This document shows positions 1 to 64,000 of a stretch of 64,000 nucleotides of DNA, one piece after another. Under the pieces are notes generated by a model. The model saw only the letters and a program-made list of their open reading frames with translations. It searched no databases and was not told the origin of the DNA. The stretch's first letter is position 1, and each line of letters opens with the position of its first letter. The DNA comes from Polyangiaceae bacterium (GTDB taxonomy: Bacteria > Myxococcota_A > Polyangia > Polyangiales > Polyangiaceae), in assembly GCA_019637295.1 (NCBI GenBank), contig JAHBVX010000016.1, positions 62,001-126,000 on the forward strand. Direction: 5' to 3'. The translations under genes were made by a program, and so were the position numbers.

Positions 1-430
1 CGGTCACGCCCGCGTCCGAGTCCTCTCCCAGCGACAGATCGCAATACTGGCCAGACGGACAATCGCCCGTCTCGGTGCAGGACTGGCCCGGAGTCGCGCA
101 GGAGCCGAAGGTGCAGACCTGCCCGCCGGCGCAGCAACTCTGGCCGCACGCGAGGTTGGCCGCGCAGCACACGCCCCCTGCGCAGATCCCGCCGTCCCCG
201 CAGGCCTGCCCCGTGCTGCAGCCCGAGTCGCTGGCGGCGTCCGTCACGATATTGCCTCCGGTGCCCCCCGCCGCCGTGCCGCCCGTCGCCGCGGCCGCGT
301 CTGCACCACCCGAAGCCGACACCCCGCCGCCGCCGGCCACGCCCCCGTCGTCTCCGCCGCAGCTCGCGGCGCTGCCCAGAGGCAAGGACAGTACCGCCAG
401 TGAGAGCCAGGTTCGTGTAGTGCTGCGCAT
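1..430 (-). CDS. Cys-rich lipoprotein, C-terminus off the left edge
   Basis: The gene starts at ATG 428-430 and reads leftward out of the window, so about 143 residues are visible. The N-terminus MRSTTRTWLSLAVLSLPLGSA followed by ASC is a lipoprotein-type signal with Cys at the lipobox. A Gly/Ala-rich linker follows (about residues 25-65). Then comes a Cys-rich part with repeated short units of the form C-x(2-5)-G-x-C, including ACGDGGICAGGVCC and SCTETGDCPSGQYC. This arrangement is common in surface lipoproteins of Myxococcota, where the Cys-rich repeats are thought to be disulphide-stabilised extracellular modules; that assignment is inference. No catalytic domain is visible in the part present. 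Function unknown. Confidence 0.75.
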   Translation of the reverse strand, partial: MRSTTRTWLSLAVLSLPLGSAASCGGDDGGVAGGGGVSASGGADAAAATGGTAAGGTGGNIVTDAASDSGCSTGQACGDGGICAGGVCCAANLACGQSCCAGGQVCTFGSCATPGQSCTETGDCPSGQYCDLSLGEDSDAGVT

Positions 431-502
431 CCCCCGAGCGTAACACCATCACGACCACCCAGGGCCCCTGACACGGCATGGTCCTGCCAGTATGCTAGGG
501 GC

Positions 503-802
503 GTGAGGCGCTTCTGGCTGGTGATGGGCGCGCTGCTGGTGCTCGGCGCTCCGCTGGGCGCCAGCGCGATGTGCGTGCATACCTCGCGGCCCGTCGCGCG
601 GTCTCTCCAGCGCGGAGGTGGCACTCCGCACGGCATGCCCGGCTGCTCGCCGTCCGTCGCCTGGATGCTGGCGCCCATCCAGCGAGAGGTGGTGGGCTGG
701 AACGTGCTCTACGGTTTGCTCGGTTTCGCTGGCTTTTGTGGGGGCATCGCGGTGATCGTCGAGCGCGCACTCGCGCGCGGCTCGAAAGAGCGGCGACCAT
801 GA
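503..802 (+). CDS. Small membrane protein of unknown function
   Basis: A 99-residue protein starting at GTG 503. The N-terminus (MRRFWLVMGALLVLGAPLGASA) looks like a signal peptide or first membrane segment. A second hydrophobic segment lies near residues 67-90 (NVLYGLLGFAGFCGGIAVIV), followed by a basic tail (ERALARGSKERR). Two Cys sit between the segments. Its stop overlaps the next start as ATGA (799-802), so the two genes are probably translationally coupled. I do not recognise the family. The GTG start was chosen because it places the hydrophobic signal at the very N-terminus. Confidence 0.6.
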   Translation: MRRFWLVMGALLVLGAPLGASAMCVHTSRPVARSLQRGGGTPHGMPGCSPSVAWMLAPIQREVVGWNVLYGLLGFAGFCGGIAVIVERALARGSKERRP

Positions 803-1917
803 CGAGCCTGAAGGAATGGTCACGGAGCGCGGGGAAGCGCTATGCCGCCCTGAAGTCGGAGGCCGAGGCCGCCGTGACCCGCTGGGAGTGGGGCTCGTCT
901 GCCATTCACTCCTTGGAGCCCTTCTACTTCGAGCGTCATCGATTCGGTCGCGGGCAACGCATTTCGGCGCCGGCCAAACCCAAGAGCGGGCAAGAGCAGT
1001 ACGGCTTCGACGCCGATGGTCAGCTGCGGGTAACGCGCTCGTACACGGAGCTCGAGGGGCGCTGCTACGAGACCTTCTACGACCACCGCGGCGCCGAGGT
1101 CGACAAAGTCCACTACGACTACGCCGCCAAGAAGAGCGTGATCCACGTCGCGCGCTACCGCTTCGACGCCGCCGCGCGTCTGCTAGAGCTGGAGCACCTG
1201 TATCCGGCTGCGCGGGGCCGGCGACACGAGCGCTTCGAGTGGGAAGACGCCCGGCTGGCACGCGTGATCGTGGACCACGACGGGACCGCTCAGACAGACG
1301 ACTTCGTCTACGACCCTGCCGGCGAGCTCCTGCGCATCGAGCAGGTCTACCCCAGCGGCGATCGCAGCGTGACCTACGAGCGTGTCGCACCCTCACTCCC
1401 GAGCCTGCTCGCGCAGCTCGAGGCGCTAGCGCTCGATACCATCCCCCAGCTCCTCGAGCGCCTCCCGCGCGCCGAGTCGGTCTGTGCTCTCGCTCTCTGG
1501 CTCGACATGGAGGCCTACGAGCACGTGCTGCCGCCGGGCTTGGCGCTGCTCACGGTCGCCGAGCGCCAGCGCCTCGTCGACTTGCACGGACCCGACGCCA
1601 GGTCGTACCTGTGGAATCCAGCGGAGTGGAGCGCGTTCGACACGCCGAGCCTCGAGTACCGCAGCGACGAGCTGCTCGCGCTGGCGGCGGGCGCCAACCA
1701 GCTCATCTGGCAGAAAGAGCGGTTCACTCAGGCGCGCAAGCACGTGGATGCGCTCGCCAAGAAGCTCATGCGCGGCGCCTGGGCGAAGTCGCTGGGCGTG
1801 ACCGACGACTGGGTCGTGTTCCCCGTGGACATCTGCAGCGGAGACGGGCTCGAGGGTGTCCGCCGCGTCGCACCAGCAAAGAAGCTAGCGTTGCTGGCTC
1901 GGCGTGGCTTCATCTGA
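799..1917 (+). CDS. YD-repeat-like protein of unknown function
   Basis: A 372-residue protein beginning at ATG 799, overlapping the previous gene by four bases. Residues about 70-200 hold several degenerate YD/RHS-like units (YGFDADGQLRVTRSY, YRFDAAARLLELEHLY, FVYDPAGELLRIEQVY). This is the pattern that makes up RHS-type beta shells, but here there are only a few copies and no signal peptide or RHS core motif. The C-terminal 170 residues are mostly alpha-helical and carry no motif I know. The protein is probably cytoplasmic. It may be an RHS-like immunity or scaffold protein, but this is a guess from the repeats alone. Confidence 0.65.
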   Translation: MTSLKEWSRSAGKRYAALKSEAEAAVTRWEWGSSAIHSLEPFYFERHRFGRGQRISAPAKPKSGQEQYGFDADGQLRVTRSYTELEGRCYETFYDHRGAEVDKVHYDYAAKKSVIHVARYRFDAAARLLELEHLYPAARGRRHERFEWEDARLARVIVDHDGTAQTDDFVYDPAGELLRIEQVYPSGDRSVTYERVAPSLPSLLAQLEALALDTIPQLLERLPRAESVCALALWLDMEAYEHVLPPGLALLTVAERQRLVDLHGPDARSYLWNPAEWSAFDTPSLEYRSDELLALAAGANQLIWQKERFTQARKHVDALAKKLMRGAWAKSLGVTDDWVVFPVDICSGDGLEGVRRVAPAKKLALLARRGFI

Positions 1918-2529
1918 GGCGAGCGCGCCGCGAGACCTGCGAGCCATGAATTAGCACAAAAAAACGGCTCTATTCGCGATCGTGGCGTCGCGCCGATAGC
2001 GACGGACAGTGACGTTGAGCGCCCGATACCACGTAAGCCCGTGACAGCTCGTGACAGTTCCGCCGGCCCACCGAGCGTCGTGGACCTACCCGTACTCGGT
2101 GGTGTCCACCACGACCACCGCCGCGTCGCTTGACGAGCCGGCCGATTGCCGGCGACGTCAGCGAAGCTCAAGGCTCCACTCCTTCCGAGGCTTGGCAACG
2201 CGCCGCGCTGGCGCCCCGCGCGCTGCCAAGACGGCCTCTCGCGAGCGAAATCGGTGACCCGGCGTCGATGCCCGAGCCTCGCAAACGCGCGAACTCGGAC
2301 GCCAGCATCGACCGCACGCTGCTGCGCCCGTGCTGGGTGATCACCAGGAAGTAGGTGCCCCGTCCTGCGCGAAAAGTCATGCGGACGAAGTTCCCGCTGT
2401 CGAAGTAGTAGACCGGGCCCTACCGTCCGGTCCACACCACTCCGAGGCCCCCCTCGCCCCCCGTCCGTCAGGTCGGCATTTGCCCTACCCGGCATCCATT
2501 TGACCATTCATGAACTTTTGCTTTACCTT
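1918..2529. other. Intergenic region with a possible minus-strand gene remnant
   Basis: No intact gene is convincing here. On the minus strand, about 2,170-2,460, a protein-like stretch can be read (GPVYYFDSGNFVRMTFRAG, then YFLVITQHGRSSVRSML). A TAG codon directly before it interrupts the open frame coming from upstream (VVWTGR-stop), and there is no start with a ribosome site. It may be a decayed gene. A short direct repeat CGTGACAG occurs twice near 2,041-2,056. The right end becomes much more AT-rich from about 2,500, marking the edge of the foreign-looking block. Confidence 0.3.
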
Positions 2530-2545
2530 GGTTTACTTGTTAACC
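2530..2545. promoter_or_regulatory. Inverted repeat before tetR, candidate autoregulatory operator
   Basis: GGTTTAC-TT-GTTAACC is a 16-bp dyad with one mismatch between half-sites, ending one base before the TTG start of the TetR gene. TetR-family repressors commonly bind such dyads in their own promoter (family knowledge). The surrounding 40 bases are AT-rich, unlike the rest of the window. An element resembling the Bacteroidota -7 box (TAnnTTTG, here TAACCTTTG with one extra base) lies at 2,541-2,549, about 20 bases after a TTTTG. That promoter reading is inference. Confidence 0.4.
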
Positions 2546-2546
2546 T

Positions 2547-3209
2547 TTGGCTACTATGTTGGCAACCAGTGAGCTCCCAGGGCTCCGCGAGCGCAAAGCC
2601 GCCCGGCTCAAGATCCAGCTTGTGGACCTCCTCACCAAGGAACTGCAGCACCGCGGCTTCCATGAGATCGGCGTGGAGGAACTCTGCGAGAAGGCCATGA
2701 TCAGCAAGGTCACCTTCTTCAAGTACTTCCCCACCAAGGACGCGCTGCTCTGGTACCACAGCACGGTATGGATCTACCGCATTAAGGCCGATTGTCTGCT
2801 GAAGGGGCTCGAAGGGATAGCGGCGTTGCGCTTCCTGTTCAACGACATGGCGGCGCACTTCAACGAGCACATCAACCTCTTCGGTTACTACTTCAGTGTG
2901 AACAGCCTGCAGGTGAGCGGTGAGGTTCGTCCGCTCCTCAGCGACGCGGAGAAGCTGGTCCTGTACCCGGATGGCAGCACGCTGGGTCTCGGTATCAACT
3001 ACAGTCTCGGCGAGTTCTTCCGCCACCATGTGCGCAAGGCCCGAAAGGCGGGCGATATCCGCACGGACATGACCGTGGAGACCCAGGCCGTGCTGTTCGG
3101 ATCGCTCTTCCAAGGCGCGGGGCTGGTGGGCCTGCGCATAGACCCGGCCCGACCCGGCGACAACTTCCACACCACCTTCAATGCCATCCTGAGACTGCTC
3201 AAGCCATGA
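2547..3209 (+). CDS. TetR/AcrR family transcriptional regulator
   Basis: A 220-residue protein from TTG 2547; ATG 2556 (217 residues) is an alternative start and neither has a clear Shine-Dalgarno site. The N-terminal 60 residues form the TetR helix-turn-helix: a basic helix (RERKAARLKIQLVDLLTKEL), the segment FHEIGVEELCEKAMISKVTF and the characteristic FFKYFPTKDALL that ends the DNA-binding domain. The rest is an all-helical ligand-binding and dimerisation domain without recognisable specificity. It stands ten bases before a PEP-utilising, rifampicin-phosphotransferase-like gene, so it probably represses that gene and itself. Base composition and codon use differ from the flanking chromosome, which suggests transfer. 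Confidence 0.85.
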   Translation: MATMLATSELPGLRERKAARLKIQLVDLLTKELQHRGFHEIGVEELCEKAMISKVTFFKYFPTKDALLWYHSTVWIYRIKADCLLKGLEGIAALRFLFNDMAAHFNEHINLFGYYFSVNSLQVSGEVRPLLSDAEKLVLYPDGSTLGLGINYSLGEFFRHHVRKARKAGDIRTDMTVETQAVLFGSLFQGAGLVGLRIDPARPGDNFHTTFNAILRLLKP

Positions 3210-3219
3210 GCCCCTGACC

Positions 3220-5628
3220 ATGTCCCGCACCCTCACCCTCGAAGACTGCCTGAACCACCCGCTGGGCGAAGTGGGCGGCAAAGCGAAGCACCTGGCCAGT
3301 GCCATTTCCTTCGGGATGCGTGTACCCAGAGGCATCGTCATTCCTTCCGCTTCGGTGGCGGTTGGTATCACCGATGAACTGGTGGATGCTATCCTCGAAG
3401 CTACCCAGGAATGGCGTGATGCATCCTTGGCCGTGCGCAGCTCGGGCATCGCCGAGGACGGCGGGGAGCACAGCTTCGCCGGCCAGTTCGCCACCGTGCT
3501 GAACGTGCGTGGCCGTGATGCACTGGCCGAAGCGCTCAGAGCCTGCCGCGATTCGGCTTCGTCCGCGCAAGTGAAGGCATACGGGCATGCCGGTGCACAA
3601 CCCATCGCCATCATCGTGCAGCGGCAGGTGAACGCCTTGTGCGCGGGCGTGGCCTTCTCGGCCAATCCCGTCACCGGTGCGCGCGCTGAGGTGGTCATCA
3701 ATGCGGTGGCAGGGCTCGGCGACAAGCTGGTGAGCGGGGAGGCGACGCCGGAAGCGTTGGTGGTGAACGACGGCAAGGTGGATCACAAAACCAACGGCAA
3801 GGCCATCCTGAGCGATGCGCAGGCAAAGGAGATCGGCGCTGCGGTGAGACAACTGGAAGCCCACTTCAGCGCGCCGCAGGACGTGGAATGGGCCATCGAT
3901 GTCACAGGCCTGCACATCCTGCAATCGCGCCCCATCACCGCCCTGCCCCCTGAGCCCATCCACATCGCTTTGGACATCCCACCCGGTACCTGGACACGCA
4001 ACGACCACCACACCACGCTCTCGCCCATGGCCTTCGGGCTCTTCTGCGCGGACTACGATGCAGCGCAGACCGAAGCCATGCGGAAATACGCCATGCCGGT
4101 CAAAACGATCCAGTCGCGCATGATCGGTGGGCACCTGTACACACAGTTCGCCATGGAGGGCGGGGATCAGAAAGGCACCCCGCCCAACTGGGTGATGTGG
4201 CTGGTGGCGCGCCTGCTGCCGATGATGCGCCGCATGACCAAGCAGGCCGAGGGCATCTTCCGTGACAAGCCGCACCACGCGGAGATGCGCGCATGGGAGG
4301 AGAAATGGAAGCCCTACTTCCAGGAACACAACGCGCGTTTCGATCCGGACAGCCTGAGCGCGCTGGATGATGATGAGCTGCTCGCCGGATACCATGCCCT
4401 GGTCGCGCATCTCAAGCTCGGCTTGCGCGTGCATGCGGAGACGATGGGCAACTGGATCGCGATCTGCGAGTTCGGTCTGTTCTGCCAGGACCATCTTGGC
4501 TGGGACATCGCCACCACCCTGCGCGCCATGGGCGGCTGGAGCAAGGCCACCACGGCGGTCCATGATGAACTCACGGCGCTCTGCCGCGCGCACTTCAACA
4601 CTGCCGAAGCGAAAGCAGCGGTGGCTGTGATGACACATGACCCCAAAGCGGCCATCGCCACCAAGCCACCGTTCAGGTCGGCACTCGACGCGTGGAAACA
4701 CGCCAACCGTCTGCGGATCCAGCACTACGACCTGCACAACCCCACCTTGGGCGAAACGCCGGGGTTGGTGGAACGCCAACTCCGGGACATCCTCTCCGGC
4801 ATCGCGGAAGGGAGACCCGACCGGTCCGAAGCCGTGGATGCCGAACGCGAGGAGCTGCACGCCGGCGCACGGAAGAAGCTGGCCGGCACACCGCTGCTCG
4901 TCGAGCTCGAGCAACTGGCCACCTGGGCGAAGCGTGCGTACAGCTACCGCGACGAGAACGGCTTCCACACCATCGCCACCGTCTTCGGTATCCTGCGTCT
5001 GCATTTGCTGGAGATGGGCCGCCGCATGAGAGGACTGGGTGAACCCAGGCATCTCTTCTACCTGAAGCCCGAGGAGCTGGAACCGGCCTTCCGGGGCGAG
5101 CTGCCGGACATGAATGCGCGCATCCAACGGCGTCTGGGCGAGGAACAATGGGCCAAGTTCAATCGCGGGCCGCGGGTGTACGGACCGCCCGAAGCGCCCA
5201 TGCCGCCTACGGATCCGCTTCCGCCACCCTTGCGCAAGCTCTTCCGCCTCTTCGATTGGATGATCAAGGCCGAAATGACCGCACCTTCCGAGACGGATCG
5301 AGTGGAAGGCACCTTGATCGGTCAACCGGCGAGCGCCGGCTCATACACCGGCACCGCGCGCGTCATCGCCGGTCCGCAGGACTTCCACCGCGTACGGCCC
5401 GGCGACGTGCTGGTGTGCCGCATCACCAGCGGCGAGTGGAGCATGGTCTTCGGCCGTGTGGGTGCGCTGGTCACCGACGAAGGTGGCATGCTCAGCCATC
5501 CCGCCATCATCGCCCGCGAGTTCGGCATACCCGCCGTGGTGAACACCGATTCGGCCACATTGCGCATCGCCGATGGAGGCACAGTGACCGTGGACGGCGG
5601 CAATGGCATGGTGCGCATTCATCCGTGA
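3220..5628 (+). CDS. PEP/pyruvate-binding phosphotransferase, rifampicin phosphotransferase-like
   Basis: An 802-residue protein with the three-part layout of rifampicin phosphotransferase and PEP-synthase relatives. An N-terminal PPDK_N/ATP-grasp domain comes first (residues about 10-245, with AVRSSGIAEDGGEHSFAGQF and GVAFSANPVTGARAEVV). A long central domain follows (about 250-680), with no phosphoenolpyruvate TIM barrel visible. A C-terminal swivelling domain carries the phosphohistidine motif (DEGGMLSHPAIIAREFGIPA, about residues 748-767; the His in GGMLSH is the expected phosphate carrier). Family members move the beta-phosphate of ATP to a small-molecule acceptor. Here the substrate is unknown, and an antibiotic-like hydroxyl compound is only one option. 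The linked TetR gene suggests ligand-induced expression. Confidence 0.75.
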   Translation: MSRTLTLEDCLNHPLGEVGGKAKHLASAISFGMRVPRGIVIPSASVAVGITDELVDAILEATQEWRDASLAVRSSGIAEDGGEHSFAGQFATVLNVRGRDALAEALRACRDSASSAQVKAYGHAGAQPIAIIVQRQVNALCAGVAFSANPVTGARAEVVINAVAGLGDKLVSGEATPEALVVNDGKVDHKTNGKAILSDAQAKEIGAAVRQLEAHFSAPQDVEWAIDVTGLHILQSRPITALPPEPIHIALDIPPGTWTRNDHHTTLSPMAFGLFCADYDAAQTEAMRKYAMPVKTIQSRMIGGHLYTQFAMEGGDQKGTPPNWVMWLVARLLPMMRRMTKQAEGIFRDKPHHAEMRAWEEKWKPYFQEHNARFDPDSLSALDDDELLAGYHALVAHLKLGLRVHAETMGNWIAICEFGLFCQDHLGWDIATTLRAMGGWSKATTAVHDELTALCRAHFNTAEAKAAVAVMTHDPKAAIATKPPFRSALDAWKHANRLRIQHYDLHNPTLGETPGLVERQLRDILSGIAEGRPDRSEAVDAEREELHAGARKKLAGTPLLVELEQLATWAKRAYSYRDENGFHTIATVFGILRLHLLEMGRRMRGLGEPRHLFYLKPEELEPAFRGELPDMNARIQRRLGEEQWAKFNRGPRVYGPPEAPMPPTDPLPPPLRKLFRLFDWMIKAEMTAPSETDRVEGTLIGQPASAGSYTGTARVIAGPQDFHRVRPGDVLVCRITSGEWSMVFGRVGALVTDEGGMLSHPAIIAREFGIPAVVNTDSATLRIADGGTVTVDGGNGMVRIHP

Positions 5629-5647
5629 AACAGCGAGACCGTACACG

Positions 5648-5791
5648 ATGAACGACCTCATCACACGCTCGGCCACGGAGCTGGCCGCCGCCATACGTGC
5701 TGGGGAGATCTCATCACTGGAATGCACAGAGGCGCACATCGCCCGCATCCAGGAAACCTAGCCCACCGTGAACGCCCTGTGCTACGGCTCG
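5648..5791 (+). pseudogene. Amidase, N-terminal remnant with in-frame stop and truncation
   Basis: From ATG 5648 the frame gives MNDLITRSATELAAAIRAGE and then LECTEAHIARIQET, the typical start of the amidase-signature family (helical N-terminus before the catalytic Lys-Ser-Ser region). Codon 38 is TAG (5759-5761). Reading through it continues the family pattern (PTVNALCYG), so the stop replaced a sense codon. Homology then ends abruptly at about 5,791, where the tail of the opposite-strand mazF begins. The catalytic core is missing, so this cannot be active. It lies 19 bases after the PEP-utilising gene and was probably its operon partner in the donor. Confidence 0.7.
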
Positions 5792-6135
5792 CTCGTGAGC
5801 CCAAGGAAAAGCTCGAGCCCCTGATCGAGCGCAAGGATCTCGTCCTTCGCGATGCGCCCGAACACGCGTCGGATGCGGCGCTTGTCGACCGAGCGCAGAT
5901 GATCGACGAGCGCGTACGAGGTCTTCGTCAGGCCGCTCTTGCCCGGCGACAGTTCCGGGTAGAGTGCCCCCTCGCCCGGCGTGCCGGTGACCGGCACGAT
6001 CGCGATGAGCGGGAAGCGCTGATCGGCGTTGACCGCCGGATCGCTGACCGCCACGCAGGGGCGCGTGCCACGCTGCTCGTGGCCGACGGTCGGGTCCAGC
6101 TCGACGAGAACGACGGTGCCGCGATCGACGATCAC
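5782..6135 (-). CDS. MazF/PemK-type endoribonuclease toxin
   Basis: A 117-residue protein from GTG 6135. The N-terminus VIVDRGTVVLVELDPTVGHEQRGTRPCVAV carries the MazF/PemK signature (RG.VV.V.LDP..G.EQ.G.RP..V). The later TSYALVDHLRSVDKRRI segment is also typical, and the whole length fits the family. MazF proteins cut mRNA at short sequences and are held inactive by the co-expressed antitoxin. The start overlaps the antitoxin stop as GTGA, so the pair is translationally coupled. The final codons run into the amidase remnant, so a few C-terminal residues may come from the junction. Confidence 0.85.
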   Translation of the reverse strand: MIVDRGTVVLVELDPTVGHEQRGTRPCVAVSDPAVNADQRFPLIAIVPVTGTPGEGALYPELSPGKSGLTKTSYALVDHLRSVDKRRIRRVFGRIAKDEILALDQGLELFLGLTSEP

Positions 6136-6437
6136 GCGGACTCCTCCACCCAGCCTTGCCCCGGGGCCCATCGCACCGGCTTCCCAGCGGACTCGTCTAC
6201 CAGGCCCTCGTCGTCCGCCGGCAGGCTCGCGCCCCAATCGGCGAGCCCGGTCTCGGCGAGCTCCGCAGCCTCCGGGTGAGGGCTCGCGAGCGAGCGGAGG
6301 AGCCCTTCTCGCCGTCGCCGGACGAGCTCATGCTCGACGGCTTCGGTGATGAAGCGGCTGCGGTTCCGCTCGAAGCGGTCGATGCCCTCGACGAGGTCGA
6401 TCGGCAGGGTGACGGTGACGCGCTCGGTCGTGGCCAT
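6132..6437 (-). CDS. Ribbon-helix-helix antitoxin of the MazEF-type pair
   Basis: A 101-residue protein from ATG 6437, preceded by a strong ribosome site (GGAGGAACC directly upstream), which decides this start over upstream alternatives. Residues 5-45 (RVTVTLPIDLVEGIDRF, then NRSRFITEAVEHEL) are a ribbon-helix-helix DNA-binding domain. The acidic C-terminal tail (AAELAETGLADWG, LPADDEGLVDES) is of the kind that wraps the toxin. Such antitoxins repress their own promoter together with the toxin. The pair lies just left of the island insertion site and is transcribed away from it. It belongs to the resident chromosome rather than the island. Confidence 0.8.
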   Translation of the reverse strand: MATTERVTVTLPIDLVEGIDRFERNRSRFITEAVEHELVRRRREGLLRSLASPHPEAAELAETGLADWGASLPADDEGLVDESAGKPVRWAPGQGWVEESA

Positions 6438-6764
6438 GGTTCCTCCGATATGCATCAAGATATGATCATACCCATCCTGGCGCAACCCCGTACCCGGCCG
6501 GTCGGCAACGGCGATCGTCGTGGCCCCGCGCGGCAAGGAGTCGTTGTCGCGGAATAGCAGGATTCCTGCCGGTGGAGGCGCCGGGAATCGAAATCATTTC
6601 GGGGAGACGAGCCGGTCGCAGGATTCCTCGACGAATATCGCAGATCTGCTTGAAAACAAGGGCAAGGCGATTCTTCTGCGAGACCTCACTTTCCCCCTGA
6701 TTCCTCCACGCTCGCCCCGGTTTTTGGAGGCGTGGGGGAGGCGTCGGGTAGAAATCCCTGAGCC
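6438..6764. other. Island left junction region without genes
   Basis: Between the antitoxin start and the end of abiEii there is no gene. The region contains the left copy of the 22-bp attachment repeat (6,571-6,592) and, right of it, the short open frame (6,593-6,653) that would become the recombinase C-terminus if the island circularised. The CATATGATCAT-like AT-rich stretch near 6,457-6,474 is the likely promoter area of the mazE/mazF pair. Confidence 0.5.
6571..6592 (-). repeat. Left attachment-site copy (fragment of tmRNA 3' end)
   Basis: This 22-bp stretch begins GGTGGAGGCG and ends GGAATCGAA. It is identical to 30,544-30,565 and is the reverse complement of the tmRNA T-arm/acceptor 3' strand. 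No tmRNA sequence continues on either side here, so it is a displaced copy made by integration. The base on its left (C, 6570) differs from that of the right copy (T), as does the base on its right. Confidence 0.85.
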
Positions 6765-7712
6765 CTAGCCCCTCGCGGGCAGAGGCTTCTCCCACGGGTC
6801 TCCGGGCGTCCAGGTTTCGTCCCATGGCCGTCCCGATGCAACGGCCTCGACCACCGGCATGAGCAGATGGGAAACGCCACCCACGATCTCCTGGAGGGAA
6901 GGGGCAGGCTGGTCGATCCGCGCCCTCTTGGTGAACGCTACCCATTGGGCGAGCTTGTCGGTGTCTTGGGCGAACGTGTCCGTTAGCGCCAGCGGTGGCG
7001 CGGATGGGATCGGTGTCTTCCGGCGCGCGAACGTGGCGGTGATCGCGGCAGCAAGGGTTGGCCCGTCGAACGGGAAGTGCCGGGACAAGAACCAGATGTC
7101 GAAGAAGTCCTTCATGCGGCTGTTCGCGATGCCGAGGTCCACCATGGCGTGGAACTTCTCGGCGACGACCAGCTCGCGTCGATAGCCCTGGAGAACGGGT
7201 GGCGGCAGGTCGAGCAGGGGCGGGATCTCCACCAGCTCCGGCGGCGGGGTGGTCGCGTCGCCGAACCCCACGTCCACCTGCACAGGCACCTTGGCCGTTC
7301 CCAGCTTGGCCTCGAACGTCACGCGGATACCGTCGTAGACCGCATCCTCTCGAATGGGCTCGGCCTTGACAGTGGCCGCCAGGAAGACGAGCCCGTCGTC
7401 CTGCACCTGGACTTCGCACACGTCCCGGAAGATGGCTTCGAGTCTCCCAACATCCGGGCTGCCGTACCCGAGCAGGTCGATGTCCTTGGTGGCCCGGTGA
7501 GGCCGCTGCGACCACACGGTGAAGAGCATCGCGCCCTTGAGCAAGAACGTTCCGGCGTGTGGGGACTGGGTCAGCCTGTAGAGAATCCGTTCCAGGACGT
7601 AACGGTTGAGCAGGAAGTTGAAGTCCTCGTTGCGCTCACGCGCCACCGACATGAGGCGCGTCTTGACCGAGGCCGCCATGTTCCGGGGCGGCTCCCCCTT
7701 GGGCCGCTTCAC
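6765..7712 (-). CDS. abiEii: AbiEii/AbiGii-type nucleotidyltransferase toxin
   Basis: A 315-residue protein from GTG 7712, matching the AbiEii nucleotidyltransferase family. It shows LLKGAMLF (residues 57-64), then RATKDIDLLG (73-82) with the paired acidic residues of the nucleotidyltransferase active site, and the later conserved VVAEKFHAMVDLGIANSRMKDFFDIW. AbiEii proteins attach nucleotides to an RNA acceptor and stop growth during phage infection unless restrained by AbiEi. The start overlaps the antitoxin stop by four bases (GTGA), a typical arrangement. It sits at the left end of the island as a second, independent defence or stability module. Confidence 0.9.
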   Translation of the reverse strand: MKRPKGEPPRNMAASVKTRLMSVARERNEDFNFLLNRYVLERILYRLTQSPHAGTFLLKGAMLFTVWSQRPHRATKDIDLLGYGSPDVGRLEAIFRDVCEVQVQDDGLVFLAATVKAEPIREDAVYDGIRVTFEAKLGTAKVPVQVDVGFGDATTPPPELVEIPPLLDLPPPVLQGYRRELVVAEKFHAMVDLGIANSRMKDFFDIWFLSRHFPFDGPTLAAAITATFARRKTPIPSAPPLALTDTFAQDTDKLAQWVAFTKRARIDQPAPSLQEIVGGVSHLLMPVVEAVASGRPWDETWTPGDPWEKPLPARG

Positions 7713-8317
7713 GTCATCGCCTCCAGGTAGGGGCGAATCACTCGGCCCACCCGGCAGGCCGTTGCCGCTCGATGCAGCTCATCCAGGGAACCGGCGCGCT
7801 TGCGTCGATAGTCTCGGAGGGCTTCCAGGGCGACATCGAGCCCGATCTTGCTGCGGTACTTGAAGCAGTCAGCCACGGTTCGAGCTGGGGTCGTGATGCG
7901 GACGGGGATGCGCCCGAGCTTCTTCTCGACCACGCCTTCGGTGAGGGCTTCGCCCGACCACCAGACGACGTGCAGGGGCGGCCATTCCAGCCTTGGCCTG
8001 CGGGCCTTCCTGTCGATCCCGATCCACACCTCGGATGGGTTCTGGGTCGTCAGCTCGTGAACGCGCAGAGCCGACAGGAGGCAGATGATGCCGTCTGGGA
8101 CGAGCTTGGCGACCTGCACCAGGGTGTCGTTCTCGCCGAAGTCCTGTCCGGGGAGCGTGTACAGCCCGCGAGCCACGCGAACGAGCCGTCCCTCGGCGGT
8201 CCATCGGAGCACCTTGGCGCGGGGGATGCCGTGTTCCTCGAAGTCCCGAAGCCGCACCAGTCCCTGCCTCTTGGCGAGGTCACGAGCGGCTGCTTCGGTG
8301 GAACTAGATGTCGGCAT
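7709..8317 (-). CDS. abiEi: AbiEi-type antitoxin/transcriptional repressor
   Basis: A 202-residue protein with the AbiEi layout. An N-terminal winged-helix domain (LAKRQGLVRLRDFEEHGIPR, then VLRWTAEGRLVRVARGLYTL) is followed by a C-terminal antitoxin domain (VQVAKLVPDGIICLLSALRV, RTVADCFKYRSKIGLDVALEALRDY). The type IV antitoxin represses its own promoter and blocks AbiEii activity. It is upstream of and overlaps abiEii. The region to its right (8,318-8,419) contains the promoter and faces the divergent unknown gene at 8,420. Confidence 0.9.
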   Translation of the reverse strand: MPTSSSTEAAARDLAKRQGLVRLRDFEEHGIPRAKVLRWTAEGRLVRVARGLYTLPGQDFGENDTLVQVAKLVPDGIICLLSALRVHELTTQNPSEVWIGIDRKARRPRLEWPPLHVVWWSGEALTEGVVEKKLGRIPVRITTPARTVADCFKYRSKIGLDVALEALRDYRRKRAGSLDELHRAATACRVGRVIRPYLEAMT

Positions 8318-8419
8318 GTTTTACCATGTGCAGACACTTTGGATCGATGGCCTTGGGTTGTCAACGTGTGCGTCGAACATTTCAAGCTGTTGCAACCGCC
8401 AGCCGGTGTATCCCTCTCC

Positions 8420-8800
8420 ATGTTCAAGTACCCCACTCGCACCTGGATGGCGCTCCGTACCCTCGACGGCCCGGAGCACAACACGCTGAACAAGCTCTCG
8501 CGAGGCATCACGGACTGGCTCGACGACTACCGCGACCTTGGCCACGACGCTGAGGTTCTGCTCCGCGTGGAGAGGGTCGGACGGGAGCGCGGATACCAGC
8601 TCGTCGCGGACTTGTTCTGGGGCGGAAAGGCTGTCAACGGACAGGTCGTCGTGGCCCTCAAGCCCTGCCAGACCGACGAGGAGCGCGAGATCATCGAGCG
8701 TCTCGCCGACCTGTGCGACAACTCCGCGGACAGGTCGGAGGACGAGCCCGGCTTCCCAGGTTGCCCCCGGTGCAAGGCGGCCCGTGAGGACATCGACTAG
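8420..8800 (+). CDS. Hypothetical protein with C-terminal CxxC
   Basis: A 126-residue protein from ATG 8420; GTG 8366 is an upstream alternative and neither has a good ribosome site. The sequence is well-formed and non-repetitive (MFKYPTRTWMALRTLDGPEH, then RVERVGRERGYQLVADLFWG). It ends with a cysteine pair, CPRCKAAREDID, which could bind zinc with another partner. The acidic C-terminal third (TDEEREIIERLADLCDNSAD) is predicted helical. I do not recognise a family. It is the only plus-strand gene in the left two thirds of the island and is divergent from abiEi, so it may share a control region with it. Confidence 0.55.
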   Translation: MFKYPTRTWMALRTLDGPEHNTLNKLSRGITDWLDDYRDLGHDAEVLLRVERVGRERGYQLVADLFWGGKAVNGQVVVALKPCQTDEEREIIERLADLCDNSADRSEDEPGFPGCPRCKAAREDID

Positions 8801-9174
8801 GGGGCCGTCAGTTCGGCTCTCCCCGTCCGCGACGACGGTCTGCTTCGGCCTTCACGACCCGCACGAACTGGTCGTCCGTCAGCTCTTGCAGGGCGGCGGC
8901 GGCAGCCTGCTCGGCTCTTGCGTTCGGGATGACCGGCCCCGCCCGAAGCCTACCCAGAGGTGGTGCTCACGCGCACCGCTTGGTGGTGGGACACTTGGCC
9001 GGTGGCCTAAGGATGACACGAAGGTGACCGACCCCGAAATCGATCAGGATGACGATGCGCCCGACGCTTCGACGCATCGGTGATCTTGTTCATCCTGGGT
9101 CGTGGAGGGATTGTGAAGGCCCAGGGAAATCGACTAAAAGTTGTGTAAATTCACCTACTTACTAGTGGACGCGA
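8801..9174. other. Gene-poor island segment with a decayed minus-strand fragment
   Basis: No intact gene. On the minus strand, about 8,812-8,950, a protein-like tail can be read (PNARAEQAAAAALQEL, then QFVRVVKAEADRRRG, stop near 8,812). Going upstream the frame meets a stop before any start codon, so this looks like the 3' end of a lost gene. The segment 9,120-9,175 is AT-richer and may hold a promoter for the small remnant that follows. Confidence 0.35.
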
Positions 9175-9381
9175 TTGCAACCAATTCGAACCGTAACGGA
9201 GATCGAGGTGGAGTTCGTCGTGTTCACCGCGGAGCCCTTTCAGTATCAGCAGATCGCTGACGAAGCTCGGAGAATGCGGCGGCTCGGGATGAGCCTGCGG
9301 GCGATTGGGACGGTGCTGGGGGTCGATGAGAAGACGGTGCGAAAGGCGGTGGCTGGGGTAGGGGATGTTCCAGATCGGTGA
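9175..9381 (+). pseudogene. Helix-turn-helix fragment of a recombinase/transposase-like protein
   Basis: This 68-codon frame starts at TTG 9175. Its second half, ADEARRMRRLGMSLRAIGTV followed by LGVDEKTVRKAV, is a helix-turn-helix of the kind found at the C-terminus of site-specific recombinases and transposon proteins. The first 25 residues resemble nothing I know, and no full-length protein can be assembled upstream. I take it as the 3' remnant of a mobile-element gene left in the island. A genuine small regulator is possible but less likely given the decayed neighbourhood. Confidence 0.45.
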
Positions 9382-9386
9382 CGGCT

Positions 9387-9457
9387 GGCGGCCGTCATGC
9401 CTCTTGCATCGCGGGACGGTTGGAGGGTCCCGCCCGCCAAGAGGGATGCCGGCCGCC
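9387..9457. repeat. Long imperfect hairpin (20-bp arms, inner second stem)
   Basis: The arms 9,387-9,406 and 9,438-9,457 are inverted copies matching at 18 of 20 positions. Inside them CGGGAC (9,413-9,418) pairs with GTCCCG (9,427-9,432). The structure starts six bases after the HTH remnant and lies about 190 bases beyond the end of the DISARM operon. It could be a transposon end, an RNA structure or a terminator for the converging transcripts. No run of T follows either arm. The bases from 9,458 to 9,649 contain only short open frames I cannot support. Confidence 0.5.
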
Positions 9458-9649
9458 GCTCCTACCAACGAGGGGATCCCCCAAGGTGAGGCATCCATTC
9501 CTTCGCCGGTGGCTTCAGCGATGCAAACGGCACCATTGAGCATGGCGCGTGAGCGTCGTGACGAACTGATCGGGTGACCAAAGTCGTAGGGCGCTGCCTT
9601 TAGCGTCAAGTCGTCCATTCCCGGAGGAACTCAGCATTCTCGTGCGAAC

Positions 9650-10342
9650 TCACACGTCCCATGCTACCTCACATGCGAGGTATTCACCGATGACCATTCG
9701 AACGAGAAGTGGCCGGCCAGGTGACGCGAGGAACCGATATCGCCCCGACTGCACGACGATCCAACTCGGCGAAGGGACTCCGTGCTCGAACATCCGCATC
9801 ATCGCACGCGATCCCATCTCAGGGAACAGGTAGCTATGGGGGGGTGTCTCGAAAGCTTCGCGTGAGTTCTCATCCAAGAGCTGCAGAGGGACGATCGATA
9901 CGGCACTAGGTTCTTCGTCTTCGACTGTGTGGAGTTCGAACGCGGCGTGTCCCTTTGCGAGCTTTAGGACTACCTTCTTGACTCGATCGAGATCGGCCGC
10001 AAAGACAGTAGTGCCCATGGTCGGCTCGGACGTGCAACCTGCGTGGATCGCCGCAGCCAGCGCGGGCTGCCGCTTGAGAATTCGGCGAACCTTTGCTCGA
10101 TGACGACTGGTTGGCGTGGTCGCACCGACTATGACGCAGTCGATTAGGACCGCGAGGTACTCCTCATCAAGCGAGAACGACGTGTTACATGCACGACAGC
10201 TAGGGACGACGGGCAGATTCTCAGGGAACGGCTCATCAAGGAGAACACGCGACGGGACATGGTCGCGCGTGTCTGGGGCAGCGCCGCAGTAGATGCACGC
10301 GGCGAGCACCCGCTCATCACCGGTTGGCACGATCTGCCTCAT
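9650..10342 (-). CDS. HNH-like (treble-clef) nuclease, last gene of the DISARM operon
   Basis: A 230-residue protein from ATG 10342. It opens with a zinc-binding HNH arrangement: C16-x2-C19 (CIYCG), D27-H28 in TRDHVPSR, and C49-x2-C52-N53 (SCRACNTSF). This fits the HNH/treble-clef endonuclease fold, in which the DH pair and the later Asn belong to the metal-binding active site. The remaining 150 residues have no known domain. It starts nine bases after the drmC stop, so it belongs to the same transcript. Its place at the end of a DISARM locus suggests an accessory nuclease. Coupling to DISARM function is inference. Confidence 0.7.
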   Translation of the reverse strand: MRQIVPTGDERVLAACIYCGAAPDTRDHVPSRVLLDEPFPENLPVVPSCRACNTSFSLDEEYLAVLIDCVIVGATTPTSRHRAKVRRILKRQPALAAAIHAGCTSEPTMGTTVFAADLDRVKKVVLKLAKGHAAFELHTVEDEEPSAVSIVPLQLLDENSREAFETPPHSYLFPEMGSRAMMRMFEHGVPSPSWIVVQSGRYRFLASPGRPLLVRMVIGEYLACEVAWDV

Positions 10343-10351
10343 GGCGGGCCC

Positions 10352-11113
10352 TCATGCACGGTCGATGACCCTCACGTCGATGAGTGCCTGGAGATGATCC
10401 CTCAGCGTCCTGGGTACCGGGCCGCCGTTTAGCAGAACGCCGGCCTCCATGTTCTTCTCCAGCGCGTGACCCGTGAGGTTTGCGCTCGTGATGAAGGCGC
10501 GCGCGCCGTCGACTACCGCGACCTTCGCGTGGACCTTGCCGTCGACGAAAGGCTCTGGCTTCTCCTTCCACGTGAAGAGTTCCGCCGAGGGGATGCGCGA
10601 GCGCATCGTGGCCGCCGGGTCGTAGTTCAGCGTGCCGCCGTGGCTCGTCGAGGCCTCCAGCAGGATGCGCAGGCGCACGCCCCGACTCGCGGCATCGTTG
10701 AGCGCCGTGACCACGCTCGCGACGTCGTAGGCGACGAAGCTCACGAGGAAGACGTCCTTGGTCGCGCTGGCGATGAGATCCAAGAGCACCTGCTCGGTCC
10801 GTCGCGTCGGGACGAAGCGCGTGGTCGGGCCGGTCCACACCAGCTCGACACTCAGCTCACGTTCGACACGCAGCCGCGCTTTGGAGGCACCGAGGAGCAT
10901 GCCCGCGACCTCGTCGCCGTTCGCCTGCACCTGCCCCCACGCCGCGACGACGCGCCCGACTGCGGCGCGCGCAGCGGGCGTGTCGGCGAGCGTGTTCGCG
11001 TTCGGAGCCGCGCCGGAGTTCGCGAGCCCGCGCAACGCCGACGCGACGGTGCGCACCTTTGCTGGAGAGACGAGAGCTACGAGGTCTACGACAGCATTGA
11101 GGAGCGTCTGCAT
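10352..11113 (-). CDS. drmC: DISARM protein DrmC, phospholipase D-like nuclease
   Basis: A 253-residue protein from ATG 11113, which overlaps the drmB stop (TGATG). It has one PLD motif, VHAKVAVVDGARAFITSANL (about residues 191-210), with the H-x-K-x4-D catalytic triad and the following SAN. PLD-fold nucleases with a single motif act as dimers. An earlier segment, TKDVFLVSFVAYDVASVVTA, is the first half of the PLD domain. DrmC is the PLD component of the DISARM core (drmA-drmB-drmC) and is reported as dispensable or accessory in some systems. Position directly after drmB supports the call. An upstream in-frame start was rejected because it lies inside drmB. Confidence 0.9.
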   Translation of the reverse strand: MQTLLNAVVDLVALVSPAKVRTVASALRGLANSGAAPNANTLADTPAARAAVGRVVAAWGQVQANGDEVAGMLLGASKARLRVERELSVELVWTGPTTRFVPTRRTEQVLLDLIASATKDVFLVSFVAYDVASVVTALNDAASRGVRLRILLEASTSHGGTLNYDPAATMRSRIPSAELFTWKEKPEPFVDGKVHAKVAVVDGARAFITSANLTGHALEKNMEAGVLLNGGPVPRTLRDHLQALIDVRVIDRA

Positions 11114-12954
11114 CAGATCCCCGCGAAAAAGGCCGCGTCGTTGACTTGCAGCGTCGGGATGACGAGCGCGCGATCGAGATAGCGGTTGCCGCACTCGCAC
11201 GACGTCTCGGAGACGAACGAGCACGCGTGGCACGAAGCGGCGTGCAGCGACGAGTCGGTCCTCGGGTTGTGCTCGGCGCACAGAGGGTCGGACGCGCAGA
11301 CCTTCGCGCGGTCGAGCGCCTGCCGCAGCAAGCGCCCGAGGTTCTCGGGCTTGCCGAGATCCACGAGACCGCCGAGCGTGCCGTCGGAGTCGGCCGCCGC
11401 AGTGTAGATCAAGATACCCGCCTGCGACTTGCCGTCCTCGGTGTCGGCGTAGACGCGCTCGCGGATGCTCGCTGCGTTGTAACCGCAGTCGAGCGCGAGC
11501 TCGCGTATGAGCAGGTGCGCGATGGTGTGGAGCAGCGCGAAGCGCATGCCGGGGAAGCCGCCGTCGGGATCGAGCTTACGCTTCGCACGCCAGCCGCGAT
11601 GCCCCCGGCGTAGCTCGGCTTCCTGGCGCCACACACCAGGATCGCCCGCCCACTTCACGAGCGCGTCCTCCGAGAACTGGAGGAAGATGCCCTCACCGTG
11701 GACCTGCGTAGCAGGCACCCAGTTCGGCGCAGTACGGCCGATGGGCGCACGCGGCGCTCGCTCCGATCCACCGCCCTCGTTGGGCGACTCGACGCGCGTG
11801 AAGCCGAGCAGCGCGTTCACTTCGCGAAGCCGCTCGAGGAGCAGCACGCGCGAGAGGTGCTTCTCGAAGCCCTTGGGAACGTCCGCCTTCTTGCTCATGA
11901 AGTGCGGGTAGTCGGTCGGCGGCGTCGGCGACGTGAGTACGTCCCACTCGGGCCCCTTCAGGTCGAGCTCCTCGTCGCCCACCGCTCCGCTTCTGTGTGC
12001 TTCGATGGCCTCCCAGACCTGCTCGCCCGTGAAGGCTTCGATGCCAAGCAACTGCGCCGACTTCTTCAGCGTCTTCACGACGGCCGCCGCCTCCACGGCG
12101 CTCTCGACGTCCTCGAAGAACGTCCAGCCATCGGCGACGAGCTGCGCGAGCGGGCTCCCCGTCTGCGGGATGGCCAGCACCGAGAGCGTCACCGGGAACC
12201 AGCCGTTCGTCGCGCCGAGCAGGATGGCGCGCGGCACTTCGGCGCAGCCGTCTTCGAACTTGTTGAGGTGCGGATGACGCCCACGACAGCCCGGCAGGTT
12301 GTCCTTGCCTGCCTGTCCGAAGGCCTGCGCCATGCTCTTGGCGGCGCTGCACGAATCGCAGCGCACCCACAGGTTCTCGGTCTGGAGCGAGGCGCCGCTC
12401 TCGAAGAAGCGCAGCGTGCCTTTGCAGCCGCTCGGCCCGCCGTGAACGAACCAGTGCCACGGGAAGTCATCGAGGTGACCCTCGCGGCACGCGAGCAGGA
12501 AGCGTGCGGGCACCGCGTCGGCGTCGCGAGGCTTCTGGTCGCCGCGCGAGCCGGTACAGCCCTTGTGGACGAAGCACGTCCGCTCGGGCCGATAGCGGTT
12601 CGCCTTCAGCTCGAACAGCCCCGCGTCGAACGGCGAGAGCAACCCGCACTTCACGCAGCGCATCCAACGGGGGAACGGCTTCACCGGAACACCGACGAGC
12701 GCCTCGGCCGAGAACGGATCGACGACGTCGCTGTCGGTCAGCGGCGGCATGCGCAGCGACTCGACCTGGTCGCCAAGCACGCGGCGCACGTTCGTGAGAA
12801 GTCGCGCCTCCTGGATCGGCTGACAGCGCCCGAGCTCCCAACGGTCGATGCCCATCGTGACGACGGAGAGGTTCGGCAGATCGATCAGCGCGCCGGGCCC
12901 GTAGGTCCAGAGGAGCTGACTCGGGCGGACTTCGCCCACCGGGGTCTTACTCAT
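11113..12954 (-). CDS. drmB: DISARM protein DrmB (DUF1998)
   Basis: A 613-residue protein from ATG 12954. It starts SKTPVGEVRPSQLLWTYGPG, the conserved DrmB beginning. It carries several cysteine pairs (RCVKCG near residue 98, RCDSCSAAK near 198). It ends with the DUF1998 cysteine cluster (CASDPLCAEH, then SCHACSFVSETSCECGNRYL), which in MrfA-like helicases binds zinc. DrmB forms a complex with the DrmA helicase and gates its DNA access. The gene overlaps drmA (ATGA) and drmC (TGATG). There is no sign of frameshift or truncation. Confidence 0.93.
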   Translation of the reverse strand: MSKTPVGEVRPSQLLWTYGPGALIDLPNLSVVTMGIDRWELGRCQPIQEARLLTNVRRVLGDQVESLRMPPLTDSDVVDPFSAEALVGVPVKPFPRWMRCVKCGLLSPFDAGLFELKANRYRPERTCFVHKGCTGSRGDQKPRDADAVPARFLLACREGHLDDFPWHWFVHGGPSGCKGTLRFFESGASLQTENLWVRCDSCSAAKSMAQAFGQAGKDNLPGCRGRHPHLNKFEDGCAEVPRAILLGATNGWFPVTLSVLAIPQTGSPLAQLVADGWTFFEDVESAVEAAAVVKTLKKSAQLLGIEAFTGEQVWEAIEAHRSGAVGDEELDLKGPEWDVLTSPTPPTDYPHFMSKKADVPKGFEKHLSRVLLLERLREVNALLGFTRVESPNEGGGSERAPRAPIGRTAPNWVPATQVHGEGIFLQFSEDALVKWAGDPGVWRQEAELRRGHRGWRAKRKLDPDGGFPGMRFALLHTIAHLLIRELALDCGYNAASIRERVYADTEDGKSQAGILIYTAAADSDGTLGGLVDLGKPENLGRLLRQALDRAKVCASDPLCAEHNPRTDSSLHAASCHACSFVSETSCECGNRYLDRALVIPTLQVNDAAFFAGI

Positions 12955-15900
12955 GGCGACTCCTCCACATCCGTCGCTTCATCCTCGGGCGTGGGGCGCG
13001 GGCGCCAGACCGGGTCTTGGTTCGAGCGATCGTCCTCCATCACGAGGTTCACGCCGGGCTCGACCTCGCGCATCGACATGGGCACGGTCCACGTCGACCA
13101 CGGCTTGATGCCCGGCGCTTCGAGCAGCGCGTACGCGGTCGGGCCCGCGCCGTATTTCTGGTAGACGAGCATGCGCCCTGGCACCGCCGCCTCCTTCGCC
13201 CACTCGTCGGCGCGGCTCTTCAGCTCGGCGGTCGCGAGGTTCTTCTTCGCGGAGTCCTCGGTGACCTCCCACGTGCGCTCGGTGACCGAGTCAACTGTGG
13301 ACGTCATGGCCGGCAGGCTCGGGCTCGTCAGCGCGCCCGCACCAGGGTTCGGAGCGAAAGGCTCGAAGCGGTTCCGCATCACGGCGAGCATCGTCCCGGT
13401 GAGCCCACGGTCCATCGCGCGTGGAGAGAACGGCGTGACCGACTGCGCCTCGACGTGTTGATAGAACGTCGCGTGGTAGTGCTCGAAGGTCTCGTAGTGC
13501 GAGAGGTCGCGCGGCCGCGCCCACGTGAGCACCGCTGCGACGAGACCGGGGAACGCACGACCCACGCGGCTCGTCGCCTGGATGTACTCGGCCGTCCCCT
13601 TGGGCTGGCCATTCACGACCATGACGCCGAGGCGGTTCACGTCCACTCCGACAGAGAGCATGTTGGTCGCGAGCACGACGTCGATCGGCCGAGGAACGTC
13701 GGGAGCCCGGTGGTTCTTCGCAAGCCGCGCCGCATTGGTGTCGTACGCCGCGTCGAAGGGAATCTCGAGCTGGTCGAGGTACTTCGGGATGTCGGCGTTG
13801 CTCACGCGCGAGGTCAGCTCGGCGATGGTCGAGACGCTCCGCTGCTCGAGCCCAGGCCGCTGCACGAGGCTCATCTTCACGCGGTACGAACGGGTCTGGA
13901 CGTCGTCTTCCGCGAGGCGCTTCATGCCGCCGAGCTCGCGCAGTGAGTTGAAGTAGCCGACCATCGTCATGTACGGGTCTGCCACCTTCCCGAAGGCATC
14001 GAAGAGTCCCTGCGCCGCCGTGAGGAACGCGGTGTACGTGCGGATCAGCACGGCAGGACGTGAACTGCCCGGCGAGCAGATACCCACGTACCGGCGTCCC
14101 GGCTTGCTCTCGACCGAGCGCTGCACCGAGAAAAAGTCATCTTCGACGTCGAGCGCCTTGGGCGGGAAGATCGCGAGGCGCCGCATGAAGACGTTGCGCA
14201 CCTGGTCGGCCGCGCGCCGGACGGTTGCGGTCGATGCGACCACCTTCGGGCGCACCTTGGTCTTCCCGATCTTCCACGAGCAGAGGTCGTCGACGGCGGT
14301 CTCGTACAGACCAACCATCGTTCCGAGCGGCCCGCTGATCAGATGGAACTCGTCTTGAATGATGAGGTCCGGCGGGCGCACACCGCGCACCGCTTTGACC
14401 TTCGCCCCGGGGTGAGGCTTCCGCGCCTTGTGGCCGCCGCCGCAGTCATGGCCCGGCCAGAGCAGTCCGTGGCGCTCGCACTCTTCACGCACGTTGCCGA
14501 AGAGCGTCCGTACCTCGGCGCGCCACGCCATCATCGCGAACTTGTCGACGGTGGCGATCATCATGGTCGGAGGCCGGTGGTAGATCTCCTCGTCGACGAG
14601 CTTCACTGGCAGCCCGGGGTGCGCGTTGCCGCTCGATTTCGCCTTGCTGAACTCGCACTGCGAGAGCTTGTCGCCGCAGTAGATGGCGGTCCGCCCAGCG
14701 GTCTTGTCGACCTCGATGTCGCGCCCGGGCTGAATCTCGGTGCCGCACCACGGGCAGCTCGTGAGCTGCGCGGGCGACGCGATGCCGGCACGGTTGCGGT
14801 CCTTGTCGCGGATGGCCTCGATCGCTTGGTGCGAGGTCTCGGTGGTCCCCGGCGTCACCTTGTTGCCGACCCACAGCCCGAGCGTGAACGGTTCCGCGCC
14901 CCACTTGGCGACATCCCCGGTGCGGATGATCTCCATCGCGCAAAGCAGCGTCGCGGCCCGCTGGAACTGCTGCAGCGTCAGGAGGCGCAGCGTGTAGCGC
15001 ATGATGACGGTGAGCCCGCGGCCACCGTCGAGGTTCTCGATGATGCCCTGCAAGCGTCGGATGCCCATCGCGAAGGCGGCAACGCCCAAGTACGCCTCGG
15101 TCTTGCCGCCGCCCGTGGGGAACCAGAGCAGGTCGGCGAAAGCTTCGGCGGGGCTCGTGCGGTCCGGGTGCTTCGGGTCGGCGAGTGATGGGATCGACAG
15201 AAGCAGGAACGCGAGCTGGAACGGGCGCCACGAGCGGTTCTTCCGCACGTCGACGGACTCGAAGGTCAGCTCCTCGCCGCGACGACGCTTCAGTGCGTAG
15301 ATGCCTCGGACTCGCTGGCGGGCCATCGCGCGGTTGGCAAAGCGGAATGCGTCGAGCGCCTTCGGGTCGGAGAGCAGCACCTTCAACCCTGCGCGCAGGC
15401 GGTCGAGGGTGGTCTTGCAGCGGTCGAGGGCCTCGTTGGCCGGGGCGTCGTAGCCCTTGATCTCCTTGCCGACGCGCGCGCGCTGTTCGCCAATCCACGC
15501 GGCGTAGTCGTCGACGAGCGTCTTCAGCGCCTCTTCGAGCTCGGCCTTGTCGAGATCCGCGAGCGACTGCATGTCGAGCCAGCCCCGCTCGACCATCTTC
15601 TTCATCGCGGGGCGATCGTCGGGATCGAGGCCCGGCGTCTCGGTGACGGGCACCTCGAAGCTCGGGATGACTTCGGTGCGGACCTCGATGGCGCGCGTCA
15701 GGTCGTCGTCGGGCGTCTCGGCGTGGACGGCAACGCCGTGACCCACGGCGAACTCCACGCGGCGCCGGTAGATGAGCCCGAGGTGGTCGCGCTCGGCGTC
15801 GTCCACGACGATGTCGTTGCTTGGGCGACGCAGGAACACCGGCGTCCCGGCTGCCTTACCCGCGCCCTTCACGCTCAGCTCGGGCTGAAAAAGCCAGGCG

Positions 15901-16949
15901 CTGTCGCGATTCGTCTCGGGCTCGCGCTGGTCGTTGACCAGGAACAGCGTGACCAGGCGTTCGCCCTTGGCGTTGGTGCGCACGGCTCCCTGGATGCGAA
16001 CCTCGTCCTGCTCGCTGTCGGGTGCGAGTGGCTTGATGGGGCCGTCCTCGAGCGTGAGCGTCACACGCCCACCGCGCGGCGAGCGGCGCCAGACCTTCAC
16101 CTTCGTCTCTTGGACCTCGCCGGTCTCGCGGTTCTTCCGCGGGCGCGTGTACTCGTGTTCCTCCTTCGGAACACGCGCATAGCTGCCCCAGCGTGCGGTG
16201 ACGTCGAGCGTCTTCACATCGGGACCGACGCAGAACGTGAGGCCCAGGCTCGACGGCACGAGCGACTGGTTGTTGGTCGTATCGATCTCGTCGAGCGCGT
16301 CTTCGTCGGGCTCGACACGCCCGCTCGCGCGGTTGAACTCGGCGCCCGGTTCGTGGAGCGGGGCGTCGTTCTCTTGCGCCGAGTCGTCCTCTTCGTCAGC
16401 TGCCGCTGCGGGTTCGACCTCGCTCGCCGTCGTCGCGTCACCCGGGGCGCGCGGCGCGAGCTTGCCGACGAGGTAGCGGTCGCGAACGCTCATGTCGACG
16501 ACCAGCTCCTCGGGACCGTTTGCGGGCCCGAGCAGGTCATCGCGCGTCGCCAGCTCGAGCAGATCCCGCACGTAGGCGGCGTCTTGGATGAGCGGAACAT
16601 CGTCCGACGACGACACGCCGTCGCGTGCGAGAACCGCTGACAGGTCTTCGGGGCGCACCCGCGTGACGAGCCCGGTGGGGAGCGTCAGCCCGATGTCGGC
16701 GAGCGAGCCCGCCACTCTCACCGTGTGCAACTTGTCGAAGTAGAGCGTGGTCGCTTCGAGGTCGGCGCGGATGCGGAGGATGCGCCCCACGCGCTTCAGT
16801 GCGCCGGGCGCGTCGACTACGACGACCCAGTGGCCTGGCGCCAGCGCTCCGAAGCCGACCCGATCACCGTCGAGCCGAACGACGAACGGGGTGAGCGACG
16901 TCGCCTCCCTGGCGAGCCATGCCTGTGCGTTCGGTGCGGTGGTCGTCAT
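12951..16949 (-). CDS. drmA: DISARM helicase DrmA (SF2)
   Basis: A 1332-residue protein. After a long N-terminal region (about 1-590, with an acidic stretch around 165-200), the SF2 helicase motifs follow in order: Walker A WFPTGGGKTEAYLG near 610, DEFH Walker B (LIIQDEFHLISGPLGTMVG) near 864, motif III STATVRRA, then TNMLSVGVDVNRLGVMVVNG and motif VI QATSRVGR near 1120. A cysteine cluster (CPWCGTEI ... CGDKLSQCEF) lies between Walker A and B. DrmA, with DrmB, is the DNA-loading core that senses and translocates on foreign DNA. The gene starts 18 bases after the GHKL gene stop and overlaps drmB by four bases. Confidence 0.93.
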   Translation of the reverse strand: MTTTAPNAQAWLAREATSLTPFVVRLDGDRVGFGALAPGHWVVVVDAPGALKRVGRILRIRADLEATTLYFDKLHTVRVAGSLADIGLTLPTGLVTRVRPEDLSAVLARDGVSSSDDVPLIQDAAYVRDLLELATRDDLLGPANGPEELVVDMSVRDRYLVGKLAPRAPGDATTASEVEPAAAADEEDDSAQENDAPLHEPGAEFNRASGRVEPDEDALDEIDTTNNQSLVPSSLGLTFCVGPDVKTLDVTARWGSYARVPKEEHEYTRPRKNRETGEVQETKVKVWRRSPRGGRVTLTLEDGPIKPLAPDSEQDEVRIQGAVRTNAKGERLVTLFLVNDQREPETNRDSAWLFQPELSVKGAGKAAGTPVFLRRPSNDIVVDDAERDHLGLIYRRRVEFAVGHGVAVHAETPDDDLTRAIEVRTEVIPSFEVPVTETPGLDPDDRPAMKKMVERGWLDMQSLADLDKAELEEALKTLVDDYAAWIGEQRARVGKEIKGYDAPANEALDRCKTTLDRLRAGLKVLLSDPKALDAFRFANRAMARQRVRGIYALKRRRGEELTFESVDVRKNRSWRPFQLAFLLLSIPSLADPKHPDRTSPAEAFADLLWFPTGGGKTEAYLGVAAFAMGIRRLQGIIENLDGGRGLTVIMRYTLRLLTLQQFQRAATLLCAMEIIRTGDVAKWGAEPFTLGLWVGNKVTPGTTETSHQAIEAIRDKDRNRAGIASPAQLTSCPWCGTEIQPGRDIEVDKTAGRTAIYCGDKLSQCEFSKAKSSGNAHPGLPVKLVDEEIYHRPPTMMIATVDKFAMMAWRAEVRTLFGNVREECERHGLLWPGHDCGGGHKARKPHPGAKVKAVRGVRPPDLIIQDEFHLISGPLGTMVGLYETAVDDLCSWKIGKTKVRPKVVASTATVRRAADQVRNVFMRRLAIFPPKALDVEDDFFSVQRSVESKPGRRYVGICSPGSSRPAVLIRTYTAFLTAAQGLFDAFGKVADPYMTMVGYFNSLRELGGMKRLAEDDVQTRSYRVKMSLVQRPGLEQRSVSTIAELTSRVSNADIPKYLDQLEIPFDAAYDTNAARLAKNHRAPDVPRPIDVVLATNMLSVGVDVNRLGVMVVNGQPKGTAEYIQATSRVGRAFPGLVAAVLTWARPRDLSHYETFEHYHATFYQHVEAQSVTPFSPRAMDRGLTGTMLAVMRNRFEPFAPNPGAGALTSPSLPAMTSTVDSVTERTWEVTEDSAKKNLATAELKSRADEWAKEAAVPGRMLVYQKYGAGPTAYALLEAPGIKPWSTWTVPMSMREVEPGVNLVMEDDRSNQDPVWRPRPTPEDEATDVEESP

Positions 16950-16967
16950 GCGCGGCTCCTGTTCATC

Positions 16968-18959
16968 TCAAAGGCTCCCCACGAGCTTCTCGAGCTTGTC
17001 GAGCTCGTAGCTTTTCTGGAGGTACTCGGCGTAGGCCCTGCGGGCGCCGTCGATGAGCTGGTCGTAGAGGACGATGCGGCTGCCCTTGGACACGGCCTCC
17101 ATCGACGCCTTCACCCGGTCCACATTCGAGGCCTCGTCGATAGGCTGTCCGATGACGAAGACGACCTCGATGTTCGGCGACTCCTCGCCCTTCGCCCTCA
17201 GGATCTTCTTGATCTTGTCGACGTAGGTGGAGCCTTGCTCCTGAAGCTCGAGGAGCTTCATCTTGCGGCCGACCTTCTTCAGCTCCACGACGACGTGCTT
17301 GCCAGCCGTCGTCTGGTACTTGATGTCGACGCGCCCGAGCTTCTCCTTCTCGGTGAGGTCGTTAACGACTCCTGCGTCTTCGAGGAGCTGGCTCTCCATA
17401 ACCTCAGTTCCGGTGGCACGGTCCCACGCCGGATCGAGCAGCCAGAGGTGCTTGAACAGGTACTGCTGGAGAACTCGCTCCTTCGCGTCCTCGTCGACGA
17501 TCTTCTGGAACGCGCGGATGGCTTCGAGGCGCGACTTCACGATGTCGCGGTAGAGCGATGCCTCGAGTGCGTCCCGGTCTGCGAGTAGCCGGAACAGCAG
17601 TTCGATGTTGTCGACCGCCTGCTGCGCGAACTCCTCGGTCGAGCCGCGCAGCTTCATACGCTCGAAGGCGAAGATGCCGTGTTTGTAGAGCAGCTTTCGG
17701 TCCTCTTCCTCCTCGACCGGCAGCGAGCTGAGCTTCGCGATCAGCGTCTCAGCGCTCTTGCGATGTCCCTCTTCGAGCTGTTCCAGCCACTCCGTGAGCG
17801 CCGGAGACTGCTGCTTCGCCTTCTCCAACTCGTGCTTCTTGCGCCACTCGTTCCAGCGCTTCTCGACGTCGCTCAGGGTATCTTTCACGAACGTAATCAG
17901 CGCGAGATAGCGATGGTCGTCCTCCTGGACGCGCTGGCGATCGCTCGTGGCGATATCGGGCTCGTCATCGATGTCGAGGAAGTCGGCTTCGATCTGGCCC
18001 GTGAGGTACTTCGTGTAGTGCCGACCGTCGTTGATGCGGTCGAGGATGTTCTCGTGGATGAGGCGGCCGCGCGCGAAGACGACGATGCCGTTGAGGTTCC
18101 CGAGCTCCTTGCCGCCATCCAGGTCCTTCGGCTTGGCGGCGGTGCCGATCCATCCACGGATGGCCCACGTCGGGTTCCACTCGGCGATGCGCTCATCGAC
18201 TGCTTCGCGCTCGAGCACGTTTGCGAGCGTCGTGGGGAGCGAGTCGTCGCCCCTGAACGTCCACAAGAACTGGGTCTTCTCGAGGTCACCACGGTCTGAC
18301 GCGGTGATGGGCTGGTCGTCGATCGTGATCTTGAAGCCACGAGCCTCGCCGATGACGGAGAAGCGGCGTGCGAGCCGCTTCCGCAGTGCATCGACGCCGG
18401 TTCCGAGGCGCTGCCGCTTGATGTCTCGCAGCACGATGCGGGTGCCGCGCGTCACGGTCACGTCCTGCGCTGCGAGCGGAACTGGGTTGTAGGTCGTCTT
18501 TGCCTCGACGGCCTTCTTGATGCCATCGACGCGCATCGTGAAGCCCGCTGCCTGCTGGCCGTCACGCGCCGACTGAACCTCGATCTCGTTGGCGATGGAG
18601 AACAGAGAGAGCTTCCCGAGCCCCTTGCGCCCCATCACTGGGCGCTGTTTCGCGGTCATGCGCCCGTGTTCGTCGCCTTCGTCGCGTCGACGGTAGCCGA
18701 CGCGGAGGTACTTGCCGTTGAGGTCGCCGACCGACATGCCGATGCCGTCATCGACGATCTCGATCCACTGCGCCTCCTTCGCTGGGTCGACGCGGATCGT
18801 GACGTTCTCCGCGTCGGCGTCCCACGCGTTCGCCACCGCCTCCGTGAGCACGGCAGCGATGTTGCTGTAGAGGTTGATGCCGAGATGCTCGAGGACGTTG
18901 AGGTCCACGGTCATCTCGAACGTCGGAGGTGCCGCGCCCGCGAGAGCGAGTTGGTTCAT
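16968..18959 (-). CDS. GHKL ATPase with C-terminal PD-(D/E)XK-like nuclease domain
   Basis: A 663-residue protein from ATG 18959, overlapping the drmMI stop (ATGA). The N-terminus has the GHKL (Hsp90/MORC-like) ATP site: the N box LTEAVANAWDADAENVTI (residues about 37-54), the G1 box VDDGIGMSVGDL (near 68-79) and MGRKGLGKLSLFSIA. A charged helical middle follows (about 350-420: RWNEWRKKHELEKAKQQ). Near residues 540-560, GRVDIKYQ followed by HVVVELKKVG has the spacing D-x(n)-E-x-K of PD-(D/E)XK nucleases, as in Shedu-like domains. ATP-driven clamp opening coupled to DNA cutting is a plausible role. It is not one of the named DISARM core genes, yet sits inside the operon. Confidence 0.8.
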   Translation of the reverse strand: MNQLALAGAAPPTFEMTVDLNVLEHLGINLYSNIAAVLTEAVANAWDADAENVTIRVDPAKEAQWIEIVDDGIGMSVGDLNGKYLRVGYRRRDEGDEHGRMTAKQRPVMGRKGLGKLSLFSIANEIEVQSARDGQQAAGFTMRVDGIKKAVEAKTTYNPVPLAAQDVTVTRGTRIVLRDIKRQRLGTGVDALRKRLARRFSVIGEARGFKITIDDQPITASDRGDLEKTQFLWTFRGDDSLPTTLANVLEREAVDERIAEWNPTWAIRGWIGTAAKPKDLDGGKELGNLNGIVVFARGRLIHENILDRINDGRHYTKYLTGQIEADFLDIDDEPDIATSDRQRVQEDDHRYLALITFVKDTLSDVEKRWNEWRKKHELEKAKQQSPALTEWLEQLEEGHRKSAETLIAKLSSLPVEEEEDRKLLYKHGIFAFERMKLRGSTEEFAQQAVDNIELLFRLLADRDALEASLYRDIVKSRLEAIRAFQKIVDEDAKERVLQQYLFKHLWLLDPAWDRATGTEVMESQLLEDAGVVNDLTEKEKLGRVDIKYQTTAGKHVVVELKKVGRKMKLLELQEQGSTYVDKIKKILRAKGEESPNIEVVFVIGQPIDEASNVDRVKASMEAVSKGSRIVLYDQLIDGARRAYAEYLQKSYELDKLEKLVGSL

Positions 18960-21900
18960 CGGGGCCTCCGTGTGCTGGTCTTCTTCGCGGGACCGGCGGC
19001 CGCCTTCGAACTTGGGGACTTGGGCGCGGGCGCCTCGACGAGGGCGAGCGCGCCCTGGCCAGCAGGCGCCGCCTTCGAGCGGCCCTTCGAGGAGCGACGC
19101 TTCCCAGCCGGAGCCGCCGCCTGTTCTTCCGTGTGGCGCTGGCGATTCAACGTAGAGAGCCGCTTGAGCACTTCGCCGCGGGCACCTGCCGAGACGCCAT
19201 AACGTTCACCTCGCTTGGTCGAAACGAAGTCGTGGTTCAGCTCGATGTCCTTCCATCCGTATGCATCGAGGACGGCTCGATCGAGCTCTGCGATCAGCGC
19301 TCGGAATCGAACGACATCGGCGTCCTGCTCACCCTGTGAGTGAACCAAGTTGTAGACACCCGTGAACCCCAACTGCCGCTCGCGACACATCGCCGCGCGG
19401 TGTTCGAAGTACTCCCTCCCGATAGCCTCAAGCCGAGCGTCCGTCGCGTCATGAGCAAGCTCGCCGGCGACCAGGAGACACGACGGGAACGGGAAGGTGT
19501 CAAAGCAAGTCGTCCCTACGTATGCCGGGGTCTCGCCGGTTGAAGATCCCCACAAGAGCGCCCACTCGGTGTGAGCCACAGACTGAAGAACGGCAAACGC
19601 ACTATGGGTGCCGAAGTCGAAAAGCTTGACCTTCTCCGAGTAGATGTTGGTGGGGTCGCCGAAGGTGATGCAGAAATGCTTCGACAGCTTCGAGGTCACC
19701 AACGCCGTCCCGTGCTGTCGAACACGGTTGTGAAACGCCTCACGACGGTCCCAGAACTTCCAAAAGCACGCCTCGTGAACCTGGCGGGTAAGCGTGTCTC
19801 GATAGGGCTTCACTCGTTCTTCGAGGATCGCCCAAGGCGTCTTGAATCGCCGAGCCTCGTCCTCGTCCCGGGTCCAGAAGTTGATGACCCATCGAGAGCC
19901 CGTCTGACGCGGGCAGTTGTTGATGTCGTCGCCAACGATGTACTTCGTGATCACCGCACTCGACTTCGGCTCCTTCGCAAGAACCGAGGTGGCTTCCGCC
20001 TCGTCGAGAACAAAGCCGATTCCCTGAACCTTCACGCCGTCCGAGCAGAAGCCGACGTTGGAGTTGAGCGCCTCGGGTTGGTCAAGTTCAGAACCGGGCT
20101 CCAGCATCGTCGTGATGGCATCGACGCCCGCACCATCCAGAAGGATCTGGCCCTCCCACGGGTGCATGCTGAACACCATTACGGAAACATGCACTCCCGC
20201 AGTGCCCGGCCAAGGGAACGAGGACAAGCCGAAGTAGGTCGTTGCGCGCTCGAACACACGAGCCAACGCCTGAGTTCGGGTATCGCTCTCCGTGATCGAG
20301 TCCGTAGCGATGAAACCGGCGGTGCCGGTGGCGCGCAGTAGTCGAAGTGACCGGACGAGGAAGTATGCGACAAGGTTCACAGAGCCCTTGGCGCCATCCA
20401 GGATCAGCCGCTTCAGGGATTTCTCGAAAGCATCGCCGAAATTGGAGGAGATCTTTCGACCTCCCATGAACGGCGGATTGCTGACCCATGCGTCAAAGCC
20501 AGGCGCCTCGCGCACGTAGACCTCGGGAAAGGCGAGCATCCAGTGGAAGGGACGCCGGGGCGTGCCGCTCGGAGAATCCTTGGCCAGATCGTTGTTTGCC
20601 TGGCTCATCAGTGTGTCGAGCGCACGCTCCTCGCCCTTCACCACGCGTTCAGCATCGGCAGCGAGCGCCGCAAGACGCGTCTCGACGTCCCCTCCCTCGG
20701 CCGCGAACACCACGCCGATGAAGGCGTCGGCGAGCAGCTCCGCGGCTTTGAGCTTCTTGCGGGCGTCTGCGTCGAGCGTAGCCATCGCCTCGACGTCCCG
20801 GATATCGCGGATGGGGATCTCGTGCAGCTTGCGGCGGAGCGCGACCGCCTCGGCGACCGCCTTTTCGATGGCCTTACCGAACAGACGTCCCTGCCGCGTG
20901 GCGGACGGGTCGAGCGACAGCTCCGTAAGCTGCTCGAGGCGGCTGATGCCGAGCAGGCTGTCGCCGCGACGGAGGTTGTGGTCGAGGAAGCCGAAGGGGC
21001 GGCCCTTCGAGAGCGTCACGAGCCACAGCGAGAGCTTCGCCAGTTCGACGGCCAGCGGATTCAGATCGACGCCGTAGAGGCATCGCTCGGCCACGATGCG
21101 CCGCGCATTCTCGGCGCGCGCCTCCACGCTGGGGGGCATGCACTCGACGCTGGTACGCGGCTCGTGGACCTGTCCCGTGAGGTCGACGACGCGCCCGGCC
21201 GCCTCTTCGATGGCCCACGCCTCGACGAGGCGCGCGCTCAGGAAGCGACACGCCTGCACGAGGAACGCGCCGGATCCCATCGCGGGATCGCAGACCTTGA
21301 GCTCGAGGAGCTGCTCGGGCGTCTTCAGCTTCCATTCAGCGCGCGGTGCACCCTTCGCGGGGCCGTCGTAGACGAGCGGCGTGAGCGTCTCCTCGACGAT
21401 GCGCTCGGTGAGGCTCTTGGGCGTGTAGTGCGTGCCGGTCTCGCGCCGATCGGCGCCGAGCACGACGACGAACGCCCCCTTTGGATGCACCAGCGGGTAG
21501 CCCCACGGGTCGGTGCGCATCAGGCGGACGTAGGGCGCGAGGCGATCGCGGAGCTTTACATCGCCGCGACATGCGGAGAGCAGGCGCGCGTTCTGCTGGG
21601 GCTCGACTTCGGCGGCCAGGGCGTTCTTGATGGCCGACTCCGAACGCTTCGAGCGCTCGACGAGCAGGCTCGTGACGACGGCCTGGCCGTCGAGGCGCGC
21701 CGACTCCAGCTCGCCGAGCGTGACGCGCGCGTCCTTGGCCTGCGCGCCCGCTTCGAGCTCCAGCGTCACGTCCTCGACGCGCGAGACGGTGCGTTCGAGC
21801 AGACCCTCGTAGACGTGACCGATCTGCTCGACGTCGAGGGCACGGTACGAGAGCGTGCGCCCATCGAAGGTCTGGATGGCTTCGAGCAGCAGCAGCACCG

Positions 21901-23059
21901 TGCGGTCGTCGATGGGCAGCGGCTCGGCGCGATGCTGCCGCCAGGACGTGCCCTTCAGCCGTCCTTCGAGGAACGGAAAGCGGTCGGGGTTGAAGAGCGA
22001 GCCGCCCATCGCGGGCAAGCGCAACGTCGGGTGGTCGATGCCACCAAAGACGGCGCGGAACACAGCGAGCAGCCGAGACCACGACGCGCGCCTTCGTTCC
22101 AGGATCTCGTCGCTCTCGGCGCGGAGCTGCATGCGCAGTGTCGAGACCGCGTAGAACGAGTCGTAGCGGGGCTCGCCCAAGAGCAAGAGCCCGCGCTCCT
22201 CGGCGGCGAGGAGGAACACGAGCCGCATCATCACGGTGAGCCCGGCTTCGTAGAGTTCCTGAGGCCTAACGTCGCGCAGCAGCTCGCGGTTGCGATCCTG
22301 GTCGGCGCGGTCGAGGGCCTGCACCAGCACCTCGATGGCGCGCCGCACCTGATCGCCGAGGGCGTCGGTGACCTCGTCCTGGTGCTTCAGCGAGCGCTCG
22401 AAGAGCGCAGGAAGCCGGTCCTGCGCGGGCGCGAAGAAGCGGCGCACGCCGAGCAGCGACGTGAACGCGCGCAGAGTGGCGGGCTCCTGGCCCCAGATGC
22501 GCGCGTACCAGCTCGCGAAGGTCGCCACTTCGCCGGTGGGCGCGTGGACGAGCATCCACCGCTCGCCGTTCGTCACGATTCCGAACGGCACGTCCAGCGC
22601 GCGAAGGTGCAGCGCCATGCGGTCGCCCGCCGAGCACGAGAGCCCACCGAACTTCATCGACGCCGAGAGGTCGGTGTCGGGCGGGAAGACGTGAACCGGC
22701 GCGAGCACCGCCGCGCCATGCGTCGGGTCGACGAACACGAACTCGGGCGCGATCGCGGTGTCGTGTTCGGGCAGCTCGACGAGCGATGCCGGAACGTCCT
22801 TGCCGGCCTTGAGCAATTGGTCGTCAGCCTCGAGCGCTGTACGCAGCACCTCGTCGATCCACGCGGCGTGGAGCTTGTCGCGGTCGGCGTCGTCGCCATC
22901 GACCGCGTCACGCCATTCCTCGTAGGCGCTGCGCAGGCGCTTGGCGCGCGAGGAGTCCAGCTCTTCGAGGCCCTGCGGGAACACCTCACGGAGCACGGGC
23001 ACCGCGAGGAACGGGCCCGAGACCTCGAGCAGGTTCAGCCACTCGTGCTTGGCGCTCAC
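18956..23059 (-). CDS. drmMI: DISARM class 1 adenine methyltransferase DrmMI
   Basis: A 1367-residue protein. The start GTG 23059 (SAKHEWLNLLEVSG) is chosen because GGAGGAAG lies five bases upstream and the frame overlaps the drmD stop as GTGA; upstream in-frame starts lie inside drmD. Methyltransferase motifs are GTHYTPKSLTERIV near 541 (target domain entry), DPAMGSGAFLVQAC near 590 (motif I, SAM binding) and NPPFMGG near 856 (motif IV, N6-adenine). The architecture matches the large PglX/DrmMI type enzymes, which modify host DNA so that the system spares it. The C-terminal tail is Ala/Lys/Arg-rich. Confidence 0.92.
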   Translation of the reverse strand: MSAKHEWLNLLEVSGPFLAVPVLREVFPQGLEELDSSRAKRLRSAYEEWRDAVDGDDADRDKLHAAWIDEVLRTALEADDQLLKAGKDVPASLVELPEHDTAIAPEFVFVDPTHGAAVLAPVHVFPPDTDLSASMKFGGLSCSAGDRMALHLRALDVPFGIVTNGERWMLVHAPTGEVATFASWYARIWGQEPATLRAFTSLLGVRRFFAPAQDRLPALFERSLKHQDEVTDALGDQVRRAIEVLVQALDRADQDRNRELLRDVRPQELYEAGLTVMMRLVFLLAAEERGLLLLGEPRYDSFYAVSTLRMQLRAESDEILERRRASWSRLLAVFRAVFGGIDHPTLRLPAMGGSLFNPDRFPFLEGRLKGTSWRQHRAEPLPIDDRTVLLLLEAIQTFDGRTLSYRALDVEQIGHVYEGLLERTVSRVEDVTLELEAGAQAKDARVTLGELESARLDGQAVVTSLLVERSKRSESAIKNALAAEVEPQQNARLLSACRGDVKLRDRLAPYVRLMRTDPWGYPLVHPKGAFVVVLGADRRETGTHYTPKSLTERIVEETLTPLVYDGPAKGAPRAEWKLKTPEQLLELKVCDPAMGSGAFLVQACRFLSARLVEAWAIEEAAGRVVDLTGQVHEPRTSVECMPPSVEARAENARRIVAERCLYGVDLNPLAVELAKLSLWLVTLSKGRPFGFLDHNLRRGDSLLGISRLEQLTELSLDPSATRQGRLFGKAIEKAVAEAVALRRKLHEIPIRDIRDVEAMATLDADARKKLKAAELLADAFIGVVFAAEGGDVETRLAALAADAERVVKGEERALDTLMSQANNDLAKDSPSGTPRRPFHWMLAFPEVYVREAPGFDAWVSNPPFMGGRKISSNFGDAFEKSLKRLILDGAKGSVNLVAYFLVRSLRLLRATGTAGFIATDSITESDTRTQALARVFERATTYFGLSSFPWPGTAGVHVSVMVFSMHPWEGQILLDGAGVDAITTMLEPGSELDQPEALNSNVGFCSDGVKVQGIGFVLDEAEATSVLAKEPKSSAVITKYIVGDDINNCPRQTGSRWVINFWTRDEDEARRFKTPWAILEERVKPYRDTLTRQVHEACFWKFWDRREAFHNRVRQHGTALVTSKLSKHFCITFGDPTNIYSEKVKLFDFGTHSAFAVLQSVAHTEWALLWGSSTGETPAYVGTTCFDTFPFPSCLLVAGELAHDATDARLEAIGREYFEHRAAMCRERQLGFTGVYNLVHSQGEQDADVVRFRALIAELDRAVLDAYGWKDIELNHDFVSTKRGERYGVSAGARGEVLKRLSTLNRQRHTEEQAAAPAGKRRSSKGRSKAAPAGQGALALVEAPAPKSPSSKAAAGPAKKTSTRRPR

Positions 23060-26000
23060 GACTTCCTCCGCGTGGCGAGTGACTCGGGCACCAGGAGGAT
23101 CACCGAGACGGGGAACGTGTGGTCGACGAGGCCGGTGTGGCGATCTTCGATGGCGAGGCGCTCTCGTTCGCGCTCCTCGGGGATGCGGCGTAGGCGCGCC
23201 TCGAGTGCGAGCCTGTCGCGCCGGAGCTGCGTTCGTTCGTCCTCGGAGAATAGCGAGAGCTGCTTCGGCTCCTCCCGCTTCAGCTCGGCCTCGAGGTTCT
23301 TGGCGAGGTCGTCGAGGAGCTGGGTCATCTCGTCGATCTCTTTGCGCTTGCGGGCTTCGATCGTGGACCCGAGACCCTTGAGGCGGTCCCTCGAGCGCGT
23401 GGTGACGGCACTCAGGACCGCCTCGGTGTGCTTCGTGAACCGCGTGCGCAGGGCATCGAAGAGCGAGTCGTCGATGGTCCCCGGCGCCGACGAGTCGAGC
23501 CAGTCGCGCAGTTTGGTGATGCCGTCCTCGCGCTTGAAGCCCGCGTCGCGCAGGTAGCCGCCTGCTTCCGTCAGCTCCTCGTGCAGGCGATGGTGGTTGC
23601 CTCCGGTGATGACGAGGCGTGAGACGACGAGGACGGCGGGCGCGTCGAGCTTCGCGTCGGGCAGCGTGCGCACCGTGACGCGGTTCAGCTTCTTCACGTC
23701 GTCTCGCGCCCACACCTCGGCACGCAGAAGCCGCAGGCTCATCTGCACGAGCGGGTGGTTCAGGTGGACGAGCACCACGTCGTCGCGGCCCTTGGCGGCG
23801 TCGTGGTCGAAGGTGATGGGGCGGATGCGCTTCGTGTACGGGTGCTCGAGCCCGTCGAGGCATCGCGACCACGAGCCCGCGAGGGCGGGCATTTGGAACA
23901 CCCGGGGCGCGGGAAGGTCGGCCAGCTTCGCGGGCGTAAGGTCGGGCTTGTCGGTGAGCGCCAAGGCGACGCGCACCACGCGCTCGATGCGGTCGGGCGT
24001 GAGGTGCTGTTCGCTGCGTGTCGTCGTCAGGCGTTCGTGCAGCTTGGCGATGCGCTCGCGCAGCTCGCGCTCGGCCTTCACGTAGCGGCGGGCGCGCTCA
24101 ATGCGCTTCTCGGCGAGGCCGGTGTCGAGCTCACGTCGGCGGCCTTCCAGGAGGTTGGGTAACTGCGGGGCGATGACCGGGTTGACGCTGCCCATGTCGG
24201 CGCGCATCGCGTCGAGCTTGCGCAACGCGCGCAGGATGTCGTCGCCGTGCCCGCCGCTCGCATCGACCGGGTGCCAGATCACGACCTCGCTCTGCTTCTG
24301 CCCGTGACGGTCGACGCGGCCGTTCCTCTGCTCCATCACGTTTGGGTTGTAGGGGATCTCGACGTGGACCAGCAGGTTGCAGTGGTTCTGCAGGTCGATG
24401 CCCTCCGAGGCCGCGTCGGTAGCGAGCAGGATGCGGACGGGCGACTCGCGAGGATCGGCCTGGAACGCGGCCTTCACCGCCTCGCGATCCTTCGAGTCCA
24501 TGCCGCCGAAGATGAGAGCGAGGCGCTTACCGCCGAGCCCGTGGCTCGCGAGGATCTCATGCAGCCAGACCTGCGTGGTGCGGTACTCGGTGAAGAGAAT
24601 GACGCGGGCGTTCGACCAGTCACCCTTCGGCTGGAGGTTCTCCTTCAACCAGCGCACGAGGGCTTCGGCCTTGGAGTCGGGGCGGTGGCTCGCCTGCTGA
24701 GCCCACGAGCGCAGTCGCTCGATCAGCCGGCGCTCGTCGGCCAACAGCGGACGAAGACGGCGGCTCGCCTCCTCAATGGCTTCGCCTTCGGCCGCCTCGC
24801 GCGTATCGTCGTCGGCGTAGTCCTCTTCGGTCTTGGCGATCGCGCGACGCAAGATGCGGTCGTCGAGGCCCGAGGTGCGTCGTGTGGTCTCCAACTTTCC
24901 CTCAATGGTTGCGACGTGGCGCGCGAACGTCGACATGAACGCCGCGGGCGACGACGCGAGGCGCTTGCGCAGGAGCTGGTGGACGAAGTGCGAGGCGGCG
25001 CCTTCGCGCTCGTCCTGTTTCTCGCGGCTGGCGATGTACTGCTCGAGGAGCTGACGGGCCTCGCGCTCCTCGGCGGTGTACTCGACGTTCAGCGCTTCGA
25101 GGCGGCGTACCGGATAGAGCTTCTTGCCCTTGGCGTCGACGAGGTCGCTCTTGAGGCGCCGAACCATGACGCGCGCGAGCTGGTCTTCGGGCGGCAGGAT
25201 GTTGCGTGAGAAGCGCTGGTCGTCGAGCAGCTCGAGGAGCGCCGTGAACGATTCGGTGTAGCCGTCGTGCGGCGTCGCCGTGAGGAAGAGCTTGTGCTGG
25301 AAGTGGGGCGCGAGCAGCCGCACGAGGCGGGTGCGTAGGCTTTCGACGGCGTACTTGCCGACGGTGGGCGCGACGTTGTGGGCCTCGTCGACGACGAGCA
25401 TGTCGAAGCGGCGCGGGAACGTCGGCTGCGGCGGGAGCACGTCGCGCAGGAGGCGGATGCCTTCGCCTTGCTTCGCCCAGTCGATGGAGGCGATGAGCCT
25501 CGGGAACGAGGTCCACGGGTTCGCGTGCAGCCCACGCTCACGGCGCAAACGCTTGACCAGGTCGGTGTCGACGATGCGGAACTCGAGGCCGAACTTCTCG
25601 GCCATCTCGTTGCGCCACTTCTCCTGCAGCGACGACGGGCAGAGCACGAGGATGGTCCGCGCGCGGTGGCGCAGGAGCATCTCCTGGATGACGAGCCCAG
25701 CCTCTATGGTCTTGCCGAGGCCGACGTCGTCGGCGATCAGCAGGTTCGTGCGCGCCATGTCGATCGCGCGCACGAGCGGATCGAGCTGGTAGTCCTCAAT
25801 GCTCACGCCGCTTCGGAAGGGCGCCTGGAGGTAGCCGCGATCGGCGTTGGTCGCCGCGCCCCAGCGAACGGCGTCGAGGAAGGCTTCGAGCTTCGACGGG
25901 TCGTCGAGCGCGGAGAGTGTCGGCAGGCCCGCGCGCTCGATGACGTGGGCGCCGGGCTCGAGCTCCCATAGGACTTCGATCTCCTCGCCGAGCGCGTCTT

Positions 26001-26169
26001 CGTCGATCGACGCGAGCTTCACGAGGTTTTGTTTGGGCAGTTCAGGGGAAACCGCCGACGCATCGACATCCGACACGATCCATTGACGTCGCCGCACTTC
26101 GACGAGCTGCCCGGGCTCCGGGGCGGTCGCCGATAGCACCGAGATTTCCGTCGCGAGTCGGTCCGTCAC
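23056..26169 (-). CDS. drmD: DISARM class 1 SNF2-family helicase DrmD
   Basis: A 1037-residue protein from GTG 26169 (TDRLATEISVLSAT), overlapping the vsr stop as GTGA. SNF2/SF2 motifs are ADDVGLGKTIEAGLVIQEML (Walker A, near 150), VVDEAHNVAP (Walker B, near 258), ATPHDGYTES, then LFTEYRTTQVWLHEIL, ATDAASEGIDLQNHCNLLVH and QRNGRVDRHGQ (motif VI, near 613). The C-terminal 350 residues are charged coiled helices. DrmD defines class 1 DISARM and is adjacent to drmMI as in known class 1 loci. Confidence 0.92.
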   Translation of the reverse strand: MTDRLATEISVLSATAPEPGQLVEVRRRQWIVSDVDASAVSPELPKQNLVKLASIDEDALGEEIEVLWELEPGAHVIERAGLPTLSALDDPSKLEAFLDAVRWGAATNADRGYLQAPFRSGVSIEDYQLDPLVRAIDMARTNLLIADDVGLGKTIEAGLVIQEMLLRHRARTILVLCPSSLQEKWRNEMAEKFGLEFRIVDTDLVKRLRRERGLHANPWTSFPRLIASIDWAKQGEGIRLLRDVLPPQPTFPRRFDMLVVDEAHNVAPTVGKYAVESLRTRLVRLLAPHFQHKLFLTATPHDGYTESFTALLELLDDQRFSRNILPPEDQLARVMVRRLKSDLVDAKGKKLYPVRRLEALNVEYTAEEREARQLLEQYIASREKQDEREGAASHFVHQLLRKRLASSPAAFMSTFARHVATIEGKLETTRRTSGLDDRILRRAIAKTEEDYADDDTREAAEGEAIEEASRRLRPLLADERRLIERLRSWAQQASHRPDSKAEALVRWLKENLQPKGDWSNARVILFTEYRTTQVWLHEILASHGLGGKRLALIFGGMDSKDREAVKAAFQADPRESPVRILLATDAASEGIDLQNHCNLLVHVEIPYNPNVMEQRNGRVDRHGQKQSEVVIWHPVDASGGHGDDILRALRKLDAMRADMGSVNPVIAPQLPNLLEGRRRELDTGLAEKRIERARRYVKAERELRERIAKLHERLTTTRSEQHLTPDRIERVVRVALALTDKPDLTPAKLADLPAPRVFQMPALAGSWSRCLDGLEHPYTKRIRPITFDHDAAKGRDDVVLVHLNHPLVQMSLRLLRAEVWARDDVKKLNRVTVRTLPDAKLDAPAVLVVSRLVITGGNHHRLHEELTEAGGYLRDAGFKREDGITKLRDWLDSSAPGTIDDSLFDALRTRFTKHTEAVLSAVTTRSRDRLKGLGSTIEARKRKEIDEMTQLLDDLAKNLEAELKREEPKQLSLFSEDERTQLRRDRLALEARLRRIPEERERERLAIEDRHTGLVDHTFPVSVILLVPESLATRRKS

Positions 26170-26606
26170 GAATACCCCTTTGCCTTGCGGACACGGACGA
26201 GTTTCGCGATTCGTGAGGCTGCTTCGTGCGGTTTATCGTGAGCCCAAATGCGAACGACCTCCCAGCCCTGGGCGAGGAGACGGGCGTCGGTGTCGAGGTC
26301 ACGCTGCCGGTTCGCGACGATCTTTGCGCGCCAGAACTCGGCATTCTGCTTGGGCCACGTCGCGTGCTGGGGGCAGCCGTGCCAGAAGCAACCATCGACG
26401 AAGACGACGACGCGGGGACCAGCGAATACGATGTCCGCGACCCTGCGCGGTTTGGTCAAGATGGGGACTTGGACGCGATAGCGAAGTCCGAGGGCATGGA
26501 GCTCACGACGAAGTGCCGACTCGGCAGAAGTGTTCTTCTGCCGAACCCGCCGCATGCGGCGACTCGCTTCAGGAGAGGACGGCGCTGCGCGCGTGCCTGC
26601 GGCCAT
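26166..26606 (-). CDS. vsr: Very short patch repair (Vsr-type) endonuclease
   Basis: A 146-residue protein with the Vsr pattern: VRQKNTSAESALRRELHALG at the start, the catalytic Asp in RRVADIVFAG (D58), the hallmark FVDGCFWHGCPQH (residues 69-81) and NAEFWRAKIVANRQRD. Vsr nicks the T:G mismatch that arises when 5-methylcytosine deaminates, and vsr genes usually neighbour the cognate C5 methyltransferase. Here the annotated start lies inside the 3' end of the methyltransferase gene (38-base overlap); a later start at MRR (residue 18) is possible. It is located between the methyltransferase and drmD, so it is co-transcribed with DISARM. Confidence 0.9.
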   Translation of the reverse strand: MAAGTRAAPSSPEASRRMRRVRQKNTSAESALRRELHALGLRYRVQVPILTKPRRVADIVFAGPRVVVFVDGCFWHGCPQHATWPKQNAEFWRAKIVANRQRDLDTDARLLAQGWEVVRIWAHDKPHEAASRIAKLVRVRKAKGYS

Positions 26607-27732
26607 TCCGCCCTCTGCGTTGGTTTATCGACAGCCGTGGCTGGTCGGCGTGGCGTTTGACGTGTTCCATGATGCTCTCGCCGATGACACGCCCGAGTTC
26701 CACCGGTACCGCGTTGCCAATGAGGCGACCGAGCACCGTGAACTGGATGGGCTTGCCTTTGGGGACGAAGGAGTAGTTCCGTGGGAACCCCTGCAGAATG
26801 GCGCCTTCACGGAGCGAAAGTCCCCGAGCTTGCGAAGGATGCCCGAATCTTCCGTTCCCGAATCCGAAAAACTGCGTCGTCAATGTAGGCGCTGGCTCGT
26901 CCCATTTCATGCGGCCGTAGACACCGGGGTAGGTCTTGCCCGTTTTTTTCGTGTGGCACTTAGCGATGAGGTGCCTTGGCCAGTCACGCCACGAGCCACC
27001 GGGCTTCGATGCCTTGATTCGTTTGAGGTTTAGCGGTGAGAGGCTCGACGCTGTGTGCAGAGGGTCTTTCTTGTCGGTGCCTCCATGCCTGAGAACGGGG
27101 AGATCCTTCAGGACGTCCTCGACCGCCTTGACTTTCGACGAGTCGGGTTCTCGCAGTCCGATGGGCCCATGCAGTGACGCCAGGAGCACCGTGCGACGTC
27201 GGCGTTGCGGCAGACCGTACTCGGTACAGTCGACGACATCGTACCAGACCTCGTAACCGAGACGCTTCAGTGTCGCGACGAAGTCGTCGAACACTTCGTG
27301 CTTCGTCACGGTGGGGACGTTTTCCATCGTGACGATGTCCGGCATGAGTTTTTTGACCAGACGAGCGAAGTGGTTGAGGAGACCCCAACGTTCGGTTCCG
27401 ACAGTCTCATAGCGTTGCGAGTAGCTAGAAAACGGCTGGCATGGAGCGCAACCCGCGAGGACGCGGATCGACGCATTACCGAACCACTTTTCGATCTCCG
27501 ACGCCTTCAATTTCGCGACGTCGTGCTTGTGAAATGCGATTCCCTTGTGGTTCGCCGTGTACGGGTGCTCGCAGGCATCGTCAAAGTCGACGCCGGCCAC
27601 CACGCGCACACCGGCATCGATGAGCCCGCGGGTCAGCCCACCGGCACCGCAGAAGAGGTCCACACACACTACATCCTGCTTGGGACGATTGGTTCGTCCG
27701 CTCGTTGTCGGTGCACTCGACTTTCTTGCCAT
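26569..27732 (-). CDS. DNA C5-cytosine methyltransferase (DrmMII-like)
   Basis: A 387-residue protein with the C5 methyltransferase motifs in order: VCVDLFCGAGGLTRGLIDAG (motif I, residues 22-41), GCAPCQPFSSYSQ (motif IV, catalytic C98), TMENVPTV (motif VI, about 135-142), YGLPQRRRRTVLLAS (motif VIII) and RLIGNAVPVELGRVIGESI (motif X). It is the first gene of the DISARM operon, upstream of vsr. In class 2 DISARM a C5 methyltransferase (DrmMII) marks self DNA. Its target sequence cannot be read from the sequence. The divergent 430-base region upstream probably carries the operon promoter. Confidence 0.92.
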   Translation of the reverse strand: MARKSSAPTTSGRTNRPKQDVVCVDLFCGAGGLTRGLIDAGVRVVAGVDFDDACEHPYTANHKGIAFHKHDVAKLKASEIEKWFGNASIRVLAGCAPCQPFSSYSQRYETVGTERWGLLNHFARLVKKLMPDIVTMENVPTVTKHEVFDDFVATLKRLGYEVWYDVVDCTEYGLPQRRRRTVLLASLHGPIGLREPDSSKVKAVEDVLKDLPVLRHGGTDKKDPLHTASSLSPLNLKRIKASKPGGSWRDWPRHLIAKCHTKKTGKTYPGVYGRMKWDEPAPTLTTQFFGFGNGRFGHPSQARGLSLREGAILQGFPRNYSFVPKGKPIQFTVLGRLIGNAVPVELGRVIGESIMEHVKRHADQPRLSINQRRGRNGRRHARSAVLS

Positions 27733-28169
27733 CTCCGCCGTTGCCTCGTTTTCACTTGCTGCCCGGGGTGCGGCAATAGCTCACGGACCTGAACATGCGC
27801 CCCGTACCATGCCATCGCAACTCTCGCGGAACAAGCGAGGTTGCCGTCGTACGCTTTATTTCTTACTACAACTGCTCGGCGTGCTCGAGCGGCCACTGAC
27901 GGGGGCTACATCATCGGGAGTGAGGCTCGATCAAGACTTCAGCGCCGGTCGAGATCCTCACCTAAGCGCTGGCCAATGGAAGGCCCATGGACAGTGCCGC
28001 CCATGTGGAGAACGTGGACACCCTGCCCAGCTCTGGCTCAAGGAACACCTCCTACGAGCCTGACCACGTTCCCCACACAGGCTTGGATAACTCGCGGGGC
28101 GAGTTGTCCACACTGCCCACAGGCGCGACGACGGCCTCGATCTCGTTGGGGGGAGGGGAGTGCTATTTC
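27733..28169. promoter_or_regulatory. Divergent control region between DISARM operon and regulator
   Basis: No gene is supported here. A near-palindrome (about 27,826-27,853) has arms GCAACTCTCGC and GCGAGGTTGC. The AT-rich stretch 27,857-27,881 is a likely minus-strand promoter area for the methyltransferase. A hairpin at 28,085-28,109 has an 11-bp stem (GGATAACTCGC / GCGAGTTGTCC, one G-U type mismatch) and a GGG loop. Two DnaA-box-like sequences with one mismatch occur (TGTGGAGAA near 28,004 and TTGTCCACA near 28,104). Their meaning is uncertain. Confidence 0.45.
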
Positions 28170-28757
28170 ATGCATTTTGACGCCTACCTTTTGATGATAG
28201 ACGATGCCAATCAAATGCCCCCCGACCCTCCCATCACCCTCAAAGAAGTCCAACTCCGCCTCGGCGTACCCCAGCACGTCCTCATCCACCTGTGCGAGAA
28301 GGGCGTCATCGAACCGGACTTCGCCGAGACGTCGGGGCGGGGAAAGCGGAGGGAGTTCTCGCGTCGGAACCTGTTCGAGTTCGGGGTTGCGCTGGCGCTG
28401 AGGAAGTTCGAGCTGCCTGTGGCGACTGCGGCCCTGATCGTGCGCGTGCTGCGGGCGTTCTCGCGAGCGGTCGGCAAAGCCGTGCCGGGCTTCGAGCTTC
28501 CCGAGGTTTTGCTGGAAAGGAAGGTCGAGCTGAGCCTCCACTTCTACGCGGGGGAGCTCTTGGTGCTGAGCGCCCGCGGTGGCGTCCTGCGTAAGCCGGT
28601 CCTCCTGGGAGCCAAGATTGGTGGGGCCTTGCGCTCTCCCGATGCTCTCCCCCGTGTGACGAGACTGGACGAGCTTCCTGAGCACTACGAAGGCCGTCTG
28701 GAACTCGATCTCTCGGAGATCGCGCGAAATACACTGGGAAATCGCTTGCGGGAATGA
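28170..28757 (+). CDS. MerR-like helix-turn-helix regulator of the island
   Basis: A protein of 195 residues from ATG 28170, which has GGGAGGGGAG nine bases upstream; ATG 28194 and 28215 are alternatives. Residues about 22-70 form a MerR-type winged helix: ITLKEVQLRLGVPQHVLIHL, then KGVIEPDFAETSGRGKRREF and SRRNLFEFGVALALRKFELP. The C-terminal half is a beta-rich domain of unknown ligand. It lies between the divergent DISARM operon and the recombinase operon. A shared inverted-repeat sequence at both ends of its gene (28,194-28,206 and 28,754-28,774) is a good candidate for its binding site, so it may control both itself and the recombinase. Confidence 0.7.
   Translation: MHFDAYLLMIDDANQMPPDPPITLKEVQLRLGVPQHVLIHLCEKGVIEPDFAETSGRGKRREFSRRNLFEFGVALALRKFELPVATAALIVRVLRAFSRAVGKAVPGFELPEVLLERKVELSLHFYAGELLVLSARGGVLRKPVLLGAKIGGALRSPDALPRVTRLDELPEHYEGRLELDLSEIARNTLGNRLRE
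28194..28206 (+). promoter_or_regulatory. Half-copy of the ATGATAG operator at the regulator start
   Basis: ATGATAGACGATG is identical to the reverse complement of the right 13 bases of the dyad at 28,754-28,774. It overlaps the N-terminal codons (or an alternative start) of the MerR-like gene, which fits autoregulation. Inferred only from sequence identity. Confidence 0.4.
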
Positions 28758-28774
28758 TAGTCATCGTCTATCAT
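28754..28774. promoter_or_regulatory. 21-bp dyad ATGATAG-N7-CTATCAT before the recombinase operon
   Basis: A perfect 7-bp inverted repeat with a 7-base spacer lies between the stop of the MerR-like gene and the GTG of the next small gene. Just downstream, CATAATT can serve as a -10 element. The sequence recurs in part at 28,194-28,206. A repressor bound here would cover the promoter of the small gene and recombinase. The likely binder is the adjacent regulator. Confidence 0.5.
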
Positions 28775-28910
28775 AATTGAGTGGGCGCCGTTGCGAGAAA
28801 CTTACGAGAGAAAACCGAAGAAGTGCTCTCCCAAGAGATGATCGACTTCGCCGATCACCTGGCGGAGCTCCTCGCCGAGGAGTTCGTGCGTGCCCTGAAG
28901 GAGGATAGCC

Positions 28911-30632
<1,722 letters not shown>

Positions 30633-30769
30633 GTCCGTGAGTTCGGTCACGACCTAGTCTTCGCGAATCTCGGTCACCCTATCGAAGACGCCCTCGGGTA
30701 ACCCAGCCTTCGTGGTTGGCGCCCGTCCGTTACCAAGACAATCTCACGGTTGGACGGCTCCTTGGCGTA

Positions 30770-30805
30770 TTAGGCCGCGAGAGCTTCGATCGCGTTGTCG
30801 TTCGC
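30770..30805 (-). other. tmRNA proteolysis tag reading frame ANDNAIEALAA
   Basis: Within ssrA, GCG AAC GAC AAC GCG ATC GAA GCT starts the tag and it ends CTC GCG GCC TAA. This gives ANDNAIEALAA with the resume codon GCG. The AND start and the ALAA end recognised by ClpXP are both conserved; the middle is lineage-specific. Confidence 0.85.
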
Positions 30806-30933
30806 AATTAGTACGTTCCGTTTTTGAACTGGACCGGAAACCAGTGCACGCAGACTAACCTTCAGTCCCCACGTCGAAACCGATCGCCCCCGTAGTTGGG
30901 AGTGGGGGATCTCGGAGATTGGAGATGGGGCGT

Positions 30934-30961
30934 AAGATAGGCACCATCGAGCCGAGGTCAA
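30934..30961 (-). promoter_or_regulatory. Sigma-70-type promoter of ssrA
   Basis: On the minus strand TTGACC (30,961-30,956) and TATCTT (30,939-30,934) stand 16 bases apart. Transcription would start near 30,927, leaving a leader of about 35 bases that RNase P would remove to give the mature 5' end at 30,891. This is the clearest housekeeping promoter in the window. Confidence 0.65.
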
Positions 30962-31056
30962 GCGAGTTTGGCGTCGGGGGGGCCGCCAGAGGGCGCCGGA
31001 GCGCGCTTGGCGTCGCGCTGGACGCGGAATTTGCGTACGGTGTGCGGCGGTACCCG

Positions 31057-32214
31057 ATGGTCCCGCCGTCTCCTCAAGCCCTCAGCCACCTCGAGCTGCG
31101 CGCGCAGTTCTCCGCCCTGGCGACGGCGCTGAGCGGCGCGGCGTCGAATCGCGATTTCTCCTTCGAGCGCGGCGGCAGGCACTTGCGCGCCACCTGGCTG
31201 CCCCCGACCAAGGGGACGCCCGCCGGCGTACGGATCGGCGTTCGAGTCGACGCGCCGGGTGAGCTCTTCTTCGGCGCGTCGCGAGCCGCCACCCAAGCTG
31301 GCGCTGAGCGACCTCTGATGGTCCATCCGGGGGCGGTCAAGTTTCGGCGAGAGACCAGGAGCGACCGCTGGGGCAAGCGGCTGCGCATCAACCGCGAGCT
31401 GCAGACCGGTGACTCGAGCTTCGACGACCTGGTCTACGTCGAGTCGGACGCGTCCGACGACGATCTGCGTCGGCTCCTCGCGGCGGCGGAGGTGAGGCAG
31501 GGGGTGCTCGCGTGTCTGTCGTGGTTCACCGACGTCAACCTGGAGCGGGACGGATACCTCTCGGTTCACAAGGCAGGCTTGCAGCACGGCGAGCTGAGCG
31601 AGGAGTACTTCGCTTGGGTCGCCGACACCCTGGCCCGTATGGCGGCGGCGCTGCCGCTGATGTCGCCTGCGCCGAGGCGCACTCGGGGGGCTTGGAAGCG
31701 CGGGCTGGTCATCGCCACCATCGTCGCGTCCATCGTCGCGTTCCTCGCCGTGATCGTGCCGGTGAGCGTGTGGGAGACGACCGGGAAGGAGCTGCAGCGT
31801 GTGGCCTTCGTCGGGTCCGTGGTGACCTGGCTCGCGTTAGCGGCGTTCTCGTTCCTCGCGCTGCGCGCCCGGTCCACGGGATTCCGCGACATCATCCTCA
31901 CGCTCGGCTTCTCGCTGTTTGGCGTGCCCTGCGCGTGGGTCACGACGCTGTACTCGGTCAACTGCGGCCTCGACTTCGCTGAGCCGTCCGCGCACGAGAC
32001 GGAGGTGCTCGAGCGCTGGGCCAACCGCGGCAAGTCGACGAGCTATCACGTCAAGCTGCGACCGTGGCGCCCCGGCCCACGGACCCTCGGCGCGCGGGTG
32101 TCGTTCGCGCAGTACGGCGCGATGCCGAAGGGCAGCGTCGTGGTCGTGACCACCAAGCCGGGGCAGCTCGGCTTCGAGTGGCTGCAGGGGATCCAGCTGA
32201 AGTCGGCGCCGTGA
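31057..32214 (+). CDS. Membrane protein of unknown function
   Basis: A 385-residue protein from ATG 31057. An upstream in-frame start was rejected because it lies in the ssrA promoter region and adds a non-protein-like stretch. Residues 1-205 are a soluble region rich in R/D/E (VPPSPQALSHLELRAQFSAL ...). Three membrane segments follow: GLVIATIVASIVAFLAVIVP, VAFVGSVVTWLALAAFSFLAL and DIILTLGFSLFGVPCAWVTT. The tail (about 310-385) is again soluble. I do not recognise the family. It is the first chromosomal gene right of ssrA, divergent from it, and single. Confidence 0.75.
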   Translation: MVPPSPQALSHLELRAQFSALATALSGAASNRDFSFERGGRHLRATWLPPTKGTPAGVRIGVRVDAPGELFFGASRAATQAGAERPLMVHPGAVKFRRETRSDRWGKRLRINRELQTGDSSFDDLVYVESDASDDDLRRLLAAAEVRQGVLACLSWFTDVNLERDGYLSVHKAGLQHGELSEEYFAWVADTLARMAAALPLMSPAPRRTRGAWKRGLVIATIVASIVAFLAVIVPVSVWETTGKELQRVAFVGSVVTWLALAAFSFLALRARSTGFRDIILTLGFSLFGVPCAWVTTLYSVNCGLDFAEPSAHETEVLERWANRGKSTSYHVKLRPWRPGPRTLGARVSFAQYGAMPKGSVVVVTTKPGQLGFEWLQGIQLKSAP

Positions 32215-32326
32215 TCGGGCTGCCGGTGGCTGTGCCACGCGAGTGTGCCGCGGCGCGCCGCGCCTCCCAGAACGCGCTGTCATTCCAGGCCCGGCCCTCG
32301 GCACGACGTTTGCTCTTCGCGCAGTC

Positions 32327-33667
32327 ATGACCGAACTCTCGACCGCCTCACTCCGTCACGCTTCCCGCCGTTTCCGCGGACCTACGGCACTGGTCCTGTC
32401 CGCGGCGCTCCTGAGCGGCCTTGCGGCCTGCAGCGCCGACACCGAGCCTGCGGGCCCGGGGGACGTCTTGGTCGACGAGGCCAAGAGCGACAAGCAGCGG
32501 CTGCCGGCGACGGCGGCGAGTGACGCGGTGAGGGAGCTGACGGGGAACAACCTCGCGTTCGCCATCGACTTGCTCCACGCCGTCGCACCCGAGGGCAACT
32601 TCTTCTACTCGCCGCACAGCATCTCGATCGCGCTGGTCATGACCTACGCCGGCGCCGCGGGCGACACGAAGAGCGAGATGAAGGACACGCTGCACTTCGC
32701 GCAGAGCGACGCGGACCTGCACGCCGCCTTCAACACGCTGGACCAGAAGCTGGCGTCCCGAGGTCAGGGAGCGAAGGGGGCGGACGGGAAGGAGTTTCGC
32801 CTGCGCATCTCGAACGCCGCCTGGGCGCAGCGCGACTACTCGTTCTTGTCGAGCTACCTGGACGTCCTCGGCCAGAACTACGGCGCCGGAGTGAAGCTGC
32901 TCGACTTCGCCGCCAACAGCGAGGGCTCGCGAGAGACCATCAACGACTGGGTCAGCCAGCAGACCGAGGGCAAGATCCCCGAGCTGTTGCCGGCGGGCAG
33001 CGTGAACGACCTCACCCGGCTCGTGCTCACGAACACCGTGTACTTCAACGCGGCGTGGAAGGAGCCGTTCAAGCCCGAGGCCACGAAGGACGGCACGTTC
33101 ACGCGACCCGACGGCTCGACCGTGACGGCTGCGCTGATGAAGGGCACCGTGGCCGAGCGCTACGGTGAGGGCGAGGGCTGGCAGGCGACCCGCATCGACT
33201 ACGACGGCTCCGGCGTCGAGTTCCTGGCCATCCTGCCGGAGGCGGGCAGCTTCGCGCAGTTCGAGCAGTCCCTCAGCGCGGAGAAGCTGGAAGCGATCGC
33301 GTCGGCGACCGGCGGGGGCTACGCCGTGACCGTGACGATGCCGCGCTTCGAGTTCCGCAGCAAAGAGAGCCTCGCCGCGCCGCTGAAGGCCATGGGCATG
33401 CCCACCGCCTTCAGCGACCAGGCCGACTTCTCGGCCATGAACGGCAGCGGCGGGCTGCAGATCCAGGACGTGATCCACGAGGGCTTCGTCAAGGTGAACG
33501 AGGCCGGCACCGAGGCGGCGGCAGCGACGGGCGTCACGGTCGGCGTGACCAGCGTGCCCACGCCCAAGGAGCTCGAGCTGAACCGTGCGTTCCTGTTCGT
33601 CATCCGCGACCTGGAGACCGGCGCCGCGCTGTTCATCGGCCGGGTGGTCGATCCAACCGCCAAGTAG
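32327..33667 (+). CDS. Serpin, lipoprotein-anchored serine protease inhibitor
   Basis: A 446-residue protein from ATG 32327 with a lipobox (LLSGLAAC, Cys near 38). It is a full serpin: GNFFYSPHSISIALVMTYAG (the FSP/SI shutter region), RLVLTNTVYFNAAWKEPF, VTVTMPRFEF, the reactive-loop hinge GTEAAAATGV (near residues 394-403) and the ending NRAFLFVIRD ... GAALFIGRVVDP. The Ala-rich hinge is that of an inhibitory serpin. The loop is about two residues longer than in alpha-1-antitrypsin, so P1 is not certain; Val or Thr in TSVPTP would favour elastase-like targets. Serpins are uncommon in bacteria. A location on the cell surface or in the periplasm is predicted. Confidence 0.93.
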   Translation: MTELSTASLRHASRRFRGPTALVLSAALLSGLAACSADTEPAGPGDVLVDEAKSDKQRLPATAASDAVRELTGNNLAFAIDLLHAVAPEGNFFYSPHSISIALVMTYAGAAGDTKSEMKDTLHFAQSDADLHAAFNTLDQKLASRGQGAKGADGKEFRLRISNAAWAQRDYSFLSSYLDVLGQNYGAGVKLLDFAANSEGSRETINDWVSQQTEGKIPELLPAGSVNDLTRLVLTNTVYFNAAWKEPFKPEATKDGTFTRPDGSTVTAALMKGTVAERYGEGEGWQATRIDYDGSGVEFLAILPEAGSFAQFEQSLSAEKLEAIASATGGGYAVTVTMPRFEFRSKESLAAPLKAMGMPTAFSDQADFSAMNGSGGLQIQDVIHEGFVKVNEAGTEAAAATGVTVGVTSVPTPKELELNRAFLFVIRDLETGAALFIGRVVDPTAK

Positions 33668-33683
33668 CGCCCGGGCGCTGGCC

Positions 33684-34349
33684 TCAGTCCGCGAACAGGC
33701 CGATCTTGGCGTCGTAGACCAGCTTTCCGTAGCGCGGGTCGTCTAGCTCGATGGAGTATTCGTTGGGAATCGAGACCGCGAACTTGCGCGCGCTCGGAAA
33801 GAGCACGCTCGGGGTCTTGCCCGCCTCGAGCACGGTCACCGCCACGGCGCTGTCGCCGTCGTCCGCGGTCTGCACCCGGACCTTGGACAGGATCACCATG
33901 GTCGAGCCCATGCGGCGGTAGATGGACCAAGTCACGTTGCCCTTGGCGTCCTTCGTGAAGCGCAGCGCGTCGGCCATGAACTCGGAGCGCTCCTTCTGCA
34001 TGCAGGTCGCCTTGCCCGCCGGGTCCTTCGCGAACGCTGCGCTGCACTTCTTGTCCGCCGCTTCCTGAGGTGCCGAGCTGGAGTAGTTGATCAGGAAGGC
34101 GATCTTCGGCGCGGTCAGCACGTCGCTCGGCGGGCGACCGAGCTTCGGCCCGGGCTCGGGCGCGGATGGGGGCGTCTCGCTGGTCTCGCTCGGCGCGGGA
34201 GCGGTCGGGTCCGTCGCCGGCGTGGGGGCCGGCGCGGTCGCTGCCGTGGGGGGAGCGGCCGGCGCCTCGGGCTCGGGGGGCGGCGCGCTGCCGCACGCGG
34301 CGGCGAAGGCGATCACGAGGAGCAGCGGGGAGGGGCTTCGGGGGATCAT
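33684..34349 (-). CDS. Pro/Ala-rich lipoprotein of unknown function
   Basis: A 221-residue protein from ATG 34349 with a lipoprotein signal (LLLVIAFAAAC, Cys about 19). A low-complexity linker rich in P, A, T and E follows (about 20-75), then a folded domain of about 145 residues (TAPKIAFLINYSSSAPQEAA, CSAAFAKDPAGKATCMQKER, two Cys possibly disulphide-bonded, ending DDPRYGKLVYDAKIGLFAD). No known family. It converges on the serpin gene (16 bases between stops; a GC palindrome AGCGCCCGGGCGCT spans the junction) and is divergent from the membrane-protein gene at 34,429. Confidence 0.8.
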   Translation of the reverse strand: MIPRSPSPLLLVIAFAAACGSAPPPEPEAPAAPPTAATAPAPTPATDPTAPAPSETSETPPSAPEPGPKLGRPPSDVLTAPKIAFLINYSSSAPQEAADKKCSAAFAKDPAGKATCMQKERSEFMADALRFTKDAKGNVTWSIYRRMGSTMVILSKVRVQTADDGDSAVAVTVLEAGKTPSVLFPSARKFAVSIPNEYSIELDDPRYGKLVYDAKIGLFAD

Positions 34350-34428
34350 GACCCACGCGTAGGTAGAGCGTGCCCGCCTCGCCGACAAGGGCATTCGACG
34401 CCGTAGTGGGTTAGTCTGCTCGCCGCGG

Positions 34429-35106
34429 ATGGCTGTGCTGAACGACGTCTGGCGCCTGCTCACGTTCCGGTCCCGGCAGCAGGAGCTCGACGGCTGGGCC
34501 TGGCCCCACCTGGGCGTCGGACTCGGCACGACGTGGCTCGTAGGGATCGGGCGCTGGTGGGACGATCCGAGCGCCTCGGCGCTGCAGAAGACAGGGCTCG
34601 GCTCGGTGGCGTATGTGCTGGTGCTCGCGCTCGTGCTCTTCCTCGTGGCTTGGCCGCTCGGACCGCGCAGCTGGAGCTATCGCCACGTCTTGACCTTCGT
34701 GTCGCTGACCGCGCCTCCCGCGCTGCTGTACGCCATCCCCGTGGAGCGCCTGGTGTCGATGCCGGTGGCGACCCAGCTCAACCTGTGGTTCCTGCTGGTG
34801 GTGGCGGTGTGGCGTGTCGCGCTGCTCGTCTTCTATTTCATGCGCCACGCGGCGCTCGGCTGGTGGCGCACGCTGGTGGCCGTGCTCTTGCCCCTGAGCA
34901 GCATCGTGATCGCGCTGTCCATGCTGAACTTGTCCCGCGGCGTCGTCGAGATCATGGGTGGGCTCCGGGATCCGAGCGCGGACCGGCTGGCAAACGAGAT
35001 CGTGCTCATGCTCGGCCTCCTCGCGTTCATGGCCGCCGGGCCCCTGCTGGTCGCCTACCTGGTCGGGATCGGCATCGCCTGGCTCGCGCGACGGCGCCCC
35101 TCGTGA
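34429..35106 (+). CDS. Polytopic membrane protein
   Basis: A 225-residue protein with about five membrane segments (for example GLGSVAYVLVLALVLFLVAW, HVLTFVSLTAPPALLYAI, LNLWFLLVVAVWRVALLVFY, LVAVLLPLSSIVIALSML, IVLMLGLLAFMAAGPLLVAY), with the N-terminus in the cytoplasm. Positively charged loops fit that topology. The family is not recognised, though it resembles YIP1-like or small conserved membrane proteins in general layout. The next gene starts 33 bases after its stop, so the two may be co-transcribed. Confidence 0.75.
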   Translation: MAVLNDVWRLLTFRSRQQELDGWAWPHLGVGLGTTWLVGIGRWWDDPSASALQKTGLGSVAYVLVLALVLFLVAWPLGPRSWSYRHVLTFVSLTAPPALLYAIPVERLVSMPVATQLNLWFLLVVAVWRVALLVFYFMRHAALGWWRTLVAVLLPLSSIVIALSMLNLSRGVVEIMGGLRDPSADRLANEIVLMLGLLAFMAAGPLLVAYLVGIGIAWLARRRPS

Positions 35107-35138
35107 AGCCGAGCCGCGACGCTGATACCCTGCGGCGA

Positions 35139-36878
35139 ATGCGCGCGCTCGTGGTCCTCACCGTCGTGCTGGCGGCCTGCGCGCCCCGGCCCGGTCCAGC
35201 CGAGGCGCCGACGGCGGCGCCTACCGACGGCGCGGCGCCCGCTCCGGCGCCCGTCGGCGAGCCGCGCGCCGCGGTGGACGCGACGCTGACCCTGCGCGGC
35301 CCGGTGGACGCGAGGCGCGCCGAGGTCGACGTGGAGCTGACCCTGCCCCTTCACTGGGTGCCGCACGGCTTCGAGTCGCTGCAGGTGCGCTTCCGGGACG
35401 AAGCGTTCCGCAAGGGCCCGAGCGGCTACGCCCGCTTCGTCGATCGCATCCACGACGACGGCAGCTACCGGGCTTGGACCCCCGAGTTCGAGCGCCCGAG
35501 CTCCGGCTCGCTGCGCGTGCGCTATCGGGTTCGGCTCGACCATCACGAGTACGATCCCGTAGTGGGGCTCGACGAGGTGCCGCACCCCACGGCGCGAGGC
35601 TGGTTCGTCAACGGTCGCGCGATCTTGCCGACGGTCCACGTCGTGACCGCGGGCGACAGACAGAGGGAGATTGATCTGGCGGCGACGTTGCGGCTCTCGC
35701 TGCCCGAGGGCTGGTCGAGCGCGTCGTCGGTCGCGGCCGGCGCCGGCCCGAGCTGGCAGGCGTCGTCCCTCGCGGAGCTGCGCCACGCGCTTTACTACAC
35801 GGGTCGGTTCCTGGAGCGACGCGTACAGGTGGGGGGCACGACTTTGGATCTGGTGACGCAAGACTTCACGGCCGAGCAGCTCGCCCCGCTCGAGCGCCTG
35901 ACCACGCGCACGCTCGAGCGCGCGAGCGTGCTCTTGGGCGCGCTCCCCGCGGAGCGGCTGCTCTTGGTCGTCGATCGAGGCGCCGAGCGCGCCGGCGGGG
36001 TGGTCGGCAAGGGTATCTCGCTGCTCTACGATCGCGAGCCGGACGACCGTGCGTCGTCCCCGATGGGCGTGGTCGTGGTGCACGAGCTGATCCACCTCTG
36101 GAATCGCGCCGACGCGTGGTGGCTGAACGAGGGCGTGACGCGCTACTTCGAGCAGGTGCTCGCGGCGCGGCTCGATGGTGTGGGCGCGCGCGAGGCCGGG
36201 CAGCGCTTGGCGGACCTGGCCACGCGCTACGGGGCGGTCCACACCCGGGCCAGCGTCGCCGAGGCCACCGAGTCCGAGGCCTACGCGGCGGGCGCGCTGT
36301 GGGCGTTCTGTGTGGACGCGGAGCTGCGCGCCGCGAGCAGCTCGCTCTTCGCGGTACATCGCGCCGCGCGCGAAGCCGCCGGCAGCGGGCGCGCCCTGAG
36401 CAGCGAAGGCTTCCTGCGCGCGCTTCAGCAGGCGTCGCCCGAGGTGTATCGCTACGCCGCGCAGCTGCTGGCGGCGCCGGGTCCGATCGACGTGACGCCC
36501 TGCCTGAAGCGCGCGGGCTACGGCGTGCGGGTGAGGGAAGTCCAGAGCTTCACCGCCGAGGCGCTCGCGCTGCAGGTGCTCGGGATCTCCGGGCACGACG
36601 TGGACTCCGCGACAGTGCTCCGCGTGCAGCCCGCGTCGCCCCTGCGCGCCGGCGACGAGATCCTTCGTGTCGGTCGCGCTCCCGTCCGCTCCATGGACGA
36701 GGTGAGCGAGGCGCTGGCCTCCCTGCGCCCGGGAACTCGCGCTCTGTTGTCGGTGCGACGCGGTGCCGGCGAGGAGCGGGTGGGCGTGGTGGTGCCGGAC
36801 TTGCCCGCCGACAAGCGCCTTCGGCGCAAGCGCTGGGTCGTGACCTCCGCGCCGGCGACGTCGCCCCTCACGGACTGA
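35139..36878 (+). CDS. M61-like gluzincin metallopeptidase lipoprotein with PDZ domain
   Basis: A 579-residue protein from ATG 35139. The signal ends in a lipobox (VVLAAC, Cys about 12) followed by a Pro/Ala linker. Residues about 45-215 form a beta-rich N-terminal domain. The zinc site is HELIH (in VVVVHELIHLWNRADAWWLN, near 310) with the third ligand in NEGVTRYFE. This matches M61 glycyl aminopeptidases and related gluzincins. The C-terminal part (about 485-570: VDSATVLRVQPASPLRAGDE) is a PDZ domain, as in M61 members. Activity on surface or periplasmic substrates is expected. The start inside this frame avoids overlapping the upstream membrane-protein gene. Confidence 0.8.
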   Translation: MRALVVLTVVLAACAPRPGPAEAPTAAPTDGAAPAPAPVGEPRAAVDATLTLRGPVDARRAEVDVELTLPLHWVPHGFESLQVRFRDEAFRKGPSGYARFVDRIHDDGSYRAWTPEFERPSSGSLRVRYRVRLDHHEYDPVVGLDEVPHPTARGWFVNGRAILPTVHVVTAGDRQREIDLAATLRLSLPEGWSSASSVAAGAGPSWQASSLAELRHALYYTGRFLERRVQVGGTTLDLVTQDFTAEQLAPLERLTTRTLERASVLLGALPAERLLLVVDRGAERAGGVVGKGISLLYDREPDDRASSPMGVVVVHELIHLWNRADAWWLNEGVTRYFEQVLAARLDGVGAREAGQRLADLATRYGAVHTRASVAEATESEAYAAGALWAFCVDAELRAASSSLFAVHRAAREAAGSGRALSSEGFLRALQQASPEVYRYAAQLLAAPGPIDVTPCLKRAGYGVRVREVQSFTAEALALQVLGISGHDVDSATVLRVQPASPLRAGDEILRVGRAPVRSMDEVSEALASLRPGTRALLSVRRGAGEERVGVVVPDLPADKRLRRKRWVVTSAPATSPLTD

Positions 36879-36884
36879 GCTCGC

Positions 36885-37094
36885 TCAGCTGGCGACCGGG
36901 CTGACGACCACCTGCGAGTCCGTGTGTCGCCACACGAACGTCGCCCAGGCGAAGACGTCCGCGGTGCTCTGGATGAAACGTCGATCCGACGGCAGATCCC
37001 TGATCTCGAACACCATCACGGACGCGCCGTCCAGGTGGGGAAAGTAGGCGTTCTGGTCGTTCCAGACGCCGACGAAGTGCTTCGGCCGTTTCAT
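36885..37094 (-). CDS. Small hypothetical protein
   Basis: A 69-residue protein (MKRPKHFVGVWNDQNAYFPH, then LDGASVMVFEIRDLPSDRRF). The composition looks like a real folded protein, with aromatic residues spread throughout (WATFVWRHTD), and the opposite strand has no competing gene. No motif or family. It converges on the M61-like gene (six bases apart) and has its promoter in the short gap before the arginine-deiminase-fold gene. Start ATG chosen for lack of alternatives. Confidence 0.5.
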   Translation of the reverse strand: MKRPKHFVGVWNDQNAYFPHLDGASVMVFEIRDLPSDRRFIQSTADVFAWATFVWRHTDSQVVVSPVAS

Positions 37095-37209
37095 CGAGGG
37101 TGGCTCGTGCGAACGCCTAGTCCGACGGGCGTGCGGCCCCCGCTATTCAGACGACCCTTTACGCCTCCGACGGACTACGGAATGACTCGGGCGGCAGCAG
37201 GAGACGACC

Positions 37210-38112
37210 TTGACGGATCTGTATTTCATGTCACCGCCGGGCCGAGGCTGGGCGCTGCGCGGTCGAGCGAACTTTCGCAGCGCCGAGGCGAGCCCGGTGG
37301 ACGCGCGGGGCGCGCGACGCGAGTGGCTCGCGCTGGCGCGTCGCATCGAGCAGCGGGGGGGCCGGGTGTGCGTGCTTCCGCCGGACGACGCGCTGACCGG
37401 GTTACCCTACGCCGCCGAGGCCGGCCACCCGCTCCCGCCTCGCGCTGGCGGTCGCCCGCGCTTCATCTTGCCGCGTATGTTCGCGGCGCATCGACGGGGA
37501 GAGCGGGAGCTCTGGGCGCCGCTGGTCGAGCGACTCGGCTTCGAGCTCATCGACCTACCCGAGACCGCGCTCTGGGAGGGCCAAGGTGACGTCGCCTGGT
37601 TCGACGACGTGACGCTGCTGTTTCACGGCGGAAGAACGAATCGCGCGGGGCTCGACGCGGCCGCCTCGCACTTCGACGGGGAGCTGCTCACCCTCGAGCT
37701 GCGACAGCCGGCGTTTCACGGGAACATGGCCGTGTTGCCGCTGGGCGCGGTGGATCGGCTGCTCGTGTGCCACGACGTGATCGTCGGAGATGGCTCGAGG
37801 CGACTCGCCGAGCGCTTCGGCAGCGAGCGGCTCATCGCCGTGAGTGAGGCCGAGATCCGCAGCTACGCGACCAACGGCCTGCCCGTCGGCGATGCGTGGC
37901 TCGTCCCCGCGGTGGCCCCAGCGCGCGTGCAGGCGCTGGTCGCCGAGCTGGGCCTGCAGGTGGAGCCGCTGACCATGACCGAGCTGTGCGAGAAGGCGGG
38001 CGGCGCGTCGCGCTGTCTGGTGTGCGTGTTTCCGAACGGCAGCCGCTGGCTCGAGATCCCCGCGGAGTACTCCCTGGCGCATGCGAGTGAGGAGCTCGAC
38101 CGTGACGGCTGA
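37210..38112 (+). CDS. Amidinotransferase/dimethylarginine-hydrolase fold protein
   Basis: A 300-residue protein. TTG 37210 is the likely start because AGGAG stands seven bases before it; ATG 37228 is the alternative. The guanidine-modifying fold is shown by EGQGDVAWFDDVTLLFHGGRTN (about 122-143, acidic pair), FHGNMAVLPLGAVD (about 170-183, catalytic His) and a C-terminal Cys in GGASRCLVCVFPN (about 262-274). These are the Glu/Asp, His and Cys positions of the arginine deiminase superfamily. The exact reaction cannot be told. An amidinotransferase, agmatine deiminase or dimethylargininase activity are all possible. Coupled to the next gene by an overlap. Confidence 0.7.
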   Translation: MTDLYFMSPPGRGWALRGRANFRSAEASPVDARGARREWLALARRIEQRGGRVCVLPPDDALTGLPYAAEAGHPLPPRAGGRPRFILPRMFAAHRRGERELWAPLVERLGFELIDLPETALWEGQGDVAWFDDVTLLFHGGRTNRAGLDAAASHFDGELLTLELRQPAFHGNMAVLPLGAVDRLLVCHDVIVGDGSRRLAERFGSERLIAVSEAEIRSYATNGLPVGDAWLVPAVAPARVQALVAELGLQVEPLTMTELCEKAGGASRCLVCVFPNGSRWLEIPAEYSLAHASEELDRDG

Positions 38113-38908
38113 CGTGCTCGGCGCGATGGCGGCGGAGTTCTTCGGTAGGCACCCGGATGTCTCGCTGGGAGCGCTTGGCTCGCGCAGCAACCGCGAGCGG
38201 CTCGATCTCGAGCCCTTCGGTGTGCGCGCGGCGTTCTTCGCGGCGGAGGAGCACCCCTCGCTGGTGGAGCGGTATCGCGACGCCAACGCCCTGGCCTTCC
38301 CGGGTGATCTCTCGCTGCCAGGCTGGGTGCTGTCGGACTTGTATCTGCTGCCCGGCGCCATCGGGCTGTTGACCTGTCCGGGGCACTTCTTGGATGTCCC
38401 CACGCGCAAGCGCTTGGGCCTGGGGCCGGACGAGCTGGCGATCGCCGCGGCGTACTACGGAGCGCCCACCATCGAGCCGGGCGTGTTCGTGGGCGTCAGC
38501 CTGCTCAGCCTCGCGCCCCGCATGCTGGCCGGCGCGTGGGTGAAGGCGCTGACGCTGCGCATGCTGCGCGCTCGTGTGCTGCGCGGGGTGGCGCAGTGGA
38601 AGAGCCCCGCGGTGCGCGTGCACACCCGGATGGGTGCGCTGCGCGTCGTCTCGAGCGTCCCCGGGACGCACGAGTTTCGGGCCCGGAGCTTCGTGTACGA
38701 GAGCGACTTGTCGAACGACCAGCGCTGGCTGCGCAGCATGGCGCGTCGCGCGACCTCCGTGCCGGATCTGCGCATCCCCTCCTCGGACGAGGACCGGCTC
38801 TCTGCGCTGTGCGAGCGGGCGGAGGCCGGAGAGACGATCTGGGTGGTACCACCCGGCCTCGACGCCAGCGGCAACGTGCTGGTGAAGCTAGGCGTGTTCG
38901 ACGGCTGA
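38102..38908 (+). CDS. Unknown protein coupled to the arginine-deiminase-fold gene
   Basis: A 268-residue protein from GTG 38102; GAGGAG seven bases upstream supports it over the upstream ATG at 38,081. It overlaps the stop of the preceding gene by 11 bases. The sequence is soluble and mixed (TADVLGAMAAEFFGRHPDVS, LPGAIGLLTCPGHFLDVPTR, YYGAPTIEPGVFVGVSLLSL), with no motif I know. Two hydrophobic stretches around 95-160 are too broken up for membrane segments. Tight coupling implies joint function with the enzyme upstream. Confidence 0.7.
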   Translation: MTADVLGAMAAEFFGRHPDVSLGALGSRSNRERLDLEPFGVRAAFFAAEEHPSLVERYRDANALAFPGDLSLPGWVLSDLYLLPGAIGLLTCPGHFLDVPTRKRLGLGPDELAIAAAYYGAPTIEPGVFVGVSLLSLAPRMLAGAWVKALTLRMLRARVLRGVAQWKSPAVRVHTRMGALRVVSSVPGTHEFRARSFVYESDLSNDQRWLRSMARRATSVPDLRIPSSDEDRLSALCERAEAGETIWVVPPGLDASGNVLVKLGVFDG

Positions 38909-38909
38909 C

Positions 38910-39743
38910 TCAGCGCTTGGCCAGGGCCGCGCGTCGCAGCGACTCCAGGCGCTCTTTCGCCCTGGCCTTGTCCGCGCCATCCGGCAGCTGCCCGAGCGCG
39001 CGGGCGTAGGTCTCGAGGCTCTCGCTCGGGACGGGCGCGACCCGGGGGATCGCGCCCTGCAGCTCCCGGTGCAGCGCCTCCGGGATGATCTGGTGCACCG
39101 CCGCGTGCAGCTCGATGACGTAGTCGACCCAGCGGCCGTTGCCGGTCGCGAGCGCGAGCTCGAGCGCGTAGTGCAGCGCCGCGCTGCGCGTGCTGTCCAC
39201 GATGGCCACGCCGCGCTTGGCCTGATCGAGCACTTTGGTCAGGTGCGCGCGCAGGACGCTCTCGGCTTCGTCTGCGCGCCCTTCGGCGAGCGCGCGATCG
39301 GCCACGCGCCCGACCAACTCGAACACCTCCGCCTTCTGTGTTCCCGCGCTGGCCGAGTCAGCCAGCTCCCAGTCCTGGCTCGACGACGCCGGCGCCACGC
39401 TGGGCATCGAGACCTGCGTCGCGCGACCGTCGAGTGAGCCCTCCGGCGGCTCCACGTGCAGCTCGAGCAGCTCCCCGCCCACGAGCACCTGAGCCCCGGA
39501 CTCGATGTGACGCACGCCCGTGATGCGCTCGCCATTGACGAATACGCCGTTCGCGCTGTCCAGGTCCTCCACCGTGATCCAGTCGGGGTGGACCACCAAC
39601 CGGGCGTGACGACGACTCACCCGGGGGTGATCGAGCACGAGCTGACAGGACGCGCTGCGGCCCAGCAGGTACTGGCCAGGAGCGAGAAACACGTCCGCTC
39701 CGCGAAATCTGAGGCGGACCGTCGTCAGCTCGCTCGCGGGCAT
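38910..39743 (-). CDS. FHA-domain protein
   Basis: A 277-residue protein. Residues about 8-100 form a forkhead-associated domain: YLLGRSASCQLVLDHPRVSR (GR and the S/R-x-H phosphothreonine-binding residues), RHARLVVHPDWITVEDLDSA and NGVFVNGERITG. The C-terminal 160 residues are a helical, TPR-like region of unknown role. FHA domains bind phosphothreonine on partners of Ser/Thr kinases, which are numerous in Myxococcota. It is the third gene of a minus-strand unit with the TerB-like and lipoprotein genes (10 bases to the TerB-like stop). Confidence 0.88.
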   Translation of the reverse strand: MPASELTTVRLRFRGADVFLAPGQYLLGRSASCQLVLDHPRVSRRHARLVVHPDWITVEDLDSANGVFVNGERITGVRHIESGAQVLVGGELLELHVEPPEGSLDGRATQVSMPSVAPASSSQDWELADSASAGTQKAEVFELVGRVADRALAEGRADEAESVLRAHLTKVLDQAKRGVAIVDSTRSAALHYALELALATGNGRWVDYVIELHAAVHQIIPEALHRELQGAIPRVAPVPSESLETYARALGQLPDGADKARAKERLESLRRAALAKR

Positions 39744-39753
39744 CGTCGATGCC

Positions 39754-40122
39754 TCAAGCCTCGCCTTCGACGATGTTCCACTCGCTGCGCAACCACTCGA
39801 GCAACCCCGCCTCGCTGGACTGGATGACGTCGCTCTCGGCGACGCGCACGAGCGCCACGTACAACAGCTCTCGCGCGTCCTGGTCCGTGACCCGCTTGGC
39901 GGCCTCGCGGATCCCGGCTTCGTCCGGCAGGGTCTGCGCGGCCTCGTCCATGACCTGCCAGAAGCGCCGTTCTCCCATGGCCAGCGCGAGGTCCCCGAGC
40001 TCCTCTTGCTCGCCGTCCGTGAAGCGCCCGTCGAGGCGTACGAGCAGGCGCAAGAGCGCGGCGAGGGCGAGCTGATCCGACGGCGCGAGGTCCTTCAGCG
40101 GTAGCGGTTCGTGGGACGACAC
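39754..40122 (-). CDS. TerB-like helical protein
   Basis: A 122-residue, all-helical protein (MSSHEPLPLKDLAPSDQLAL, then LLRLLVRLDGRFTDGEQEEL and LGDLALAMGERRFWQVMDEA). The LDG-x2-TDGE-x2-EL pattern resembles the acidic, metal-binding loop repeats of TerB (tellurite-resistance type) domains, here probably a reduced copy. Such small TerB-like proteins often accompany signalling genes; here it precedes an FHA protein and follows a lipoprotein. Function unknown. Confidence 0.65.
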   Translation of the reverse strand: MSSHEPLPLKDLAPSDQLALAALLRLLVRLDGRFTDGEQEELGDLALAMGERRFWQVMDEAAQTLPDEAGIREAAKRVTDQDARELLYVALVRVAESDVIQSSEAGLLEWLRSEWNIVEGEA

Positions 40123-40135
40123 GTCGGGCTCCAGC

Positions 40136-40762
40136 TCAGGTGCCAGGCGGGAACAGGTTTTGTACGACCTCCGAGAGGTCCTTGACGGTTCCGGGCTTCA
40201 TACCGGTTGCCGGGTGGGGCCACGCGAAGGTGCGCGCGTTCACCTGGTTGCAGGAGAACGAGATCAGCACGTCGTAGGGCTGCGCGCCGGACGAGAACGA
40301 GATGCCCATCTCGGCGTACATGCAGCCTGCGTGAGCGTTGTCGAAGTTGCTCTCCTTGCCCAGGATGGCGGCGAGATCCTTCTTGAGCCCCTCGTCGATG
40401 ACCTGGGTCTGACCGAGGATGCGGAAGCCATGGAAGCGGGGCGTCGTGTCCTGCACGGGCGCCGGAGCTGCGGCGCCTTGGCCGGTGCCCGGCAACAGCC
40501 CCGGCGGCAAGAGCCCCGGCGGGATCAGCTGCTGTAGCCCCGCGGCGCCCTGCTGCACCCACTGCGAGATCTCCGGCGGCAGCCCAGGGATGGCGCCGGG
40601 CTGACCCGGAGCGGCGGCGGTGGGCTGCGGCTCGTAGTTCTGCAACCGGAAGGCGGTCACGTTGGAGGACACCAGGGTGTCGAACGGTGCGGCGGGCTTC
40701 TTGGCGCAGCCCACGGTTGTGACGGCGACGACCAAGACTCCAAGGGTGAGGGCAGATCTCAT
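40136..40762 (-). CDS. Lipoprotein of unknown function
   Basis: A 208-residue protein from ATG 40762. The signal peptide MRSALTLGVLVVAVTTVGC ends with Cys at the lipobox. A Pro/Ala/Gln/Gly-rich segment follows (about 40-105), then a compact domain of about 100 residues (RFHGFRILGQTQVIDEGLKK, AHAGCMYAEMGISFSSGAQP, YDVLISFSCNQVNARTFAWP) with two Cys. The family is not recognised. It is the first gene of the unit lipoprotein - TerB-like - FHA; 13 bases separate it from the TerB-like start. Confidence 0.8.
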   Translation of the reverse strand: MRSALTLGVLVVAVTTVGCAKKPAAPFDTLVSSNVTAFRLQNYEPQPTAAAPGQPGAIPGLPPEISQWVQQGAAGLQQLIPPGLLPPGLLPGTGQGAAAPAPVQDTTPRFHGFRILGQTQVIDEGLKKDLAAILGKESNFDNAHAGCMYAEMGISFSSGAQPYDVLISFSCNQVNARTFAWPHPATGMKPGTVKDLSEVVQNLFPPGT

Positions 40763-40874
40763 GGTGCTTTCGTAGACAGTTTTGCTCGGCCCGTCCAGCC
40801 ACCCGGCCCGCCGCTGGCGAAACCGCACGGGAAACCGCTGTGCAATCGCCACTGTCGGCCCCACAGTCCGGGGC

Positions 40875-41792
40875 ATGAAGAAGGTCGTCGTCTCCGGCGC
40901 CACGGGGTTCATCGGCGGCGCGTTGGTCCGCGCCCTCGCCGAGCGTGGTGACGCCGTGACCGTGCTCTCCCGGCGCGTGGCGGGCGTGGCGGCGCCACCC
41001 GGGGGCTCCGTGGTGCAGTGGGAGCCGGAGGCGGCGGGCGACTGGCATCGCGCGCTCGACGGCGCGGACGCCGTCGTGCATCTCGCGGGCGAGCAAGCGG
41101 TGGGCGCGCGCTGGACCCGCGCGGCGAAGGAGCGCATCCGCGCGAGCCGGGTGCGCAGCACCGAACAGCTCGTGCTCGCGATGCGAGAGGCCCAAGCGAA
41201 GCCCGCCGTCTTGGTGTGCGCGTCGGCCGTGGGTTACTACGGCGCGCGTGCGCCGGAGGTGGAGCTCGACGAGGGCGCGCCGGCAGGCACCGACTTCCTC
41301 GCGTCGGTGTGCGTCGAGTGGGAGAGCGCTGCGCGCCAGGCGAGTGAGCTCGGCGTGCGGGTGGTCTGCGCGCGGCTCGGCATCGTGCTGGGCCCTGGCG
41401 GCGGAGCGCTCGCGGAGATGGTCAAGCCCTTCAGGGCGTTCGCTGGGGGTCCCATCGGTTCGGGTGAGCAGGTCGTGTCCTGGGTCGCCCTGCAGGACGC
41501 GGTGGCCATCCTGCTGCGGCTGCTCGACGAACAATCCGTGTCGGGCCCGGTGAACGTGGTGGCGCCCGCGGCGGTCGACAACGCGACGCTGTCGCGCGCG
41601 ATCGGCGAGGCGCTCGGTCGGCCGTCGTGGCTTCGGGTGCCCGGCCTGGCGCTGCGCGCGCGCTTCGGCGAGGGCGCCGAGCCGCTGCTCACGGGCCAGC
41701 GGGCGGTACCCGGCGTCTTGCGCCGCCTCGGCTACCAGTGGGTGTTTCCGGAGCTCGAGCCCGCGCTTCGCGCGGCGCTGGCCGCGGGTTGA
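40875..41792 (+). CDS. YfcH/TIGR01777-type NAD-dependent epimerase
   Basis: A 305-residue protein from ATG 40875. It starts MKKVVVSGATGFIGGALVRA with the Gly-rich Rossmann loop. Residues 60-75 (ALDGADAVVHLAGEQAVGAR) and RIRASRVRSTEQLVLAMREA fit the extended short-chain dehydrogenase family TIGR01777. A C-terminal DUF1731-like end is present (PSWLRVPGLALRARFGEGAE, LTGQRAVPGVLRRLGYQWVF). Substrate unknown; the family is often linked to cell division or nucleotide sugar metabolism, without proof. The stop is five bases from the convergent HEAT/TPR gene. Confidence 0.88.
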   Translation: MKKVVVSGATGFIGGALVRALAERGDAVTVLSRRVAGVAAPPGGSVVQWEPEAAGDWHRALDGADAVVHLAGEQAVGARWTRAAKERIRASRVRSTEQLVLAMREAQAKPAVLVCASAVGYYGARAPEVELDEGAPAGTDFLASVCVEWESAARQASELGVRVVCARLGIVLGPGGGALAEMVKPFRAFAGGPIGSGEQVVSWVALQDAVAILLRLLDEQSVSGPVNVVAPAAVDNATLSRAIGEALGRPSWLRVPGLALRARFGEGAEPLLTGQRAVPGVLRRLGYQWVFPELEPALRAALAAG

Positions 41793-41796
41793 GGGG

Positions 41797-43659
41797 TCAG
41801 ACGGCGATCCCGCGGCTCTGCAGCAGCTCCTTCAGCGTGGAGCGCAACCCCTCGGAAGACTGCGGATAGGCCGAGCGCGCCAGCTCGAAGAACCGCCCCC
41901 CTCGCGCCATCTTGAGCGCGGTGACGGAGGCGTTGCGCTCGTCCGCGCTGCCGTGTTCGAGCACACTGAGCATCAGCTCCGCGGCGTCGAGCACGTCGAT
42001 GCGAGCGAGCGCGCGCAGCGCAGCGAGCCTCGCGTTCGGGCTGTGAGCGGTGCGGAAGATGCGCGCGAGCGGCTCGAAAGCGTGATCGAAGCGCAGCCGC
42101 TCCAGGGTCTCGGTGGCCTCGCTGACCACGGGCGGATGAGGATCGAGCAGCGCTCGCTCCAGCGTGACGAAGGTGCGCTTGTAGAAGTAGCGTGAGAGCG
42201 CGCGGATGGCGGCCAACCGCACCGCCTCGTGGGGGCTCTGGAACAAGTGTTCGATGGGCGAGAGCAGCTGGTACAGACCGATCGGCGCGAGCTGCTCGGC
42301 GACCACGACCTGCGCGCGCGGTACGTCGTTCGGCGCCGCGGCCTCCACCGCCAGCCCGGCGAGCCGCGCGACCAGCGCGCTGCGCCGTGTTATCCGGTCC
42401 TCGGACTCCTGGGGATCGAGCAGCACGTCCGCAGCCGCCTCGGCGGGATTGCCGCGGTGCTCCCACTCCACCAGATCCTCGTGCCACACGTCCGGCGGTC
42501 CCACGTGCTCTCCGAGCCGCTCGTCGAGGGCGTCGGCCTCGAGCTGAGCGTCGAGGGCGCCCTGATAGCGGCGCGACGCCCGGTCGTAGTGTTCGCGCCG
42601 CGAGGCCTCGGATACGACCTCGGACAGCTTGCGGTAGAGTAGGCCCACCTGCGAGTAGCGCCCCGCCTCGGCGTTGGCGAGCAGGCTCGCCAGGAGGGCA
42701 TTCTCCGCCAGCTGCGCCGGGCCACCGCTCGTGAGGGTGGCGTCAGCCACCTGCTGCCACAGCTCGGCCTGCCGCAGCACGCCGGCGCTGGCGATGCGTC
42801 CGAGGCCCTGCTTGCGCGCATAGTCCGTCATCTCGCGGGCGACGCTGGCGGCCGCGGAGAACTCGCGTTGCGCCTGGGCGAGGCGCAGCGTGTGACCGTG
42901 CAGCCGCAACGCGTGATAGCGCAGGTTGTCCTCGGCCAAGATGCGGGTCGCGTTCACCGCGCCCTCCAGCACGTGCTCGAACGAACCCGTCAGCTCGCCG
43001 ATGGAGATCAGCACGTGGTAGCAGTCGAACGCGCGCTCTCTGAGCCCAGTGGACTCGAAGCGGTCCGCCGCCTCCTCGAGCAGGTGCACCGCGCCCACGG
43101 TGGCCTCGCGTTGGCCACGCGCGTCGTCCAGCATGCCGCTGGTGCGCGCGACGTTGAAGCGGGCCAGCCCGGCGGCGTACGCGTCTTGTCGCGCGTCGAT
43201 GCGATCCGCGAGCCGCGCCCAGAGGCTGCGCGCCATGCGCGCGTCCTGGGCCTTCTCGTAGTGGATGGCGGCGCGCACGAGCAGACCAGCCGAGTCGAAC
43301 TCCTGGGCGGCCTGCCGGTGATGACCGGCCGCGCTACGCGGCTCGAGCAGCGCCCAGCCACCGTAGGTGCGCCCGCGATCGACCGGCGGCACGTGACCGA
43401 GCAGTCGGGTCGCGCGCTGCTGGTCGCCCAGATACCAGGCGACGGACAGCGCGCCGCGGGCCTCGCCCAGCTGCTCCAGGGCGTCCCCCAGCAGCGCCGC
43501 ACACGAGGCGTAGTCGTCCTCGCGGCTGTGCGTGAGCAGCAGCGCGGCGATCAGCGACTGGGCTGCCTTGGCCGGACTCCGGCTCGACAGCTCGGCGCGC
43601 GCTCGGGTTCGCAGCTCGTCGAGGGTACCCGAGACAGAGGCGACGAAATACTGCAGCAT
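41797..43659 (-). CDS. TPR/HEAT-repeat protein
   Basis: A 620-residue, almost entirely helical protein. The first 400 residues have TPR-like helix pairs (AIHYEKAQDARMARSLWARL, LLEEAADRFESTGLRERAFD). The last 200 are HEAT-like repeats (HEAVRLAAIRALSRYFYKRT, PPVVSEATETLERLRFDHAF, NARLAALRALARIDVLDAAE). It is a scaffold without catalytic motifs. Its start ATG overlaps the stop of the VWA gene (TGATG), so the two proteins probably act together. It is the last gene of the five-gene minus-strand unit 41,797-47,547. Confidence 0.8.
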   Translation of the reverse strand: MLQYFVASVSGTLDELRTRARAELSSRSPAKAAQSLIAALLLTHSREDDYASCAALLGDALEQLGEARGALSVAWYLGDQQRATRLLGHVPPVDRGRTYGGWALLEPRSAAGHHRQAAQEFDSAGLLVRAAIHYEKAQDARMARSLWARLADRIDARQDAYAAGLARFNVARTSGMLDDARGQREATVGAVHLLEEAADRFESTGLRERAFDCYHVLISIGELTGSFEHVLEGAVNATRILAEDNLRYHALRLHGHTLRLAQAQREFSAAASVAREMTDYARKQGLGRIASAGVLRQAELWQQVADATLTSGGPAQLAENALLASLLANAEAGRYSQVGLLYRKLSEVVSEASRREHYDRASRRYQGALDAQLEADALDERLGEHVGPPDVWHEDLVEWEHRGNPAEAAADVLLDPQESEDRITRRSALVARLAGLAVEAAAPNDVPRAQVVVAEQLAPIGLYQLLSPIEHLFQSPHEAVRLAAIRALSRYFYKRTFVTLERALLDPHPPVVSEATETLERLRFDHAFEPLARIFRTAHSPNARLAALRALARIDVLDAAELMLSVLEHGSADERNASVTALKMARGGRFFELARSAYPQSSEGLRSTLKELLQSRGIAV

Positions 43660-45197
43660 CAGGGCTCCAGAGCCCCGCGGGCCGGCGCTGCTCGCCAGCG
43701 GGTGCTGTCCGGCGCCGCGCCGTGGGCGGCGTCGTCGCCGCTGGGCGCCGTCGGTCGGGCCTCGCCAGTCGCGCCCACCGCGCCGAGGATACGACGCGCC
43801 TCGCGGGAGCGCGTGGCCTTCTTCGCGAGCAGGGTTTGATCCACGCGCCAGTGCGCGTGCAAGAGGTCGAGGTAGTCGAGGTTCAGCTCGCCGCCGCGTG
43901 GCATCACGAACACCGCGCTCATCTTCGCGCGCCGCACGATGTTCGCCACGGTCTCTCGCGGAATGTACAGCGCGCCGTGGGTGAACAGATGGACGACTGG
44001 CTCGCGAGCGTCGCGGGAGGCGCTGATCTCGAGCGTCCGCTGCAGGTCTCCGAACACGCGCGCCGCGTTGCGACCGCGTTCGCCCTTGAACGCCAGCATG
44101 TACGCGACCGGGAGCTGCCCGTTGCGTGCGGTCTGCGCCTCGTACAGCCGGGAGTCGAAGAAGCGCAGCACGACGTCCTCGCCCGAGAGCAACAGCTTCT
44201 TTCCGACCGCGATGGCCATGCCCCGCGCGAAGGTGGCGCGGTCACCGCGCATCGACGCCGACGCGTCGATCAGGACGTGGTGGACCCTGCGCGCGTCGTC
44301 GCGAGCTTGCTCGCGCGCGTAGTAGAGCACCTCGTCGTCCGCCATGCGGCGCATGAGCTCGCCCTCGTCCCAGGCCAGCTCCGTGAGCACCAGGCTGTCG
44401 ATGCTGCCCTTACGCGCCAGTCCGGCGTAGCCGAAGGCCGAGTAGCTGCTGGCCCCTGGCTGGGTCTTGGTCTCGAGCACGCTGGGCAGGATCTCGAGCG
44501 AGAAGTCGACCACGTCGTTGGCCTCCGGCGCGTCGAAGGCGGCGAGCAAATCCACCTGCGTGAGCGCGCCCTGCGACGAGTTGCCGCCGAGCATGCCGAA
44601 CAGCTGCAGCGTGTCGAGATCGAGCGCGTCCACCAAGGTGAGCACGTAGAGCCGGGCGCCCAGCAGCTGTCCGAGCGCTTCCACGTCCCAGGTGCGGCGC
44701 ACGCTGACGAACAGCCCAGCCAGCTGGGCCTCTAGCCCGTCGAGCAGCGAGGCGTCGAAGGGTACGCCGCTTGGATAGCTGGGCGCGACCGCCACCCGCG
44801 CGGCCACGTTCCCGAGCAAGCGAGCGAGGAGCACTACCACCAAGTCGTCGCTCAGGCGCATGCCGTGGGCTCGCTGGGCAGCCTCGCTCTCGGCCACCTC
44901 CCGGATCAGCGCGAGGTAGCCGCTGCCGAGCCGCGGATCGATGTTCGCTCGGGCCGCCAGCGCCGCGGGATCCGTGCGGGGACCGAGCTCGATCTGCTCT
45001 GTGGAGGAGACGAGGAGCAACCCGAGATCGTGCGCCATGAACAGCGGCAGCCGCACGCCGAGTCGCTCCAGATCCCGATGCCACCTCAGCGCGCGCAGCC
45101 CCAGGCTCGACGACTGCGGCCTGACCACGCTCAGCGCGAGCGAGCCAATGGGCCCGGTCACCGCGGGATCCCGCATCATCTCCGCCGGAACTGCCAT
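43659..45197 (-). CDS. VWA-domain protein
   Basis: A 512-residue protein. The C-terminal von Willebrand A domain begins RVHHVLIDASASMRGDRATF (about 300-319), holding the metal-binding MIDAS sequence D-A-S-A-S, and continues VGKKLLLSGEDVVLRFFDSR and REPVVHLFTHGALYIPRETV. The 290-residue N-terminus is helical and without known motif. VWA proteins of this shape usually pair with AAA+ ATPases (MoxR) or scaffold proteins; here the partner is the HEAT/TPR gene with which it overlaps. No MoxR gene is in the window. It is located 45 bases after the NDH-2 gene. Confidence 0.85.
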   Translation of the reverse strand: MAVPAEMMRDPAVTGPIGSLALSVVRPQSSSLGLRALRWHRDLERLGVRLPLFMAHDLGLLLVSSTEQIELGPRTDPAALAARANIDPRLGSGYLALIREVAESEAAQRAHGMRLSDDLVVVLLARLLGNVAARVAVAPSYPSGVPFDASLLDGLEAQLAGLFVSVRRTWDVEALGQLLGARLYVLTLVDALDLDTLQLFGMLGGNSSQGALTQVDLLAAFDAPEANDVVDFSLEILPSVLETKTQPGASSYSAFGYAGLARKGSIDSLVLTELAWDEGELMRRMADDEVLYYAREQARDDARRVHHVLIDASASMRGDRATFARGMAIAVGKKLLLSGEDVVLRFFDSRLYEAQTARNGQLPVAYMLAFKGERGRNAARVFGDLQRTLEISASRDAREPVVHLFTHGALYIPRETVANIVRRAKMSAVFVMPRGGELNLDYLDLLHAHWRVDQTLLAKKATRSREARRILGAVGATGEARPTAPSGDDAAHGAAPDSTRWRAAPARGALEP

Positions 45198-45242
45198 CGA
45201 CGGCTACGCTACGCAATTGTCCCGCGGCGGCGCAAGGTGAAG

Positions 45243-46592
45243 CTACTTCGGGGCCGCCACGTCGGTCGTCCGGCTCGACGGTGGCGGCGCGGCGAGCTTC
45301 TCGGCCAGCTCCCAGGGGCGGTCGCCGGTGATCAGCCGCGCGCCGCGCCGGTACGCGATGTAGCTCCAGAACCAGTTCAGGAGCACGCTCACGCGGTTGC
45401 GGAAGTCGATCAAGAACCAGATGTGCACGAAGAGCCAGGCCAGCCAGGCGAGCAGGCCCGTCAGGCGCAGCCGCCCGCCCAGCGCCTGCGCCACCGCGCG
45501 AGAGCGCCCGATGGTCGCCATCGCGCCCTTGTCCACGTAGCGAAAGGACTCGCTCGGGCGATCGCGGATGCGTCGCAGCACGTTCTTCGCGGCGTGTCGG
45601 CCTTGTTGCGCGGCGACCGGGGCGAGGCCGGGCAGCGGCGCTGTTCCACCCTCGGGGACGAAGCGCGCAAGGTCGCCGATCACGAACACGTTGGGGAACC
45701 CCGCGATGGACAGATCGGGTCGGACGGGCACGCGACCGCTGCCATCGAGCTCGACGCTCAGCGCGCCCCCGAGCTCGTTGCCGCACACGCCCGCGGTCCA
45801 GATCACCGTCGCCGCGGGGGTGAGCTCGCTGCCGATGAGCACGCCCCGTTCCGTGATGCGATCGACCGCCGAGCCGAGCTGCACCTGCACGCCGAGCTCG
45901 CGAAGTTGCTCCAGCGCCTTCACCGCCAGGCGCGGATCGAAGCCGGGCAGCAGTCTCTCGGCGCGCTCCAGGAGCAGCACCCGCGCTTCGCCCGGATCGA
46001 TGGCGCGGAAATCGTCCGACAGCACCGTGCGCGAGAGATCCGAGAGCGCGCCGGCCAGCTCCACGCCGGTGGCCCCGCCGCCGATCACCACGAAGGTGAG
46101 CAGGCGCCGGCGGACCGCCTCGTCGTTCGCGCGCTCGGCCGCCTCGAAGGCGCACAGCACTCGCCGCCGGATGTCGAGCGCTTCGTCCACGGTCTTGAGC
46201 CCGAGCGCGTGGCGTCCGAGCGCGTCTTCCCGACCGAAGAAGTTGGTCTTGGCACCCGCGGCCACGATCAGGTACTCGAACTCGACGTAGCTGCCGTCGT
46301 CGATCACCGCGTGGCGTGCGATCAGATCCAGCCCCTGCACGTCGGCTAGCAGCACCCGCACGTTCGGCTGGTGACGGAGCACAGTGCGGATGGGCACGGC
46401 GATGTCCGCGGGCGACAGGCCGGCCATGGCGACCTGATACAACAGCGGCTGGAACAGGTGGTGGTTGGCGCGGTCGAGCAGCGTGATGGACACGTCCTCG
46501 TCCGCGAGCGCCCGCGCGGCGGCGAGACCGCCGAAGCCCCCGCCGATGATCACCACCCGCGGTCGAGCGGGGGCTGTGCTTGGCTCGCTCAT
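45243..46592 (-). CDS. ndh: Type II NADH:quinone oxidoreductase
   Basis: A 449-residue protein from ATG 46592. It shows two nucleotide-binding folds: FAD (PRVVIIGGGFGGLAAARALA) and NAD (LTFVVIGGGATGVELAGALS, about 165). Other marks are DRANHHLFQPLLYQVAMAGL, typical of NDH-2, and FVIGDLARFV, the second FAD motif. A C-terminal hydrophobic helix pair (GLLAWLAWLFVHIWFLIDF) anchors the protein at the membrane, and VSVLLNWFWSYIAYRRGARL follows. It oxidises NADH without pumping protons. Its start overlaps the stop of the 57-residue Cys protein (ATGA), so it is coupled to it. Confidence 0.93.
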   Translation of the reverse strand: MSEPSTAPARPRVVIIGGGFGGLAAARALADEDVSITLLDRANHHLFQPLLYQVAMAGLSPADIAVPIRTVLRHQPNVRVLLADVQGLDLIARHAVIDDGSYVEFEYLIVAAGAKTNFFGREDALGRHALGLKTVDEALDIRRRVLCAFEAAERANDEAVRRRLLTFVVIGGGATGVELAGALSDLSRTVLSDDFRAIDPGEARVLLLERAERLLPGFDPRLAVKALEQLRELGVQVQLGSAVDRITERGVLIGSELTPAATVIWTAGVCGNELGGALSVELDGSGRVPVRPDLSIAGFPNVFVIGDLARFVPEGGTAPLPGLAPVAAQQGRHAAKNVLRRIRDRPSESFRYVDKGAMATIGRSRAVAQALGGRLRLTGLLAWLAWLFVHIWFLIDFRNRVSVLLNWFWSYIAYRRGARLITGDRPWELAEKLAAPPPSSRTTDVAAPK

Positions 46593-46762
46593 GTCGGGGA
46601 TCCGGGGCGATGGCCCGCACAGCGCACCACCGGCAGCGGAGGGTACTTCGGAAAGCGGCGGTCCGTCGACGCCAGGCCGCACAGCCAGAACACGCTGCCC
46701 TTCGCGCTCTGCACGCGGCGGGCGTGCGCGCACGTCGCGCACAGCCCGACCGCGGCGGTCAC
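46589..46762 (-). CDS. 57-residue Cys-rich protein, putative zinc-binding
   Basis: The gene starts at GTG 46762 (overlapping the stop of the nitrilase-like gene as GTGA) and its stop overlaps the NDH-2 start as ATGA. The protein runs TAAVGLCATCAHARRVQSAK, then GSVFWLCGLASTDRRFPKYP, ending VVRCAGHRPG. The four cysteines (C-x2-C ... C ... C) suggest one zinc site. Similar small proteins with a CxxCxxARxVxSxRGSxFxLC pattern are widespread in bacteria, but no function is known to me. Its double overlap shows it is a genuine gene. Confidence 0.75.
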   Translation of the reverse strand: MTAAVGLCATCAHARRVQSAKGSVFWLCGLASTDRRFPKYPPLPVVRCAGHRPGSPT

Positions 46763-47547
46763 GACGGCGCCGGCCTCGCCCCCGGCGTCCAGAAGAAGCC
46801 GCGGTCCCGGCGATCCTGTCGGAACCCTTCGAGCGCCTCGAAGTCGAGGCTGAACGCGCGCGCCCGCGCTGGCGCGACGGGAGCGAACAGCGCCTCCGGG
46901 AGCAGCTGGGTCGGATCCGCCAGCCCGCTCACCCCGCTCGCGTGCAGCGCCGGGAGAGTGGAGTCGTGACTCCAGTCGCTCACGCCGACGTAGACGCCCA
47001 GCTCGTAGGCCCGCGTCACGCACAGGTGCCGCCACATCGCGCGCGAGTAGTCCGGGCTCGGCTTGCGACTGACGCTGAGCGCGGGCACCACGACCAGATC
47101 CGGCTGCCGCGTCGCTGCCAACAGCAGATCCGAGAACCAGAAGTCCGCGCAGATGAGCACCAGCACGTCTCGACCGGCGACCCGAAGCTCGCCCAGGGTG
47201 GTGCCCGCGCCGACCACGCTGCGCTCGGAGGCGTAGGGCCGGAGCTTCTCGTACTGACCCGTGACCGTTCCATCGGGCGCCACCGCGAGGCCGCGGTGGA
47301 CCGCGGCGCCGTCCCGCTGGGCGTGCTGGGAGCCTCCGACCAGGTGACAGCCGAGCCGCCGGGCGAGCCCACACACCGTCGCTTCGTACTCCGCCGGGCT
47401 GGCGGCGAGCTGGAACCGCTCGGGCAGGAGCAGCACGTCGTCGGCTCCGGGGGTCAGGCTCGCATCGGCGAGGGCACGCTCGATCGCCTCCCGGTTCGCC
47501 CGATCGTCGTCGTAGGTCAGTCGGGGCTCGACGAGCAGCAGCCTCAC
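46759..47547 (-). CDS. Carbon-nitrogen hydrolase (nitrilase superfamily)
   Basis: A 262-residue protein. The nitrilase triad positions are visible: Glu in LLLPERFQLAASPAEYE (about 43-59), Lys in GQYEKLRPYASERSVVGAGT (about 98-117) and Cys in VLVLICADFWFSDLLLA (about 129-145). The core length of about 260 is normal for this superfamily, which hydrolyses amides or nitriles. The branch and substrate cannot be assigned. It is the first gene of the five-gene operon. A promoter is likely in the 109-base gap to the divergent SGNH gene. Confidence 0.85.
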   Translation of the reverse strand: MRLLLVEPRLTYDDDRANREAIERALADASLTPGADDVLLLPERFQLAASPAEYEATVCGLARRLGCHLVGGSQHAQRDGAAVHRGLAVAPDGTVTGQYEKLRPYASERSVVGAGTTLGELRVAGRDVLVLICADFWFSDLLLAATRQPDLVVVPALSVSRKPSPDYSRAMWRHLCVTRAYELGVYVGVSDWSHDSTLPALHASGVSGLADPTQLLPEALFAPVAPARARAFSLDFEALEGFRQDRRDRGFFWTPGARPAPS

Positions 47548-47656
47548 GCGCCGAGGCTACACAATTTGGGGGCCGCGCGGCCCGCGACCGGAAGAATCCG
47601 GCTGAACACCCGGGGTCGATGCGCTACGCTCCCCGCTCCACCCGGAGGTCGACGCC

Positions 47657-48691
47657 ATGCGTGCCGCTCACTTGGCTCTCTCGCTGCTCAGCTGCTGCTC
47701 GCTCCTGCTCGCTTGCGGAGGCAGCGACGACGAACCCGGCGGCAGCCCCGGAGGCAGCGGCGGCTCCGGCGCTACCGGCAGCGGTGGCAGCGCGGGGAGC
47801 GCCAGCGGCGGCACTGGCGCCGGCACCGGCACCGGTGGCGGCATGACCGGCCCCACCACCCAGGACTGTTTCGGAGATCTGTACGATGGCGAGGTCGTGG
47901 TGGACTACGACCAGTTCGTGCCCACCCTCGGCGCTCACTGCGTGGGCACCGCTCACCAGGACATCGCCGGTGTCGAGAAGCTGGTCTTCTTGGGGGACTC
48001 GATCACCCAGGGCACTGCGCCCACGCCGTCGAGCTCGTTCTATCGCGTCCGGCTGGCCGAGAAGCTCACGCAGAAGTTCCCCGGGCTCGAGGTGCAGAGC
48101 TGCGCGCAGAACGGCGCGCGCGCGCGGGATCTGTATACGTCCGGGGACCAGCAGATCCAGCAGTGCTTCCCGGGGCCCGAGTCCAAGAAGACTCTCGTGG
48201 TGTTCACCGTCGGCGGCAACGACCTGGCGAACCTCGCGCAGAGCAAGGCGTCTCCGGCGCAGGCCCAGACGGCCATCGATCAGGTCATGACGGACGTGCG
48301 GGCCGCGATCGACTACCTGAAGAGCCCCACCAATTTTCCGAATGGCTCCTACGTCGTGTTCGCCAACGTGTACGAGTACACGGATCTGACCTCGAACATG
48401 TCGTCTTGCCCGGCCGCGTTCCTCGCGGGGCTGACCGGCACGTGGCAAGAAGGGGGCGGGGTGATCAAGGGTTTGCGCGAGGGATACATGAAGATCGCCG
48501 TGGAGACCGGCACCGACGTGATGTTCATGGGCGAAGAGTTCTGCGGCCACGGCTACGAGGCGAAGAACACCAGCGGGCAGTGCTTCCGGGATGCCAGCGC
48601 CGAGAACTGGTTCGACGCGACCTGCATCCACCCCACGAGCAACGGCCACGCCAAGATCGCCGAGCTGTTCGAGACCGTCATCGGCGAGTGA
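47657..48691 (+). CDS. SGNH/GDSL-type hydrolase lipoprotein
   Basis: A 344-residue protein from ATG 47657. The signal ends at a lipobox (SLLLAC, Cys about 21), followed by a Gly/Ser/Thr-rich linker (about 25-75). The catalytic domain has VFLGDSITQGTAP (block I Ser, about 112-124), VFTVGGNDLANLA (block III Gly-Asn, about 178-190) and a final D-x2-H in FDATCIHPTSNGHAKIAE (block V, about 317-334). These make an SGNH esterase or lipase. It is exported and surface-anchored. The substrate is unknown (an ester of polysaccharide or lipid). Convergent with the GNAT gene. Confidence 0.9.
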   Translation: MRAAHLALSLLSCCSLLLACGGSDDEPGGSPGGSGGSGATGSGGSAGSASGGTGAGTGTGGGMTGPTTQDCFGDLYDGEVVVDYDQFVPTLGAHCVGTAHQDIAGVEKLVFLGDSITQGTAPTPSSSFYRVRLAEKLTQKFPGLEVQSCAQNGARARDLYTSGDQQIQQCFPGPESKKTLVVFTVGGNDLANLAQSKASPAQAQTAIDQVMTDVRAAIDYLKSPTNFPNGSYVVFANVYEYTDLTSNMSSCPAAFLAGLTGTWQEGGGVIKGLREGYMKIAVETGTDVMFMGEEFCGHGYEAKNTSGQCFRDASAENWFDATCIHPTSNGHAKIAELFETVIGE

Positions 48692-48692
48692 C

Positions 48693-48715
48693 GGCCGAGG
48701 CGTCAGGCCTCGGCC
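48693..48715. terminator. Bidirectional hairpin between convergent genes
   Basis: GGCCGAGGC and GCCTCGGCC (9-bp perfect stem, 5-base loop) lie between the SGNH stop (48,691) and the GNAT gene; the loop carries the GNAT stop codon. No T-run follows on either strand, so termination would rely on the stem alone. Confidence 0.5.
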
Positions 48716-49185
48716 AGCTGCTTGACGAAGTGGTACTCCACCGTCTCGCTCTTGTCGTGGAGCTCGCGCGTGCGCTCCGTGCGCGCGTAGCCTCGCGCTT
48801 CGTAGAACCGGTGGGCGGTGACGAAGCGGGTATCGCTCCACAGCTCGATGAAGCGCGCGCGCCGCTCGGCCGCGGCTCGCTCCACGAGCTGCACCAGCGT
48901 CGAGCCGAGCCCGGTCTCGCGCGCGCGCTTCGACACGTAGAGCTTCTTGAGCTCGATGCCTGCGGCATCCGGGGCCGGCGTGAAGCCGATGCACCCGACG
49001 ACGCCGCCGCCCTCGACGGCCACCCAGAACGCGCCCTCGTGCTCGCGAAACCACGACGCGATACGGAGCAGCTCGGGCATCTCGCCTTCGACGTCGAGCA
49101 CGCAGCCCGGATACTCGTCGAACACGGCGCCGAGCAGCGCGACTAGCTCGCGCGAGTCTTCATCGCGGCCTTCACGAAGCTCCAC
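48703..49185 (-). CDS. GNAT-family N-acetyltransferase
   Basis: A 160-residue protein with a complete GNAT core: MELREGRDEDSRELVALLGA at the start, VVGCIGFTPAPDAAGIELKK (beta 4), LYVSKRARETGLGSTLVQLV with the acetyl-CoA loop R-x2-G-x-G variant (RETGLGSTL) and FVTAHRFYEARGYARTERTR. The substrate is not predictable. It is a single gene; its promoter is in the 370-base gap to the right. Confidence 0.9.
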   Translation of the reverse strand: MELREGRDEDSRELVALLGAVFDEYPGCVLDVEGEMPELLRIASWFREHEGAFWVAVEGGGVVGCIGFTPAPDAAGIELKKLYVSKRARETGLGSTLVQLVERAAAERRARFIELWSDTRFVTAHRFYEARGYARTERTRELHDKSETVEYHFVKQLAEA

Positions 49186-49555
49186 GGGCGGTGAGAGTCA
49201 CCGCCCCCGGGCTCGAAGACAAGGCGGCTCGCGCCGAAGGAAGCAGGAAGAAGCCAGACAAGGAAGCGGAGTAGGAGGCAAGCGCCGGCGACGCCGGAGA
49301 GAGCGGCTCAAGCGAAGGAAGCGATCGGAAACCGCAGGCGGAGTCGATCCAGAATCTTTCGGAGGCGTTTCATGGGTCTCGCAATCAGGGGGACGCCACC
49401 AGGTGCGTCAATGTGGGTGCGTGGATTACACAAGACCCGCTCGGTGGGCAAGCTTTCCGCGCGCGTGGGCCGCTGGCGTGTCTTCAACCCATCGTAATAG
49501 TTGATATTTTAATCGTGCAGCGACGGGGCCGGGCCAGACGCGATACCGATCGGCC
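49186..49555. other. Intergenic region between the GNAT and reductase genes
   Basis: No gene is supported. The left part (49,236-49,330) is unusually purine-rich on the plus strand, with repeated GGAAG/GAAGG words and a small inverted repeat around GCGCCGGCGACGCCGG. The right end (49,495-49,515) is the most AT-rich stretch for kilobases (TAATAGTTGATATTTTAATC) and is the likely promoter of the following gene. Confidence 0.4.
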
Positions 49556-50599
49556 ATGTCCCCTCGGATCCTGATCGTGGGCTGCGGAGCCATTGGTGGT
49601 GTCATCGCGGGCACGTTGCTCGAGCAGGGGGGCGACGTCTCGGTCCTGACCACCAACCCGCGCATCGCCCAGGTGCTCCGCGACCGGGGCGTCTCGTTGC
49701 GCGGGGACGACGCTCCCGAGGGCGGCAAGCTCTCCGCCGTCTACGAACGGCTCGAGCCCGGCGGCCCGCGCTTCGATCTGGTGCTCCTGGCCACGCAGCC
49801 GCCGCAGGTGGAGGAGGCTGCGCGCGCCGCGCTCGGGGCGCTCGCGGAGCAAGGCGCGATGGTCTGCTTTCAGAACGGCTTGTGCGAGGAGCGCGTGGCC
49901 AAGCTAGCGGGTGAAGCACGGGTGGTCGGCGCTGTCGTCGCTTGGGGCGCGTCCATGCTCGAGCCGGGTGTGTACGAGCGAACCTCCGCCGGGGGGTTCA
50001 CCCTGGGCAGGCTCGACGGCACCAAGAGCGCCGCCCTCGAGGCGCTGGCCCTCGCCCTCGAGGCCGTCGGTCCCGTCACCCTCACTGACAACCTGCGCGG
50101 CGCGCGCTGGAGCAAGCTGGCGATCAACGCCGCCATCAGCACCCTGGGCACCATCGGCGGCGATCGCCTCGGCACCTTGATGCGCTACCGGCACGTCCGC
50201 CGCCTGGCCCTCGACATCATGACCGAGACGGTGGAGGTCGCGCGGCGCGAACAGGTGAAGCTCGAGAAGGTGAGCGGCACGCTCGATCTCGAGTGGATCG
50301 CGCTGACCGACGCGGAGCGCGCGGCCTCGGGCTCCCCCGGGTTGCTCGCCAAGCACACGCTGCTGCTCGCGGTGGGCGCGCGCTATCGCCGGCTGCGCTC
50401 GAGCATGCTCAGCGCGATCGAGCGGGGCCGCCCGCCCGCGGTGGACTTCCTCAACGGCGAGATCGTCGAGCGCGCGGTGCGCTACGAGCTCCCGGCGCCC
50501 GTCAACGCGATGGCTCGAGACTGGGTGTGGGCCATCGCTCGCGGCGAGCTGAAGCCCGCCCACGACCGCCTGCGCGAGCTGTACGAAGCGACGCGCTGA
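49556..50599 (+). CDS. Ketopantoate reductase family protein
   Basis: A 347-residue protein. The N-terminal Rossmann fold starts RILIVGCGAIGGVIAGTLLE (Gly-x-Gly-x2-G), followed by FDLVLLATQPPQVEEAARAA and MVCFQNGLCEERVAKLAGEA. A helical C-terminal domain includes NLRGARWSKLAINAAISTLG, the conserved K-x3-N of ketopantoate reductases. PanE-like enzymes reduce 2-dehydropantoate with NADPH in CoA synthesis; many paralogues act on other substrates. The protein is slightly longer than E. coli PanE (about 300), so the specific role is uncertain. Confidence 0.85.
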   Translation: MSPRILIVGCGAIGGVIAGTLLEQGGDVSVLTTNPRIAQVLRDRGVSLRGDDAPEGGKLSAVYERLEPGGPRFDLVLLATQPPQVEEAARAALGALAEQGAMVCFQNGLCEERVAKLAGEARVVGAVVAWGASMLEPGVYERTSAGGFTLGRLDGTKSAALEALALALEAVGPVTLTDNLRGARWSKLAINAAISTLGTIGGDRLGTLMRYRHVRRLALDIMTETVEVARREQVKLEKVSGTLDLEWIALTDAERAASGSPGLLAKHTLLLAVGARYRRLRSSMLSAIERGRPPAVDFLNGEIVERAVRYELPAPVNAMARDWVWAIARGELKPAHDRLRELYEATR

Positions 50600-50658
50600 C
50601 GCGCCCGGCGCGGGGTGGGGTTTCCACTCGCTGGGTCGGGTGTTATGAGGCGCGCGTC

Positions 50659-51261
50659 ATGAGTCGCACGAGCCGTCGAGCGCTGTCGCGCCGCACGCTG
50701 CTGCTCGGGTCGCTCGCGCTCCCGCTGGCGCTCGGCTGCGAGCGGCGGCCGAGCCGGCCGGCCACGCTGGGCACCCTCGGCGGGTTCTCGCTCACCAGTC
50801 AGGAGGGCAAGCCCTTTGGCGCGGAGCAGCTGCGCGGCCGTGTCTGGGTGGCGGCGTTCTTGTTCACGCGCTGCCCCACGGTGTGCCCGCGCATCGTCGC
50901 GCGCATGAAGGCGCTGGCGACCGAGGCTCGACAGAAGAAGCTGGGCCTGCGGTTCGTCGCGTTCAGCGTCGACCCCGAGCACGACACGCCCGAGGTGCTC
51001 GCGCAGTACGCCCGCAAGAGCGGGGTCGACGGCGAAGACTTCACGCTGCTCACCGGGGACCTCGAGGCCATCAAGAGGACCAGCGTCGAGGGCTTCAAGA
51101 TGGCCCTGGAGGGCACCCCGGACGCCGGGGCCGATCACCTCGGCATGCTGCACGGCTCGCACCTGGTGCTCGTGGACAAGGCGCTGGGTATCGCTGGTTA
51201 CTATCGAACCAGCGACGACGGGGAGATGCAGCGGCTGCTCGCGGACGCCGCCACGCTGTGA
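50659..51261 (+). CDS. SCO1/SenC-type copper/redox protein
   Basis: A 200-residue protein from ATG 50659. A twin-arginine or lipoprotein-like N-terminus (RRTLLLGSLALPLALGC, Cys about 27) exports it. The thioredoxin-like fold has the copper-binding FTRCPTVCPR (C72, C76), then FVAFSVDPEHDTPEVLAQYA and a His in GADHLGMLHGSHLVLVDK. SCO proteins deliver copper or reduce thiols of cytochrome c oxidase CuA. No oxidase genes lie nearby. It starts 60 bases after the reductase gene. Confidence 0.9.
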   Translation: MSRTSRRALSRRTLLLGSLALPLALGCERRPSRPATLGTLGGFSLTSQEGKPFGAEQLRGRVWVAAFLFTRCPTVCPRIVARMKALATEARQKKLGLRFVAFSVDPEHDTPEVLAQYARKSGVDGEDFTLLTGDLEAIKRTSVEGFKMALEGTPDAGADHLGMLHGSHLVLVDKALGIAGYYRTSDDGEMQRLLADAATL

Positions 51262-51290
51262 CGGCGCCCTCGAGCGCGCGCTCGGCGGGC

Positions 51291-52034
51291 TCAGTAGTAG
51301 CCGACGATGCTGGTCGTCAGCCCGTACATGGTCAGCCGGCGATCCGTCTCGGTCGTGCCGGTCGCTGGGGGAATGGCTGGGATTTCGCTGCTGCCGCCCA
51401 CGCCGAGATACAGATACGGGCCGACCAGGATGGCGAAGTGCGACATGGGCGAGATGCCGAACATGGCCTCGAGGGTGAAGTCGATGGCGGAGCGGCTGGT
51501 GTCGCTGCCCTGGTCCGGCTTGGTGGTCTGGTTCATGTAGAACAGCCCGACCCGGGGCCAGAACGAGAAGGTCTCGTCGAAGGGCAGCGCGTAGCCGACC
51601 CGGGGGTGAATGAACAGCGTCTGCAGCGAGCCGTTGTCCGTGGTCTGGTTGACGCCGCCGGCGCTCGTCTCCGTCTCGCTGCTCTGGCTCAGGAACACGA
51701 ACGAGCCGCCGACGCTGAAGCCTTCAGTCACGAAGTAGTCGAGCGCCAAGCGCGGCATGATTCCGCCGCCGAACAGGTTGATGGACGTCGCCTTGTCGGT
51801 TCGCTCGCTGGTCTGCCCGCCCACACTGAGCTCGTCCTTGTCGCGAACGATGTCGACGCCCATCACGCCGTCCACGCCGAACACGAACTGCATCTCCTCG
51901 CCGAGGTTGTCGATGCTGCTCGAGCGGGTGGGCATCGCGGGGCTATAGCTTCCGCTCCACTGGCCCTGAGCGAGCGCTCCGTTGGCGGCAGCGAGGGTGG
52001 CGACACAAGCAAGGGCAGACAGGGTCAGTCTCAT
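51291..52034 (-). CDS. Outer-membrane beta-barrel protein
   Basis: A 247-residue protein from ATG 52034, with GGAGGAACTC just upstream. A signal peptide (MRLTLSALACVATLAAANGA then LAQ) is followed by alternating hydrophobic/polar strands (MQFVFGVDGVMGVDIVRDKD, EGFSVGGSFVFLSQSSETET, FSFWPRVGLFYMNQTTKPDQ, AIDFTLEAMFGISPMSHFAI), and the last residues TTSIVGYY end in an aromatic, as barrel proteins do. It is probably an OmpA/OmpW-like 8- to 10-stranded barrel. No function is indicated. Confidence 0.8.
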   Translation of the reverse strand: MRLTLSALACVATLAAANGALAQGQWSGSYSPAMPTRSSSIDNLGEEMQFVFGVDGVMGVDIVRDKDELSVGGQTSERTDKATSINLFGGGIMPRLALDYFVTEGFSVGGSFVFLSQSSETETSAGGVNQTTDNGSLQTLFIHPRVGYALPFDETFSFWPRVGLFYMNQTTKPDQGSDTSRSAIDFTLEAMFGISPMSHFAILVGPYLYLGVGGSSEIPAIPPATGTTETDRRLTMYGLTTSIVGYY

Positions 52035-52117
52035 GAGTTCCTCCGTGGGGGTCGGGGCGTCGCGGAGGATAGCCCAGCGCAGCTGTGCGGGTGCAACCCC
52101 AGCGCGGCGATCAGGGC

Positions 52118-53221
52118 TCAACCACTTGATTTTGCTAATGATTGCTCGGCGACAGCGAGCCGATTCCGCACCGCCTCGAGCGTCGGGCCGCGCACCGTCA
52201 GGTGCCCCACCTTGCGCCGGGGGCGCGGCGCCTTGCCGTAGTCGTACAGGTGCGCGTCCTCGATCGCGAGCAGCTCCCGGGCCGGAGGGACGTGCCCGAC
52301 GAGGTTCAGCATGCCCGCGGGGCCGAGGGCGTCCGTGGCGCCCAGGGGTAGCCCGCACACGGCGCGCAGGTGATTCTCGAACTGGCTGGTCCGGGCGCCG
52401 TCGATCGTCCAGTGCCCCGAGTTGTGTACCCGCGGGGCCATCTCGTTGGCGAGCAAGTCACTGCCCACTTGGAACAGCTCGAGCGCGAGCACGCCGACGT
52501 AGTCCAGCTCCTCGAGCAGCGCGCCGATGATCTCGCCTGCTCGTCGCTCGAGCGCGGGCGTCACGTTCGGCGCGGGCGCCAAGCTCAGGTGCAAGATCCC
52601 GTCGCGATGAGTGTTCTCGGTGAGCCCGTAGCTCCGGATCTCACCGCGCTCGCTGCGCACCGCGATCACGCTCAGCTCGCGATCGAACGGCACGAGCCGC
52701 TCGAGGATCGCCGGCGCGCGTCCGATCGCGTCGAACGCGCCAGCGATGTCCTGCGGGCGGCGGAGCACGACTTGTCCCTTGCCGTCGTAGCCGAGGCGTC
52801 GGGTCTTGAGCACCGCCGGTAGGCCCAGGCTCGCGCAGGCGCGCTCGAGCTCGGGGTCGGACGCGACCGTCAGGAACTCCGCCGTGGGAATGCCGAGCCG
52901 GGCGAACGCCGCCTTTTCCAGGGCGCGATCTTGGGCCACGCCCAGGGCGCGAGCGCCTGGGCAGACGAGTACGCGCCCGCCCAGGGCCTCCACCGCGGCC
53001 ACCGGCACGCTCTCGAACTCGTAGCTGACCCGATCGCACTCGGCGAGCGCGTCGAGCGCCGCCGGGTCCTCGTAGTCGGCCACGATGAGCTCGGCGAGTC
53101 GGCCGGCGGGCGCGTCGGGGTTCGGATCCACGAAGCGGAAGCGCAGGCCCAGCGGCGCGCCCGCGAGCGCGAGCATCCAGCCGAGCTGCCCCGCGCCCAG
53201 CACGCCGATCCGCAGCGTCAC
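52118..53221 (-). CDS. purK: N5-carboxyaminoimidazole ribonucleotide synthase
   Basis: A 367-residue protein from GTG 53221, overlapping the purE stop (GTGA). It starts [20 protein letters not shown] and contains ATP-grasp segments ([60 protein letters not shown]), all standard for PurK. It carboxylates AIR with ATP and bicarbonate in purine biosynthesis. The gene follows purE in one transcription unit. Confidence 0.95.
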
Positions 53222-53733
53222 TTCGCGGCTCGTGGATCGGGCTGCGCGAGCACGCGCTCGGTCTGCCGGGCGCGATAGGTGCGCCAGGCCTCTCGGAGCT
53301 CGGGCCGGGTCTCGCTCACGATGGCGGTGGCGAGCAGCGCCGCGTTGATCGCGCCGGCCTTGCCGATGGCCAGCGTGCCCACCGGGACCCCCGCGGGCAT
53401 CTGCACGATGGACAAGAGCGAGTCCACGCCAGCGAGCATCCGGCTCTCGACCGGAACGCCGAGCACCGGCAAGAGCGTCTTGGCGGCGAGCATGCCCGGC
53501 AAGTGCGCCGCGCCGCCCGCCCCGGCGATCAGCACCACCAGGCCGCGCCCCTCCGCTTCCGCGGCGTATTCGAACAAGAGATCCGGCGTGCGGTGAGCCG
53601 AGACGACGCGCACCTCGTGCGGGACGCCCAGCTCCTCCAGAGTGAGCGCGGCGTGCTGCATCGTGTCCCAGTCGCTCTGGGAGCCCATCAGGATGCCCAC
53701 CAAGGGCGCGGGTTCGTCCGCCACGGTCGGCAC
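53218..53733 (-). CDS. purE: N5-carboxyaminoimidazole ribonucleotide mutase
   Basis: A 171-residue protein with the PurE signature: [40 protein letters not shown] (S-A-H-R), [20 protein letters not shown] and [20 protein letters not shown]. The size is that of class I PurE. It converts N5-CAIR to CAIR, the product of PurK, and the two genes overlap. It is divergent from the M28 peptidase gene across a 48-base gap. Confidence 0.95.
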
Positions 53734-53781
53734 GTTACCCTAGCTCTGGCGGCCGGCGAAAGCGTGTTAGCGTTTCGCGCC

Positions 53782-54792
53782 GTGAGCTTCGCGCGTCTGC
53801 TTGCCGCCGGGCTGGTTTCGCTCTGCGCGGGCTGCGTCGGCTCGCCCGCGCCCAAGCCGGCCGCGCCCGCTCCGGCGCCGCGCCCGCCCGCGGTCACGAC
53901 CCCGGAGGCAGTGGTGGATCCGCAGCTAGAGGCAGAGCTCAGAGCCGACGTGAAGCACCTGGCGCAGACGATCGGCGAGCGCAACACGGACAAGAAGTGG
54001 GAGCTGGCGTCTGCCGCCGACTACCTGGTCGATCGCCTGGAGGCTCTCGGCTACGCGGTGAGTCGTCACGGCTACGAGGTGGGCGACGCCGTCGTGCAGA
54101 ACCTCGAGGTATCACTACCCGCCGGCGATCGCGGCGACGAGGTGTTGATCGTGGGCGCGCACTACGACAGCGCACCCGGCACCCCCGGCGCGGACGACAA
54201 CGCCAGCGGCGTGGCCGCACTCCTCGCGCTCGCGCGGCGCCTGCAAGGCAAGCCGCTGTCGCGCAGCGTGCGACTGGTGTTCTTCGCCAACGAAGAACCC
54301 CCGCACTTCCAGACCGAGACCATGGGCAGCTTGGTCTACGCTCGGCAGCTCGCCCAGCGCGGCGGCCGCGTCGTGGGCATGCTCAGCCTCGAGAGCTTGG
54401 GCGTCTACTCGGACGCGCCCGGGAGTCAGCGTTACCCCGCCGCGCTCGCGGCGCGTTTTCCGACGGTGGGCAATTTCGTCGCCGTCGTCGCGGACGAGTC
54501 GTCGCGTGAGCTCGGAGAACGCGTCGCGACGCACCTGCGACGACACGGCAGCGTGCCGGTCGAGCACGCGGCCCTGCCGCGCCAGCTCGACGGCGTGGGC
54601 TGGTCCGATCACTGGAGCTTCTGGCAGGTGGGGGTGCCCGCGGTGATGGTCACCGACACGGCGCCCTTTCGCTACGAGCACTATCACGCCGCGACGGACA
54701 CGCCCGAGCGGCTCGACTACGCGCGCCTCGGACGCGTGGTCCTCGCGCTCCGCGAGACGATCCTGCGGCTCGCCAACGACGCGGTCGATTGA
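53782..54792 (+). CDS. M28-family zinc peptidase lipoprotein
   Basis: A 336-residue protein from GTG 53782, chosen because it begins the lipoprotein signal (VSFARLLAAGLVSLCAGC). A Pro/Ala linker follows. The M28 metal ligands appear in order: VLIVGAHYDSAPGTPGADDN (His and Asp), FFANEEPPHF (Glu-Glu), the SLESLG segment, and YEHYHAATDTPERLDY (final His). It is a di-zinc aminopeptidase of the outer surface or periplasm. The ribosome site is weak. The gene is separated from the next by about 75 bases. Confidence 0.88.
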   Translation: MSFARLLAAGLVSLCAGCVGSPAPKPAAPAPAPRPPAVTTPEAVVDPQLEAELRADVKHLAQTIGERNTDKKWELASAADYLVDRLEALGYAVSRHGYEVGDAVVQNLEVSLPAGDRGDEVLIVGAHYDSAPGTPGADDNASGVAALLALARRLQGKPLSRSVRLVFFANEEPPHFQTETMGSLVYARQLAQRGGRVVGMLSLESLGVYSDAPGSQRYPAALAARFPTVGNFVAVVADESSRELGERVATHLRRHGSVPVEHAALPRQLDGVGWSDHWSFWQVGVPAVMVTDTAPFRYEHYHAATDTPERLDYARLGRVVLALRETILRLANDAVD

Positions 54793-54867
54793 GCCGCGGC
54801 CCGGGGGGAGGTGACGCGACGTGGGACGGGACTTGCGGCGGCGGGATCGGAGTGCCAGCGTGGCGAC

Positions 54868-55383
54868 GTGGCTCCGGTGCTGGACCGTTCGCGCAGGCGA
54901 TTTCTCGGGTGGGCGGGGCTCGGGACCCTCGGCCTGGCCGCGGCGATCGGCGCCGTTCGCTCGACGGGCTACGAGCTGCACCCCGAGACCCTCGCGCGCC
55001 TGCGCGTCCTCTCGGCCTGGCAGTACGTCGTGATGCACGCCATCGGTCGCCGCATGCTCGAGCCCGAGACCGCTGACGTAGCCGCGTTCGCGGACGAGTA
55101 CTTGAGCGGGTTGCCGGAGCTCGAGCGAACCGAGCTCGTCAAGCTGATCGCGTTCATCGAGCACGTGGCGCCGCTGTGGCACGGTCACCTGCGGCGCTTC
55201 ACGGATCTGGACGATGACGAGCAGGACACCGTGCTCGAGACCCTCGAACACAGCGCCATCGCCCAGCTGCGAGCGGGCTTCGCGGCCATCAAGGCCATGA
55301 GCATGATGGCCTACTACCGTCTGCCTCGGGCCTGGGAGGCCATCGGCTATCGCGGGCCCGTCTCGCCTCGGAGCCTGAAGTGA
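54868..55383 (+). CDS. Twin-arginine exported protein, gluconate-dehydrogenase subunit 3-like
   Basis: A 171-residue protein; GTG 54868 is taken as the start because it precedes the twin-arginine signal (VLDRSRRRFLGWAGLGTLGL). The mature part is helical (LARLRVLSAWQYVVMHAIGR, then RRMLEPETADVAAFADEYLS and LEHSAIAQLRAGFAAIKAMS). It resembles the small Tat-exported subunit of FAD-dependent gluconate/sorbitol dehydrogenases, which escorts the flavoprotein across the membrane. It overlaps the GMC oxidoreductase start by four bases (GTGA), which strongly supports that pairing. Confidence 0.75.
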   Translation: MAPVLDRSRRRFLGWAGLGTLGLAAAIGAVRSTGYELHPETLARLRVLSAWQYVVMHAIGRRMLEPETADVAAFADEYLSGLPELERTELVKLIAFIEHVAPLWHGHLRRFTDLDDDEQDTVLETLEHSAIAQLRAGFAAIKAMSMMAYYRLPRAWEAIGYRGPVSPRSLK

Positions 55384-56924
55384 TCGTCCGAGGCCCAGAC
55401 GTGAGCAAGAGCCGGGTCGTCGAGTGCGACGTGGTCGTAATCGGCACCGGCGCGGGCGGAGGCATGGCCATGCGCCGGCTGGCGGAGGCCGGAGCGAACG
55501 TCGTCGCGATCGAAGAGGGTCCGCTGCTCGACGCCAGCGACATGACCCAGCTCGAGGACGACATGCTGCCCAAGCTCTATCAAGAGCGTGGTGCGCGCAT
55601 GACCGAGGACTTCTCGGTGCGAGTGCTCGGCGGTCGCTGCGTAGGCGGCTCGACGGTGCACAACATCAACTTGTGCAAGCGCTTGGCGCCGGAGGTCCTC
55701 CGTCACTGGGCGGAGGACTTCGCGGTCAGTGGACTCGGCGAGCCGGAGCTGCGGCCCAGCTTCGAGCGGGTGGAGCACGAGCTCGACGTCTCCGCGATCC
55801 CGCCGGGGGATCGCAACCGGAACAACCGCCTGCTGCAGCGCGGTGTGGAAGCGCTGGGCTGGCGCGGCGGGGCGCTCTCGCACAACCGCGTGGGCTGTCA
55901 GAAGAGCGGCTTCTGCGCGCTCGGCTGCCCCTTCGCGGCCAAGCAGAGCTCGGAGAAGGTGCTCGTGCCTGCGGCCCTCGCGCGGGGCGCCACGCTGTAC
56001 ACGGAGACCAGCGCGCTGCGGATCCTGCACGATGGGTCGCGGGCCCTCGGCGTGCTGGCTGCTGCGTTGGACGAGCGCGGTCGTCCGCGCCACGAGGTCC
56101 GCATCAACGCTCCGGTCGTCGTGCTCGCGGCCAGCGCCATCGGGAGCGCGACGCTGGCGCATCGCAGCGCGCTGCCGGATCCTCACGCGCAGCTCGGTCA
56201 GCGGCTGCACCTGCACCCAGGCGCGGCCGTGGTCGGCGTGTTCGCCGACCCAGTGGACGGCGACCGCGGGATCCCCCAGAGCTACGAGTGTACGGAGTGG
56301 CTCGATCTGGCCCCGGGCAGCGACAAGCGGGTGTGGGTCACCACTGCGTTCGCGCACCCCATCGGCGCGGCTGTCACGCTGCCGGGCTTTGGTCGGCGCC
56401 ACCGCGAGTGGATGAAGCGCTATCGGCACATCGCGGTGCTCAGCGCCATGGTGCACGACGAGACCGTGGGTCAGGTGTCCGCGCGTCGCGATGGTCGCCC
56501 GCGGATCCGCTACGCCATGAGCGAGGCGGACTCGGCGCAGCTCGCCCTCGGGCTGCGCGCCGGCGCGCGCATCTTGTTCGCCGCGGGTGCCAAGAGCGTC
56601 CTCATTCCGTCGGTGCCGCCCATCGAGATCAGCGATCCGGCGGCGGTCGACGGTGACCGCGCCGTCGAGACCATCCCGGATCAGGTGGGGCTCCCCCATC
56701 ACATCGCCCTCACCGCGGCGCACCCCATGAGCACGCTTCCGCTCGGGGACGACCCCACGCGCTCGGTGGTGCAGAGCACGGGGGAGCACCATCAGCTGAG
56801 CGGGCTCTTCGTCCTCGACGGCTCGGTGTTCCCCACCAGCATCGGGGGTCCCCCGCAGATCCCGATCTACACCCTGTCGCATCACCTCAGCGCACACGTG
56901 ATCGAGCGCGCCAAGCGCTCGTGA
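55380..56924 (+). CDS. GMC-type FAD oxidoreductase
   Basis: A 514-residue protein from GTG 55380. The FAD dinucleotide fold is VVVIGTGAGGGMAMRRLAEA (about 19-38). Residues near 170-195 (NRVGCQKSGFCALGCPFAAK) are a cysteine-rich segment found in membrane-linked GMC alcohol/gluconate dehydrogenases. The C-terminal part (HPMSTLPLGDDPTRSVVQST, FVLDGSVFPTSIGGPPQIPI, YTLSHHLS) holds the catalytic His pair region. It probably oxidises an alcohol or sugar. It is exported by piggy-back on the Tat subunit encoded just before. The donor compound is not known. Confidence 0.9.
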   Translation: MIVRGPDVSKSRVVECDVVVIGTGAGGGMAMRRLAEAGANVVAIEEGPLLDASDMTQLEDDMLPKLYQERGARMTEDFSVRVLGGRCVGGSTVHNINLCKRLAPEVLRHWAEDFAVSGLGEPELRPSFERVEHELDVSAIPPGDRNRNNRLLQRGVEALGWRGGALSHNRVGCQKSGFCALGCPFAAKQSSEKVLVPAALARGATLYTETSALRILHDGSRALGVLAAALDERGRPRHEVRINAPVVVLAASAIGSATLAHRSALPDPHAQLGQRLHLHPGAAVVGVFADPVDGDRGIPQSYECTEWLDLAPGSDKRVWVTTAFAHPIGAAVTLPGFGRRHREWMKRYRHIAVLSAMVHDETVGQVSARRDGRPRIRYAMSEADSAQLALGLRAGARILFAAGAKSVLIPSVPPIEISDPAAVDGDRAVETIPDQVGLPHHIALTAAHPMSTLPLGDDPTRSVVQSTGEHHQLSGLFVLDGSVFPTSIGGPPQIPIYTLSHHLSAHVIERAKRS

Positions 56925-56937
56925 CCGGAGAGGCCCC

Positions 56938-58095
56938 GTGACGGACGACGCTTACTTTCGGCGGCTCGGGGCGGCGCTCGACGCCCGCGGGGTGGACGTG
57001 CCCACCGTCGTCATCGATCGCGCGCGGCTCGAGCGCAATCGCGAGCGGATCAGCACACGACTCGGTGGTCGCGCGCTGCGCCTCGTGGTCAAGTCGTTAC
57101 CGAGCGTGCCCCTGCTGCGTGCGCTGTTGCCCCGCGACACGCCGCCGCGCTTGATGTGCTTTCATCGTCCGTTCCTGCAACAGGTCGCGCAGGCCTTTCC
57201 GGACGCGGACGTGCTCATGGGCAAGCCCCTGCCGCTGGCGTCCCTCGCGCGTTTCTACGACACCCCGCCGACGTCGTCCTTTCGCCCCGAGCGACAGCTC
57301 GCGTGGCTGGTGGATACCGCCGAGCGACTCGACGCGCTGGTGCGCTTCGCACAGGAGCGGGGCCTCGGGCTGCGCGTCGCGATCGAGATCGACGTGGGGC
57401 TGCACCGCGGCGGTGTACCGGAGCCTGCGGCGTTGTCCGCGCTCTTGGAGCGAGTGCTCGCGGCCGGCGAGCAGCTGCAGCTGGCCGGGTTCATGGGCTA
57501 CGATGCGCACGTGGCCAAGGCTCCGCCGCCCTCGACGCCGGGGCACGCGGCGCGGCGCTCGGACGCGCGCTACGCCGAGTTTCTCGCGGTCGCGCGGCGT
57601 CACCTCGGGAGCCGCTTCCCCGAGACCTTCGTGTGCAACGGCGCGGGCAGTCCGACCTTCGCGCTGCACGACTCCGGCTCTCCGATCGACGACGTCGCGA
57701 TCGGCTCGGCGTTCGTCAAGCCCACGGACTTCGACCTGCCCTCGCTGTCCGAGCTCGAGCCCGCCGTGTTCATCTCGACGCGCGTGCTGAAGCGCGCGCG
57801 CGGGGTGCGCATTCCGTTCCTGGAGTGGTTGCCGGACACGGGCCGGGACTCCCTCTTCCTGTATGGGGGCCGTTGGCTGGCCGAGCCGGTGTGGCCCCCG
57901 TCCATGCGGCCGAGTCGGCTCTACGGGCCGAGCTCGAACCAGCAGCTGATGACCGTGGCGCGCGCCGCGCGGTTGGCGGTGGACGACTTCGTGTTCTTTC
58001 GTCCGACCCAGAGCGAGGCCGTCCTGCTCGGCTTCGGGGAGCTTCTGGCTTGGGACGGCGACCGGGGCCTGGAGACCTGGTCGGTGCTCGGGTGA
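56938..58095 (+). CDS. Fold-type III PLP enzyme (alanine racemase/D-threonine aldolase-like)
   Basis: A 385-residue protein from GTG 56938. The N-terminal TIM-barrel entry PTVVIDRARLERNRERISTR leads to RLVVKSLPSVPLLRALL, with Lys52 as the expected PLP-binding residue. LRVAIEIDVGLHRGGVPEPA, LAGFMGYDAHVAKAPPPSTP and VCNGAGSPTFALHDSG follow the D-threonine aldolase/D-serine dehydratase-like pattern. The reaction cannot be fixed. It lies 13 bases after the GMC gene and overlaps the radical SAM gene, so it is the third gene of this operon. Confidence 0.82.
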   Translation: MTDDAYFRRLGAALDARGVDVPTVVIDRARLERNRERISTRLGGRALRLVVKSLPSVPLLRALLPRDTPPRLMCFHRPFLQQVAQAFPDADVLMGKPLPLASLARFYDTPPTSSFRPERQLAWLVDTAERLDALVRFAQERGLGLRVAIEIDVGLHRGGVPEPAALSALLERVLAAGEQLQLAGFMGYDAHVAKAPPPSTPGHAARRSDARYAEFLAVARRHLGSRFPETFVCNGAGSPTFALHDSGSPIDDVAIGSAFVKPTDFDLPSLSELEPAVFISTRVLKRARGVRIPFLEWLPDTGRDSLFLYGGRWLAEPVWPPSMRPSRLYGPSSNQQLMTVARAARLAVDDFVFFRPTQSEAVLLGFGELLAWDGDRGLETWSVLG

Positions 58096-59954
58096 GGGCG
58101 TCGGCGCTGCTGCTGGTTCCCTTCGAGCCCGGCTCCGCGCACGCCTGCGATCCGTCGCTCCGTCGCACCCTCGGCGCCCACCTGGACTTGCCCCTGCGGC
58201 AGGCGCTGTGCGAGCTCGAGGCGCAGCTCGGTTTTCGCTTCGACTCAGCGCCGGTCTTCGCGGGCGTGCCCCTCGCGCGGGGACCACACCGTTCGCTCAC
58301 CGGGATCGCGCTCGCGACGGCGCTCGACCACGCCGGCATCGATTGCTGCGTCCTCGATCCGGGCCCCTGCGAACTCCACGTGTGGCGCAAGCTCTTGCGC
58401 GCGAGCGCGCGCGACGCGCCGGCGCTGGTCGGGGTCTCCTCCACGTTCATCACCAGCCGCCCCTGGCTCGAGGCACTGCTCGGCGAGGTGCGGGCTGCGT
58501 TCCCGTCGTCCGTGCTGGCCGTGGGTGGCTACTACTACACCACCGACACGGAGGGGTTCCTGTCCCTCGACGCGGAGGTGCTGTGCGTGGGCGAGGGCGA
58601 GGTACGGCTGCCGGAGCTCGCGCGCCGAGTCGCCAGCGGCGCGCCCCTCGACGACATCCCGGGGCTGTATCTGCGCCAGGCCGACGGCAGCCTGAAGAGC
58701 ACCGGACGCGCCGAGCCGCTGGACCTGGCCGGCCTCGTGCCGCCGGATTGGTCTTTCGCATCGCGAGTGCGGCCGCCGGTCGATCCCCAGAAGCTCGACT
58801 ACGTGGGCCTCGAGACGCAGCGTGGCTGCGCGTTCATGTGCGCGTTCTGCACCTATCGAACCCTCGCGTCGCCGGCCAGCTTGCCCCCGGCGTTGGCCGC
58901 GGAGCGCATCCTGGCGGTGGGGGGCGAGCACTACGTCGAGCTGTACGATGCGACCGCGACCTCGCCGCGCGCGCGCTGGCAGCAGCTGTGCGCCCGGCTG
59001 GCGGAGGCGCAGCGGCCGCAGCTCGCCGTCGGCGCCTTCGCCCGGGTGAGCGACCTCGACGCTGCCTCCGCCGCGCTGATGGGCCGAGCCGGCGTGCGGC
59101 ACGTCTACATCGGCCAGGAGAGCGGCGATCAGGCGCTGCTGAACGCGATGCGCAAGGGAACCAAGTTGGCGCAGGTGCTGCCCGCCATCCATGCGCTCGG
59201 GTGCCACGGCATCAGCGTGACCTTCGGCTTGATCCATGGCTTCCCCGGAGAGTCCGCCAGCTCTCTTGCGGCGACTCGGGCGCTGCTCGGGGAGGTCAAT
59301 GCCTCACGGCCGGACGCGCCCACGGTGTTCTCCTACGATCTGACGCCGTTCTCGCTGCAGGACTTCGCCGCCGTGTCGACGGACGAGACGCTGCGCGCCG
59401 ACCATCACCACTTCCTCGGCTACCGGTCGGGCGACTTCACGGTGCCGCGCATCTGCGAAGAGATCTTGCGCACCATCGTGCACACGGGTCGGTGCTCGCA
59501 CGCGCCCGTCGCGCAGCTCGTGTTTCAACGCGCCCTGGCGCTTCCGACCTCTCGCATCGCGACGAGCCGAGCGCGGCCCGGGATCTTTCGCTGGGCCAAG
59601 GCGCTCGAGCGGGGCGTCGGGATCTTCCTGGAGCGCCTGCTGGACGGCACTCGACCCGATCCGCGGGAGCTCGATGAGGTGGCCCGCCGCGTGCTAGCGC
59701 CCTACGACGTGCGCCGGCGCCCGCTCGCGACGCTGTCGAGTCGGGTGGAAGCGTCCGTCGTGGCGCGGCTTCGACGCGAGTGGAGCGCCGAGCAAGACGC
59801 GGGGGTGGGCCCGCTGACGCGCGCCCTGGTGGCGTCGCTCCGCCGCCGCACGCCGTCGCCGGCTATCCCACGCGCGCGCGCTCACGCCCAGGCGCTCCTG
59901 TCCACGACCGATCGGCGCTACGTGACCGCGGACCAGCTCGGGCGCCAGCGCTAG
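58092..59954 (+). CDS. Radical SAM protein with B12-binding-like N-terminus
   Basis: A 620-residue protein from GTG 58092, overlapping the preceding stop (GTGA). Residues about 60-190 are a B12-binding-like Rossmann region (VGVSSTFITSRPWLEALLGE, SSVLAVGGYYYTTDTEGFLS), followed by ETQRGCAFMCAFCTYRTLAS (C246, C250, C253 for the 4Fe-4S cluster) and HVYIGQESGDQALLNAMRKG of the radical SAM barrel. The last 150 residues are a separate basic, helical domain. Such B12-type enzymes often methylate or rearrange unreactive carbons. The substrate is unknown. It ends the four-gene operon. Confidence 0.88.
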   Translation: MRASALLLVPFEPGSAHACDPSLRRTLGAHLDLPLRQALCELEAQLGFRFDSAPVFAGVPLARGPHRSLTGIALATALDHAGIDCCVLDPGPCELHVWRKLLRASARDAPALVGVSSTFITSRPWLEALLGEVRAAFPSSVLAVGGYYYTTDTEGFLSLDAEVLCVGEGEVRLPELARRVASGAPLDDIPGLYLRQADGSLKSTGRAEPLDLAGLVPPDWSFASRVRPPVDPQKLDYVGLETQRGCAFMCAFCTYRTLASPASLPPALAAERILAVGGEHYVELYDATATSPRARWQQLCARLAEAQRPQLAVGAFARVSDLDAASAALMGRAGVRHVYIGQESGDQALLNAMRKGTKLAQVLPAIHALGCHGISVTFGLIHGFPGESASSLAATRALLGEVNASRPDAPTVFSYDLTPFSLQDFAAVSTDETLRADHHHFLGYRSGDFTVPRICEEILRTIVHTGRCSHAPVAQLVFQRALALPTSRIATSRARPGIFRWAKALERGVGIFLERLLDGTRPDPRELDEVARRVLAPYDVRRRPLATLSSRVEASVVARLRREWSAEQDAGVGPLTRALVASLRRRTPSPAIPRARAHAQALLSTTDRRYVTADQLGRQR

Positions 59955-60009
59955 CCGCACACCAGGCCCAGCGTCAGCCCGCCGATGCCTCGAGTCAGGT
60001 TGCATGACG

Positions 60010-60348
60010 TCAGCGCTCGCCGGCCTTCCAGAACTTCTCGAGTACGGCGCCGCAACCTTCCGCCAGTCCGTCGTTGCACATCGCGAGGAGCACGCCCTCG
60101 GAGTCGGGGCCGACGCGAATGCTGCCCTCGTCTCTGCCGGGCTCGGGCACGCCGTTCGGACAGCGGATCTCGATCTCGCCCGTCGAGTCTGGCTCGCTGA
60201 CCCGGCAGCCCGCGCTGGTCGCGCCCCGGGCGAGTCGCGCCGTGCTCTCGTCGCCCTGCCAAGGGGTCTGGACGATCTTGAACGTCGCCCCTCCACACGC
60301 GGCGACACCGAGGACTGGCGCGAGCACCCACCACCGTCGACTGGTCAT
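60010..60348 (-). CDS. Small lipoprotein
   Basis: A 112-residue protein from ATG 60348 with a lipoprotein signal (MTSRRWWVLAPVLGVAAC, Cys about 18). The mature part (GGATFKIVQTPWQGDESTAR, CPNGVPEPGRDEGSIRVGPD, VLLAMCNDGLAEGCGAVLEK) has four cysteines, probably in two disulphides. No known family. The promoter would lie in the gap to the right, near the Fur-like box, although that box is closer to the divergent gene. Confidence 0.75.
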   Translation of the reverse strand: MTSRRWWVLAPVLGVAACGGATFKIVQTPWQGDESTARLARGATSAGCRVSEPDSTGEIEIRCPNGVPEPGRDEGSIRVGPDSEGVLLAMCNDGLAEGCGAVLEKFWKAGER

Positions 60349-60440
60349 GGCGCGAGGGTAGCTGTTTGCGAACCCAGGTGGTGCTCGGGACCGCGAGCTG
60401 CGTCGGGGCTATTGACAGCCGGACGCACTGCGAGCATCCT

Positions 60441-60467
60441 TATTGAAAGTGACTTTCACTATCAATA
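60441..60467. promoter_or_regulatory. Fur-box-like palindrome upstream of the delta-60 lipoprotein
   Basis: TGAAAGT-G-ACTTTCA (60,444-60,458) is a perfect 7-1-7 inverted repeat, the geometry of Fur-family operators. It lies within a larger imperfect dyad from TATTGA to ATCAATA (60,441-60,467). The block is sharply AT-rich compared with its surroundings and ends 19 bases before the ATG at 60,487, so bound repressor would cover the promoter or start. Fur, Zur or PerR are all possible binders. Confidence 0.55.
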
Positions 60468-60486
60468 AGCCTGCCCGGAAGATCCC

Positions 60487-62004
60487 ATGAAATCCCTCGA
60501 AGTCTTGGTCTGGCCCTTGCTCGTTGGTGCGGCGGTATTGAGCTGCGGGGGTGACGACGACCCCAGGCCGGCAACCGGCGGCGCGGGTGGCAGCGGCGCC
60601 ACGGCCGCGACTGGCGGCGCGGGTGGCACTGGTGGCAGCGGGGGCAGTGGCGCTGCGGCTGGTGGCACCGGCGGCGTTGGGGGCTCGAGCGGGGGGGCGG
60701 CTGGCGCAGGTGGCGGCGCAGGCGGCGCCGCGCCGGCAGAGCTGGCTCAGATCGTTCCGCTCTCCGCCACTCTCGAGGACCGGCTGTGGGCCGTGCAGTT
60801 CGACGCTCAGGCGCGCGTCGTCGGAGCGGGCTTCGTCGCGGTCGATGGTACGGGCCCGGACACCCAGGTGGCCGTCGCTCGGTTCACGCCGGCTGGAGCC
60901 CTGGACGCATCCTTCGGAACGGCGGGCGTCGCAGTTCACAACGTCAAGATCGGCGGCAACGTCGAGACGGCGCGCGATCTGAAGCTGCAGGCCGACGGCA
61001 AGATCGTCGTGTGCGGTGTCGTCGAGCACGATCCGACAGCGACGGAGCCCGACGCCGACGGCTTCGTACTTCGCTTCGACGGCACGGGCGTCATCGATAC
61101 CACCTTTGGAACGAGCGGGGTGGCGCTCGTGGACTTCGGCGCCGGCGGCGATGGCGCGTCCGATCTGCTCTGGAGCTGCGACCTCGACGCTCAGGATCGC
61201 GTCGTGCTGTTCGCGAGCAAGAAGCAACCTGGGAGCACCTCTGCCTTGCGAGACCGAGTGATCGCGCGCCTCACCAAGGACGGCGCCGTCGATACGACCT
61301 TCGCCACGGCGGGCTACTTCACGTTGGACGTGGACGGCCTCGCGCTCAGCGACGAATCCCGCCACGGCTTCGTGCAAGCGGACGGAAAGATCTTCTCCGC
61401 GGGCTACACCCCGATCGGCGGCCAGAACGAAATCGTGCTCATCCGCCTGAACGACGACGGGACCCCCGACACGACGTTCGGCGGCGATGGCGTCGTTCGC
61501 CACAACCCGCTGAGCCCGGGTATGGCCGAGGCCTACGCGGCGGTGACCCAGTCGGATGGGAAGTACGTCACCACGGGCTACGGCCGCAGCGCGACGTCCG
61601 GTCAGGTCGACCTGGTGTCCTTCCGCTACTCGGCGGCGGGCGTCCCGGACACCACCTGGGGAGCGGGCGGCGGCTTCCTCTACGACATCACCGGTGACCA
61701 CGACCGGGGTCGGTTCGCGCTCGCGCTGGCGGGCAACCGCATCCTCCACGTCGGCAGCGGCAGCCCCTCGGCCTCGACGCTCGACGCGATGGTGCTCATC
61801 AACACGCCGAGCGGCGGCCTGGACACGAGCTTCAATCCCGCCGGAGCCGAGCCCGGCGTCAAGCTCTACGACTTCGGCACCGCGGACGAGGCGTTCTTTG
61901 GCGCCGCCATCAGCCCCGGCGGCGACTGGGTGGCCGCGGTCGGCTACGCCAATCCCGGCGGCACGCAGGCCGCGGACTCGGTGCTGCTCCTGTTGCCCTT
62001 GTGA
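60487..62004 (+). CDS. Delta-60-repeat lipoprotein
   Basis: A 505-residue protein from ATG 60487. The signal ends with a lipobox (VGAAVLSC, Cys about 20), then a Gly/Ala/Ser/Thr-rich linker (about 25-80). The body is made of delta-60 repeats: each unit has a phrase such as LQADGKIVVCGVVEH, RFTPAGALDASFGTAGVAVH, RFDGTGVIDTTFGTSGVALV, RLNDDGTPDTTFGGDGVVRH (about every 60 residues). This is predicted to form a beta-propeller exposed at the surface. It is preceded by a Fur-like box, so it may respond to iron or a related metal. Function unknown. Confidence 0.88.
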   Translation: MKSLEVLVWPLLVGAAVLSCGGDDDPRPATGGAGGSGATAATGGAGGTGGSGGSGAAAGGTGGVGGSSGGAAGAGGGAGGAAPAELAQIVPLSATLEDRLWAVQFDAQARVVGAGFVAVDGTGPDTQVAVARFTPAGALDASFGTAGVAVHNVKIGGNVETARDLKLQADGKIVVCGVVEHDPTATEPDADGFVLRFDGTGVIDTTFGTSGVALVDFGAGGDGASDLLWSCDLDAQDRVVLFASKKQPGSTSALRDRVIARLTKDGAVDTTFATAGYFTLDVDGLALSDESRHGFVQADGKIFSAGYTPIGGQNEIVLIRLNDDGTPDTTFGGDGVVRHNPLSPGMAEAYAAVTQSDGKYVTTGYGRSATSGQVDLVSFRYSAAGVPDTTWGAGGGFLYDITGDHDRGRFALALAGNRILHVGSGSPSASTLDAMVLINTPSGGLDTSFNPAGAEPGVKLYDFGTADEAFFGAAISPGGDWVAAVGYANPGGTQAADSVLLLLPL

Positions 62005-62041
62005 CGAGTGGCTCGCGCTGCGCTGGCGCGCACCACCGTCG

Positions 62042-63046
62042 TCAGCGCGGGACTCCGCAGTCGATGAACTCGAAGTTCGTCTCGATGCGGAAGTTCGACG
62101 CGCAGCAGTTGCGCTCCACGAAGAAGAAGTCCATCGCGTACACCTCGCCGGGCGTCAGGCTCAGGTCGACCGTTCCCGCGACGCCGCCCGCGATGGACTC
62201 GGTGAAGCCCAGCGCGCTCGTGACCGGCAGATCCGGAAAGCCGAGCGGGGAGGTGAGCTCCACGCGGCCCGTGTCGAGGTTCAGCTTGCCTTGCATGGGC
62301 ACGTGGATGCCGCCGATGTTCACCGCCAGCTTCTTGTCGATGTAGACGAAGACATCGTCGTCGCCGCGGAAGGTGAACACGTTACCCTGCTCGTAGCGGA
62401 ACGTCGTGTGCAGCTCGTAGCTGAAGTGGAAGTTGCGGAAGCTCTGGTCATCGTCCGGGAACTTCCCGACGTCCGGGTTGTTCGCCTCGGCGTCGAACAG
62501 CACGCCGTCGATGGGGAAGAAGCGGTCCGTGTCGTACACGAGCGTGCCGCCCCCGGTGGGCGTGAGCTGGATCACCAGATCTTGGCGCGCGTTCGTCCCG
62601 GGGACGTCGTTGAACCAGTGGGCGAAGTTCGCCGCACCGGTCGTGCTCGGCGTGCCCGAGCCGCCCGCGTAGGTGGGCTTGTCGTCCGCGCCCAGGGGCG
62701 TGCCCAGGGCGCCGACGATGGCCGGATCCCAAGGGCCGCAGTCCTTGTTCTCGGGATCGCTCCAGGCGTAGGGCTGGGTCTTGGTGCACTCGAAGTCGGG
62801 GTGCGCCGCGCGAAAGTCCCGGAACGTGCCGGTGACCTTGCCGTCACAGCCGACGCCGCTGCCGCCGCTGGCCGCGCCGCCGCCGCTGCCGCCGCCGCCG
62901 GTCGCGATGGCGCCGCCGCTGCCGCCCGCCGCGCTGCCGCCGCCGGAGCCCCCCGGGTTGCTCGCTGCGCCGTCGTCGCTGCCGGAGCAGGCGCCGAGCG
63001 CGGCCAGCGAGACGACGGCGACGGCGAGGCTCTTCGCGCTATCCAT
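62042..63046 (-). CDS. Fibro-slime domain lipoprotein
   Basis: A 334-residue protein from ATG 63046. The lipobox (LAALGAC) is followed by a Gly/Ser/Ala-rich linker (about 22-65). The remainder matches the fibro-slime/PA14-like domain: GTFRDFRAAHPDFECTKTQP, NFHFSYELHTTFRYEQGNVF, TFRGDDDVFVYIDKKLAVNI, GGIHVPMQGKLNLD and YAMDFFFVERNCCASNFRIE, a calcium-type fold of secreted adhesins. It is probably a surface adhesin or carbohydrate binder. Convergent with the delta-60 gene (37 bases between stops). Confidence 0.88.
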   Translation of the reverse strand: MDSAKSLAVAVVSLAALGACSGSDDGAASNPGGSGGGSAAGGSGGAIATGGGGSGGGAASGGSGVGCDGKVTGTFRDFRAAHPDFECTKTQPYAWSDPENKDCGPWDPAIVGALGTPLGADDKPTYAGGSGTPSTTGAANFAHWFNDVPGTNARQDLVIQLTPTGGGTLVYDTDRFFPIDGVLFDAEANNPDVGKFPDDDQSFRNFHFSYELHTTFRYEQGNVFTFRGDDDVFVYIDKKLAVNIGGIHVPMQGKLNLDTGRVELTSPLGFPDLPVTSALGFTESIAGGVAGTVDLSLTPGEVYAMDFFFVERNCCASNFRIETNFEFIDCGVPR

Positions 63047-63100
63047 GCGGATAGTGTCCGCGCGCCTGGGTGGGGGTGCAAGCGGCAGGTTGGGTGACCG

Positions 63101-63274
63101 TCAACCGTCACTTCGTGCCGTGGGCTGAGGTAGGATGACTGATCGTGGTTTGGAGACCTCACCGGCGCGAGGCCGCCGACGCTTCGCGTCGGGCCGACGG
63201 CGTGCCCATCGCCGAGCTACCGCTGTCGGCTCTGCCAGCGCGGCGATCTGGTCGGGCGTCGCCGTCGCGCTCAT
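63101..63274 (-). pseudogene. Short reading frame downstream of the DUF6922-like gene, likely broken toxin gene
   Basis: An ATG at 63274 overlaps the DUF6922-like stop (ATGA), as a coupled second gene would. The frame, however, gives only 57 residues of basic low-complexity sequence (TATPDQIAALAEPTAVARRW). In another frame a nucleotidyltransferase-like phrase GSSAMGTPSARREA appears. A hairpin CCGACGC-TTC-GCGTCGG (63,176-63,192) lies inside. Together this suggests a partner gene lost by frameshift and truncation. The reading is tentative. Confidence 0.3.
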
Positions 63275-63561
63275 CCCGCCCACTTCGGCCGGCCGCCCCC
63301 GGGCGTCTGTGCGTCGGCGACTCCGGCGACGAGCGACCAGTAGGCGCGGTCCCGAGCCGTCAGCCGCTCGCCGCGTCTGCGGAGGAAGTCCGCGATCACG
63401 CTGCGAGGGTAGGTGGCGCGCAACCAGCGCATCGCATCCCAGCCGCCACGGGTCATCACCCGTTCGAACACGTAGTCGCGGTGTAGCTCGAGATCGACGT
63501 CCCCGGGCGACACTTCCCAGAACAAGTGCCGGACGTGCTCGGGAAGGACGGCCGCTGCCAC
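63271..63561 (-). CDS. DUF6922-like small protein, putative antitoxin
   Basis: A 96-residue protein from GTG 63561; the frame is open further upstream but the extra part is low-complexity and not protein-like. The sequence VLPEHVRHLFWEVSPGDVDL, ELHRDYVFERVMTRGGWDAM, RWLRATYPRSVIADFLRRRG and RAYWSLVAGV follows the LPxxxxxLFW...D...R...RV...G...WL...Y pattern of DUF6922, a family that usually precedes an AbiEii-type nucleotidyltransferase. No intact nucleotidyltransferase follows here. No ribosome site is evident. Confidence 0.6.
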   Translation of the reverse strand: MAAAVLPEHVRHLFWEVSPGDVDLELHRDYVFERVMTRGGWDAMRWLRATYPRSVIADFLRRRGERLTARDRAYWSLVAGVADAQTPGGGRPKWAG

Positions 63562-63838
63562 GTGCGGAGGATACCACGGGCGCTTGGTCGAATGTTGCTG
63601 CCCCCACTCGTCTCGCTTCGCTCGCCGGTCTCCCCCAAAGCTGTGCTCGCCCAGCCGCGCCTGCGTGTGCGATGTGCGGCGTCGCGCGCGGTCGGGGCGC
63701 CTGGGCTGCGCGCAGCAGGGGGAGACGCACGCTCGCGTGCGCGGCCACTTGGCTCTGGGCCACACCCTGTGCGCTGCGCGCGGACCGCCCGGGTCGGGGC
63801 TGTGCACCGATACCGTCACGATGTGTCGAGTCTAGCCG
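63562..63838. other. Intergenic stretch without a supported gene
   Basis: Several overlapping open frames exist on both strands because of the high GC content, but none has protein-like composition or a ribosome site. I see no repeat or promoter worth naming. Confidence 0.4.
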
Positions 63839-64000
63839 CTAATCCGGCGGGGTGCCGGGCCCGAGGGAGTCGAGGCGGACGCGGCGGATGTGGAAGTTGC
63901 CGAAGCGGACGCCCCAGGTCGTGATCAGCTCGTCGCAGTCGATGGTCAGCGGCATCCCCCAGTTCCAGTGGTTGTCGACGCGCGGAATGGCTTGGGGCAC
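63839..64000 (-). CDS. C-terminal end of a protein cut by the right window edge
   Basis: Reading leftward from the edge, an open frame of 53 codons (AIPRVDNHWNWGMPLTIDCD, then GVRFGNFHIRRVRLDSLGPG) ends with TAG at 63,839. Its composition is protein-like, with many aromatic residues, and there is no start in the visible part. The family is not recognised from this piece. Confidence 0.5.
   Translation of the reverse strand: MPQAIPRVDNHWNWGMPLTIDCDELITTWGVRFGNFHIRRVRLDSLGPGTPPD

Follow-up and report, generated by a model that had tools for sequence, protein, structure and literature searches.

The window, by which we mean the whole 64,000-nucleotide stretch of Polyangiaceae DNA that was analysed, carries a class 1 DISARM operon on its minus strand. 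Its genes run in one direction in the order C5M - Vsr - DrmD - DrmMI - GHKL/nuclease - DrmA - DrmB - DrmC. The gene under study, a minus-strand reading frame at 16968-18959 that encodes 663 amino acids from an ATG at 18959, lies between drmMI and drmA. The features are listed below.

26569-27732, minus strand: m5C DNA methyltransferase (C5M), M.HgiDII-like, at the operon head (PF00145, 2.6e-53; dcm)
26166-26606, minus strand: Vsr-type mismatch endonuclease (TIGR00632, 4e-32)
23056-26169, minus strand: DrmD, SNF2-like helicase (NF038317, 1361 bits)
18956-23059, minus strand: DrmMI adenine methyltransferase (PADLOC DrmMI, 1724 bits)
16968-18959, minus strand: predicted GHKL ATPase - PD-(D/E)XK restriction endonuclease (REase) of the BbrUII/HgiDII family, paraMORC3 architecture, 663 aa (NCBIfam NF050001, PADLOC REase_II)
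17820-18911, minus strand: predicted GHKL + S5 (transducer) ATPase module, residues 17-380 (AlphaFold2 model, MORC3 match)
16971-17432, minus strand: predicted C-terminal nuclease domain, residues about 510-663 (separate AlphaFold2 model; E522, D545, E559-x-K561, Q575)
12951-16949, minus strand: DrmA helicase, class 1, short form (NF038325, 1466 bits)
11113-12954, minus strand: DrmB (NF038324, 736 bits)
10352-11113, minus strand: DrmC, phospholipase D-like (NF038319, 249 bits)
28911-30632, plus strand: large serine recombinase whose 3′ end overruns the tmRNA 3′ end (PF00239, PF07508)
30543-30891, minus strand: tmRNA (ssrA), integration target (ARAGORN; Rfam RF00023, 129 bits)
30544-30565: att-like 22-bp repeat at the tmRNA 3′ end, near element end (exact direct repeat)
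6571-6592: att-like 22-bp copy of the tmRNA 3′ end, far element end (exact direct repeat of 30544-30565)

The five DISARM neighbours match curated class 1 families (DrmD, DrmMI, the short form of DrmA, DrmB and DrmC), and the genes for the m5C methyltransferase and the Vsr-type endonuclease stand upstream of drmD, co-directional and almost gapless. When the junctions were read from the sequence, the drmMI stop and the REase ATG were found to overlap by 4 bp (ATGA), and the REase stop was followed after 18 bp by the drmA ATG. Both spacings had been given in an initial annotation of the locus and are exact; its placement of the gene, here on the minus strand, inside the DISARM operon also stands, as the gene is co-directional with curated drm genes on either side. 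Translated from the plus strand, these coordinates are interrupted by stops. A GGAGG-type site lies 5′ of the REase ATG, drmMI starts with GTG in a 4-bp overlap with the drmD stop, and the drmC ATG overlaps the drmB stop.

Two further genes border the operon. After drmC, a minus-strand frame (9650-10342) encodes a 230-aa protein with CxxC pairs and a DHVPSR motif that looks HNH-like by eye; it matched no family, and it has homologues near the REase loci L053 (40%), L075 (48%) and L084 (36%; L numbers denote compared loci). Divergent from the operon on the plus strand, 27987-28757 encodes a 256-aa possible MerR-like protein with a sub-threshold Pfam match, a candidate regulator.

The stretch between the two att-like repeats (6571-30565; 23,995 bp) includes the whole DISARM operon and has a GC content of 65.3%, against 70.6% to its right. 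It is most simply read as an integrative element in ssrA. Inside it, a minus-strand gene at 7709-8317 encodes an AbiEi-type antitoxin-like regulator (PF13338), which had no homologue in the other DISARM or REase loci compared. The recombinase, regulator and AbiEi-like genes of the window do not accompany the other DISARM loci compared.

The gene between drmMI and drmA is predicted to encode a known type of restriction enzyme

The REase matched NCBIfam model NF050001 ('BbrUII/HgiDII family restriction enzyme') with 836 bits, residues 14-662 aligning to positions 1-658 of 659 and the curated equivalog cut-off being exceeded. The cut-off of this curated model, which spans the full protein, is 550 bits, and the similarity is not due to chance. 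The PADLOC model REase_II (Type II REase) gave 381 bits.

The full N-terminal GHKL ATP site described in the initial annotation was borne out: HATPase_c_3 matched with E=1.9e-17, and the ATP-site residues E40/N44, D70-x-G72-x-G74, G110..G115-K116 and T173 were invariant in 44 relatives. The C-terminal E-x-K pattern with an upstream Asp turned out to be part of a fuller set than had been claimed, since E522, D545, E559-x-K561 and Q575 were all invariant in the same 44 relatives, and the same held for a second set of 19 sequences, all slot copies among them.

In the AlphaFold2 model of the whole protein (mean pLDDT 76.5), the best structural match of residues 17-380 was the mouse MORC3 ATPase-CW structure 5ix2 (Z 23.7, rmsd 3.4 over 300 residues). 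The C-terminal 209 residues were modelled alone for the comparison of nuclease folds. In VIA-align the best match of this model was Shedu of Bacillus cereus (8ti8; Z 8.7, rmsd 3.8 over 158), followed by E. coli SduA (8ps5; Z 7.5) and then by Nt.BspD6I, EndoMS and FokI. VIA-align alone among the structure and sequence searches put Shedu first, and the match to Shedu is moderate. A Foldseek search with the C-terminal nuclease model gave no hit under E 0.001, and the nuclease profile, run against PDB sequences, hit only a superoxide dismutase, which was judged to be a chance match. At the sequence level, PADLOC SduA matched weakly (E 6e-4), and Pfam DUF4263 had no match in the REase. The structure prediction that the initial annotation had proposed thus returned a Shedu-like PD-(D/E)XK fold, and the models indicate that the gene joins a GHKL ATPase to such a nuclease.

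The architecture has a precedent. In the parts of their 2008 account considered here, Iyer, Abhiman and Aravind described paraMORC3 as a GHKL-S5 protein with an RE-fold domain bearing E-D-ExK, encoded in restriction-modification (R-M) operons with SF2 helicases, cytosine methylases and Vsr (PMC2292703). Like those proteins, the window's REase combines GHKL and S5 with all ATP motifs and a C-terminal E-D-ExK, in an operon with an SF2 helicase, a cytosine methylase and Vsr; in contrast, that paper predates DISARM, and the parts considered do not describe a DISARM slot. By sequence, the enzyme is therefore best assigned to an already known family, BbrUII/HgiDII, with the paraMORC3 architecture of 2008.

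Most relatives of the REase are found with a methyltransferase outside DISARM

Relatives of the REase were collected as 80 loci from 84,980 genomes and 79 from IMG/VR. Fifteen REases lie between drmMI and drmA (the window, L048-L057, L059, L060, L062 and L128); apart from the window, their hosts are a gemmatimonadete and Pseudomonadota of several classes. Others stand beside DISARM genes at different positions (after drmC in L058 and L069; also L075 and L099), and a Deinococcus plasmid (L043) has an R-M cassette beside DISARM. In most of the remaining genome and viral loci, the REase gene adjoins one of the head methyltransferase's family, in some cases together with Vsr, and DISARM is absent; such stand-alone pairs occur in L010, Rhizobium (L044), Burkholderia glumae (L045), Halobaculum (L047) and phage PhiR44_1 (L046), the record of which is annotated ParaMORC3 + Dcm. 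Because most relatives form methyltransferase-REase pairs without DISARM, the sequences indicate that the family belongs mainly to type II R-M, with one subclade in DISARM. The initial annotation had proposed a new DISARM effector or sensor, which does not agree with a named restriction family, the 2008 description and the predominance of pairs outside DISARM.

In the P2-like E. coli phage PhiR44_1, the methyltransferase and REase genes are convergent and sit between capsid and replication genes. A planctomycete locus (L061:7629-11941) reads C5M - Vsr - 136-aa DrmD fragment - REase and looks like a decayed DISARM in which the R-M parts were retained.

The survey for a homologue at the same position had a divided outcome: 14 other loci carry one, but most DISARM loci lack the REase. 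In the phylum of the window, DrmA-S exceeded its cut-off in 55 of 379 genomes (61 at E<=1e-100), and the REase family did so in 2 of 379, one of which, the window, has it within DISARM. A DrmA-seeded survey also led us to reject the REase as a DISARM core gene, as it is missing from most class 1 loci and the slot is filled otherwise.

The head methyltransferase has a conserved recognition region

Nearly all close relatives of the REase have an m5C methyltransferase of this one family with them, and none of the slot-REase loci or genomes that were checked lacked it. For six slot- or DISARM-linked loci in which the operon head was out of view, the family was present in the genome or record in 6/6; in L048, L054 and L128 the gene lies just past the edge of the stretch analysed, and the L048 frame contains a stop.

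We compared the window's head methyltransferase with its relatives. In the head METHYLTRANSFERASE, the identity of the recognition region to that of the window was 72% in DISARM loci with the REase, 74% in DISARM loci without it and 64% in stand-alone pairs, and the corresponding values for the rest of the protein were 51%, 55% and 45%. The recognition domain is thus better conserved than the remainder, with or without the REase. In the methyltransferase tree, 12 of 15 DISARM sequences fell in one clade, in which REase-bearing and REase-less loci were intermingled; those of two Roseobacteraceae loci lay outside it. This intermingling weakens the idea that the REase and the head methyltransferase form an exclusive pair.

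M.HgiDII is an m5C enzyme that methylates GTCGAC (PMC5867850). In the class 1 DISARM of Serratia sp. SCBI, an m5C methyltransferase is present, and one of the two motifs given in the part of the account considered here is the m5C motif YMTmCGAKR, with a TCGA core (PMC9142583). Like that system, the window's operon has DrmMI and an m5C methyltransferase; unlike the window, the Serratia locus as described in that part has no mention of a GHKL-nuclease. The GTCGAC specificity is experimental for relatives and assumed for the window's REase. GTCGAC is mildly depleted in 464 kb of the host genome, taken from 20 stretches (observed/expected 0.78, z -4.3), a value that is not unique, since z is lower still for 4 of the 41 palindromes that could be tested. 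The head methyltransferase could protect the host because its family normally partners this REase, and it probably shields the host from the enzyme in the window. With a head methyltransferase in the operon, the REase could occupy the slot without bringing its own.

The drmMI-drmA junction is a variable slot for defence genes

DISARM loci were gathered via DrmA and their junction lengths compared. The gap between drmMI and drmA exceeded 600 bp in 25 of 35 loci (median 2435 bp), although in the largest of these gaps the upstream methyltransferase hit may not be a true drmMI. The drmA-drmB gap exceeded 600 bp in 0 of 47 loci (median 21 bp), and the drmD-drmMI gap did so in 4 of 31. The slots of L273, L283, L289, L292 and L295 were left unannotated. 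Slot contents are mutually unrelated and mostly belong to known defence families, amounting to more than a dozen cargo types at one fixed position. Cargo other than the REase included the following.

L207, L259, L261, L306: GHKL ATPase + Methyltransf_35
L259: PDC-M65
L260: PD-T7-3
L279: DRT UG5-nitrilase reverse transcriptase
L305, L307: UvrD-like helicase + DUF2290
L265: Fic
L270, L308: GmrSD
L276: Septu PtuAB
L287, L293: PD-T4-6-like kinases
L271: PDC-M56
L297: HEC-01A-like ATPase

Some slots hold a PifA-like KAP NTPase, a second DrmD-like helicase or an AspBHI-like enzyme alongside the REase. These observations identify the drmMI-drmA junction of class 1 DISARM as a variable slot for exchangeable defence genes. 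A single class 1 DISARM position with many alternative cargoes appears to be undescribed in the literature searched, which did not extend to the original DISARM paper.

Two cargoes deserve separate mention. The recurring pair of a 470-aa GHKL ATPase and a 331-aa Methyltransf_35 protein (L207:11561-13975, L259:7389-9799, L261, L306) is not in PADLOC and is a candidate new defence pair. In L048:11970-16732 and L049:11965-16718, a diverged DrmD-like SNF2 helicase (1043 aa) and a 544-aa protein of no known family lie between the REase and drmA.

Cargo is exchanged between closely related operons

Near-identical DrmA proteins flank different cargo: those of L052 and L305 are 95.9% identical (729 aa), and those of L054 and L307 are 94.9% identical (1323 aa). 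The window's DrmA is 84-86% identical to that of two loci with PD-T7-3 or GHKL/Methyltransf_35 in the slot, the PD-T7-3-bearing locus being the nearest (86%). Unrelated defence genes in the slot of the nearest DISARM relatives speak against the DISARM-specific role that the initial annotation had suggested. A drmA query against E. coli genomes, in search of DISARM with different cargo, found no match.

On the DrmA tree, REase presence required seven changes, forced by starred branches, while in the REase tree a single starred set of 17 took in all 15 slot REases. The enzyme of the window clusters with those of burkholderial loci (identity 70-72%). The window's DrmA, DrmD and C5M are 70, 74 and 63% identical to those of Roseomonas (L057), and 62-63, 65-67 and 59-61% identical to those of the burkholderial REase loci. 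Because the histories of REase and DrmA disagree, at least some REases must have moved between operons, and the trees thus indicate that the REase has been transferred from one DISARM operon to another.

Discussion

We consider it likely that the gene encodes a type II REase of the BbrUII/HgiDII (paraMORC3) family that is carried as exchangeable cargo in the drmMI-drmA slot of class 1 DISARM, an ATP-gated cutter from which the operon's methyltransferase protects the host. The analysis itself shows that the protein belongs to this family, has the predicted folds and keeps its catalytic residues, how the operon is laid out, that the slot varies and its cargo is swapped, and that the recognition domain of the methyltransferase is conserved. 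In the working that we propose, ATP would dimerise the GHKL-S5 module, which would clamp DNA as MORC, MutL and Hsp90 do, and closure of the clamp would license the C-terminal Shedu-like PD-(D/E)XK nuclease. The nuclease would cleave DNA at TCGA-core sites (GTCGAC or something close to it) that have not received m5C from the operon. The antidote that protects the host would be the m5C methyltransferase encoded at the operon head, and Vsr would mend the T:G mismatches that arise from deaminated m5C. The REase would thereby add a sequence-specific cutting layer to DISARM that is probably independent of DrmAB.

The window's enzyme resembles BbrUII/HgiDII enzymes in its full-length NF050001 match, its m5C methyltransferase partner of the same family and the conserved recognition region. 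Unlike in their pairs, it is separated from the methyltransferase by vsr, drmD and drmMI and stands inside a DISARM operon. One account of this layout is that the C5 methyltransferase, Vsr and REase made up a single HgiDII-type R-M system that fused with DISARM ancestrally, the REase being lost later elsewhere while the methyltransferase and Vsr were kept. The order C5M-Vsr-DrmD-DrmMI-REase-DrmA-B-C is kept in many loci, the slot REases are almost one clade, as are 12 of the 15 DISARM methyltransferases, and the Deinococcus plasmid has the cassette and DISARM side by side. The conflict between the REase and DrmA histories, by which some REases moved between operons, makes this account unlikely as the whole explanation, although it carries appreciable weight and an ancestral fusion is compatible with the cargo explanation as its first step.

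It is considerably less probable that the protein is a Shedu-like, VcSduA-type single-gene anti-phage nuclease that does not depend on modification, to which the methyltransferase would be irrelevant. VcSduA of Vibrio cholerae, a GHKL-DUF4263 fusion, protects against phage by itself, for which its ATPase and nuclease residues are both required (PMC12137116), and Shedu is the top nuclease fold match here; like VcSduA and Shedu, the window's protein would fuse a GHKL ATPase to a Shedu-fold PD-(D/E)XK nuclease. Unlike the single-gene VcSduA, it shares its operon with an R-M-family methyltransferase and matches DUF4263 weakly. The full-length equivalog match is to restriction enzymes, against an SduA match of E 6e-4, and one methyltransferase family stands beside nearly all close relatives and in every slot-REase genome examined.

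About equally improbable is that the REase is an integral DISARM effector, with DrmAB binding unmodified foreign DNA and recruiting the ATP-gated nuclease to degrade it: the tight translational coupling to drmMI and drmA, the 15 loci with the REase at the same position and, in the part of the published DISARM account considered here, a dispensable DrmC and a route of DNA degradation called an open question (PMC9142583) would suit such a role, but most class 1 loci lack the REase, unrelated genes replace it between near-identical DrmA flanks, and its family occurs as methyltransferase-REase pairs without DISARM.

The preferred reading, an R-M enzyme as DISARM cargo, has parallels in which a separate defence gene is housed in another defence operon, namely BrxU/GmrSD in BREX, PrrC in EcoprrI and ShdA in Pseudomonas DISARM-like operons (PMC12373910, PMC12707154, PMC10270631). 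Unlike the BrxU, PrrC and ShdA cases, the cargo here sits at one fixed class 1 DISARM position that receives more than a dozen unrelated types, two GmrSD copies among them. More tentatively, class 1 DISARM as a whole might be a docking operon, in which a fixed slot places interchangeable defence genes under translation-coupled expression and the head m5C methyltransferase is a ready antidote that lets REases of matching specificity travel without a methyltransferase of their own; the cargo may then be a second line that fires when a phage disables DISARM.

These results correct the reading of the gene, which would encode a known restriction enzyme and not a part of DISARM; what appears to be new is where the REase is found, a slot for cargo within class 1 DISARM. 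The drmMI-drmA slot is a place in which anti-phage genes can be discovered by position, and near-identical DISARM operons with different cargo are a natural series for testing whether embedded systems cooperate. The analysis further hints at what the m5C methyltransferase and Vsr at the start of some class 1 operons may do, and the slot cargo is a possible reason for the differences in DISARM activity from host to host.
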